From contig CM067531.1 in the NCBI GenBank assembly GCA_034509925.1, positions 1,930,001 to 1,994,000 on the forward strand: 64,000 nucleotides of DNA, given 5' to 3'. Position numbers and translations under genes: made by a program. Source of the DNA: Hirudinaria manillensis (Eukaryota > Annelida > Clitellata > Hirudinida > Hirudinidae). The notes under the pieces were generated by a model. The model was not told the DNA's origin. It worked only from the letters and a program-made list of their open reading frames with translations, and made no database searches. Each line of letters starts with the position of its first letter. The first letter of the stretch is position 1. This document shows positions 1 through 64,000 of this stretch, piece by piece.

Positions 1-77
1 TTTGTGTGCCAATGATTTCCATTCGACGGTGATATGTGACGTGTTATGCAATCAGGCGACAATAATGACGAATTTTA

Positions 78-84
<7 letters not shown>

Positions 85-108
<24 letters not shown>

Positions 109-161
109 CATTATTATTGTTATTATTATTATTATTATTACCATTATTTTTATTATTACTA

Positions 162-215
<54 letters not shown>
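85..215. repeat. (ATT)n microsatellite
   Basis: An almost perfect trinucleotide run with a few interruptions (ATC, GTT, ACC). The open frame across it is low-complexity Ile/Leu and is not a gene. Confidence 0.95.
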
Positions 216-219
<4 letters not shown>

Positions 220-783
220 ACTTGAAAATAGACAAATATTAATATTAATAACATGGTGTTAATGATGACTTTCCTCCAAACTTTATCAAAGACATTATCA
301 AAGGATAATTGAATTTAAATTTAATTTATTCCTATTATTTCAGAATAAATCACAAAAAAAACTTGAAAATCACGAGAAAAGAGGTCTTTAATTATTAAGG
401 AAATATTATAAAAAGAGAGGAAAATATTTTTTTAAAGCAGAACGTTCAATAGAGGACAGTCTTAAATCTGTCGAGGACATAAAAATAAATTAAATAAATT
501 TTTAAAGAAATAATAAAATAAAATAATTTTAAAAATTAAATTAATTAATTAATATAAAAAATAATAAATTTAAATAAATAGATTAAATATTATTAATTAA
601 ATTAAGAAATTAATTAAATATATTTTTCTCTGTTATTAAATATCGCTTCTCTGCGACTCTGGAAACAATTGCTTTCCACACGATTTTGTTGATGATGATG
701 ATGATTATAACAATAATAATATTATTATAATAAATAATTAATATATAATGATAATAACATTTATTATTATTATTATGATATTA

Positions 784-831
<48 letters not shown>

Positions 832-1529
832 ATAAATGCAATAAATGTTTTTATTTTATCAATCGTTATGATTACGCAGGTAAATGTTGTTATTGTAACA
901 TTTTTCATTATTTTCATTATTTGTTTATTTATTTATTTATTTATTCATTTATTGCTGTAATTATGATTAAAACATTCATAATAAGATTTAATACGTCCCT
1001 CACTACATCTCGTCCACATTTTATCATCCAACAAAAAATATTTTGCTGGAAAATCGTTGAAAAGATTTTCTTCCTCTTCCTCCTCCTCTTCTTCCTCCTC
1101 TTCCTCTTCCTCGTCTTCTTCCTCTTCCTTTTTTTTTCTTCTTTTTCGTGAAAACAAAAAAAAAATAGGTTCATTGTTATTCCATGGGTGGTCCCCGGTT
1201 GAAAGACGTCTGCTCTAAAACCGCCATCTCGGAGCGGACCCTGATTTGTACTACTGGCCGGAAAATTATCGCACTTTTCCGACGAAAATGATGATGACGA
1301 CGATGGTGATGGTGGTGATGATGATGATGACGACGATGATGATGGTGGTGATGACGATGATGATGATGGTGGTGATGATGATGATGACGACTATGATTGC
1401 GGACAGCATTGAAATCAGAGTCTATCGCGATATAAAATAAAACAAAGTCTAATCCAAAACATAAACTATATTTATAAATTAGTATTGCTAATTATTACTA
1501 ATCTATAATTTCCGGAGGGACAAAAATAC

Positions 1530-1783
1530 ATTCATCCTTCCATTCATTCAATCATTCATTCATTCATTCATTCATTCATTCCTTTCATTCATTCATCCAT
1601 CACTCCATTCATTCATTCATCCTTCCATTCATTCATTCATTCATTCGTTCGTTCGTTCGTTCGTTCGTTCGTTCGTTCGTTCGTTCGTTCGTTCGTTCGT
1701 TCGTTCGTTCGTTCGTTCGTTCGTTCGTTCGTTCGTTCATTCGTTCATTCGTTCATTCATTCATTCATTCATTCATTCATTCA
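1530..1783. repeat. (CATT)n / (CGTT)n compound tetranucleotide repeat
   Basis: The run begins as ATTC units, switches to a long block of GTTC units from about 1645 to 1737, then returns to ATTC. The single A-to-G difference inside the unit suggests that one variant unit expanded within an older array. Confidence 0.95.
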
Positions 1784-2034
1784 GAAGAAGAAGAAGAAGA
1801 AAAACTTAAATTATCTTCCGAAACTGCCTCCTCCCCTACCCCACTCTACCCACTTGGGTTCGTCTCGCAGGCGAATCACGAACGAAAAATAAATTGCGGG
1901 AAAAAATATAGAAACTGGAGTCGCTGAGTGCTACAATGACGGATTGGAGACATTAAATCTACTTGCTCACTCTTCTCACTCCTCATTTTCACTACTCAAA
2001 TGCACTCCAGTGTCTCATTATGTTGTTCACCGTT

Positions 2035-2112
2035 CACTCGTTTTTTCACTCCTTTGCAATCATTTTCACTCCTTTGCAATCATTTTCACTCCTTTTGCAA
2101 TCATTTTCACTC
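2035..2112. repeat. Tandem repeat, about 21 bp, three to four copies
   Basis: Consecutive copies of a block containing TTTGCAATCATTTTCACTC, with one copy carrying an extra T. It lies in a larger stretch rich in CACTC words (about 1970-2310). Confidence 0.85.
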
Positions 2113-3469
2113 GTTTGAGTCCATGTCAGTGAATGACTGTTCACTCCTTTTCAAGCAATTTCATTCAGTTCCACTCCTATATGGAACCATACCACAGTGT
2201 CTCAATATGTTGCTCACTTCTCACTCATTCATTACTCATTCATTTTCATTCCTGCAATCCACGCCGGCGTCTCGTAACGCTACACAACACTCCTTCACTC
2301 CCTCACTCCATTGAGCATAATTAAGAATCGGAACAGCTTCTTCTCCGGAATTACTTTTACCATTTTTTCCAACCTCGTTTTTTTTTTGTTGTTCTTTTTT
2401 ACTTGGAAAATAATCTCTCCATCTTTAAATGTTTCCTCTTTTGGAGGCCACGTGCTCATCCATTCGTCTTCTTAGAATTAAAGCGTTCCCAGGGAGAGAC
2501 AATTTGGGGAAAAAAACTTGCAATTCCCTTTCCAATCTTTGGAAGAGGGTGAATGGGTGAACCTACCCAAGATGGGTAGCAAACGATGTCGAGGGGGAAC
2601 GTGGTTGGTCGGACCTTCGGGTTGAAATGATTGATTAGTGATTATGATTGGTTAATAATAACCATAATAAAACATTTGTTCAGAAATTTCTCCAAAGTTT
2701 TTTTAAATTTTTTTTTACACCGATTCTCAGCAATCACCAGGAAATTGGCGAGGTTCGTGTGTCACAAGCCGTTAGCCTTTTTTTCGGCTAAAGTTAGCCA
2801 ATCTCGGCTAATGTTAGCCAATCTCGGCTAGAATTACCTGTTAACAGGTTTTTTTTGTAAGACGTGCAAACGTATTAGTCAGAAATTGACTTAACTTGGG
2901 CCGCAGATGGACGATGAAGACAGCTGTTGACGGTCAATCAAAATTAAAAATAAATAAATAAATAAAGTAAAGTCATCAGAATGTCCGATGGATGGGTTGA
3001 CCTCCCGAGTCCCCACCCTCCTCATCCGCTTAAGGCTGACCTTGATCTGTTCGTCTCTGATGTTAGAACTTTTCCAGATTATGTCGATTAATTAATTATT
3101 TCATTTTCTGACAAAATTCACGAAATTCCCACACAATTCCGGAGTTTTTAAAATCCAGAACGATTTCTTTGGAAATGAGGAAGGGTGAAAAAAAGGAAAG
3201 ATTGCATAAAAAAGAGAGGGGATGGAAATCTCGGGAAAAGATGTGACGATGGCTTATCACACCGCCTTTCATTTTGATTGATTAAATTGCCTGGAAAAAG
3301 TGCCGGGGATGTGTCTTCCAATCAACCGGGGCGTCGATTCAATCACTGATTGGTTTCAATCATCATCGTCGTCGTCGTCGTCCTTGTTTTTCGGTCGACC
3401 AAGTCGACATCTTCTGCCGAGCTCTGAGAATCTTTTTACTGACAAACGTATTTCGATATGTTGCAGACC

Positions 3470-3583
3470 TGGAACACAAATAATAATTTCTTTCCGACCA
3501 GGAACGGTAACAGATGGAGTTTCATTGGATTTTTGGCTGCAAATGGCGTCTTCGACTTTCTTCATAGAATCGAGTTCCGCCAT
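3470..3583 (-). other. Possible first coding exon, unrecognised
   Basis: Reading the minus strand, an ATG at 3583 opens a frame starting MAELDSMKKVEDAICSQKSN. It runs about 38 codons to a possible GT donor near 3470. A GC-rich, CpG-containing patch lies just upstream. The composition is protein-like and not repeat-derived, but I found no recognisable downstream exon and do not know the family. This may be chance. Confidence 0.2.
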
Positions 3584-4749
3584 CTTTCCATTCCGACCTC
3601 CTCCCAACTGCGGGCCCGCACCGGGCCGGAGATCAGTTCCAACGGAGGGAAAGATAATGAGGACGAAATGAGAAAGAGAAAAGATGGAAGAGACAGGCAT
3701 ATCGTGTCCATCATCTTCTGACGCTGGAAAACATCGTCCACTGACGGGACGTTGTCATGCTGACGGTTTTTCCATATCACGACCTCCTGAATTGAGGTCA
3801 TTTCAAACTATTTGCAGTGATCGATCGATAGGCGGAGGATGGGTTTTTCAAGTCCTAAAATCGATGGCAATCGTCGCCAATCGAGAATAAACGACTCTTT
3901 TCCGACATAAAAACAAAATAAAAACGTCCTAAAGCGTTTAATGTTTTGCAATTCGATTGATTAACTATTTCAAAATGCCGGTATGAAAAAGACCTAAGAC
4001 CAGGCAAGGCTTCGACAGAAGACCAGGGGCACGAACTCTGAACAAAACAGTCAGACTGTTCAAAGATTCTTGAGTTGGACTGTCCTTGCAGCCACCATGG
4101 AAACTCTTAATGAATTTCAGGTCCATCAGGGGCATTGGCATCCACTGTACCATTTCCAAAGGCATCTCCCAAAGCAACCTTCTTTTGAGACTGATTCTTC
4201 CCACAACTGCACGAGAGCAAAGAGTAATGTCAAGGTGCAATAGGGTTGTACACCCTCATAATGTATAGTTGACCTTATACGACTTTCTCCTACTGAGAGG
4301 CATTAAACCCTGGCTCTGGGATTTGTTGGGCCTGGGGTTTTTCCCTAACACTCCTGACCTGACTCCAAACTTTCATTTGCTTTATTATTTAAGAATAACC
4401 ATTACCTTCACTAATTAGTTATGATAATTTATTACCTCATTAATATTCAAATATCTATGGCCTCTCGTCCACTCAAACACCACAGCCAACATCAAAAGCA
4501 ATTCGCAAGGCACGAAAACGAAAACATATCCACCAAACTTTAATATTTACAAAATAAATTTTTTAATTCCCAACAAATAAAAACAATTCCCCTTCTCCCC
4601 CATAAAAAGCTCTAATTACAAAATTAATCACAAAATTGCAGTCGTCGGGCAAACATAAAACACCTCCAAAAACAACAAAAATTCATTTTGAACTCATCGA
4701 CCTCTTCCACCACTCCCCCCTCCTTCTTCCTTTCACTGCCATCAGGTTC

Positions 4750-7398
4750 TCAACATCCTCTCAGCCTCTGAAGCTTCTGCAGGTTGCTTTTCGACGGTTT
4801 GCTGAAAGAACTCGTAGCGACTTGGAGTGGAAAGTCCTTGCCGCTCAGGTAGACCTTGTCTTCGAACTCCCTGGGCACCGAACCCCACTTCGACCATTTC
4901 CTCGCCGCCTCGGATTCGTCTCCCCCTCCGAGTCCGGTCCCCGACGAGGGCGGCTCCTCGGGTCCGTCCTCCTTGCAGAACTTGGCGACGAAGACGGAGA
5001 AGGAGAGGCCAGTCATGAAGGCATCGAAGCCCGCCCTGTGCATCCTGTCGTCTGCCGACGACGACGGCTCCTTCCCGGGCGATCCGTCGGATCCCGTCCG
5101 CTCTCCGTTCTCTTCCTCCTCTCTCTGCTCTTCCTCCTCCTCTTCCTTCTCCTCCTCCTGGTCCTTCTTCGCCTTCTTGCTCGGGTTCTCTTCCCGACCC
5201 GGTACGTCCGCCTTGCGACGTCCGTCCTGCAGCTTCTGCTTCTTGGACGCCGATCGAGTCGTCTGCTCGTTGCGGATGGCGAGGTCGACGTTGTGCGACT
5301 TCTTGCACCTCGTGCCGTCGACACACCAGCCGTGGTTCTGAAACGTCGACGGAAAGAAAGATTTACAAGTCACGGATTAAGAAAGTCGAATGCGGTTTTT
5401 AAAGAAGAAAATGAAATGGTGGCTGCAAATGCGACCCTTTCGTGATTGACTAAATGTTAATCAATCAATCAATCGATTAACAAAGTGATAATAAATATCA
5501 ATCAATCGATTAATGAAGTGATAGTAATACCGATCGCATTCTCACTTTGCTCTAACATAAATTGCAGGCACGGCGTCAAAGCGTGAGGTCGTACGAATCG
5601 TCTTAAAATCGTGACACAAAATGTCATCACCTACCGAGAACGACTGGCAAAGCACTCGGATCCCCTCCTCTGCGTCCGCGTCGGGCACCGTGAGGTCCAC
5701 CCAGGCCAAGTGCCTGTCGACGCCCTTAGGGTACTGTAGGAACTCCACCACGATGCTGCTTTTTCCATGCTTCGAGAGTTTCAGGTTCTCCTTCAGGCTG
5801 GAATTTTAAACGACGAAAGTGGCTTGCAAACGTTTACAAACAGATTTTTTACATAAGTGTTCGGAGATAGTTTTCCAGAATCAAAATTATAAAAAAAAAT
5901 AAAATCAAATAAAAATGACGGAATCAAATCACAACAAATAAACTATAAAAATATAAACATTTGAAGAAGCTTCCGACCAAACAGACAGACGGTTTCTTTA
6001 AATTTAAAATCAAAACAAAACATACAAAACAAACGAACGAACAGAAGCGAAAGAGATTTCACCATTTCTTGTAGACGTATTCAAGGAACGAAGCCTGCAT
6101 CCTCAACTTGAACTCCGCGATGACCTTCGTGTCGAAGATTCCGCCCCTGAACATGGAGCTGAGGTCGGAGACGAAGGTCGAGAGGTCGTTAGGAAGCTGG
6201 CAGTAAAAGTTGGAGTAGAGGAAGACCAGGTCGAGGAGTGCATTGTGGAGCACGACGGCCACGTCGCTGGAAATCAATTCTTCCATCAACATCTTCAGGT
6301 AAGGATTGCAGGCTTTCTGCTGCTGCTGTTTCTTCTTCTTCATCTTCTTGTGCCTCTCTGTTTTCTCCTCTGATGCTTCTTCATCCTGAACTCATAAAGG
6401 TTATTATAAATAAATGTTACCTCATAAAGGTTACGAGTCATAACGGTTAGGGTTAGTCCTAATTAAAATTCAAATTTTAATTCTAGAAAATGCTATTTCT
6501 TAATTTTTTAAGTCTTTAGTCTTTATGCACCCTATTACATTATTTTACTATATTTTAATAGTTAGATATTTTTTGCCTGAATTTAGAATTGCAAAAAATT
6601 TAATCAATGCTACTCTAAGTTAAAAAAAAAAATAGAGGTCAGTCACCCAATGTAAGAAAAAGGAAATCAATTCATAAATAACTCTCCTACCTTTGGAGAA
6701 AACATATCAACTTATTAATTAAATAATTAATTAATCTATTAACTTGCCTGAGTTCCTCTCTGATATTTCACACCGACTGCATATTGCTTGTTGAAGTCAA
6801 ATCCGTGTTCGACAAGAAACTGAACGCTGCCTGGTTCCACGATGTAATCTTCCGAGCAAAGAGTCAAAATGTTGAATGTCTGCACCAGGAAGACTCTTTC
6901 TCCACTTTCTGATGTCCTTTCTCCTCTGTACTTGAAGCATGACAGGCCCAGAGAAAGAATCGATCTCGTCTTTGCAGCATTTGATATTGATTTGTATCTA
7001 TCCTCAATGTCTCTGGACATTCATGTTTTTAATAATGTATGATTTGAACTGGTATAGATTAAATTTTTCTGCTATTCTAAAGTCGAATCTCACTAAAATT
7101 GGTAAAATACGTAAAGTAAAACCACGGGCTTACTTGGCTTGCAAATGTTTACGACTCCCAAGACCGCTAAGCTCCTAATAAAGAAAATTAATCAGTGACA
7201 TGAAATTATTAATTAATCATCACCTTTATTTCCTTTCAGTAATAAATATTCTAGATGTCATTCTACAAATTTGTAAAACATCGGTACCGTATCGAGGGCG
7301 ACGAAAGTGGAACTCCTGATTGCCAGCTGTATACATGGCCAAAGTTCATCGATGTTCGTGTTGTTTATTTCAACTATGGGAGCCTTTTCTGGTAACAT
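4750..7398 (-). CDS. TOE1: TOE1-like nuclear 3' exonuclease (CAF1/DEDD family)
   Basis: Six exons, in coding order: 7398-7288, 7174-7134, 7012-6748, 6385-6063, 5797-5635, 5337-4750. They sum to 496 codons plus stop, close to the usual length of TOE1 (about 510). TOE1 is a nuclear, Cajal-body-associated deadenylase that trims 3' tails of snRNAs and other small RNAs. Visible DEDD signature: VALDTELSGLG (D36, E38), HNALLDLVFLY (D191), FDTK (D224) and HRAGFDAFMTG (H401, D406). As in the family, a CCCH zinc finger (C297, C306, C312, H316; spacing 8-5-3) is inserted before the last catalytic motif. Lys-rich tracts near 153-165 and 330-360 look like nuclear-localisation signals, followed by a Glu-rich linker. 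Intron 3 uses a GC donor (CAG|GCAAGT at 6747). Only that border keeps the frame, because the neighbouring GT would create an immediate stop. Confidence 0.95.
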
Positions 7399-8225
7399 TT
7401 AGCGTATATTGCAGAATCCAGCGAAACCGGGGAATTTCTTTGAAATTATCGCGCTGTGGCAAAATGATTGGTCTATGCAAACATAGAAAGCTTACGTGGC
7501 GAATTTTAGCGGATTCACTCATAGTTCCTCAGTCAAAAAATGATTTAGTCAAATTTCAAGACAAATATAATTAAGTAATTAATTTTAAAAACCTATTCCA
7601 ACAAAATTTACTGCTTCAACTAGACCCTGAAATAGCAGACCCACCAAAATATCCTGCCAATTCCAAACCTCCAGGAAATACCTAGCATTTCTGCGAAGCT
7701 TCTCAATCAAGATTTTTAAAACCAATCTTCCGGCAGCCTCTTAGTCGAGAATTATGTCGAGGTCAGATTACAATGTAATTTTGAGCCTACCTCATACTTC
7801 AAGACACAAACACAAATGAATTTTGTTACCATTAAGAGATTTGAATGTAAGTAGACCACAATAGCAGCCATTAGCAAAAAGCACTGATAATACACATAAA
7901 AATGTTACATTCATTTACAAGTCCCTCGGGTGAAACATTTAAAAAAATCAAGATTTAGCTTCAAGCAGGTCCTCAAAAAAAAAAGCCACATTCAGAAACA
8001 AGTTGGTGTAGCAAATCGTGAAGTTCCAATCCGTTTTATTCATCAGAATTGATTCAGAAACTGGCTTAAAATAAATCTGAACATACAAATACGAGCAGGA
8101 AAATTCAATGACATGACGTGCACTGCGATCGAAAAATCGTGAAAATTCTGGTCAACGCCAGTCGTTTGGAATACTTCCACTCCGGTTGTAGATGTGATCA
8201 GTAATTCAATGTTAAAGTTCACAAG
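7399..8225. other. Intergenic, TOE1 5' side to p23 3' end
   Basis: No gene seen. TOE1 and the p23 gene lie head to tail on the minus strand, so this stretch should hold the TOE1 promoter and the p23 polyadenylation region. The open frames here are short and lack family resemblance. Confidence 0.5.
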
Positions 8226-9759
8226 TTAGGTGCCCATGTTGCCCATGAGATGCATCATCTGAAAAGTTAAACGATTGATTTTGAAATCAAATTTTTCAAG
8301 TTAAATCTCTCAATAAATTAAAAGCCTTTCTTCAAAAATACACTAAATAATTTATGACACAATTTTTTGTGAATGAAAAATGTCTCCTCAATGCACATAA
8401 ATCATGATAATAAGGATGAATTTTATATTTAAAATCTCTGATGCTGCAAAAACCCAAGCATATTAAAATAAAATTAACTTCATTGTTGCTTCAACAACAT
8501 ATTGTATTCACATAACTACCTCTTTTAGGACCTACCTAACTACCTCTTTGATCACAGCCAATTAAAATTGAAATAAAACAAAACTGTATTAACCAGTATT
8601 AATTAAAGTATTAACCAATTAGCGAATTAAATAAATTATAAATAAAAAATTAATCGGCCGATCGATAAACCGATAAACCAACGTCTTCGAACTCCGCGTT
8701 GTGTCTGTGCGAATCGTCGTCCAGGTCAGAGTCATTCTCGTCCCTCCACTTGCCGAAGTCCGTCTTCACCCAATGAACCTGGAGTGGATTCGGGGTGGAA
8801 TCAACTCAGAAACTGACTTAAAACAAAATCCAAACATGCAAATACGAGTAGGAAAATTCGATCCATCTCAGCCATCCAAGAGAATATTTTTTGAAAGTAA
8901 AAGACTTTTTCTTGAGAAGACATTTTTTTTTACATTGCAGCTTGTTTTGTCAACAAGATATGTCGATTAACAGAGCCCACCGAACGACTGCCATTTGGAA
9001 ACAATGACTTGGTGATAGTACATCATTGATGATGCATACACTCATCCTTGTCATGATTGCAGAAACAAGCAATAATAATAATAAATGCATTTAGAAAATG
9101 TATATTAAAAATATATAAATGCATTAAAAAGATTATGTCTATGACATATCAATGACTGTGCTTTGTCACCTTACTTTTGCTGAAGTACTGAGTAGCCTTG
9201 GCCAATAAGGACCTTTGTGCAGTTTCTTCACGACTATGGGAATCTGTCTTGAGAAGACCACATACCGACAACTCTGGAATCATTAACATCCTGTGCAATT
9301 GTAGTGACAATTCATTAAGTGAAATTGCTTGCTAATAAACTTACTGATACGTTTATCTTGTCAAACAGGTCGAGATTAGCTACGTATTCGTGCTGGTCAG
9401 TGATGCTAGTTGCCCTGCAACACAACAAAACAAATGCAACAGATGGAATAGCTGGAAATAATGTTTTGCAAACAAAACAACGACCTGAATGTAATACTCT
9501 GTTCACCGAACTGGACTTGAACGTTGGTGCAATCTTCGACATTAATGGTGATGTAAAGTCTGTCCTTTCTCTGGGCCCAGCTGACGGGCGCCTGCAAAAC
9601 ACTAACACAAAAGAAGCAGACGTTTAACGCGTATCTTCACAAAATTCTTTGATTGTCGTAAATAAATATTAATTCTCATACTTCTCCAACCAATCGTTAC
9701 CCTCGAATAAACAAAAACACGACTTGTAAAAAACGAAATCCGAACCTCGTCACTTCCAT
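8226..9759 (-). CDS. PTGES3: p23 / PTGES3-type HSP90 co-chaperone
   Basis: Exons in coding order: 9759-9754 (only ATG GAA), 9591-9485, 9414-9345, 9273-9175, 8778-8683, 8258-8226, giving 136 residues. The product is a CS-domain co-chaperone that binds and stabilises the ATP-bound closed state of HSP90 in the cytosol. Recognisable blocks: APVSWAQRKDRLYITINVED at the N-terminus, HEYVANLDLFDKIN, SRQIPIVVKK, GPYWPRLL and VKTDFGKWRDENDSD. The last matches the p23-specific WxxxDFxxWxDE segment and acidic tail. The C-terminus is short (MMHLMGNMGT), corresponding to the Met-Gly-rich end of the family core, without the long acidic extension of vertebrates. The two-codon first exon is inferred from phase and start context; its donor (GAA|GTGACG) is weak, so the exact start is less certain than the body. 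Confidence 0.92.
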
Positions 9760-11072
9760 TTTGAAAACATCTCGAGCAACTGCAAATTTAAAAATGAACC
9801 TCAATGGTTTAATTTTCAATCAAATAGCAACAAACGTTAGTATAACCCCGAAAAATAAATGAATTAAACTCCATTTTACATTTTTCGTTTATCGGGAAAA
9901 TATAATTCTGTTTTATTCATTCCAATTACTAAATATGGCCTTAGTTTGGAAATTTTCTTTTAATGTCGAATATCACGAAAGCAAAAACAGCTATCTATTT
10001 ATCTTTTTTTTTAATTTTTTGGTTTAACGATTCCAGATTGGTATTTGATTAATGAGTGTGGCATATCAGCAGATTATATCAAATGAGAGTTCGCAAAATC
10101 GCATGTTGGAAACAAAGAAGTATAACAAAGTACATGATGGTACATAATTTGTAATTCTACCATTTTTGCTATCTCTCCTGTGACCTACTATATATGACCC
10201 AGATTTGTAATTGAGGAGGATTATTAAAAATGATTTTAATCTTTTTTTTCTTTGCTTTCCATTCATAAATGATTCTTTAAAATTGAAGTATCGAGGAAGA
10301 GGCCATAAAGGTTTTGTTAAATTTTATCCTAAGAAATACCTAAACGTATGATATATGAGGTTCATAAATATGCGTCATCATATTTACAAAAATTCAAAAC
10401 CATGCCCGAGATGATCCTAGAAGAGTTTTAACCAATAACAATCCATTTTTTATAAAAACGGAAGCAAGAGAGAGAGAGAAGGGAGAGAGAAAAGGGAGAG
10501 AGTTACGACCAAACAAATAGTTGTTTGTGAATCAGGATCTGAATCACTAGGGTTTTGAGAATAAGTCAGATTTTTATTCCAAACATGAATTTACACCCAA
10601 TCATCACCTACACTAATATTACTGACTAATATTAAGGTTACGAAGCAGAATATTTACGAGTAAATAATGTAGTAAAAGCCGTCTATCAAAATAAATTCTA
10701 TTTATGACGATATCATCAAAATTCTAAAAAAAAAAAAAGCAAACAATATGCAGAAACAGGACGATGAGTAATGTCTTTGTAGGATGGTAGAAATTCAAAT
10801 GATGATATTATATACAAAATATATTGTATTTTTATATATTATATACAAAATAAAATTAAATATCCGATTATTTTATTTTAATTTTTTTTTATAAATAGTT
10901 TAAACCTCGAGGGAATACTATCCTTTCACTTCTGGAACAACTTCTGAGATAAAAAAAAAATCCGCCCGAAAGTTAAAATTAAATCAAATCGTGACCAGAT
11001 GTCGCCCCTTCCTTGCAAGGGTACCACATAAAAATACGACCGTTTCAAAGCCATTCTTCAATGACTTTCAAT

Positions 11073-11440
11073 TGCCACGTCAAGTAATGATTTGTGATCC
11101 AATTGAAGCAATCATCACTATCATCAGCCCGCATTGGACCCTAATGGGGTGTAATTAATTCACAGTATATACAAAGATACACATACATAACAGCACATGC
11201 ACATACAAACACAGCACCAACGAACCGCACCACGTGGACCAAACCACCCTCCTGACCTCAGACCCAATTCAATTGCCATGTCAAGTAATGATTTGTGATC
11301 CAATAGAAGCAATCATCAATCAACATTTAGCCCTCATGGAGTATAACTAATGCACAGTATATATAAACATACACATACATAACTGCACATATACATACTA
11401 ATACAGCACCACGTGAACCACACCACCCTCCTGACCTCAA
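11073..11440. repeat. Direct duplication of about 200 bp
   Basis: Two adjacent diverged copies. Each contains AAGTAATGATTTGTGATCCA, an imperfect CACAGTATATA...CATACACATACATAAC segment, and the words CCACCCTCCTGACCTCA. The first begins near 11073 and the second near 11275. The block continues into a GC-richer segment (11450-11690) that looks like part of an old repeat family, but no coding domain is visible. Confidence 0.75.
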
Positions 11441-12981
11441 ACCCGACTCTTGTCTCTCTTTATTTTCATAACAGGGAAATGCGCGAACGCAACTCCCCAC
11501 TAACAAAAATAGTGCGCCCGAGTTACCCTCATTTGGGGTAATCGCAGGGTTCAACCCGCCCAAGGGTGCAATGGGCAGGCCTCCCTCTGGGGGAACCGCC
11601 TTCCTGATCACGGTGTCCCCTACGCCAGGTAAGTTTGGCAGGTGCCCGCTTCGTGCCTTCTTATGCTCGCCATACGAGCTTATCAGTGGTGGTTTTGTTG
11701 AATATATGAATTATGAAAGGAATAATTATTTTTTTTATTATTAAATATTATTCTTTTTATCGATCAATTTGTTATTGTTGCATAAATTAATTCTATGTTT
11801 TTAAAATTAGTCAAAAAACAATGTCGACCTGAAACTGTCGACAGGTGGAGCTTTGAGGAGCACGTGCGCTTACGGAGAGCAGTGTTTTACGTAGCTTACA
11901 TTTTGTTGTTATTGTCTGATAATCCGAATTTATTTCGATATTTCTTTTTAATTGACGTTTTAACGAAATTTAATGGTTTATGTTTTTTTTTATTATAAAT
12001 ATTTATGTAAATATAATTATATCATTTAAATTACAATTTTATATTTACAACAAATTTAAAAATGACATAAGAGACTTAAAAATTTTATTTTGACATCAAG
12101 TCCGTGACGCCGTGTGCCGTAAAGGAAGTGCTACAACTATATTATAATAACGATAATAAATGTAAATCATATTTATATTAAATTATATTTATATTAAATA
12201 CATTTAAATCGATTTAAATCCGTTGACAGACACTATTAATATCCAAATGAGTCCGATTTGATATGCAAATGAGCAACTTAATATCGTTGTTGTTGTTGTT
12301 GTTGTTTGCGTCTCTTTTATTTGTCAGTCACGATTCAGCCTAAATAGGATCCCGAAGGGGTGGTTTAGCGACCTTGAACTCTTTAAAATCACGGAGCAAA
12401 GCATGTAAAATCGTAGTCGCTGAAGTGGTCGTCGTAGTACTAGCGACTGCAAGCGTCAGTCGCACGAAAACGACAGGTTGCAACATTCCTGAGTCGTTGT
12501 GCAATCAAGAACGAGGTGTTGGAACAATGTCCTGATTCATGAAGTTGATATTGAAAGAATGGCTTTAAAAATTCTTAAAAATACCGTACCATTATCAGCA
12601 TTTAAATACGTTATATGTGTTTCGGAAAAACATTGAAATCACTGAGATCATGTCAACCCCTTTAGGGGAGATCGGGCAAGGGCCACCCAACCCCCCTAAG
12701 TGAGACACCCCTAACGAAAAGCTGAAGGAACTGGTTTGGTACTGTTCGCCTGAGTGATCGCGATTAAAAGCATTTTTAAGAAACTGAAATTTTATTCGAC
12801 CTTTTGGAATAAAAAAAATTGTTTAAAAATAGTTTAATAAATAATTCCCAGTTCACTTCGTTCGATGTAAACATTTTTTATATATATTATTAATCAAAAT
12901 AATAATTACGATAATTATCACAAATTATAACAAGTGGACCGGCGACGTTCATTGGAAAAAATATGCAAAATTTAATAAGTA

Positions 12982-13074
12982 ACTGTAATACCATGTAATG
13001 TTGTAATGCATCACTGTAATACCATGTAATATTGTAATGCATTACTGTAATGTCATGTAATGTTGTAATGCATT
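12982..13074. repeat. 31-bp minisatellite, three copies
   Basis: Three consecutive copies of a unit beginning ACTGTAATACCATGTAATGT, with one to three substitutions between copies. Confidence 0.9.
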
Positions 13075-13725
13075 ACCGCAACAACAATTCGTGTCCTAAA
13101 CTACTTGACAACAAGTAAAAGCAATCATAAAAATCTGAAATAAACACTTAATAGCTTCATTAGAAAGGCATAATTTCAAATACCACGGTTAGAAATCCGA
13201 TCACGCCAAGGGTTAAATCATAAAATTGGATTAAAAATAGGAGAAAAAAACATTAGCAGCCACTTGAAAGACAATGGCACTGATCCCCGTGGTACCATAA
13301 CACTTACAAAGTTTAAAAAAGAAAAACGCTAATAAAGAAGACGTTGTACTACTCGTCGTACTGGTCGTTGTACTTGTCGTTGTACTTGTGGTACTGAATC
13401 GAATACTTCATTGTACCAGTCGCTCCTGTTCGCATTAGTTCGCGGGCAGTCATGTTTGCGAGCTCGAGACAAGCAAATAATAGTCGAGGAACAGGGCCTT
13501 TGTGAATTGATTTTAAAAGAAAGGCCTGTCTTTTACGACACTCGGTTTTAAAATCCTAGACACAGAAAGGGAACGTTCTAGGCAAACTTAACTTAACTTT
13601 CATAACAAAATCCGATTCGATTGGCTGAAATAAACTTCAAATTAAACGTTAATTGTTTTAATTAAATCAACAAATCGATAAAAGCGACGACGTTTGTGTT
13701 AAATTTGCCGGCATAAGTTTCCAAA

Positions 13726-18666
<4,941 letters not shown>

Positions 18667-19443
18667 GGCCAAAAGCAGCCCCCAATCCGTGACATATTTA
18701 TGCAATTAAAATGGACCGAAGTCGTGTTTTCCAGGTGCAACGTGCGACATTTTTTCGACATCTTAGTCGGCTTTCTTGAGCGCGAATCGAAGACAGTCTA
18801 GCCGTTATGAGGCTTAAATTAACTTTGTTATTAACTAATTTTACCGCTAAATATCATTATTAATTAATTAAATAGCTTCATTCGTCTGCGGTCATTAAAA
18901 ACTCAGATAGTAGAAGGCACTCCGCAGTTCAATCGCATGTCTACAAATGCTTCAACATTAGTGGTCTTAGAAAAGAAGGAATTCTTGACTGAACGCATTT
19001 CCGACTAGGACTGAATGTGTTAGGCATAGTGCTTCATAAATAAAATATCATTAGTTGCTAGGGTCATCATAGGGTCACCATGAGCAGACCACCCCCTTCC
19101 CCGCCAATCAACTCAATCCCAACAGTGGAAAAGGACCAGAACAGCGACAGAAGACCATTTTGTTTAGCAGTCCTTGACAAACAACGTCAGATGAAACTTA
19201 ACTAAAACTTAATCAAAACTTCGTGTCCAAGAAAAAAAAATTATTTTGTAAATTTTAAATAAAGGAGATCAGTCAGTATAAATTAACTGATGACGAGTGA
19301 CCCGCTTATTGTAAATTAGGTCACCCCTCAAAGGGCACGAGACAGACAATGATTTGATTCGATTACATTACATATTCACATTTCAATAAACAAAAAAGAA
19401 GAAAAAAAATCATTTACAAGCATCGGAATCCGTCGAACGAAGG
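18667..19443. other. Convergent 3' intergenic region, copy A
   Basis: About 780 bp between the VWA/EGF stop codon and the separase stop codon, which face each other tail to tail. No frame of interest. Several AATAAA-like signals occur on either strand. The same stretch recurs at 44350-45123 with small indels. Confidence 0.6.
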
Positions 19444-21345
19444 TCACGACTTCGATTCCTTGAGCGTCACGGGAAACCCGTAGACCACCGGGGCTGCCCC
19501 CGTGAGGTGCCTGAGGGAGCAGGCCTTTCTGCTCTCGGCGGCGTTGTACAGGAGGTCCCGGTCCGATTGCGATGACCGCGGGCTCCAACTCTTGAGGAGT
19601 TTTTCTATGTATCTGTCGATGTCCTTGTCCGTCACGTCCCAGAGCATCGCAAGGACGCAAGGTCTTGGAGAGAGAAGAATTGTTACATATTGAACATATT
19701 GTTAATATTTATTTATTATTTGAAACAATATTTAGGTAATCTTAGATTTTGAGTCTTCATAAATTATTTATTTTCTATTTTATCTTTTTTTTTGTATTTT
19801 ATTTTATTATTGCTAAATTGAATATTACTTTGAGAGAAAAAATCAAAAAGTTTCACGATTTGCTTTTCCAACAAAGAAGATTAAAAATACTGGTTTATCA
19901 ATAATAATAACAACAACAACAATAATAATAATAATAATAAACATAAGATAATTAGAAAGAAGAGAACAACCAAAAAAAATGAAACTTACGAGTTGGCGAG
20001 GAAGTATTGAACAAGGATTCCTGTCGGCTCAAATCGACCGAACGAAGTGAGTCTCCCGCTGCTGCAACCAACCAGCAGCACCGCGGACCTGCACATCAAC
20101 TTCTGAAGGTCGTCACCCTTCAGGTACTTTGCCCCTGACCCGTGCCCACAGTAACTGGCAGGAAAGAGGTATAATAAAATTAATAATAATAAAAATATAA
20201 TAAATGAGAATATAATTATTATTATTACTATAACAATATGCGTCGTCATGTACGTCTATTGATACAATTAATTATTTAATTAATAATGGTTAATTGATGA
20301 TCAAATAGAATGATTGATTTATAAAAAAGATCAGACACTCACATGTAAAGGTCCCTGATTGAGAGATTCTTGGAAATTTCGTCTGAGGTCGGTGGTCTCC
20401 CAATGACGCCCTCCCAACCGGGCTCCCTGTTTGGAGAAGAGGAGAGTTGCGATTAGCAAACTGAAGGTCATCGTTATGACTCAATTATCAACGTCGTCGT
20501 CATCATCATCAACAACAATTCGCGACTAAAGAATCGACGACTCACTTCCTGAACCACCCCTCGAAGTGTTGCTGCGTGCTCGGGAGGTTGTCGTCAGGAT
20601 TGAGGACGTAGTAGGCATTGCTCTTGTCAACGCCGGAGCCCAAGACGGAGGTCGGGTCGCTCCCGGCGGCGGAATACTGCGCCAAGAGGCAATGGAGGTT
20701 GAGGTGACGAGTGAACAACTGCTTCTCCAGGCCCGGAAGGTTTTCCAGGGGCAGATGTTGGATGTCCTGGTTTGGAACGACAGAAAGGTCAAGAGACGGA
20801 TGCAAAGATTGCTTAAAATATCGCTTGCAATAATAACTGTTCATGTCTCATTGTCATTACTAGTTGACCATAAAATGGCCTTAATGAAGTTAATTAATGT
20901 TAATGGCATATCATTTATTTCATGAACCTTCGATGATTATGATAATTATCGTCTTTAAACAATAAAATAATAATTATTAAAGAATGTAATTCCACGTTCT
21001 GTTAAATTATTATTATTATTGTTATTTGCACTGCAAGCAATATAAATGTTATCATTAAAAGATTTACAAATAAAGTCACCCGCAGCGATCCTAAAAGATT
21101 GATCGATCGATCGAACGAATGAATGAATGAATGAATGAAAAAAAGAAGTAAAAAAGGACGACCTTGTCGAGAATGAGAATGACAGGACCCCTGCTGGCGA
21201 TTTCAAGGTTGAACTTCTTCGAGATGGACTGAACGAGAGGAATGAAGTGCTTCAACTGGTCCCTGTCGGCATCCGGCTCTGCCAGGAAGGACAGGGCTTG
21301 TATCATGCCTCGCTTGTCAAGAAGATGAGAGCCACTCAATAGAAG
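19444..21345 (-). pseudogene. Separase 3' fragment (exons 12-16 only)
   Basis: Exons in coding order: 21345-21163, 20766-20546, 20426-20343, 20154-19990, 19663-19444. Each has exactly the same length as its counterpart in the complete gene (183, 221, 84, 165 and 220 nt). All frames and splice sites are intact, including both catalytic motifs, CGHGSG and LVGCSSG. The first eleven exons (about 1,700 residues) are missing because the duplicated segment ends at 21444 in intron 11. There is no obvious start codon or promoter upstream, only simple repeats and unrelated DNA, so I call it a truncated duplicate. Coding changes relative to the complete copy are few (for example QLFTRH versus QSFTRH). 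The intact frames point to a recent event or to gene conversion with the full copy. A transcript starting in the adjacent DNA cannot be excluded from sequence alone. Confidence 0.9.
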
Positions 21346-23372
21346 CTGTTATGAGATAACAAAGGAATAATATAATTGAAAATGATTAATATATTTCAGC
21401 ATTATGAATAAATAATGAAATTGATAACAATAAAGCAGGTTTGTAAGACTGGTGGGGCAGACGAACTTGGAAGAGAAGATGGCGGGAAACCGGGCAGACG
21501 TTGCGAGACTTTTGAGAAAATTTCGTCGTGGACAGTCGATGGATGAGCAGGGTCGTGATTTTTATGTCAGTCTCGAAGAAGTATTCTGCCTCACTGCTGC
21601 TGTTGTTGTTGTTGTTGAAGTGGTTGTAATTGGTATTGTCGTTGTTATTCTTGCTGTTGTTGTGAACGTTGTAATCTTCTCTGGTAGGGATTTCGTAGTC
21701 TGCGATAGTAGTGCTGTTGTGGGCCTGTAAGTTTACGATCGAGTTGTTAAAAACGGTGGGATGGCATTTTTATAAGTCAATCGAGGCACAATAAATTCAT
21801 AAACGAGAAACTCCATGACAAGTCTTGATTTTTGGCAGGAGGAGAACATTTTATTTATGTGGTTGGTGACGAAATTTTGGACCAAAGGTTAGTGACTCAA
21901 GGGGAGAAGCTTGCACCCATTGCCCTTGCCGGTTTAGGCCATTGTGACGATAACATAGGATGAGTAACTTGCTTTTGGAGACTCGCCGTTACGTTCAATC
22001 AGATTAAAATTCGGTCAGTGAACCTAATTTATTTCATATTAATTAATTAGTGCCCAAAAAACCCCGAAAACTCTCGTGCGACTTGGTGCAATGACAACTC
22101 TGAACCGAAAGAAAGGTGGAATAAATTATTTCAGATTTTTTTCCACGCAAGTTGATCAAAAAAAAAATTCTACAAAATGAACGAGTGAAGCGTCTATCAT
22201 CGCGAGGAAAAATGGCAGACGCCTTGCCCTGATACGTCTTGCAGATTCAGAAAAAAGATTGCCAGTCCCGATATATGCCTTTTCTTCCCTAGACTGTAAA
22301 TCACTACCCGTGGACGCCCAGGGGAGCTGGAAGGATGGAACGTTGAGAAAACACGGGAGAAAGAATAAATCGTCTGCTGGATTATTTCGATCAATGGACG
22401 GAGATGATCTACGACAAGTGTGGAACTCGAGTGAGGAATGGGTGGAGGAGGAGAATAGCGATGGTGGTGGTGAGGATGATAATGATGACCATGGTGATGG
22501 TGATGATGACGACGACGACGATGGTGATGCTGATGATGATGACGACGATGGTGATGATAAAAAAACAAGATAAGACGATCGGCATAGGTCTCCAGACACT
22601 GGTTTAAAATCCACCTGATGATGCCAAACTCAGATAAAACAAAAAAAGTGGCGGGAAGTGGAAAATAAAGAAAAAAAATTGAGGCATTGAGAAGTTTTTA
22701 TTTTTTGTTTTTACACAAAGTTTCAATAAATTATCACGAAATACGCGAAATTTATTGAAATTTTAGAAAAAACATGGAAAATATTACATAAATTAAGAAA
22801 TAAAATGAATTTAGATAATTTAATTAAGATATTAAATAGATTAATTATTACTTAAGATGACGTCCTAGAAAAATTATTTCTTGGCTTGTAAGAATCAGGT
22901 GATTTAGACAACATTAACTTCCTTTTATTTACACCTCAGTATGTTGTAGCAAATGAAAACTTGGATTAAATTACCACATTCGTCATCTTTATTAATAAGT
23001 TATTAATAAATTTTGATTATATTAAATAAATATAAAAATAATTTGTGAAATAAATACATAATAAAATACAATTTAAAGTCGTTAGCTGAAAGGTGACAGT
23101 TGGCTTTCAAACGTTTACACCAAAAGGTAAAAGGTCACCTGGGGTCAACTTAGTTGTTGTTGTTGTCGTTGTTGGATGCCCTCATTTGTTGAGATTTACT
23201 ACCCGACAACAGGGCAACAGGGGTTAAGCAGGGTTGGTGTTGAAACAACAACAACAACAACAACACATTTTCCGTTTGGGTCTTTGACAGCAACTGAAAT
23301 GATGCCTTTTGAAGTCTTGCGGTAGGTAATGTTTTTTTGGGCGCATTTAATTTGTTACCTAAATTAATAAAC

Positions 23373-23387
23373 TATTATTATTATTAA

Positions 23388-23418
<31 letters not shown>

Positions 23419-23425
23419 ATTATTA

Positions 23426-23476
<51 letters not shown>

Positions 23477-23488
23477 TTATTATTATTA

Positions 23489-23558
<70 letters not shown>

Positions 23559-23559
23559 C
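23373..23559. repeat. (ATT)n microsatellite
   Basis: Nearly pure trinucleotide run of about 187 bp with a few interruptions. The poly-Ile frame on the minus strand is an artefact of it. Confidence 0.97.
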
Positions 23560-23809
23560 AGCACTTTTATTAATTTCACATTAATGATTGAAAATTTTAG
23601 ATCAATCAGCAATACAGTATGGATGTCATCAATTATCATATTTTAATCTATTAATATTGCTAATAAAGACCATCATCATCATCATCGACATAAGCGTCGT
23701 CGTCGTCATCTTCACCATGAACGGCAGATTATTCTGGTGATGAATGAACCGAAAGAATGTAACTTTATTGCCTATTAAAGTAGAGACAAATGCCTGGTTG
23801 ATTGAAGGT

Positions 23810-23890
23810 GGTTGATTGAAAATGGATGATTGAAGGTGATTGATTGAAAATGGATGATTGAAAGTGGTTGATTGAAAATGGATGATTGGT
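23810..23890. repeat. 28-bp minisatellite, three copies
   Basis: Tandem units containing GATTGAAAATGGATGATTGA with small differences. Confidence 0.85.
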
Positions 23891-25247
23891 GCCGCATTGT
23901 CCGATACATTGAGTGTGATGTTGACAGTGACATATTATTAATTAATATTAATATGTTAACAATATCATCCAGTGGTTTAGTTTAGGATTTTTAAAATTTA
24001 AAAAGAAGTTGGAAAATGTATTTACACAGATTGGGACGACATCTTTTCTTACATAATTTGCTTCTCATAACAAAGATTCAGAAGGTGCTGACAGTGGCTG
24101 GGGGAGGCACATACCCTATTCAGCCATACCCTCCCCCTTATGGCTTTACATTGCTTGCAGCTATCCGTAGTCCAAGCACCAGATGCACGAAGCACTGGAG
24201 ACCATTTGTTGTTTATTACGAAATAATTTGACTTTAAATTACCTTTTACTCCACATTTTTATTGGCCATCGAATAAAAATCGTGTCGACAGGTGACCTAT
24301 TTTGCCGGCTAATAAACAATTGCCAACGAGTACATAAAACTTTACATGAAAAACATTTTGATAATAATAACGGTGTAAAATAATTATAATTAATTAATTT
24401 AAAATTATATATATAACAATAACAATTATTATTATTATTATTATTTATTACATTTATTATTATTATTATTATTTTGATCCATCCACTTTTTCCAACTTTT
24501 CACCAATGTCGTCGTCTTCATCACCATTCTCGATATTAATAGCATTTTATGTAATAAAGAAATAAAATAATGATTGAAATAAAATATAATTCCCGCATTC
24601 AATCCTAAAATAAGAACGTTTAAAGGTTTAATATTAAATATTTAATATTAAATTCGATAAATACAAAAAATGTCCGACTTGTTTTGCAAAAATGTGAGAA
24701 TTCAAAACATTTTAAATGTTCTAAACAACCCCGAGGCAGACGACATTTGTTCCGAGCGCGAACTCTGCTTCCCGCCCTCTGATTATATTATGATTATAAT
24801 TACTTAAACTATTACACGATCAATTAGTTTTTCCTCTGTTTGATTAAATTTAAATTTAAAAAACAAATCAAAAAGAAAATGACACATTTAATTCAAAATG
24901 ATTTCAAAAGTTCGAAATTAATAATTTTAATTTATTGGAAAATAGCAAATAAAACTCGAATCGTTTGATTGAAGAGAACATAATTGGTTGATATTACCTG
25001 TACAATCTGTAGCATGGCCCAGGTCATGATGAAGAAGACAGTGCAACAACTTTTAGACGATGATTTTGTCGTCTGCATATTTGAGCGCCAATCTTAATTA
25101 GTCATTCGATCAATCAATCAATTTATTAATTAATTATTTTTTGTATAATATTAATAATAATAATAATATCAATAACAAATCTGCTATTATCACTCGCAGA
25201 GGGCGAGTAATTGTTCGAAATTCTTAGCCGACTGCAGCTTCTCAAAG

Positions 25248-25352
25248 ATGCCAAGTGTGAATGAAGAATGGCGGATGGATCACTGCTCTTTTATATTTGC
25301 TTTAGCACCGTACAATGACGTGCTGATGTACGGCATCATCACAAAAACATCG
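25248..25352 (+). other. 35-codon exon-like block with splice donor (one per array unit)
   Basis: An ATG-led open block of exactly 35 codons, beginning MPSVNEEWRMDHCSFIFALA and ending ...GIITKTS directly before GTAAGA. It recurs in every unit: 28405-28509, 31584-31688, 34696-34800 and 37873-37977, changed only at residue 3 (S to R). It has protein-like composition, unlike the surrounding AT-rich DNA. An in-phase acceptor (ATTTACAG) about 550 bp downstream, near 25881, opens a further frame of about 62 codons to a stop at 26070. A two-exon protein of about 97 residues is therefore possible. In unit 5 a one-base insertion breaks the second part. I recognise no family; it could also be a captured exon fragment. 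Confidence 0.3.
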
Positions 25353-26329
25353 GTAAGAAGGTGATGACAACAATTACTAAAAAGGTTATTTCGCGCTGAC
25401 AAATTTTGAAGCATGATAATCGTCGATAGTCGTCATCATCACCGCTGCCATTATCATCATCGTCGTCGTCGTCATCATCATCAGTCGATTGCAAGAGATT
25501 TAAATGAGTAGAACCAAGGTTCAGATAGGAAGTTGAGGATGAAACCGAACCAATTTTAAATTTTAAAAGATTTGAATGTTTTTTCGAAGAATTCTTCAAA
25601 ATAAATTTGAATAAAATTGGAAACAAAAACAACTTATTCCGTTTACCATTTAATTACGTTCACAATTTAATTTAATATATAATAATAAATTAATTGATTG
25701 ATTGATTGGCTATGCCGACCAATAGGCCCCTCGATGAGGTTCCTCTTACGGCACATCTCCGGTTCAAATCCGTACCGCCACTTAAAACTAAATGCACTTA
25801 TTTAAATTATTTTTATATAATTCAATTAGAAATCTTACTTTAAAAGTATTTGAAATTAAATCTGAAAAATTAAATCATTTACAGAATTTTATTAAATTTG
25901 AAACAACTTCATTCTTATCTTTGGTCCAATTTTTGGCCAAAAGGTCAAGTAATAAAACCGCCAGCCATAATTTCTTAACTCACTCGCAAATACAATTCGC
26001 GAGCTCAACACAACTTATCCACATTATCTGGCAATTAGATATTTTTGCGACCCTGGATCCAGATAATTAATGAATAATTAAAATGATATTGCGAATTATT
26101 TATTTTATTTTATAATTAATTAAATTAAATTAAAAATAATAATTAAATAATAATTTTTTAATTAATTAATATTCCGGGTAATATTTAGAGTCTTTTGTTG
26201 TGAACCTCGACAAATAATTTAATGTACAAAAGCATAACGAGAGTGAGATAGATATTAGACTTCAAGACTCAGACTCAGACTATTAGGCACTGCAAATCTT
26301 CCAGGACATCTTTAGATCAATTACGCTAA

Positions 26330-27595
26330 ATGAACACTTTCAAAAAACCCTCCACAATTAGTTTGACAGGTTATAACATCATGAATTCAAAGTTTGAAAT
26401 CTCTACGGCATTTGAGAAAATCGTAAAATCGAGCGATCCTTTGGAAGAATTTGAAGAGAACGTTGGAAATAACTCTCTGAAAGAATGGCTGGAAAACGGA
26501 TACGGAGAGGTTATTTCTGGTTTCATTAGATCCCCGGAGTGCGAAAGTGATATGTTCGATAGGTGCCTGAATATCATCGATGCAATCATACCACCAGTTC
26601 CAAAGTTCATGGACGGCAGGGTTCATAAAAATATTTTCAACATTTCGTCCTGTATGGACGATATAGAGGCACTCGAGTATTTAATATCCTTAATTATACA
26701 TCCTATTTTAGAGTGTACGTTTAAATCCAAATATGAAATACCAGCCATATTTGAAAAAGATATTTACTCCGATGTCTTTCTGAAAATCGTTTATTATGCC
26801 AATAAACTGACCATAAATGACTGCCTCATAACATCGAAGTTGATCAATATACTCCGTATCATATACTGGAATTTAGAGTTATGGGACTTTGATTCAATTC
26901 TTAGGGCCTTGGCATTACTATCCATTTTGTTCGAAAAAGTACCATCGCTTCAAATGTACCTGACGCCAGGCGTCTACCTCAAAGTGAAAGCGATATTTAC
27001 AATATATGAAGAGATCCAATGCTTTCATGTGGATTGTATACGAAAAATCTTTTATTGTTTTGGACTCGATGAGACGTTTCATATAGAATTTCCATTGTTT
27101 AAAGTAATGCAGGACGTTGACTTCAAAGGACGATGTCTTGTCACGTCTTTGAGTCTTGCATTGAGAATAATAAGTGACAGTAACTTTGATGTCATCCAAT
27201 TCATTTTTAGTGGTCTACTGCAGAAATTTCATTCACTTTTGTGCAAACCTTCTGAGTTTCGTGACCAGTCGTTCGTATTCAAGTCTTTTCTCAGATTGTT
27301 TGTAGTCTTTCAAGATGGCATTGAAAACCGTTGCACGAGAAACGAAGACTTGTTTACGAAATTTGAAGGGATGATTTATAGAGCTAAATATTTCTTCAAC
27401 ATACATACTTGCATCGAGGAAAAAGTTGAAAGTTATCCTTATTCAGTTATTTATGAACGCATTGAAAGTTATACAACTTTAGTGATGGATCTATTGAGCG
27501 TCGTGGTTAAACTGGACCGCACTTGGTACAAATGGTTTTACACTGCAGAAAAGTTTAACATAATTGAAGATGATTACTTCTCTTTTTGGCCTTGA
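26330..27595 (+). CDS. Unknown intronless gene, array unit 1 (421 aa)
   Basis: Intact frame from an ATG that follows an in-frame TAA directly (TAAATG), so the start is well defined if the gene is intronless. There is no signal peptide and no clear membrane span. The protein is mostly alternating amphipathic segments rich in Leu, Ile, Phe and acidic residues, suggesting an alpha-helical solenoid (ARM/HEAT-like). The N-terminal part, with IVKSSDPLEEF followed by WLENGYGEVISGFI, faintly recalls the first ARM repeats of importin-alpha; this is inference from pattern only. No catalytic motif is visible. The C-terminus ends DDYFSFWP. The five copies share flanks, so each may carry its own promoter and polyadenylation region; AATAAA-type signals lie about 450-500 bp downstream. 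I do not recognise the family and assign no function. Confidence 0.75.
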   Translation: MNTFKKPSTISLTGYNIMNSKFEISTAFEKIVKSSDPLEEFEENVGNNSLKEWLENGYGEVISGFIRSPECESDMFDRCLNIIDAIIPPVPKFMDGRVHKNIFNISSCMDDIEALEYLISLIIHPILECTFKSKYEIPAIFEKDIYSDVFLKIVYYANKLTINDCLITSKLINILRIIYWNLELWDFDSILRALALLSILFEKVPSLQMYLTPGVYLKVKAIFTIYEEIQCFHVDCIRKIFYCFGLDETFHIEFPLFKVMQDVDFKGRCLVTSLSLALRIISDSNFDVIQFIFSGLLQKFHSLLCKPSEFRDQSFVFKSFLRLFVVFQDGIENRCTRNEDLFTKFEGMIYRAKYFFNIHTCIEEKVESYPYSVIYERIESYTTLVMDLLSVVVKLDRTWYKWFYTAEKFNIIEDDYFSFWP

Positions 27596-29477
27596 TCTAA
27601 TGAGAATAATATTAAGAATTATTTGAGTATTGGTAATAAATTTTGAAATCGTTTTTCCTAAGCTTCAGCTGGCTATTTTCCCATTTTATTCTGACAATCA
27701 TTGCATATCTAGTGAAGTCACCAAGACTGAGTCATTACAAACATATTCTTAAAATAAATATAACGTAAGATTTATTTGCCAAAAAGAAAAAGAGATGGAG
27801 ATTATAAACAGTTTAGAAACAAAAAGACAGATTTTAACTTTATTTGTTTGTTCATAATTTATCTTAAAAATGAAAACCTTGGAGTCTAGCTTGGGAAAGA
27901 TTCCTCCGCTGATAATGGGAAGAGTTACTCGAATAACCGTGCCAGGCTCTTCGTCTGTTCACCCTGAAATCGGCACTTTTATCTCCATCAAAATCAATAT
28001 TATTATTATTGTTATTATCCATCCACTTTTTCCAACTTTTCACCAATGTCATTCTCGATATTAAATGCATTTTATGTAATAAAGAAATAAAATAATGATT
28101 GAAATAAAATATAATTTTCGCATTCATTCCTAAAATAAGGACGTCTAAACGTTTAATATTAAATATTTAATGATAAATTCGATAAATACAAAAAATGTCC
28201 GACATGTTTTGCAAAAATGTGAGAATTAACAACGATTAGTTTGTCGTCTGCATATTTGGGCGCCAATCTTAATTAGTCATTCGATCAATCAATTTATTAA
28301 TTAATTAATTTTTTATTATTATAATAATAATGATATCAATAACAAATCTGCTATTATCACTCGCAGAGGGCGAGTAATTCTTTGCCGACTGCAGCTTCTC
28401 AAAGATGCCAAGAGTGAATGAAGAATGGCGGATGGATCACTGCTCTTTTATATTTGCTTTAGCACCGTACAATGACGTGCTGATGTACGGCATCATCACA
28501 AAAACATCGGTAAGAAGGTGATGACAACAATTACTAAAAAGGTTATTTCGCGCTGACAAATTTTGAAGCATGATAATCGTCGACAGTCGTCATCATCACC
28601 GCTGCCATTATCATCATCGTCGTCGTCATCATCATCATTCGATTGCAAGAGATTTAAATGAGTAGAACCAAGGTTCAGATAGGAAGTTGAGGATGAAACC
28701 GAACCAATTTTAAATTTTAAAAGATTTGAATGTTTTTTCGAAGAATTCTTCAAAATAAATTTGAATAAAATTGGAAACAAAAACAACTTATTCCGTTTAC
28801 CATTTAATTACGTTCACAATTTAATTTAATATATAATAATAAATTAATTGATTGATTGATTGGCTATGCCGACCAATAGGCCCCTCGATGAGGTTCCTCT
28901 TACGGCACATCTCCGGTTCAAATCCGTACCGCCACTTAAAACTAAATGCACTTATTTAAATTATTTTTATATAATTCAATTAGAAATCTTACTTTAAAAG
29001 TATTTGAAATTAAATCTGAAAAATTAAATCATTTACAGAATTTTATTAAATTTGAAACAACTTCATTCTTATCTTTGGTCCAATTTTTGGCCAAAAGGTC
29101 AAGTAATAAAACCGCCAGCCATAATTTCTTAACTCACTCGCAAATACAATTCGCGAGCTCAACACAACTTATCCACATTATCTGGCAATTAGATATTTTT
29201 GCGACCCTGGATCCAGATAATTAATGAATAATTAAAATGATATTGCGAATTATTTATTTTATTTTATAATTAATTAAATTAAATTAAAAATAATAATTAA
29301 ATAATAATTTTTTAATTAATTAATATTCCGGGTAATATTTAGAGTCTTTTGTTGTGAACCTCGACAAATAATTTAATGTACAAAAGCATAACGAGAGTGA
29401 GATAGATATTAGACTTCAAGACTCAGACTATTAGGCACTGCAAATCTTCCAGGACATCTTTAGATCAATTACGCTAA

Positions 29478-30743
29478 ATGAACACTTTCAAAAAACCCTC
29501 CACAATTAGTTTGACAGGTTATAACATCATGAATTCAAAGTTTGAAATCTCTACGGCATTTGAGAAAATCGTAAAATCGAGCGATCCTTTGGAAGAATTT
29601 GAAGAGAACGTTGGAAATAACTCTCTGAAAGAATGGCTGGAAAACGGATACGGAGAGGTTATTTCTGGTTTCATTAGATCCCCGGAGTGCGAAAGTGATA
29701 TGTTCGATAGGTGCCTGAATATCATCGATGCAATCATACCACCAGTTCCAAAGTTCATGGACGGCAGGGTTCATAAAAATATTTTCAACATTTCGTCCTG
29801 TATGGACGATATAGAGGCACTCGAGTATTTAATATCCTTAATTATACATCCTATTTTAGAGTGTACGTTTAAATCCAAATATGAAATACCAGCCATATTT
29901 GAAAAAGATATTTACTCCGATGTCTTTCTGAAAATCGTTTATTATGCCAATAAACTGACCATAAATGACTGCCTCATAACATCGAAGTTGATCAATATAC
30001 TCCGTATCATATACTGGAATTTAGAGTTATGGGACTTTGATTCAATTCTTAGGGCCTTGGCATTACTATCCATTTTGTTCGAAAAAGTACCATCGCTTCA
30101 AATGTACCTGACGCCAGGCGTCTACCTCAAAGTGAAAGCGATATTTACAATATATGAAGAGATCCAATGCTTTCATGTGGATTGTATACGAAAAATCTTT
30201 TATTGTTTTGGACTCGATGAGACGTTTCATATAGAATTTCCATTGTTTAAAGTAATGCAGGACGTTGACTTCAAAGGACGATGTCTTGTCACGTCTTTGA
30301 GACTTGCATTGAGAATAATAAGTGACAGTAACTTTGATGTCTTCCAATTCATTTTTAGTGGTCTACTGCAGAAATTTCATTCACTTTTGTGCAAACCTTC
30401 TGAGTTTGGTGACCAGTCGTTCGTATTCAAGTCTTTTCTCAGATTGTTTGTAGTCTTTCAAGATGGCATTGAAAACCGTTGCACGAGAAACGAAGACTTG
30501 TTTACGAAATTTGAAGGGATGATTTATAGAGCTAAATATTTCTTCAACATACATACTTGCATCGAGGAAAAAGTTGAAAGTTATCCTTATTCAGTTATTT
30601 ATGAACGCATTGAAAGTTATACAACTTTAGTGATGGATCTATTGAGCGTCGTGGATAAACTGAACCGCACTTGGTACAAATGGTTTTACACTGCAGAAAA
30701 GTTTAACATAATTGAAGATGATTACTTCTCTTTTTGGCCTTGA
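29478..30743 (+). CDS. Unknown intronless gene, array unit 2 (421 aa)
   Basis: Same length and start context as the unit 1 copy, with only about five or six amino-acid differences (for example SLRLAL for SLSLAL, EFGDQ for EFRDQ, DKLNR for VKLDR). It shares with unit 1 the KSKYEIPAIFEKDIYSDVF version of the central segment and lacks the extra Glu-Tyr after RAKY that units 3-5 have. Intact and potentially functional; function unknown. Confidence 0.75.
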   Translation: MNTFKKPSTISLTGYNIMNSKFEISTAFEKIVKSSDPLEEFEENVGNNSLKEWLENGYGEVISGFIRSPECESDMFDRCLNIIDAIIPPVPKFMDGRVHKNIFNISSCMDDIEALEYLISLIIHPILECTFKSKYEIPAIFEKDIYSDVFLKIVYYANKLTINDCLITSKLINILRIIYWNLELWDFDSILRALALLSILFEKVPSLQMYLTPGVYLKVKAIFTIYEEIQCFHVDCIRKIFYCFGLDETFHIEFPLFKVMQDVDFKGRCLVTSLRLALRIISDSNFDVFQFIFSGLLQKFHSLLCKPSEFGDQSFVFKSFLRLFVVFQDGIENRCTRNEDLFTKFEGMIYRAKYFFNIHTCIEEKVESYPYSVIYERIESYTTLVMDLLSVVDKLNRTWYKWFYTAEKFNIIEDDYFSFWP

Positions 30744-32661
30744 TCTAATGAGAATAATATTAAGAATTATTTGAGTATTGGTAATAAATTTTGAAATCGT
30801 TTTTCCTAAGCTTCAGCTGGCTATTTTCCCATTTTATTCTGACAATCATTGCATATCTAGTGAAGTCACCAAGACTGAGTCATTACAAACATATTCTTAA
30901 AATAAATATAACGTAAGATTTATTTGCCAAAAAGAAAAAGAGATGGAGATTATAAACAGTTTAGAAACAAAAAGACAGATTTTAACTTTATTTGTTTTGC
31001 TTTTTATATATATATCTAAAAAGTTCATCATTTATCTTAAAAATGAAAACCTTGGAGTCTAGCTTGGGAAAGATTCCTCCGCTGATAATGGGAAGAGTTA
31101 CTCGAATAACCGTGCCAGGCTCTTCGTCTGTTCACCCTGAAATCGGCACTTTTATCTCCATCAAAATCAATATTATTATTATTGTTATTATCCATCCACT
31201 TTTTCCAACTTTTCACCAATGTCATCGTCATTCTCGATATTAAATGCATTTTATGTAATAAAGAAATAAAATAATGATTGAAATAAAATATAATTTTCGC
31301 ATTCATTCCTAAAATAAGGACGTCTAAACGTTTAATATTAAATATTTAATGATAAATTCGATAAATACAAAAAATGTCCGACATGTTTTGCAAAAATGTG
31401 AGAATTAACAACGATTAGTTTGTCGTCTGCATATTTGAGCGCCAATCTTAATTAGTCATTCGATCAATCAATTTATTAATTAATTAATTTTTTATTATTA
31501 TAATAATAATGATATCAATAACAAATCTGCTATTATCACTCGCAGAGGGCGAGTAATTCTTTGCCGACTGAAGCTTCTCAAAGATGCCAAGAGTGAATGA
31601 AGAATGGCGGATGGATCACTGCTCTTTTATATTTGCTTTAGCACCGTACAATGACGTGCTGATGTACGGCATCATCACAAAAACATCGGTAAGAAGGTGA
31701 TGACAACAATTACTAAAAAGGTTATTTCGCGCTGACAAATTTTGAAGCATGATAATCGTCGATAGTCGTCATCATCACCGCTGCCATTATCATCATCGTC
31801 GTCGTCATCATCATCAGTCGATTGCAAGAGATTTAAATGAGTAGAACCAAGGTTCAGATAGGAAGTTGAGGATGAAACCGAACCAATTTTAAATTTCAAA
31901 AGATTTGAATGTTTTTTCGAAGAATTCTTCAAAATAAATTTGAATAAAATTGGAAACAAAAACAACTTATTCCGTTTACCATTTAATTACGTTCACAATT
32001 TAATTTAATATATAATAATAAATTAATTGATTGATTGATTGGCTATGCCGACCAATAGGCCCCTCGATGAGGTTCCTCTTACGGCACATCTCCGGTTCAA
32101 ATCCGTACCGCCACTTAAAACTAAATGCACTTATTTAAATTATTTTTATATAATTCAATTAGAAATCTTACTTTAAAAGTATTTGAAATTAAATCTGAAA
32201 AATTAAATCATTTACAGAATTTTATTAAATTTGAAACAACTTCATTCTTATCTTTGGTCCAATTTTTGGCCAAAAGGTCAAGTAATAAAACCGCCAGCCA
32301 TAATTTCTTAACTCACTCGCAAATACAATTCGCGAGCTCAACACAACTTATCCACATTATCTGGCAATTAGATATTTTTGCGACCCTATATCCAGATAAT
32401 TAATAAATAATTAAAATGATATTGCGAATTAATTATTTTATTTTATAATTCATTAAATTAAATTAAAAATAATAATTAAATAATAATTTTTTAATTAATT
32501 AATATTCCGGGTACTATTTAGAATCTTTTGTTGTGAAACTCGACAAATAATTTAATGTAGAAAAGCAGAGCGAGATTGAGAGAGATATAAGACTTCAAGA
32601 CTCAGACAATTAGGCACTTCTACGCTAACTGATCACTTTCTAACAACACTCCACAATTAGT

Positions 32662-33861
32662 TTGACAAATTCAAAGTTTGAAATCTCTACGGCATTTGAC
32701 AAAATCGTAAAATCGAGCGATCCTTTGGAAGAATTTGAAAAGAACGTTGGAAATAACTCTCTGAAAGAATGGCTGGAAAACGGATACGGAGAGGTTATTT
32801 CTGGTTTCATTAGATCCCCGGAGTGCGAAATTGATATGTTCGATAGGTGCCTGAATATCATCGATGCAATCATACCACCAGTTCCAAAGTTCATGGACGG
32901 CAGGGTTCATAAAAATATTTTCAACATTTCGTCCTGTATGGACGATATAGAGGCACTCGAGTTTTTAATATCCCTAATTATATATCCTATTATAAAGAGG
33001 ATGCCAGGCGATTTCATATTGGAAAAACAAATTTACTCCGATGTCCTTCTGAAAATCGTTTATTATGCCAATAAACTGACCATAAATGACTGCCTCATAA
33101 CATCGACGTTGATCTATGTTATCGACTTGAATTTAGAGTTATGGGACTTTGATTTAATTGTTAGGGCCTTGGCATTACTATCCATTTTGTTCGAAAAAGT
33201 ACCATCGCTTCAAATGTCCCTGACGCCAGGCGTCTACCTCAAAGTGAAAGCGATATTTACAATATATGAAGAGATCCAATGCTTTCATGTGGATTGTATA
33301 CGAAAAATCTTTTATTGTTTTGGACTCGATGAGACGTTTCATATAGAATTTCCATTGTTTAAAGTAATGCAGGACGTTGACTTCAAAGGACGATGTCTTG
33401 TCACGTCTTTTAGACTTGCATTGAGAATAATAAGTGACAGTAACTTTGATGAATTCCAATTCATTTTTAGTGGTCTACTGCAGAAATTTCATTCACTTTT
33501 GTGCAAACCTTCTGAGTTTGGTGACCAGTCGTTCGTAATCAAGTCTTTTCTCAGATTGTTTGTAGTCTTTCAAGATGGCATTGAAAACCGTTGCACGAGA
33601 AACGAAGACTTGTTTACGAAATTTGAAGGGATGATTTATAGAGCTAAATATGAATATTTCTTCAACATACATACTTGCATCGAGGAAAAAGTTGAAAGTT
33701 ATCCTTATTCAGTTATTTATGAACGCATTGAAAGTTATACAACTTTAGTGATGGATCTATTGAGCGTCGTGGTTAAACTGGACCGCACTTGGTACAAATG
33801 GTTTTACACTGCAGAAAAGTTTAACATAATTGAAGATGATTACTTCTCTTTTTGGCCTTGA
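32662..33861 (+). pseudogene. Unknown gene, array unit 3, start codon lost (about 399 codons)
   Basis: The frame is open to the normal stop, but the region of the usual start is changed. The ATG becomes CTGATC, and the second Met codon is removed by a small deletion (TTTGACAAATTCAAAG), so no ATG remains before the conserved body. The first in-frame ATG is deep inside the protein (DMFDR). It has the RMPGDFILEKQIYSDVL version of the central segment, a variant of that in unit 4, plus in-frame Glu-Tyr after RAKY. Its promoter-proximal region also differs from units 1, 2 and 4. Probably non-functional unless it uses a non-AUG start or an upstream exon. Confidence 0.65.
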
Positions 33862-35778
33862 TCTAATGAGAATAATATTAAGAATTATTTGAGTATTGGT
33901 AATAAATTTTGAAATCGTTTTTCCTAAGCTTCAGCTGGCTATTTTCCCATTTTATTCTGACAATCATTGCATATCTAGTGAAGTCACCAAGACTGAGTCA
34001 TTACAAACATATTCTTAAAATAAATATAACGTAAGATTTATTTGCCAAAAAGAAAAAGAGATGGAGATTATAAACAGTTTAGAAACAAAAAGACAGATTT
34101 TAACTTTATTTGTTTTGCTTTTTATATATATATCTAAAAAGTTCATCATTTATCTTAAAAATGAAAACCTTGGAGTCTAGCTTGGGAAAGATTCCTCCGC
34201 TGATAATGGGAAGAGTTACTCGAATAACCGTGCCAGGCTCTTCGTCCGTTCACCCTGAAATCGGCACTTTTATCTCCATCAAAATCAATATTATTATTAT
34301 TGTTATTATCCATCCACTTTTTCCAACTTTTCACCAATGTCATTCTCGATATTAAATGCATTTTATGTAATAAAGAAATAAAATAATGATTGAAATAAAA
34401 TATAATTTTCGCATTCATTCCTAAAATAAGGACGTCTAAACGTTTAATATTAAATATTTAATGATAAATTCGATAAATACAAAAAATGTCCGACATGTTT
34501 TGCAAAAATGTGAGAATTAACAACGATTAGTTTGTCGTCTGCATATTTGAGCGCCAATCTTAATTAGTCATTCGATCAATCAATTTATTAATTAATTAAT
34601 TTTTTATTATTATAATAATAATGATATCAATAACAAATCTGCTATTATCACTCGCAGAGGGCGAGTAATTCTTTGCCGACTGCAGCTTCTCAAAGATGCC
34701 AAGAGTGAATGAAGAATGGCGGATGGATCACTGCTCTTTTATATTTGCTTTAGCACCGTACAATGACGTGCTGATGTACGGCATCATCACAAAAACATCG
34801 GTAAGAAGATGATGACAACAATTACTAAAAAGGTTATTTCGCGCTGACAAATTTTGAAGCATGATAATCGTCGATAGTCGTCATCATCACCGCTGCCATT
34901 ATCATCATCGTCGTCGTCATCATCATCATCAGTCGATTGCAAGAGATTTAAATGAGTAGAACCAAGGTTCAGATAGGAAGTTGAGGATGAAACCGAACCA
35001 ATTTTAAATTTTAATAGATTTTAATGATTTTTCGAAGAATTCTTCAAAATTAATTTGAATAAAATTGGAAACAAAAACAACTTATTCCGTTTACCATTTA
35101 ATTACGTTCACAATTTAATTTAATATATAATAATAAATTAATTGATTGATTGATTGATTGATTGGCTATGCCGACCAATAGGCCCCTCGATGCGGTTCCT
35201 CTTACGGCCCATCTACGGTTCAAATCCGTACCGCCACTTAAAACTAAATGCACTTATTTAAATTATTTTATATAATTCAATTAAAAATCTTACTTTAAAA
35301 GTATTTGAAATTAAATCTGAAAAATTAAATCATTTCCAGAATTTTATTAAATTTGAAACAACTTCATTCTTATCTTTGGTCCAATTTTTGGCCAAAAGGC
35401 CAAGTAATAAAACCGCCAGCCATAATTTCTTAACTCACTCGCAAATACAATTCGCGAGCTCAACACAACTTATCCACATTATCTGGCAATTAGATATTTT
35501 TGCGACCCTATATCCAGATAATTAATGAATAATTAAAATGATATTGCGAATTATTTATTTTATTTTATAATTAATTAAATTAAATTAAAAATAATAATTA
35601 AATAATAATTTTTTAATTAATTAATATTCCGGGTACTATTTAGAGTCTTTTGTTGTGAACCTCGACAAATAATTTAATGTACAAAAGCATAACGAGAGTG
35701 AGATAGATATTAGACTTCAAGACTCAGACTATTAGGCACTGCAAATCTTCCAGGACATCTTTAGATCAATTACGCTAA

Positions 35779-37038
35779 ATGAACACTTTCAAAAAACCCT
35801 CCACAATTAGTTTGACAGGTTATCACATCATGAATTCAAAGTTTGAAATCTCTACGGCATTTGACAAAATCGTAAAATCGAGCGATCCTTTGGAAGAATT
35901 TGAAAAGAACGTTGGAAATAACTCTCTGAAAGAATGGCTGGAAAACGGATACGGAGAGGTTATTTCTGGTTTCATTGGATCCACGGAATGCGAAATTGAT
36001 ATGTTCGATAGGTGCCTGAATATCATCGATGCAATCATACCACCAGTTCCAAAGTTCATGGACGGCAGGGTTCATAAAAATATTTTCAACATTTCGTCCT
36101 GTATGGACGATATAGAGGCACTCGAGTATTTAATATCCCTAATTATATATCCTATTTTAGAGAGGATGCCAGGCGAATTCATATCGGAAAAAGAAATTTA
36201 CTCCGATGTCCTTCTGAAAATCGTTTATTATGCCAATAAACTGACCATAAATGACTGCCTCATAACATCGACGTTGATCTATGTTTTCGACTCGAATTTA
36301 CAGTTATGGGACTTTGATTTAATTCTTATGGCCTTGGCATTACTATCCATTTTGTTCGAAAAAGTACCATCGCTTCAAATGTCCCTGACGCCAGGCGTCT
36401 ACCTCAAAGTGAAAGCGATATTTACAATATATGAAGAGATCCAATGCTTTCATGTGGATTGTATACGAAAAATCTTTTATTGTTTTGGACTCGATGAGAC
36501 GTTTCATATAGAATTTCCATTGTTTAAAGTAATGCAGGACGTTGACTTCAAAGGACGATGTCTTGTCACGTCTTTTAGACTTGCATTGAGAATAATAAGT
36601 GACAGTAACTTTGATGAATTCCAATTCATTTTTAGTGGTCTACTGCAGAAATTTCATTCACTTTTGTGCAAACCTTCTGAGTTTGGTGACCAGTCGTTCG
36701 TAATCAAGTCTTTTCTCAGATTGTTTGTAGTCTTTCAAGATGGCATTGAAAACCGTTGCACGAGAAACGAAGACTTGTTTACGAATTTTCATAGGATGAT
36801 TTACAGAGCTAAATATGAATATTTCTCCGACTTACATACTTACCAACTACATACAATCGAGGAAAAAGTTGAAAGTTATCCTTATTCAGTTATTTATGAA
36901 CGCATTGAAAGTTATACAACTTTAGTGATGGATCTATTGAGCGTCATGGATAAACTGAACCGCACTTGGTACAAATGGTTTTACACTGCAGAAAAGTTTA
37001 ACATAATTGAAGATGATTACTTCTCTTTTTGGCCTTGA
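35779..37038 (+). CDS. Unknown intronless gene, array unit 4 (419 aa)
   Basis: Intact frame with the same TAAATG start context as units 1 and 2. It carries the RMPGEFISEKEIYSDVL central segment (a net shortening in whole codons) and a private in-frame rearrangement near the C-terminus (YFSDLHTYQLHTIEEKVE). All length changes relative to units 1 and 2 are multiples of three. Function unknown; alpha-helical character as in unit 1. Confidence 0.75.
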   Translation: MNTFKKPSTISLTGYHIMNSKFEISTAFDKIVKSSDPLEEFEKNVGNNSLKEWLENGYGEVISGFIGSTECEIDMFDRCLNIIDAIIPPVPKFMDGRVHKNIFNISSCMDDIEALEYLISLIIYPILERMPGEFISEKEIYSDVLLKIVYYANKLTINDCLITSTLIYVFDSNLQLWDFDLILMALALLSILFEKVPSLQMSLTPGVYLKVKAIFTIYEEIQCFHVDCIRKIFYCFGLDETFHIEFPLFKVMQDVDFKGRCLVTSFRLALRIISDSNFDEFQFIFSGLLQKFHSLLCKPSEFGDQSFVIKSFLRLFVVFQDGIENRCTRNEDLFTNFHRMIYRAKYEYFSDLHTYQLHTIEEKVESYPYSVIYERIESYTTLVMDLLSVMDKLNRTWYKWFYTAEKFNIIEDDYFSFWP

Positions 37039-38784
37039 TCTAATGAGAATAATATTAAGAATTATTTGAGTATTGGTAATAAATTTTGAAATCGTTTTTC
37101 CTAAGCTTCAGCTGGCTATTTTCCCATTTTATTCTGACAATCATTGCATATCTAGTGAAGTCACCAAGACTGAGTCATTACAAACATATTCTTAAAATAA
37201 ATATAACGTAAGATTTATTTGCCAAAAAGAAAAAGAGATGGAGATTATAAACAGTTTAGAAACAAAAAGACAGATTTTAACTTTATTTGTTTTGCTTTTT
37301 ATATATATATCTAAAAAGTTCATCATTTATCTTAAAAATGAAAACCTTGGAGTCTAGCTTGGGAAAGATTCCTCCGCTGATAATGGGAAGAGTTACTCGA
37401 ATAACCGTGCCAGGCTCTTCGTCCGTTCACCCTGAAATCGGCACTTTTATCTCCATCAAAATCAATATTATTATTATTGTTATTATCCATCCACTTTTTC
37501 CAACTTTTCACCAATGTCATTCTCGATATTAAATGCATTTTATGTAATAAAGAAATAAAATAATGATTGAAATAAAATATAATTTTCGCATTCATTCCTA
37601 AAATAAGGACGTCTAAACGTTTAATATTAAATATTTAATGATAAATTCGATAAATACAAAAAATGTCCGACATGTTTTGCAAAAATGTGAGAATTAACAA
37701 CGATTAGTTTGTCGTCTGCATATTTGAGCGCCAATCTTAATTAGTCATTCGATCAATCAATTTATTAATTAATTAATTTTTTATTATTATAATAATAATG
37801 ATATCAATAACAAATCTGCTATTATCACTCGCAGAGGGCGAGTAATTCTTTGCCGACTGCAGCTTCTCAAAGATGCCAAGAGTGAATGAAGAATGGCGGA
37901 TGGATCACTGCTCTTTTATATTTGCTTTAGCACCGTACAATGACGTGCTGATGTACGGCATCATCACAAAAACATCGGTAAGAAGGTGATGACAACAATT
38001 ACTAAAAAGGTTATTTCGCGCTGACAAATTTTGAAGCATGATAATCGTCGATAGTCGTCATCATCACCGCTGCCATTATCATCATCGTCGTCGTCATCAT
38101 CATCATCAGTCGATTGCAAGAGATTTAAATGAGTAGAACCAAGGTTCAGATAGGAAGTTGAGGATGAAACCGAACCAATTTTAAATTTTAATAGATTTTA
38201 ATGATTTTTCGAAGAATTCTTCAAAATTAATTTGAATGAAATTGGAAACAAAAACATCTTATTCCGTTTACCATTTAATTCCGTTCACGATTTAATTTAA
38301 TATATAATAATAATAATAATAAATTAATTGATTGATTGATTGGCTATGCCGACCAATAGGGCCCTCGATGCGGTTCCTTTTACGGCCCATATACGGTTCA
38401 AATCCGCCACTTAAATCTAAATGCACTTATTTAAATTATTTTTATATAATTCAATTAGAAATCTTACTTTAAAAGTATTTGAAATTAAATCTGAAAAATA
38501 AATCATTTACAGAATTTTATTAAATTTGAAACAACTTCATTCGTTATCTTTGGTCCAATTTTTGGCCAAAAGGTCAATTAATAAAACCGCCAGCCATAAT
38601 TTCTTAACTCACTCGCAAATACAATTCGCGTGCTCAACACAACTTATCCACATTAGCTGGCAATTAGATATTTTTACGACCCTGGATCCAGATAATTAAT
38701 GAATAATTAAAGTGATATTGCGAATTAATTATTATAATAATAATATAAGAATAATTTGACAAAATCGTAAAATCGAGCGATCCT

Positions 38785-39846
38785 TTGGAAGAATTTGAAA
38801 GGAACGTTGGAAATAACTCTCTGAAAAAATGGCTGGAAAACGGATACGGAGAGGTTATTTCTGGTTTCATTGGATCCCTGTGGCACAAAAGTGATATGTT
38901 CGATAGGTGCCTGAATATCATCGATGCAATCATACCACCAGTTCCAAAGTTCATGGACGGCAGGGTTCATAAAAATATTTTCAACATTTCGTCCTGTATG
39001 GACGATATAGAGGCACTCGAGTATTTAATATCCTTAATTATACATCCTATTTTAGAGTGTACGTTTAAATCCAAATATGAAATACCAGCCATATTTGAAA
39101 AAGATATTTACTCCGATGTCCTTCTGAAAATCGTTTATTATGCCAATAAACTGACCATAAATGACTGCTGCATAACATCGAAGTTGATCGATGTTATAGA
39201 CTCGAATTTAGGGTTAAGGCACTTTATTTCATTTCTTAGAGCCTTGGCATTACTATCCATTTTGTTCGAAAAAGTACCATCGCTTCAAATGTACCTGACG
39301 CCAAACATCTATCTCAAAGTGAAAGCGATATTTACAATATTTGAAGAGAATGAATGCTTTCATGTGGATTATATACGAAAAATCTTTTATTTTGGACTCG
39401 ATGAGACGTTTCATATAGAATTTCCATTGTTTAAAGCAATGCAGGACGTTGACTTCAAAGGACGATGTCTTGTCACGTCTTTGAGTCTTGCATTGAGAAT
39501 AATAAGTGACAGTAACTTTGATGTCATCCAATTCATTTTTAGTGGTCTTCTGCAGAAATTTCATTCACTTTTGTGCAAACCTTCTGAGTTTGGTGACCAG
39601 TCGTTCGTAATCGAGTCTTTTCTCGGATTGTTTATAGTCTTTCAAGATGGCATTGACATGTTTTCGAAATTTAGACGGATGATTTTTAGAGCTAAATATG
39701 AATATTTCTTCATCTTACCTACTTGCATCGAGGATAAAGTTGAAAGTTATCCTTATTCAGTTATTAATGAACGCATTGAAAGTTATTCAACTTTATTGAT
39801 AGATCTACTGAAGGTTTTTGCGAGAATTGAATGGCATTTTATGTAA
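38785..39846 (+). pseudogene. Unknown gene, array unit 5, truncated at both ends (about 353 codons)
   Basis: The most diverged copy. The promoter-proximal part and the first 30 or so codons are replaced by AT-rich sequence, so the frame has no ATG at the usual place. At the 3' end the frame leaves the common sequence after IDLLKVFARIEW and stops within the GCATTTTATG segment that normally lies about 450 bp downstream, which indicates a deletion. Inside, the frame stays open, including a deletion that removes about ten codons (NRCTRNED region). It shares the KSKYEIPAIFEKDIYSDV segment with units 1 and 2 but the Glu-Tyr insertion with units 3 and 4. Likely a decayed edge copy. Confidence 0.7.
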
Positions 39847-40001
39847 TAAAGAAATAAAATAATGATTGAAATAAAAAAATTTTTCGCATTCATTCCTAAA
39901 ATAAAGACGTCTAAAGGTTTAATATTAAATATTTAATGATAAATTCGATAAATACAAAAAATGTCCGACATGTTTTGCAAAAATGTGAGAATTAACAACG
40001 A

Positions 40002-40209
40002 TTGCCTTGATGCTGAATTTGCCATCAGAGGCTCAGCACTTACATGGCTTAAATCCTACCTTAGCTGCAGGAAGCAATTTGTCAAACTCGGCGATAGTTC
40101 CTCCGACCTTGTCACCATTAACGTTGGTGTTCCTCAGGGCTCGGTTCTTGGACCTATCCTCTTCACGGCCTATACCTCTCCAGTAGCTCACGCGTTCGGC
40201 GCTATATAA
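40002..40209 (+). mobile_element. LINE reverse-transcriptase fragment
   Basis: About 68 codons of a non-LTR retrotransposon RT, recognisable by LTWLKSYLSCRKQFVKL and GVPQGSVLGPILF, which precede the catalytic YxDD block in Jockey/CR1-type RTs. The catalytic block itself is missing: the frame stops after SPVAHAFGAI and runs into a (TTA)n repeat. The left edge joins the end of array unit 5 without any gap. Confidence 0.88.
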
Positions 40210-40213
40210 ATGA

Positions 40214-40214
40214 C

Positions 40215-40294
<80 letters not shown>

Positions 40295-40365
40295 ATATCA
40301 TATCATATGATATCATATCATATCATATCATATCATATCATATATTATATTATATTATATTATGT
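40214..40365. repeat. (TTA)n then (CATAT)n compound microsatellite
   Basis: About 75 bp of TTA units followed by ATCAT/TATAT pentanucleotides. It occupies the left edge of duplication copy B, matching the pentanucleotide satellite at the left edge of copy A. Confidence 0.95.
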
Positions 40366-40730
40366 TATTACTGCTGTTATTGTTATGCGATGGAAGTGCA
40401 TAATATAAGAATAGTGACAGGTGAACGCGAGAAAATTTAGGGATTAAACTTTGAAAACAATTACAGCTTAAAATGATTTTTTTTTCTTATTTTCTGCGAC
40501 AATGTTTTTACAATCTTTCAATTAGGTTCATTATTAGGTTAAATTGCTTTTATGATATTTATAATTCATTTTATTTAAACATTATTTGTAATAATAATAA
40601 TTATCATTATTAATATTATAATATTAAATATTAATAATATAAAAATTATTATGCCCTTTTCAAATAAATTAATTGATGATGATGATGATGGTTATTATTA
40701 TTATTATTACCACCGCTATTGTTATTATTA

Positions 40731-41480
40731 TACACATTTTTCTTTCTTCTTCTCGGTCTCACAGCCGGTGATGGATGAATGCTGAGCACTACCAGTGCTC
40801 TCAGCGATTCATCCAAGTACTTTCCGAAGAATGTGGGCAGTGCCCAGTAAGGAGATCTTCTGAATCTCCGAAGTCTTTGGTCGTCCTGGTATCAACTCTA
40901 CATACTTTGTAAAGTCTTTTCTTAGCGTTCCGAGCGCTCCTACAATTACCGGAACGACTTTAGACTTCACATTCCACATCCGGTTGATTTCAATCTCCAG
41001 GTCCTTGTATTTGCTAATTTTTTCAGCTTCTTTGAGCGCGATGTTCTTATCATCCGGGACTGAAACATCGATTAGCAGGCAAGACTTGGATCTCCTGTCA
41101 TGGATGACAATGTCAGGACTGTTGGCCAATATTTTCCTGTCCGTGATAATTGCATAGTCCCATAGAATGGTGCAATCTTTTATATTCGTCACACTTTGGG
41201 GCGTGTGCTCGTACCATTTCTTTGGAACTTCCCATCCTAGCTCACGGCATACAACCCAGTGGATGTAACTGGCCACCTTATTATGTCGGTGCAAATATTC
41301 AGTTGCTGCTAACACAGTGCAACCCGACGTTATGTGGCTTATCGTTTCTTGGGCCTTGCCACAGATCCTGCAATTGCCATCTATCTTCTGCTTCAATATC
41401 ATGCGTTGATGGTAACGTGTGTTTAGTGTCTGGTCTTGAGCTGCCATGATTAAACTTTCAGTTTTTTTTTAATGTTCTTT
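40731..41480 (-). mobile_element. 5'-truncated R4/Dong-like non-LTR retrotransposon
   Basis: The minus strand encodes about 212 residues (41447 down to 40809) matching the end of the single ORF of R2-superfamily, R4-clade elements. It has a CCHC-type knuckle (CRICGKAQETISHITSGC), then a PD-(D/E)xK restriction-like endonuclease region (SPDIVIHDRRSKSCLLIDVS, VPDDKN), the EKISKYKDLEIEI helix, and a conserved VVPVIVGALG / LLGTAHILRKVL tail. The reverse transcriptase is missing. The short 3' part ends in GTATAATAATAAC. The insert interrupts a TAA/TTA microsatellite that is continuous at the matching place in copy A (15835-15870), so it arrived after the duplication. Confidence 0.9.
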
Positions 41481-41593
41481 GTTATTATTATTATTAATGT
41501 TATTATTATTATTACTTACTTGTGCTAACTAATTATTGCATATTAATTGATTAATCAAAATATTAAGTGACTATTTTATTGAATATCGTCCAG

Positions 41594-44349
41594 ATAGCGG
41601 CTCTTCTGTCTGACGTCGTGGGTCCGTGTACGGTGGAACAATTCTCCCTGAACCTCACTGAGGTCAAAACCTTTGGGGTAGGGGTTGGACCATTCTTTAA
41701 CCAACAGTCAATGCAGTGTGAGCCAATAAAAGTTTTTGTTTTAAGTTTTATTATAATTATTTTCGATTGTTATAAAACGATTTTCTAAAAATTAGGTTTT
41801 AGGAACCTGGTAAGAACGAATTCAAAAAAATAATGATATCATTTAAAGCGACTTTGGTTACCAAAGTTACAGTGAAATTACAAAATATTACCGTAAATTT
41901 ACAGCTTACGTTACAAATTACCAAGAATACGCGGCTCCTGTTGATTTTTGGTTGAACATCACTGAAAAGGCGAAACCTCCAAAAAGAGGTTTGATTGAAT
42001 TCATTACGATTGAATCTGATTGAATGTTTTTATAGATCATCATTTCTTATCGAATTTTAAATGTTTTCGTTTTATATATTTCCCATTTTTAATGTTTTAT
42101 TGAATAAATAATAATATATGTATTTAAAGTTATTTAATTAAAATTAATTACTTAAAAACAGTCGACCGTCCGCTGTACGTCGAAATAAAGGAGAATATTT
42201 CTTGTGGAGCCAATGAAACTCAGAAATGTTTCTGTAACATCGATGACGGAATAATAAAAGGTGATTTTCCCAATTTAACAAAAAAAAAACAGTATTTATT
42301 CTTTTAAAAATCCAAATAACTCTTAAATGCTTGAATTAATTCATTCGTAATTCACATTACGAACCAAACCAACCACCAGCATGCACCTCAGAAAGCGATT
42401 GTGCAGCCATACCAAAACCAGCACCAAAATGCGGAAGTTTCTGCCAGTATGGTTCGTGTCTGGAAGTGTCTTACGGATTCTTGTGTCAGTGCAGGGAGAA
42501 TTTTTATGGCCAGTACTGCCAAGATTACTTGTCACCTTGTAGGTAAGGCGCCCCCCAAAAGTTCCAAATTTATTCCGCTTATTAAACATAAAATACACAA
42601 TTAATTAATTATGTAATTTAACGAAAATTCAATCAATTAAGTAATTATTACTAAACCGTTTCCGTGATAATTATTCATTTAAATTAAACAATTATTTAAA
42701 AAATTAGAACTTAACTCGAACTTACAAGGTGACCAAATCTTTCAGATTTCCTGATCTGTGCGAAATCAACGGAGTATGCACCGGCGACCCGGCCAGGGGG
42801 GGTCAATTCAGGTGCAACTGCAGCTCAGACTACGAGGGCGACTTCTGCGAAAATCTGAAACCCACCACGGTCACCACACCCCCACCGAAAAACGTCACGG
42901 GTTGGTTACATTTATATTTATATTGGTTATATTTATATTTGTTTATTTAGATTACTTCCGATATATTTTCTGTACTGCTGTACTGCTTCGGTTATATTTA
43001 TTTATATTAATTATGCTGTACTTCTGTGAAATATTTTGAATTGGACATTTTCTCAATCTATCTCGACGCATTAATTATACCCTTCCAACAGATTACAGGG
43101 CAGATTACATAATTCTGTTCATTTTGAATATTCTAATTCCTTTATCTAAGACGCACATAAAAAATTTAAAAACAATTTTCCCCATTTTTTTCGAACATCC
43201 AGTGATACTGACGATATACCGTTCAGTCACTCCGGTACCGTTCGACGCTACGAAGTCCATCATACTCGGGTCGGTCTTCGGCGGTCTTGCCCTTCTCTTG
43301 ATCATCGTAGGCATCATCCTCTGTGCCGTGTGCTACATCAGAAGGAGAAAGGTCCTGAGACACGATTATATCTACAAGAGCGGTTCCAAGTCCACCACGG
43401 GAGTCCAAAGTACCATCACCTCTCTGGCAGGAGCCTCGACCATAGGCAGAGTTTCTTCCAGGCTCAGTCAGCTCTTTGGCCACAGACGCTCTGGGGAATG
43501 GTATGTCTTTATGTCTTAAGGGTATGTCTTATCATGTAGCCAATCATGTTGCCAATAGCACCAATTAGCGCCTTAAATTGCATAGGAGGTTATTGTTATT
43601 CATACCATTACTAAAATTATTATTATTATTATTGTTATCATGATGATAATCAGATATTTACCGGTTATTGCACCGTCAACGACTTCACTGGACAGATTCC
43701 CAAGCGTTCCGAATAGATTCTCTGCCTCTTTGTCAGCATTGGATATGCAAAACGTTAGACACGAAGAGACTATTTATCGCAACGAGGTTGGATTTCATTC
43801 ATTTCTCAGTACTTGTTTTCCACAATCACGAGAATAAATCGAGCCTTAAAAATACGAGTCACTTGTTTGAAATCTTCATGACTTTGAAAGAAATTTGTTT
43901 ATTTTGTTACAAAGCTTATGATTTCACGATTCTGCCATCAGGTAATACAAGACAACAGGCAGATACTAAAAAACTGGAAGTCCTACTTGGACGACTTGGT
44001 GAACAAGCAGATACTGGAAAAGGCTGTCATGATCAACACCTCCACAAAGGAGTCAGTTAATATGGAGAAGTGGATCATGGATTGGAACGAACTATCGACT
44101 CTGGAGAACGACTTCGGTCGAGATATGGAGACGACCGTCCAGGGCGACGAGTTCTACCTGAGGGCTTCGGAAGGCGACGTCATGACTGGAAAAGAATTCT
44201 TTCCGTCCGACAGCGTGCCGAAGTTCGTCTGCATGGGTCGAACGAAGAAATACCTCGTCGTTGGAATTGGAAAAGCCCATGACGGACTGGAGGATTGCAG
44301 TGGGGAGATCAAGTATATCGTCAAACACATCAAAGCGGAGGGGTTTTAG
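41594..44349 (+). pseudogene. VWA/EGF gene, 5'-truncated duplicate (copy B)
   Basis: Exons corresponding to 4-11 of the complete gene: 41594-41715, 41849-41988, 42162-42260, 42380-42542, 42746-42900, 43203-43500, 43696-43786, 43942-44349. All lengths equal those of copy A. The signal peptide, Thr-rich stalk and first half of the VWA-like domain (exons 1-3) are missing, so no secreted start is encoded. The last codon of exon 9 has changed from GG|A to TG|A across the splice junction (GAATG|GTATGT at 43500), so normal splicing creates a premature stop before exons 10 and 11. The EGF modules and membrane span remain readable. Best called a truncated pseudogene, although individual exons are undamaged. 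Confidence 0.88.
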
Positions 44350-45123
44350 GGCCAAAAGCAGCCCCCAATCCGTGACATATTTATGCAATTAAAATGGACC
44401 GAAGTCGTGTTTTCCAGGTGCAACGTGCGACATTTTAGTCGGCTTTCTTGAGCGCGAATCGAAGACAGTTTAGCCGTTCTAAGGCTTAAATTAACTTTGT
44501 TATTAACTAATTTTACCGTTAAATATCATTATTAATTAATTAAATAGCTACATTTGTCTGCCGTCATTAAACACTCAGATAGTAGAAAGCACTTCGCTCC
44601 ACTCCGCAGTTCATTCGCATGTCCACAAATGCTTCCAAGTGAACATTAGTGGTCTTAGAAAGAAGAAATTCTTGACTGAACGCATTTCTGACTAGAACTG
44701 AATGTGTTAGGTTTAGTGCTTCATAAATAAAATATCATTAGTTGCTAGGGTCATCATAGGGCCACCATGGACAGACCAACCCCACCCCCTTTCCCCCCAA
44801 TCAACTCAATCCCAACAGTGGAAAAAGACTGGAACAGCTACAGAAGACCATTTTGTTTAGCAGTCCTTGACAAACAACCTCAGTTGAAACTTAAGTAAAA
44901 CTTAATCAAAACTTTGTGTCCAAGAAAAAAAATTATTTTGTAAATTTTAAGTAAAGGAGATCAGTCGGTATAAATTAACCGATGACGAGTGACCCGCTTA
45001 TTGTAAATTAGGTCACCCTTCAAAGGGCACGAGACAGACGATGATTTGATTCGATTACATTACATATTCACATTTCAAACAAAAAAAAATCATTTACAAG
45101 CGTCGGAATCCGTCGAACGAAGG
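44350..45123. other. Convergent 3' intergenic region, copy B
   Basis: Counterpart of 18667-19443, between the duplicated VWA/EGF stop and the separase stop. Small indels and substitutions only; no gene. Confidence 0.6.
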
Positions 45124-48100
45124 TCACGACTTGGATTCCTTGAGCGTCACGGGAAACCCGTAGACCACCGGGGCTGCCCCCGTGAGGTGCCTGAGGGAGC
45201 AGGCCTTTCTGCTCTCGGCGGCGTTGTACAGGAGGTCCCGGTCCGATTGCGATGACCGCGGGCTCCAACTCTTGAGGAGTTTTTCTATGTATCTGTCGAT
45301 GTCCTTGTCCGTCACGTCCCAGAGCATCGCAAGGACGCAAGGTCTTGGAGAGAGAAGAATTAACATATCGTTAATATTTATATATTTATTTATTATTTTA
45401 AACAATATTTAGGTAATCTTAGATTTTAAGTCTTCATAAATTATTTATTTTCAACAAGATTAAAAATACTGGTTTATCAATAACAACAATAATAATAATA
45501 ATAACAATAATAATAACAATATTAATGATAATAATAATAATAATAATTAACATCAGATAATTAGAAAAAAAGAGCAACCAATAAAAGAAACTTACGAGTT
45601 GGCGAGGAAGTATTGAACAAGGATTCCTGTCGGCTCAAATCGACCGAACGAAGTGAGTCTCCCGCTGCTGCAACCAACCAGCAGCACCGCGGACCTGCAC
45701 ATCAACTTCTGAAGGTCGTCGCCCTTCAGGTACTTTGCCCCTGACCCGTGCCCACAGTAACTGGCAGGAAAGAGGTATAATAATAATAATAATAACAAAA
45801 ATATAATAGATGAGAATATAATTATTATTATTACTATAACAATATTCTTCGATTGATGCGATTAAATAGTTAACTAATAATGGTTAATTAATAATAAATT
45901 AGAATATTTGATTTATAAAAAAGATCAGACACTCACATGTAAAGGTCCCTGATGGAGAGATTCTTGGAAATTTCGTCTGAGGTCGGTGGTCTCCCAATGA
46001 CGCCCTCCCAACCGGGCTCCCTGTTCAGAGAAGATGCGAATTGCGATTAGCAAACTGAAGGCCATCATTATCATCATCAACAACCACAATGACTCGACAA
46101 TCAGAGTCGTCGTCATTGTCAACAACGACAATTCACAACTAAAGAATCAACAACTCACTTCCTGAACCACCCCTCGAAGTGTTGCTGCGTGCTCGGGAGG
46201 TTGTCGTCGGGATTGAGGACGTAGTAGGCGTTGCTCTTGTCGACGCCGGAGCCCAAGACGGAGGTCGGGTCGCTCCCGGCGGCGGAATACTGCGCCAAGA
46301 GGCAATGAAGGTTGAGGTGACGAGTGAACGACTGCTTCTCCAGGCCCGGAAGGTTTTCCAGGGGCAGATGTTGGATGTCCTGGTTTGGAACGATAGAAAG
46401 GTCAAGAAAGGGATGCAAAGATTGCTTAAAATATCGCTTTCAATAATAACTGTTTATGTCTCATTGTCATTACTAGTCAACCATAAAATGACCTTAACGA
46501 GGTTAATTAATATTAATGGCATAACATTTTATTTCATGAACAATAAAATAATAATTATTAAAGAATGCAATTTCACGTTCTGTTAAATTATTATTATTAT
46601 TATTATTTGCACTGCAAGCAATATAAATGTTATCATTAAAATAGAAGATTTACAACGAAAGTCACCCGCAGCGATCCTAAAAGATTGATCGATCGAACGA
46701 ACGAATGAAAAAAAGAAGTAAAAAAGGACGACCTTGTCGAGAATGAGAATGACAGGACCCCTGCTGGCGATTTCAAGGTTGAACTTCTTCGAGATGGACT
46801 GAACGAGAGGAATGAAGTGCTTCAACTGGTCCCTGTCGGCATCCGGCTCTGCCAGGAAGGACAGGGCTTGTATCATGCCCCGCTTGTCAAGCAGATGAGA
46901 GCCACTCAATAGAAGCTGTTATGAGATGACAAAGGAGGAATAATATAATTGAAATGATTAATATCTTTAAACATTATGAATAAATAATGAAATTGATAAC
47001 AATAAAGCAGGTTTGTGGTGTTAAAAATAATAAAGTTATCTATTCAATATCACTACCATAATTGCTGTGATAAATTAAAATGGCAAAAAGATGTTAAGAT
47101 AACAATGAGCATGCATTATTATTATAATCAGATCGATGCATGACATTAGCATATTCATTATCGTCAGTACCTCTACCATCCTTCTCTTCTTGTCGCTGAC
47201 CACCGGGCAACCCCTGAGGAAGGCATCGACTGCTCTTTTCAAGTTCTTCTCGTCTTCCTCGTTCAGGAATCTTCCCAAGAGGGCGCCAATGAAGCCGGAG
47301 AACCAGGTCTGTTCCAGCTCCTCCATCCATTCCTACGAATGAATTATGATAATCAACAAAGCCGCCAATAAACGATTTCGAATCTCCATGGCGACCGATG
47401 CCGCTCACCCTCATGTCTTCGTCGAGTTTGCTCCGCTGCTGCCACCAGTCCTTCTTGAGTTTGATCGTCAATGAGTTGTGGTTCTCCTTCATGAACCATT
47501 CCCACTTCTCCAACAGATGGCGCCTCTGGAAGATTTCATTTTACGAGAGGTTTAGATATTATTTTTAATATTTTTATAAATTAAAAAATATATACGAATT
47601 TATAATCATTGTCAGTCAGTAACGATGCGAGTAATGACCTCTGAATCGGTCATTTGGGGGAACGGAACGACGAGAGGAGGTCTGTTCTTCTGCAACCTCG
47701 TGGCAAACAACTGGTTCCTGTCCTGTCCTGGCAGTGAGATGAGGTTCAACTGGCAGATGGTCCACTCTGCAAATAACAAACATTTTTAAATGTTATGATT
47801 AAACGACAGAAAGAGACGGAAACTGATTCATCGGAAATGAATGTTTTTGTCAAGTGAATTTCAATACAAGCAAAGACAGAGGATCCACAACCGACCTTCT
47901 GGCAGGCTGTCCACAAGAACTGACCAATCCTTCGGTCCCTGAAAGTCCACAATCTTCCTCATCGCCTCCATGGCCGCAGAGGGAGGACTCAAATCTCCCT
48001 CCAGAGTAGAATCAACACTTCTGCTCGAAGGAGAAAAACTTGATTAGTTTTAATTGATTGATTACTAATCTAATTGAATATTGATTTTATTTAGTACCTA

Positions 48101-51100
48101 TTGATTAAGCTTTAGTTTTATTTTTTAAATTTAAATAGTTAAATATTTTTAAGTTTTTCTCAGCAACGAGTTGGACATTTTTAACTAACAGGACAGTACA
48201 GCACATCACTGCATGGATTTTAAACCGTCCTTTGCCATTGCAACGACCAGAAGCCAGAACCTACCTCAGTTTCTTGCCAACATTCAAGAGTATGGCGTGC
48301 CTCATCGAGACCGACATCGCCTCGCAGAAGTAGGAGGCAGCTTTGACATCGTTGACAGTCTCTTCCTCGAGGGCCAAGATCGCCAGAGCTTGACAGAGTT
48401 CACGGTACAACAGGACCGGGGGGTCGTTTTTTACCAGCACCAGGAGTTGCTTCAAGAGATCCTTCAGTTTGTTGTTGTTGATGTTGTTGTCTGCGACAAG
48501 TGAAAGAAGTTCAGATTGCCGTGTAGTTGTTGATGGCGATGATGTTAACATAAATTATTCAATAGAGTCTTTGAATGTTAACAGCATGACTTTGTCACAA
48601 ATCTTAATCACTAATTATAATTGATAATAAAATAATAATTACAAGATAACTAATAATCAGGCCTGTAGGGCTGCTTATGCATCTCACATTGCCATGATAT
48701 GAGGATCATAAACTGATGACATGCCTATTATTAATATTATTATTATTAATTTAACCATTAACTATAGTTATAAACAAACGACTCACTAAAGCCATTCTGT
48801 GGTCCGATGGAAAGCAGCTTCTCAAACTCCTGCACGAAGTTGGGATCGATGTCCTTCATCCTCGGCAGCGGCCTCCTTTTGGCGGGAGTCGCGGCAGACG
48901 ACCTGGCCAGTTCCAGTTTTAACTGCTTGGGTCTCCTGCCCTTCTTGACGGGGGCGTTGGTTATGGAAGAACTTTGATCGTCGAGGGGCTTGGGAGAGGC
49001 GAGCGAGTCCTTGACGTTTCTGAAGTTTGGCGAGGAAGTCGCGAACGAGATATTATCCTGGTCCGTTATGATCCTACCGGTTTGAGCTTTGAGGAGGTCC
49101 GTCTCCGAGAGGTATCGGTCGAGTCTGACCGGCCACCGAACTAGGCAGACAATCTTCCAAAGTAGGACCTCAATGGCAGTCGGTGCAATCAATTGGCTCG
49201 CTCCCAGAGAAGCCACTGCCTGTGGAATGTGTTTCTCTAATTCGACGGCTTCCTTCTTCAGCCAGGAGCAATGGATTTTCAAGATTTCCATTTTGTCGAA
49301 GAGATCCGAGAAGATCCGTTTCCCGGAAAACGATTTCGAAGCCGTCTCTAATCCAAAGACGTCTCCCAGGTTGCTGCTGGAAGCCTTCAGTTTGTTGAGT
49401 TCCCTTCTGCCCCAACTCTCCAGGTTTTTCATCACGTCTTCCATGTTCTCGAGGAAGCTCTGTACGTACTGCCATTTTCTTTCAGCGACCAGTTTCAGCT
49501 CGCAACTCGTTATCATTTTTCGCAGCTGAAGTCGCCTGACGATCGCGTCCTCGCAAGTTCGGCATTTTCGATCCGCTCCGGAGGCGACATCCTTCGCGTT
49601 GGGTCGACCCCTTGACCTCACGGCTTTTGTCGTTTTGGGTTCTTCCGAGGGCACCTGAAGATCTGCCCAGCATGGAGGAAACTTGCAATGTTCTGGAGAC
49701 TTTTTCCAGGCAGTCAATGGAGTTGCCATCACGTCATTGAGATTCAAGTGGAGCGATTTGCTGGACATTTTGAAATTGGCGGGAGTGCTCGGAACGTCTG
49801 CCTCTCGGACATTCTTCCGAGTTGAGACTTCTTCTGGGTGGGGGCGAGGCATACCGACCCCGTGGTCGTTGAGAAGAGTCTCAACCGAGGAGAGCAGGTA
49901 CTCGGAATCCTCTGCAGAACCCCTGACCGCGTCGAGCTCGGCCATTTCCAGTTTCGTCTCGCAGATCCTCTTCTGGAGATGGAAAGACTGGGAGAAGACC
50001 ATGGCATTCAGCAGGTAGGTCTTTGCCTCCCTGGCAATGCCACACCTGACGAAGCAACGAGCCGTGACCAGGAGGGTTTGTATGATTTCATCGACCAGTA
50101 AGTATTTCAAGGACGGCCTGCAGTTGTAAGCTGGAAGTAATAACAAGGATGTATCAAGACAGTAGACAGGATAAATTATTCAATAGTGCCATAATTAAGC
50201 AAATAATAACTTAGATAAAAAAAACAGAAAGCTATAAATTCAACAGGTAATGTATTAAACTAGCAATTCAATAGAAGACTTGACAATGAATCTTACCTCT
50301 GCCTTCATCAAAGATGAGAGGCATGACAGAAAGGAGGCATTTTGATGCCTTTACTAGCCACTCGAGCTGAGTTCTGGAGTTCCCCCTTTTTAGAATCGCG
50401 TCGTTGAGGAAGGCCAATGAGGCGAGAGAGTCCTTGACCTCTTGTCGCGATTGGACGAGGCTGTACGTCGACAGTACCAGGTAGAGCTGATGCCTTGCCA
50501 GTACATCTTCGATTTTGTTCGAGGTTGCCCACGATTCTCCGAGTTTTTGTAGTAGAGCAACACCTTGTTCAAACTATTAAACATTAAATTAATTGAATTG
50601 CAGGTGTTGGCAAAATAATTCTTGTTCTTAATGCTGATTGCCATAAGGATTGACTAGGATACGCAATAGCAATTTTCTTCCAATCATCCCACAATTTTTA
50701 AAAATGACAACCAGACTTGATTGTAAAGCCTCTAAGCTTTATCTTCACGATATCATTGAGATAACATTTTCCAATGATCAATTTGAAATCAATAAAAAAA
50801 ACTGCAACCAACTTTTTCTTGTAGGAAGAACTTATGACACTGAGATTTCATAAAGCAGACATAAGCAAACAGGTTCTTGTTCAAGTCTTCTTGGCCGAGT
50901 TTCGAAGCGTGTCTTTCCGTCGCCGACAGGACGTGGTTCGCCGCTTCCAGCTGCCCGAGGTCCAAGAGGTGGTCGGCCACTAACGAGGGGCACCAGAGAG
51001 AGGCAGTAGTATCGGAAAGTCTCGCGGAGATGGAGTACAGAAGTTGGAAGGCCAGCACTTGCTTTGGATGCTAACAAGAAGAGTGAGGAGTTAGGAATTA

Positions 51101-54100
51101 GAAGCTAGAAATCTATTATTAAGGCTCCTTCTATAAAAACTGTGATGCGACTATTTCTAGACTATTTTCAAGTTAAAAAAAAGTGCCCTAAGTAAATTAA
51201 AAACTTAAAATAGCAAGGACCTATAGGTATCCTATAATTCGTAAAGTTCTAACCTGGTGGAGTCTCAGAAGGAAAGCCAGGATCTCCACAGACTCCTTCG
51301 TGGTGCCGAGATCCATCGACTCCCCACTCTGGACGGAACGAGTCGCTTCGTTTTTCTTCGAGAACACGTCGCACCACAAGTCCAGGGCCAGTCCCAGGGA
51401 CTCGAGAGAGACCGGGGTTCCGTTGCCGGCCTCGAGCTTCGCCCTCAGTTCTTCCGCCTCTCCGGCGTTCGGGGATTCGTTCCTCTCATTGGTTGTCGTG
51501 TTGTCGTCGACCAGAGCAAGAGACTCCAGTTTCTTCAGCTGCCTGTCATAATTCAGCTCTTCCGTATTCAATGGTTCTGCACAGACGAACGTCAGCACCA
51601 GAGCCTGCGCTTTCAAGTCCCCGGCTCGGACAGGATCCAGGTCGTGGCACGAATCCGACAGCGTCAGGGCTTCGCCGCACAGCCGGAGGGCTTCGGATGT
51701 GGAGTCCTTGTGAATGGACCGAACCCACTTGGCCTTTTCCAGCAAAACCTCGCACTTTTCCAGATCTTCCAATTCGTTGGAATCGAGAAGTTCGTTGAGA
51801 ACCATTCCGTGGTAGCTCTGGATCGCAGATGCATCCCTGACACTCTTGGCGGTCCGATGCTCTGCCATCAGGATGGACCTGCGTGTCAGTTTGGAACCGT
51901 TGCTCAGATGTGCTCTCATCGCAAAGGCCAGCGTCGACAACTTCAGGCAAGACTTGCTCGTGACCATGTCCATCACGATCCTGGACCATCGAAGGCAGGC
52001 ACTGGAGATGGAAAGGGGATCCCGGAACGTCCCTTCGGTCACCAGCTCCAGGGCTTCTTCAAACCTGCCCAGCTTCCTCATCGTGTCTGCCAAGTAATCG
52101 TAACAGAACCAAATCTTGAAAGAGTTCTTATCGTCTCCGTTTGGAAAATCCCTCGATTTGTAAAGATCGAGGCAGCACCGCAACCAGTGCCCGGCCGCCC
52201 TGTAGTTGCCGGACAAATAGAAGTTTTTGCCGATTTTGCAGTACTCAGAAACGACGGATAGGACGTTGGTCGGGAGAGTTTTGAATGTGGGTGACGAAAT
52301 GAATGCGGTCATCGCCAGGGATTCCTTTTCGAGGTCCTCGTTGGTGATGCTATTTTCCTGAGGCTGCATTTCAAAGTAGGTTCTCAATTTTCTCTTCCAG
52401 TTAATAATCACGTCGTTTTCTTTGCCCGACATTTTCTTTGCCGACATTTGATCGACCAAGATGGATAACGCAAAGCCGTAAAACTTGTGCAACAGACCAG
52501 AAGTAGATCTGCCCGTATTAGTCTCCAAGATATCCACGACAATGTCATTCAGAGTCAACAGGACTGACTTTGTCTCTGAGTTGGTAAAGTTCTTATTCAA
52601 CAGTGACAGAGAACACAAATATCTCTCTAACTTGGCTGGAGTTAAACTTTCGCAGACATTGAATTGTAAGTCGTCGTGGAAGATTTTTTGCGATTTTATG
52701 TCCATGACAAAATCAATAAAAGTTTCTGATTGCGTCGAATCGGAGAGGTTTTCTTTGTCGTCCTCTCCGTCTGCAAATGCGAGGAAAATCTCCACAGGGG
52801 ATCTCTTGAACTTCTGACCCGAACGACCCAACCCCTTGATCAGGCTCAGAAGTGCACTGACGGCCGACGAGAAAAACTTTTTGCCGGCGGAGTCTTTGGT
52901 CTGCGTGATCTCCACGTTAGACTGCAATTTGGGTAGGAATTCGGCGATCCTTTTCAACATGCTCTTCAGCTCGCCGGGAGAGTACTTTTGAAGGATCCAG
53001 GCGACGTAACTCGTGCACATGCGAGCGACGTCGAAGGGCGAAGAGTCCTCTCGACCGGCAAAATCCATCAGGACTTCCTCGGCTATCAACAAGTCTCTCT
53101 CGTTGCTTGCATTTTTGACATTGAAAGAGGCGAGGGTACAGTTCAAGAACTGCAAGAAATCCTTCGAAGACATTCGGGACTTGGCGGCCATCGCGAGAGC
53201 CAGCAGCCTCGTCCTGAAGACGAGAGGCGGAGCAATTTCCGGACGATCCTCTTTGGATTTGGCGGCTGAATGGGCAAGACTCCAGACGGATGAGAAGATT
53301 TTGTAATAGACGGGCAAGAAGTCGTCGGCTTTCGTTCTTCCCGAATTCCTCTGATAATCCTCGATTTCATTGAGGCAACACCTCAGTATTTGCAGGGATT
53401 CGTGAAAATGGCCCTAAAATAGTTATATATCATCTTTGAGCAAAGCAAAATTCTAGTTATTATTATTTTAGTTATAATGTCCATCAGAACAGCATCATAG
53501 CTTCTTGTAAATCATTTATATATTTATAGTAGTGCAAGCCAGATTGCAAATGTTATTATTATTATGACTATTTACGATCATGTGCCATATTGGCTCATGT
53601 AGGAGTGCTTTATGAGCTAGCTAATCATTTGACAATCACGTCAAAACTACAACTTATTATTTTCAGATGAAGACATTTTTAGATATCATGGTTAAGTTGA
53701 AAGAAGCATCACCTCTCTCTCAGATGAGAAGAGGAAGTTGCAGAAAAGTTTGTAGATGTCAAGGCTCCTCTCTTTCTTTGATGGTCTGCTCAGAGATTTC
53801 TGCAGTCCTATGAGGATACTCACACAGTCTTTCATGAGGGAATGATCTTTTACAATGACACAAAAATTTGTGTACAAATGACAAAGCAATGTGTATATTG
53901 ACTTTTCAGGCAAAGAGTCTGTCTTTAAATGTAATTTTAATTTCTGAAATTTAAACGAAAACAATCATTTTACAAGTGGTTGACATAAAAATACATTATC
54001 AAATTGTTATTGTGCTCAATCAATAATTTGGAGTGTCGTATCACATAAGATCTAATCATTTGCATAAACAAAAAACTGATAGTTTCTTGATTAATGGATC

Positions 54101-54394
54101 GCACGTTGATTTAAGTGATAATAAACGTCATTGTATGTGATATCAGATCTTAATTTGAAATCATGTTAACCTAGAGGTTCCCACTGGTTTTAAATTTTTC
54201 GCAAGGCATCAATTTGATATTTTCTCATGATTTGTAATGAGTCGTGCATTATGTAGATGTATCGCTGTTATTGAACATATGTAAAGCTCGGATGATTAGC
54301 CCATAAATCAGGAAATTAATTGTATTACCTTCATCGATACTAATGCGTCTTTAATTTTGCCGTTTTTAAAATAATCTATTACTTCCTTCTCCAT
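45124..54394 (-). CDS. ESPL1: Separase (sister-chromatid-separating cysteine protease), complete
   Basis: Sixteen exons in coding order: 54394-54329, 53943-53713, 53413-51254, 51070-50813, 50573-50297, 50130-48787, 48490-48265, 48020-47896, 47766-47639, 47525-47409, 47332-47171, 46915-46733, 46379-46159, 46020-45937, 45760-45596, 45343-45124; 1,988 residues. Separase cleaves the cohesin kleisin subunit at anaphase; securin and CDK1-cyclin B hold it inactive. The C-terminal protease domain is unmistakable: GWEGVIGRPPTSDEISKNLS, then YCGHGSGAKYL (catalytic His, about residue 1865) and VLLVGCSSGRL (catalytic Cys, about 1891). Their 26-residue spacing is that of the family. It ends VLAMLWDVTDKDIDRY...YGFPVTLKES. 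The long N-terminal part, mostly in exons 3 and 6, is helical TPR/ARM-like as expected. All introns read GT-AG with closing phases. Exons 12-16 lie in duplication copy B. The start ATG sits 436 bp from the divergent NEMP-like gene. Confidence 0.97.
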
Positions 54395-54829
54395 TTTCGA
54401 GTGATTAATAGTCAGGACGCCAGAATAAGGTTAAGAATATTTTCGAATTACGCTCCAAAATTGTGAGCGAAATCAAGTTGTCAACAATAGATATATTGAG
54501 TTAACTGACAAATTTGAAATTTTCTGCAATTTTACAATTATATTATGAACTAAACTCGAAATTTTTGTTTATAATATTTTCAATTTATAAAGATATTACT
54601 AAAAAGTAAGTTCAATAAAAAGTTCAAAAGTAGTCCGTAACTATTCCAAAGCTTAAGTCACTTTTCGAAATATGTTGTTACAGTACATTTAATAAATACA
54701 AACACAATTATATTTGCTTGACTAATGTTTAATTTATATTTTTGTTGCAAATACATTTCGGGAGTAACCAATATAAACAAATTGTGTTTGTTTCGTGGCG
54801 GATTCGAAGGCGTAGTGTTTTTGTTGAGA
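54395..54829. promoter_or_regulatory. Probable bidirectional promoter, separase / NEMP-like gene
   Basis: The start codons of separase (minus) and the NEMP-like gene (plus) are head to head with 435 bp between them, and no other gene fits there. The sequence is AT-rich without an evident TATA box placed for either gene. The inference rests on gene arrangement, not on a motif. Confidence 0.5.
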
Positions 54830-56169
54830 ATGGCGGCGTTTATCGGAACTTTTCTTCTTTCTGCTAATCTTGTGTATTTGATAGTCGGGCAAAATATTGA
54901 CAGCGACTATTTAGAGGCTCTTAGGAACGGAAATGGTATGCGGAAGGATTAAAGGTTTTATTGATGTACGTTCATTCAATTGGTTTGTTGCTTTGAATGT
55001 ATTTGCATCGTTAGTGAAAACCAGGACGCTCTCCAGATCCTCGACGATAGATTTCAGAAATGGCAGTTCAGAAATTTTGGAAATCGTCTGCTACAAGCCT
55101 GTAGTTACTCCGGATATTTTCAAGTTGTGGATGTCATCGTGCGTAAGTTGCAGGGATTTATGTTTTAAAACCGAGGCGTTCCGAATAGGTACACATTTCT
55201 TGTGTTTTTTTGTCTAGTTTACAGTTCATTGTAAAGATAATTACATTTTACACTTCGGAGAAAATGCTAGCACGGTGTACAACCACTTCAAAGAGCCGAG
55301 TTTGTCGTTGAATCGCTTTCTGTACTCTGATACCAAAGGACATTGCATCCATGCCTTTGAGGCCAGCTGCTGGGCAGTCGAAACAGATTCGCCATTTACA
55401 ATGACCTTTGAACTAGAGGGCATGCTTGTTTTCCTTAAAATTAATTTATGAGACTCGCCCTAACTTAACTTAACTATTTGACATTTTGTGATTGATTTTA
55501 GCCGTGTCTCTGAAGCTGGCTGTCATGTCCATAGTAGGATTGGTCATGTTCTTTTTAGCTAAATGTGTCAGCCAGTGAGTGTAGAGAATGCTTTGAAATG
55601 TCATCTGAAAACCATTCTTTTGTTGTCATTTTTTTTTTAGGTCTACGACCTTTCAATACGCCCTTGGGACGGTATTGGGTAGTCTGCTCTTCACCATCAT
55701 AGTCGGACTTATCTTTGCCAGGCTTCTGACGAGCGTATGTCTTCAATTTTGATGAAAAATAATATCTTATTTAATTTCTTTAACATGACAAACTATTTTA
55801 ATATATATTAAGATAAAATAACGTTTCATCGTTTTACAGAAAGGGCACTTCTTCCTTCTGGCATTGGCCGGCACAGGAACCTTTGCCTACTTCATGAATT
55901 GGACTCTGAACAATCTGAGCGTCATTCTTGGCACTCATCTCAGATATTTTCTCATCTACGTCGGAGTGACTTCGCTCATTAGCTTCTCAATCTGCTACAT
56001 CCACGGGCCAATCCTCAACCCCAGGGCCGTCCATGTCATGCGGTGGCTGCTGCAGGGTCTGTCTTTGGGGCTTATCTACCTGTCCGTGGCCTATGAACCG
56101 TACGGGATGGCTCTGTGTGCCATGGCTTTCTTGAGCGGCCTTCTCGAATTTATGTGCGACAGTAGATGA
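54830..56169 (+). CDS. NEMP / TMEM194-type nuclear envelope integral membrane protein
   Basis: Six exons: 54830-54935, 55015-55142, 55218-55419, 55502-55574, 55641-55734, 55840-56169; 310 residues. NEMP proteins sit in the inner nuclear membrane and support nuclear-envelope stiffness and fertility in animals. The start chosen (MAAFIGTFLLSANLVYLIVG) gives a signal peptide; an ATG at 54725 is in frame but adds an unconvincing extension. A lumenal domain follows with a Cys-Tyr motif (EIVCYKPVVTPDIFKLW), aligning by eye with the FCY...IW region of the family, and a later Cys pair (GHC...SC). Then come about five membrane spans in exons 4-6, and the diagnostic ICYIHGPILNPRAVHVMRWL segment, equivalent to the ...YGPLENERS... 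part of NEMP1. The usual long cytoplasmic/nucleoplasmic tail is absent. Intron 3 appears to use a GC donor (G|GCATGC at 55420); no GT there gives the right phase. Confidence 0.82.
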
Positions 56170-56496
56170 TGGATATGGATTTGTTCTGTTAGGAATTTTT
56201 ATTGTAATTTTGGCAATTATTGTGAGTGGAGCTTCTGTTATCGTTTGGGGGAGTGGGTGGGTGGTCAAAGATTTGAGAGGAAATTGTACTTGGAGATTGG
56301 AATTTGTATTTCTCGGAATTGTACTTTGAAAAAAAAATACTTGCTCGTAGTTGACTTTTGACCTTGAAATCGAAGTAAAACCAATCGTTCGTTGCTCACA
56401 AATGCAAACAAAGTTCAAGTGACCTCGACTTTAAAGAGCCTCTTGAAACTTATAACGACTTGTTTCGGTAAACTATACCGGAAGGTATTCATTCAG

Positions 56497-56528
56497 TCAC
56501 GTGATAGGATCGTGGGATGATGACGTCA
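56497..56528. promoter_or_regulatory. Paired palindromes TCACGTGA and TGACGTCA
   Basis: An extended E-box palindrome at 56497-56504 (the type bound by bHLH-Zip factors such as USF or MiT/TFE) lies 16 bp from a perfect CRE palindrome at 56521-56528. These are consensus sites for CREB/ATF-class and bHLH-Zip proteins. Their closeness in otherwise AT-rich DNA suggests a promoter or enhancer, but I find no coding start attached to it. Confidence 0.35.
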
Positions 56529-59351
56529 GAGGTACTAATAACACGCCACCTCGTCGGTATTTTGAGAGAATTTTGTAGACCGAAAAAGGTCTAATGTAAA
56601 CAATGAGTTACACTCGAAGTAATTGAGATGATATATGTAATATCGACCCTATTTTTTTTTATGGGGTTTGTTTGAGTGGCTGTAGGGTAGGGAAGGCGAA
56701 GGGTGAGGAGACGTGAGTGGGGGTGATGGTACCGCGGCGCCATAAGTCGATGGGAGTGTCTTCTGACCTGGTCTTGTCGTCTGCTCCCATTGTATTTCTA
56801 TTAAGCTCCGCTTCTCTGTCGTATTCTTGGAATGTATTTTTTTCCTCGAGGAAAGGCCGATGATGAAGACGACGACGATGGCGATTACTACGGTAGCCGC
56901 ATTAGCAGTCGTATGTAAATGATGATGATAATGATGGAGAATGCCTTTTTAATTATATACATATTTTGTTCGGACACTTTTGGACAATTCGTTTATTACT
57001 GGCTACGATGTGGCGGCAATTTTTTAAAAAGTGAGTGTCAATGACTCTAACACCTAAGATGAAGAATGATGATGATGATGATTTTGATGATGATGATGAT
57101 GATGACGATGACCTTTGACGATGACGAAGGTTACACAAGCATCCTCATTTGGGAAGCGTGAAATCAAATGATCTCGCTGGACTCCATCTGTGTTTGTCTT
57201 TAATTTAATTTAAGTTATTAATATTATTAATAATATTATTATTATTATTATTGTTATTGTTACTGTCATGGTCCCTCATGATGGATGTATGAAGTGGTGC
57301 TTGGGACCAATTTTATCGTTTATAATTATTTCGAATAATTTTTTAGCGAAAGTTTCACAACATTACGATAACTTATTAGAATTTATTTATTTATTTATTT
57401 ATTGGAAGTAAAAACAAGTAATTATAAGATTTTTATCATAATCTCGGTTCACAAAATTAATTCCTGAAAGCCAATTGGCTATTCCTGGAAGCGTTATTCA
57501 CGCCAATATTTGAGTTTAACTAGATACAATTGTGAATAAATTCTTGGATAAATGATTGTAATTAAATAAATAATAATTATTTATGGTAAACGTTGTTATT
57601 ATGATGTGAAGGTCACTAAAAAGTAAAATATTACTACGTTGGAAGCTGCTAACTTTCTGCATTACATGATTGGTCGATAAAACTGGAGTTTGGGCGGAGC
57701 TAACGATGGAATCGAACGTTCATTGGTTGCACGGACGCTTGGAAAGGACTACTCCGGAGTGACCTTTGCGTGACGCTTTGAATAAATGAATGATTGAAAT
57801 GAAAGGGAGGAATGAAATCACATTACACCCATTATGCTACCGTCGCGGTTGGCTCTTGGAAATTGTCGGTACCTTTAGAATCAATCACTTAATGTATCAA
57901 TCACTTGCTGTTTCAATCAATCATTCAATCATCTACTTTCAATCAGCCTTCAATCTGTCTAACGACAAGGGAGTGAAAACAGAAAAAGTCATAAGGGATA
58001 AGGTAGATTTTAAAATTTTAATACCGGATCAATATCTGAGTGATCATCATCGCCACCATCATTGTTATCATCATTGGCATCATCGCCATCATCGTTAACG
58101 TCGTCGTTATCATCGCATAATCACCTTCATGAAATGGTCTCCCAGAATCTGTCCCGTCATGTTCGTAATGACTTGTTATCGCTCATTGCCTCATCATCTG
58201 CTTGCCCCCGAGAAGAAAGTTCCAATCTGTCAACCGCTTTCAAGGAAAGACGAAGATGACGACGACGACGATGAAAATGATGACGACGACGATGATGATA
58301 TCATAAAATTTATGATAATGATGACAGCACAGATTTGCTCTTTTGCCAATAAATACCTTCTAAAACCAGGTTCTTCTACTTGTACTAATGTTGGTTGTAC
58401 TCGGAAGGTGCTCGTGAGTCGAGAACCAGCCGTGGGTGGGTGGCTGAGTGGGTAGCTGGGTGGGTAGCTGGGTGGATGGCGTGCGGTGATTGGATTGCGT
58501 CGTTCGAGTTGGGACAAATTGGTTGGTCGTTCGGCCGAAATCAGTTTAACGTTCATTTCAGGTTTTTCCATCTTTCCTTTTCCAGTACTTTTCCAGGCAG
58601 TCTCTGCTTTTGAATGAGGAAAGCCATTGGAAAATATGTTAAATCTTCTTTGTATTTATTTTTATTATTTAACGATAATGATAATAAAAATAATAAACGT
58701 TATTATTGACAGTAATATAATAGCCAGAGCTGTAACTTATAATAATATTATAATACCTTATAAGAATAGTATTAATTTAATCTCTAAAATAATATTTAAT
58801 TACGATGGTATAATGTTTATATTGTAGAAATTATTATTAACATTTGCAGCATATTATTATCATTAATATTTTCATTATTATTTCAATACAATTCCATTCT
58901 AAAAAAGACATCCACCTTCTATATACCCATCATCTTCATCCTCATCTTCGTCTTCACGCTGGGACAAAAAAATCACCCACTGACTGAACATTTGCATCCC
59001 GCGCACCCGAGGGGCAGAAATTTCCCGCGCCTAACTTCATCATAACTTCGTCTGCTCTTCCTAACGTCGACGGACAACTGGAAACCACTCCACCTCCTGG
59101 AAAACGACAGCCGTAAGAAAAAAAATGGCGGATTCCTAACCGCTGAAATTTCAAATCGGAAAAAAAGAAATATGAAAAAATGTAACTTTTAAGATCTTCG
59201 GTATCTCTAAATCAGGGTCAAGGTCGTATTATGGCGTCCAGTCGTCTGCATCGAGTTGGAGAATTTCCAGGATTTTAGAGCGGTAATGCAGATGCGCGTC
59301 CATACATCGCCCGGGAAAAGATGGACGGCACTGGCCGGACAAGGCGACTCT

Positions 59352-59390
59352 ATCTCTCTCTCTCTCTCTCGCCATCTCTCTCTTTTCCAG
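59352..59390. repeat. CT-rich microsatellite
   Basis: TATCTCTCTCTCTCTCTCTC followed by CGCCATCTCTCTCTTT, about 480 bp upstream of the Prop start codon. Confidence 0.9.
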
Positions 59391-59865
59391 GTCGATCTCT
59401 CGCGACGAGATGATGAGAGTGATAAATTTGCGACAATAGCATTATACCTTGTCTTGTCCGGTTGCCAGACAGTTGCAAGGCCTTACCGAGAGGAGTTGCG
59501 ATGGCTTATTTATTATTAGATAGGTCTCGTTGCCTTATTTGCTTCCGTCAGAAAAACCATATTTTCCAGCTGTCTGTAAACGACATTATGGAAAACCATT
59601 TCGCTCCTCGGTCGTGAACGTCAGCTGTCTTCATATTTTTGGCTCGAAAAGGACATCAAAAGCCATTTGTCAATTACATTTACAGAGAGGAGAGTTCGAT
59701 GGGAAAAGAAAAGTAATAACTGTAAAGCAATTTACTTCTTCCCCTCGAGGATAGTTTACAAGGAAGTTTTCCAGGAAACTGGAAAAATACCGTCTGAACT
59801 TTGGAATCTCCTTTTCGGATTCTCTCGGCCCCGTGCTTCCCCCGCTTTCCAGTTCCTGATTCGTT

Positions 59866-61924
59866 ATGGCCGATTCGAGTACGGGCCTCAACCCCCTGAA
59901 GACCTCGTCTCTCAGTCACATGGATTCGCACAACATGGACAACAGCAGCAACAACAGTCTCAACTCTCATCAACAACAGCAGCAGAGGAAGGATCGAAAG
60001 AAGTTTTCCGTCATCGATGACTTTGCCTCGCTCTATTCCTCTCTCGGTTACCATAACAACGCCCACGCCCCCCTGGGTTACTTCGATCCGTGTCCTATTC
60101 CCTTCGCCTCCTCCTCTTGCGGCAACCCACTCGGGCAGATGAGCCTCACCGGAAACAGTCAGCAACAACAACAGCAACAACACCAAAGTAACAACATTCA
60201 AAACAATCAAAGTCGAACGAATAGTTCGGCAGCGGACAACATGAACTTGGGTTTGTTGTTGTCGTTGTTTGCGATATTTATTTGATCAAAATTTAAGCTG
60301 GAAAACCATGAAAATTAAGGTTGAAAATAAACCCATTTTTTCGTGTACTTGAATTTTAAAATTCATCTACTCCGTTCTCATGACGACAACAGACGCCGGC
60401 GGCGCCTTCAAGAAAATCAAGTCCGAAGGCACCGGGTCGAACTTTGGAGGCAGCTGCCAAGGGGGGTCGGTAGGAGGGACAGGAGGTGGGGTTGCCGGTA
60501 TACTGGGCTGCAGTTCCAACCAATCCTCCGGTCCTTCGTCTTCCTTTGCCTCCTCCTCGTCGACGTCATCCTCATCCTCGTCCATGCTACCCCACGCGTC
60601 TCTGGCGGCCCCTCTGCACAATCCTGCCACGTGTCAGACTCCTGCCAGGCGGCGCCATCGTACGACCTTCACTCAGGATCAGCTCCAGGAACTGGAAACT
60701 GCCTTCGCCAAAAGCCACTACCCGGACATCTACGTCAGGGAGGAATTGGCCAGGGTGACCAAGCTCAACGAGGCGAGAATCCAGGCAGGTTGTCGAGGGG
60801 ATGGTGGCGGTGATGGAACAGAGCCCTTTTGATGGAGTTCAATGCCGACCGTTTTTATAGCTCTGACTAATTAATTTGGAAGTTCATTTAGTCAAAACCT
60901 CATGTTTTACATTTAAGTGATTAAAACAAAATCACAACAACAACAACAACAGCAACAAACGCAAAACGTTCTCATCGAAGAATTCTCACCAAATATAGGT
61001 CTGGTTCCAAAACAGACGAGCCAAATATCGCAAGCAGGAGAAACAGTTGGTCAAATCTTTGGCTCCGTCGGGGCCGTCCTGTGGCATAAGAAACCTTTAC
61101 CACCATTCGGTCGCCAGGGCCGGTTACCCCTACTCTGGCTGTTCGGGAAATTCCATGGCAAGGTAAACGATAAAAAGAATTTTAATTTATTTCTACGATC
61201 CAAAAGTTTGAATTTAGAAGTAGTTTGGTATTAATTCACTTTTATTTGGATAAAAGAATTACATTAAAATTTTAATTAAGCACGAGTTTTAAATAATTAA
61301 TTAATAAATGCCTAAATTCGTCTGGTACTATTCCTGTGCGCTACACAGAGAGATATATATCCCACTTGCCTCATTTCAAAAGGTATCCGCTATCGAATTC
61401 TGCCGGATATTCCTCCATGGCTCAGTTTCCAAGCCTAGGTTCGATGCATGGGGCCATGAACCCTATGACCGGAACGGGGGGAATGGTGGCCATGACGGGC
61501 TCCATGGCGGCCGGTATCGTCCAACAGAATCAGAGGCTGCCACCTATGGTCGCTGATTACGGCTTGAGTTTGGTGAGAACTCTGATTGATTGATTGATTG
61601 GTCGATTGATTGATGATTTGTTAAGTAATATAGAATGAGGATATTGAGTAATTAATATGATAAATAATTATTTACTTAAGTTTAATCGATATTAATTTAA
61701 GCTTTATATAATAAAGTTATTGTTAAAAAGAATTATAAACATTTAAAATGTTTTATTCGATTAATAATTCATAATTAGGATCAAATTGATGACCGACCGA
61801 CTAATTCATAAATCAATAAACTAATTAGGATCACGAAGAGGACTGGTACAACAAGAGTCTGAATGCCCTCAGGATGAACCAGCATCCAGGATTTGCAAAT
61901 TCCATGCTTTCATATCAAACTTGA
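59866..61924 (+). CDS. PROP1: Prop-type (Prophet of Pit-1-like) paired-like homeobox transcription factor
   Basis: Five exons: 59866-60250, 60393-60784, 60999-61162, 61383-61572, 61829-61924; 408 residues. The homeodomain spans about 214-273: [20 protein letters not shown], then [11 protein letters not shown] and [20 protein letters not shown]. Gln is at homeodomain position 50 and an intron falls between positions 46 and 47, as usual for paired-like (PRD) genes without a paired domain. The combination HRTTF...YPDI...[14 protein letters not shown]...RKQE is that of Prop. The C-terminal [20 protein letters not shown] motif agrees with invertebrate Prop proteins and resembles the EDWY of vertebrate PROP1. 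It is a nuclear DNA-binding regulator; vertebrate PROP1 acts in pituitary development, and the invertebrate role is less defined. The N-terminus is Ser/Gln/Asn-rich with poly-Gln and poly-Ser tracts. Intron 2 begins GC (CAG|GCAGGT at 60785); exact joining to GTCTGGTTC is required to restore the homeodomain, so this GC-AG border is firm. Confidence 0.92.
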
Positions 61925-64000
61925 GAGACGCAATTAATTAATTAATAATTAATAATTTATTAATTTATTAAATAATAATTATGTAGTATTTTTAATTTAT
62001 TATTATAATAATGTTAATAATGATTATGACAATATTGATAAACAATATTGTTCTAGTATTAACGTTATTTCATAATGAATAGATTTTTAATCCCCGATAT
62101 TTCTCGATTTATTGAAGATTTATCGTTTAAAGTCAAAATTCAATTATCGAATTATCAATTATTTGAGATTTAATTAAATAAATATTTTAAATTTAGTTTC
62201 ATTAGTTTTAGCGGTAACGGGTAACGCCCCTCGAGAGCCATACTTGTGTTGTTTTTCTTATAAAATTGAATAAATTGAGAATTAAATCAAAAACATAGTA
62301 AAACCATAAACAAAAAAAAAGCTAACAATAACTCTATAATAATAATATTTAATCATAATTTTTATAACCTTATAATAAGGGTTATTACAGTTGCATTTAC
62401 AATCTCGAGAGCACGCACAAAATCACAAGCGCACACGTCTTTCGAAACTGTCACAAACAAGTGGAAAGTCCTCGAGCTACAATTGGAAAGTCTGTCCGTC
62501 CATGTGCTCCTCCGATCTTGAGTCCGTCGAGTTGTTTTTCTGCTGTTTTATCTATGCTCTCGAACAAGTTGCCTCCATTATCGCTCGAGGGTCTGTCGGT
62601 AGAGCTCTCGTGGAATCTGTCAGCGTTGAAGCGACCGGGTATGTGCGTATTGATGCCCACATTTTTTTTTGGAGGGGGTGGGCTCGAAAGGGCGTAAACC
62701 GCAGCCCCCTAGTGAAAAATAAAATTTTTTCAAGGGAAAAACTGCGACTAAATCGAGTTTGCCTTAAGAAGCGAGGAGTAATATCTATGTTTTTAGTCAT
62801 TATCAGTTTGGTATTTTTGTCTAATTGAGTCTAGTTGTCTAGTTGGCGGAGCGATGGATCTCTTACCCCTTCCCCTTTAAATTCTGACATAAAGGTCATC
62901 CCCTTGCGGGGCACGTCGAACCCCTGGAAAAGCTGGAATAACTCGGACTTCACGTAACTCGAAATGTGGCAGGAAAGAGGTCTGACATCTGGCGATTCTT
63001 CGGGAAAAAAGCACTTGTCAACCTTTCAATCAACTTCTATCAATCGCTCACATGGCGGCCATTAGCACAGAATCCCCACACGTCCGACACGTCAACTCGA
63101 ATCAAAGCAAAACCTCAGATTTGTATTTCTTCTTTCGTGAGAATATTTTCGGTTGAAAGAAAAAGAAAATGAATTGAATTGATTGACCTGAAAGTTTATC
63201 AAAAGTCTTCTGACGAAACAAACGACCGTGGCAACTCAACCTACGATTGGGTTTAATAATTAGTATTAGTTAATACTATTTAATAGTTATATAATAGTCA
63301 ATAATAGAAAAAGACATAGCATATTATACCTTTCATAGCTAATCGTACCCGACGTATCATATCCGGTATTACACATCTAGCGTATTATACCTTTCATACC
63401 TAATCGTACTCGACATGTCATACCCGATATTATACCTCTAGCGTATTATACCTTTTATACCTAATCGTACCCAACATATTATACCAGATTATACTCCTAA
63501 TTTAACAAACTCATCAACACATTCAACAACTCCATTAATGAATCAACAGTCGTTTGCTAATTGCAAATCTGTTTACATTTTCACTTCAAACAACGCGGGA
63601 GAATAAACTCGTCGTAGGAATGCACCGGTTGACCTGACCTGCCACGCCCCTCTTTTTTTGAGTCATAATTAATAATAATAATAATTCTAATGACGATGAT
63701 AACAATAATAATAATAATAATAACAACAATAATAATAATAAATTATACTTTTATTATTTCTATCCCCACTCTGAGAAGATTCTACGTATTTTCCTGTCGA
63801 TTAAGAATCGAATTAAAAATCGAATTAAAAACAATTAATAACAATTAATAAACAACAATTGATTAATAATTGTCTATTAATAATGCAACGATTTACAAAA
63901 ATGATCACGTGACCGATTCTCACTCAATCACAACTGATTCGTCATTTCATTTACTTTCATTTTCAAGAGAAAAAAAAAACAACCACCAACCAATCCGATT
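61925..64000. other. Gene-free stretch downstream of the Prop gene
   Basis: No gene recognised. AT-rich DNA follows the stop codon. Moderately GC-richer segments at 62390-63130 contain short frames on both strands but no family I know. A minisatellite lies at 63319-63498 and AAT/TAA runs at about 63670-63740. Confidence 0.5.
63319..63498. repeat. 61-bp minisatellite, three copies
   Basis: Units start at 63319, 63380 and 63441, each opening GC(A/G)TATTATACCTTT and containing CTAATCGTAC; the third unit is a few bases shorter. Confidence 0.92.

What the first reader, a model, noticed from the sequence alone, without database searches (positions are those of the whole stretch)
24479..40001. Five-copy tandem amplification of an unrecognised intronless 421-codon gene
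Seen directly: five direct units of about 3.15 kb, three with an intact frame of 419-421 codons (26330, 29478, 35779). Every other confirmed gene in the window is intron-rich, so an intronless multi-copy gene stands out. I recognise no family, catalytic motif or mobile-element domain in it. Local amplification of an orphan gene is typical of lineage-specific families under dosage or diversifying selection, but that is inference.
Basis: partly seen in the sequence, partly recalled or inferred. Interest (0 to 1): 0.78.

Follow-up and report, generated by a model that had tools for sequence, protein, structure and literature searches.

The report
Leech ubiquitin-ligase halves lacking catalytic domain
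The five-copy gene array is not an orphan: it encodes the non-catalytic half of a large leech family of ubiquitin ligases related to TRIP12, cut free from the catalytic half and showing the excess of amino-acid changes expected of genes in an evolutionary arms race.

Summary
The array is real: five head-to-tail units of about 3.15 kb, three with intact 419-421-codon frames, two damaged. The gene is not an orphan. In the same genome (assembly statistics match the buffalo leech Hirudinaria manillensis) it has about 60 intronless relatives. In 31 the same region is the N-terminal half of an 812-867-codon frame; HECT ubiquitin-ligase domains, closest to TRIP12, fill the C-half of those read. The window protein is that N-half, predicted as an ARM-type helical solenoid, and ends just before HECT; no HECT remnant lies downstream. 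In the N-half tree the 28 HECT-less genes sampled fall in one clade in which no sampled member keeps the catalytic cysteine; HECT was lost more than once inside it. The window copies show dN/dS of 2.2-2.4. Their genes are also more diverged than their near-upstream DNA in 37 of 45 pairs, usually 1.2-1.5 times. In 9 of 9 pairs of cysteine-bearing relatives the HECT half is less diverged at silent sites than the N-half. Best reading: stand-alone, fast-evolving binding modules (decoys or adaptors) of a lineage-specific E3 family, probably in genetic conflict. Kinship is firm, selection well supported; expression, targets and mechanism are inferred.

The parts
25057..27595 (+). unit 1 (spacer + gene), with a partial upstream piece at 24458-24708
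   Evidence: blastn against unit 2, 98.3% over 2539 bases
26330..27595 (+). copy 1: intact 421-aa HECT-less TRIP12-type N-half (the start may be the second Met, 26381, where L014, L016 and L017 begin)
27596..30743 (+). unit 2
29478..30743 (+). copy 2: intact 421 aa; 5 amino-acid-changing and 0 silent differences from copy 1
30744..33861 (+). unit 3
   Evidence: blastn 94.8% to unit 2
32836..33861 (+). copy 3: start region damaged, 341-aa ATG frame left
33862..37038 (+). unit 4
   Evidence: blastn 95.6% to unit 2
35779..37038 (+). copy 4: intact 419 aa
37039..39811 (+). unit 5 (37039-38736 and 38754-39811), with a terminal piece of the repeat at 39826-40003
38896..39846 (+). copy 5: broken copy, 316-aa ATG frame left; its coding part is nearer to the C6:2.79 Mb copies than to its array neighbours
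15342..21444 (+). left copy of a ~6-kb segmental duplication flanking the array
   Evidence: 90-91% to 40216-47016
40216..47016 (+). right copy of that flanking duplication

Best explanation
The array encodes catalytically empty members of an intronless TRIP12-type HECT E3 family that is greatly expanded in this leech. Each intact copy makes only the N-terminal ARM/helical half, which in TRIP12 lies on the acceptor side of the enzyme, and stops before the HECT domain. Shown: kinship, absence of HECT, one clade in which every sampled member lacks the catalytic cysteine with repeated loss of HECT, preserved frames, and an excess of amino-acid-changing substitutions. Inferred: the stand-alone halves work as binding modules, decoys or adaptors that capture a fast-changing target (a parasite, viral, mobile-element or rival-protein ligand), either sequestering it alone or competing with, or presenting it to, the still-active E3 relatives; the changes track that target. 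My odds for each layer: kinship and truncation 0.95; positive selection 0.78 (lowered from 0.85 after the control); binding module in genetic conflict 0.5.
Confidence: 0.58

Rival explanations
1. Dominant-negative or buffering regulators: the stand-alone halves bind ubiquitin chains or the same substrates as active family members and tune those E3s, without any outside antagonist.
For: TRIP12's ARM domain carries tandem ubiquitin-binding sites for K48-linked chains (PMC12440805, passages); relatives with an intact cysteine coexist in the genome (9 of 14 fetched complete-HECT members).
Against: A regulator of conserved partners predicts purifying selection; the window clade has dN/dS over 2, and in cysteine-bearing relatives the N-half is the more diverged part.
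Confidence: 0.2
2. Decaying pseudogene array: recent tandem copies of a dead E3 that are not yet eroded; dN>dS is an artefact of gene conversion, silent-site constraint, alignment or mutation bias.
For: 3 of 11 window-clade copies are broken; the whole sampled clade lacks the catalytic cysteine; expression unknown; flanks are mosaic and 8 of 45 pairs have a gene less diverged than its near-upstream DNA.
Against: 8 of 11 frames intact although a neutral copy with 42 substitutions stays stop-free in 6.6% of simulations; coding gaps mostly keep frame; dN/dS above 1 on gap-free codons and against a simulated neutral spectrum; deeper HECT-less genes (L027, L030, L034, L046 and others) also keep open frames.
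Confidence: 0.15
3. Reproductive or within-genome conflict protein (sperm-egg, seminal, selfish element or its suppressor) rather than immunity.
For: Tandem arrays with dN>dS are known for such proteins in general (recalled).
Against: No tissue data; secretion signals were not tested.
Confidence: 0.15
4. Mobile-element or virus-derived gene.
For: Intronless, dispersed, near a reverse-transcriptase-like fragment at 40809-41447.
Against: No relatives in the viral contig collection (94 pattern matches, none a relative), no PHROG in 16 of 16 members, no inverted repeat of 100 bases or more in 22000-42500; dispersed copies carry 0.4-1.5 kb of the upstream DNA, so they moved as DNA segments; long relatives are HECT E3s.
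Confidence: 0.03

Closest known systems
TRIP12 / UFD4-type HECT E3 ligases
   Same: ARM-type and helical half followed, in full-length leech relatives, by a HECT domain whose best PDB match is TRIP12; the window model aligns with TRIP12 residues about 642/690-1509/1590, before HECT.
   Different: The window protein has no HECT domain and no catalytic cysteine. The leech relatives are shorter (812-867 codons; human TRIP12 has its active cysteine at 2007), intronless and multi-copy, where the 2010 census lists TRIP12 as 0 or 1 gene in each of seven animals (PMC2837046, passages).
HvARM1 of barley
   Same: Partial duplicate of the U-box/ARM-repeat E3 HvPUB15, named for its armadillo repeats; contributes to powdery mildew resistance (PMC6092874, abstract and outline).
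   Different: U-box and not HECT, plant, one gene; here dozens of copies, repeated loss, tandem arrays. It is what this may work like, not kin.
HERC5/HERC6 of mammals
   Same: HECT-family genes; HERC6 under strong recurrent positive selection, with chimeric duplicates, read as antiviral (PMC7775381, abstract and outline).
   Different: HECT domain kept, few genes; a different HECT subfamily (recalled).
Caenorhabditis F-box expansions
   Same: Lineage-specific expansion of ubiquitin-system adaptors (PMC8665587, abstract start in search listings; positive selection there is recalled).
   Different: Adaptors of cullin ligases; here the two halves of a single-chain HECT enzyme come apart.

Membership tests
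TRIP12/UFD4-type HECT E3 ligases (as an enzyme) | C-terminal HECT domain | tested here: not met
   0 Pfam families in copies 1, 3, 4 and 5 (copy 2 not scanned); no tblastn HECT remnant in the window. Met in long relatives.
TRIP12/UFD4-type HECT E3 ligases (as an enzyme) | catalytic cysteine of the C-lobe | tested here: not met
   Column absent in the five window copies; cysteine present in 9 of 14 fetched complete-HECT members.
TRIP12/UFD4-type family (by descent) | collinear sequence kinship with the N-half of family members | tested here: met
   24-44% identity over most of the length to frames of 690-867 codons, best E 2.6e-72; trees.
TRIP12/UFD4-type family (by descent) | ARM/helical scaffold fold of TRIP12 | tested here: met
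TRIP12/UFD4-type family (by descent) | tandem ubiquitin-binding sites on the ARM domain | not testable with these tools
   14-16% identity in the structural alignment does not allow residue-level transfer.
transposon or virus gene | polymerase, transposase, integrase or capsid domain; long terminal inverted repeats; viral relatives | tested here: not met

The most novel reading that the evidence does not exclude
Leeches have evolved a variable/constant ubiquitin-ligase repertoire: about 30 intronless single-chain E3-like genes in which the recognition half diversifies while the HECT half is kept similar by conversion, plus a large derived clade of free recognition halves under positive selection, together acting as an innate recognition system in which binding and catalysis have been uncoupled.
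Probability: 0.22. Interest if true: 0.88.

Novelty: new variant of a known kind. Interest (0 to 1): 0.64.

Why it matters
HECT ligases are usually few: 9 to 28 genes in each of seven animals in the 2010 census (PMC2837046, passages) and 22 in a mussel (PMC11353290, abstract start in listings). This leech has 71 HECT matches of at least 200 profile positions in single frames of 650 codons or more (counted) and a clade that repeatedly shed the catalytic half while the rest kept its frame and, in the window copies, changed its amino acids faster than expected. If the halves are expressed, they are a natural experiment on what the recognition side of a HECT E3 does alone, and a candidate for an unrecognised invertebrate defence or conflict system. 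It also shows how a gene that looks like an orphan in database searches can be identified through longer relatives in its own genome.

Tried and rejected
Direct identification of the 421 aa failed in Pfam, PDB sequences and the protein database; it succeeded only through the longer paralogues. Viral and phage origin: nothing. A tRNA or tRNA-derived repeat in the spacer: ARAGORN found no tRNA in the window. A claim that genes are 3-6 times more diverged than their spacers was dropped: it held for chosen pairs (copies 2/4, 4/5) but the control over the pairs with enough upstream DNA shows mostly 1.2-1.5 fold, 3-5.5 fold in some, and the reverse in 8 of 45. Clustering of the selected sites along the protein: P 0.054, not used. 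The parental intron-bearing TRIP12 gene was not looked at because the own-genome search with L059 did not complete, so retroposition as the origin of the intronless family is inference. Foldseek itself ranked designed and importin ARM proteins beside TRIP12, none below E 0.001. The alignment of HECT-less members found one further protein, P0011 (705 aa, HECT cut before the C-lobe), in an unnamed ENA source; no HECT-less relative outside this genome was found.
Full report
OBSERVATION. The array is as described. Five direct units lie between about 24.46 and 40.00 kb. Taking a unit as spacer plus gene, unit 2 (27596-30743) is 94.8-98.3% identical to units 1, 3 and 4; unit 5 keeps two blocks (37039-38736, 38754-39811) and the repeat ends with a piece at 39826-40003. 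Intact ATG frames are 26330-27595 (421 aa), 29478-30743 (421) and 35779-37038 (419); copies 3 and 5 are damaged. L014, L016 and L017 begin at the second Met of the window frame, so the true start may be 26381 in copy 1.

WHICH GENOME. The window lies in G000 contig C6 at 1930001-1994000; G000 has 148,429,096 bases in 23 contigs, with C1 of 14,755,599 and C6 of 11,463,318 bases. The HiFi assembly of the buffalo leech Hirudinaria manillensis is described as 22 scaffolds, 148.59 Mb, N50 11.46 Mb, longest 14.76 Mb, 13 chromosomes (PMC10671345, passages). I take the species as H. manillensis by this match; it is an inference.

WHAT IS MISSING. The catalytic cysteine column is present in 9 of 14 fetched complete-HECT members and lost in 5: L021, L022 and L035, where the surrounding motif is rewritten, and L047 and L053, where it is Asn. 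Six members (688-724 aa) end before the C-lobe. Twenty-eight have no HECT. tblastn with the HECT halves of the 14 complete members finds no remnant in the window, in any of 23 HECT-less loci (with 1.5-2 kb of downstream DNA each) or in L049; only L048 has a broken HECT after its frame. Seventeen further full-length relatives were not fetched, so their cysteine is unknown.

HISTORY. On a tree of the N-half (54 rows: 49 of this genome, 5 from unnamed ENA records) the 37 genes without HECT, with cut HECT, or with the rewritten site (L021, L022, L035) form one clade, support 99/97, next to L038 and the ENA proteins P0001-P0003, which keep the cysteine (cysteine of P0001-P0005 checked). A thinned tree of 47 rows with P0011 gives the same clade, 98/96; holding the HECT-less genes together as one clade is rejected, p-AU 0.001, so HECT went more than once. 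Outside the clade the cysteine was lost in L047 and L053, and P0011, with its HECT cut before the C-lobe, sits beside P0001-P0003. Several long branches meet, so the inner order is uncertain; the programme warns of this.

SELECTION. The window clade has 11 copies at four places (C6 at 1.96, 2.67 and 2.79 Mb; C11). Pairwise dN exceeds dS in 51 of 55 comparisons (two of them with no silent change at all), for example copy 1 against L014 dN 0.093, dS 0.035, ratio 2.62 (1.48-5.17), and L014 against L016 2.96 (1.66-9.98); the bootstrap interval (100 draws) lies wholly above 1 in 18 of the 49 pairs given one; pairs with L017 or L019 are near 1. A first run that kept columns near gaps gave 2.28 and a larger site signal; the gap-free run replaces it. 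Simulated neutral change with the spacers' own spectrum gives 0.89-0.93, and 5 of 6 tested pairs have fewer silent changes than simulated at P 0.042 or less, the sixth, with L017, P 0.26.

SPACER CONTROL. Chosen array pairs look striking: copies 2 and 4 differ by 1.1% upstream, 4.3% in the gene and 1.3% downstream, copies 4 and 5 by 1.9% upstream and 11.6% in the gene. The fuller control is weaker. Of 55 pairs 45 have enough of the 350 bases upstream; the gene is more diverged than these in 37 of 45, mostly 1.2-1.5 fold, 3.3-5.5 fold in eight pairs, with upstream DNA identical but genes 8% apart for L011 against L017 and L019. It is less diverged in 8 of 45: copy 3 with copies 1, 2 and 4, L011 with copies 1-4, and L014 with L015. 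The flanks are thus a mosaic, and silent divergence is often below upstream divergence, which would raise dN/dS.

OTHER GROUPS. The C4 array of eight HECT-less genes (seven sampled) has dN/dS 0.98 overall, although site models again find a class above 1; L024/L026 are at 0.50; the cut-HECT trio L025, L031, L032 is at 1.70 (p 0.024); N-halves of cysteine-bearing groups are at 0.53-0.77 (0.90 for the L052, L055, L057 subset), their HECT halves at 0.59 and 1.05, the latter on a very short tree. Strong diversification is therefore a property of the window clade, with weaker signs elsewhere.

NOT DECAY. Eight of 11 window-clade copies keep the frame. A neutral copy with 42 substitutions, about half the distance between typical members, stays free of stops in 6.6% of simulations, with 100 in 0.6%. 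Gaps between seven intact copies are multiples of three in 84 of 92 pair counts, against 8 of 18 in spacers of three array pairs; these counts are not independent.

A VARIABLE AND A CONSTANT HALF. Silent divergence differs between the two halves. In 9 of 9 pairs of cysteine-bearing members the HECT half is less diverged: L052 and L055 have N-half dS 0.109 and 381 identical HECT codons; L050 and L054 0.408 against 0.053; L050 and L058 0.475 against 0.028; L051 and L052 0.584 against 0.229; the smallest contrast is L052 and L057, 0.135 against 0.088. Over all 15 pairs examined it holds in 11; the four exceptions (L028/L029, L021/L022, L025/L032, L031/L032) all lie in the cysteine-less clade. In L052/L055 and L050/L054 the change lies near residues 402-463, close to where the HECT-less genes end; in L054/L058 the pattern is patchier, with a near-identical stretch inside the N-half. 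Because silent sites are affected, conversion or exchange of the HECT half, and not only selection, is implied. The pairs are not independent. This is the boldest observation and the least expected.

MECHANISM. TRIP12 is described as a pincer: the ARM domain holds the acceptor ubiquitin and a K48-linked neighbour, the HECT domain sits opposite (PMC12440805, passages). A free ARM/helical half could bind but not transfer ubiquitin. With dN/dS over 2 the most likely role is a binding module that follows a changing partner, as a decoy or as an adaptor. The barley gene HvARM1, a partial copy of a U-box/ARM E3 that contributes to mildew resistance, is a working precedent for the principle, not a relative (PMC6092874, abstract). 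Expression, partners and ubiquitin binding are untested.

SCALE AND LITERATURE. PF00632 gives 140 matches in this genome; 71 of them span at least 200 of 306 profile positions in single frames of 650 codons or more, a few with a stop counted inside the match (counted). One of a second class, L059, is a 949-codon intronless HECT gene. The 2010 census gives 9-28 HECT genes for seven animals and TRIP12 as 0-1 (PMC2837046, passages). Searches that could have shown a leech HECT expansion listed no paper on it, but the listings are capped at 15-25 titles; the words HECT and ubiquitin do not occur in the main text held of PMC10087013 and PMC10494388, nor ubiquitin in that of PMC10671345. The library lacks most subscription journals, so it may be described elsewhere.

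VERDICT. A real array of HECT-less paralogues of a large leech TRIP12-type E3 family: a new variant of a known kind, with kinship firm, selection well supported in the window clade by codon tests and more weakly by the spacer control, and function inferred.

Noticed in passing
L050, L051, L052, L054, L055, L057, L058 (full-length relatives): HECT half less diverged at silent sites than the N-half in 9 of 9 pairs of cysteine-bearing members, identical in one pair; suggests conversion of the catalytic half.
   Followed up: partly
whole genome, L059: 71 long HECT frames without introns, including a second class of about 920-1016 codons that the window protein does not detect, and one 2332-codon frame on C5.
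   Followed up: partly
window 15342-21444 and 40216-47016: A 6-kb direct segmental duplication, 90-91% identical, flanks the array on both sides.
   Followed up: no
window 40809-41447 (-): Fragment resembling the C-terminal part of a reverse transcriptase (zf-RVT, below the cut-off, E 0.0019), inside the right duplication.
   Followed up: no
window 11472-11636 (-): U1 snRNA gene, 140 bits.
   Followed up: no
window 48758-53413 (-) and about 60353-60832 (+): Frames that read by eye like separase and an Otp-type homeobox; labels recalled, not tested.
   Followed up: no
C4:10673219-10738039 (L037, L039-L045): A second array of eight HECT-less genes of 435-447 aa, with decayed fragments of the N-half downstream of some.
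   Followed up: partly
L011, L017, L019 (C6 near 2.67 Mb): The 350 bases upstream are identical between L011 and L017 or L019 although their genes differ by 8%: genes or flanks have been swapped between copies.
   Followed up: no
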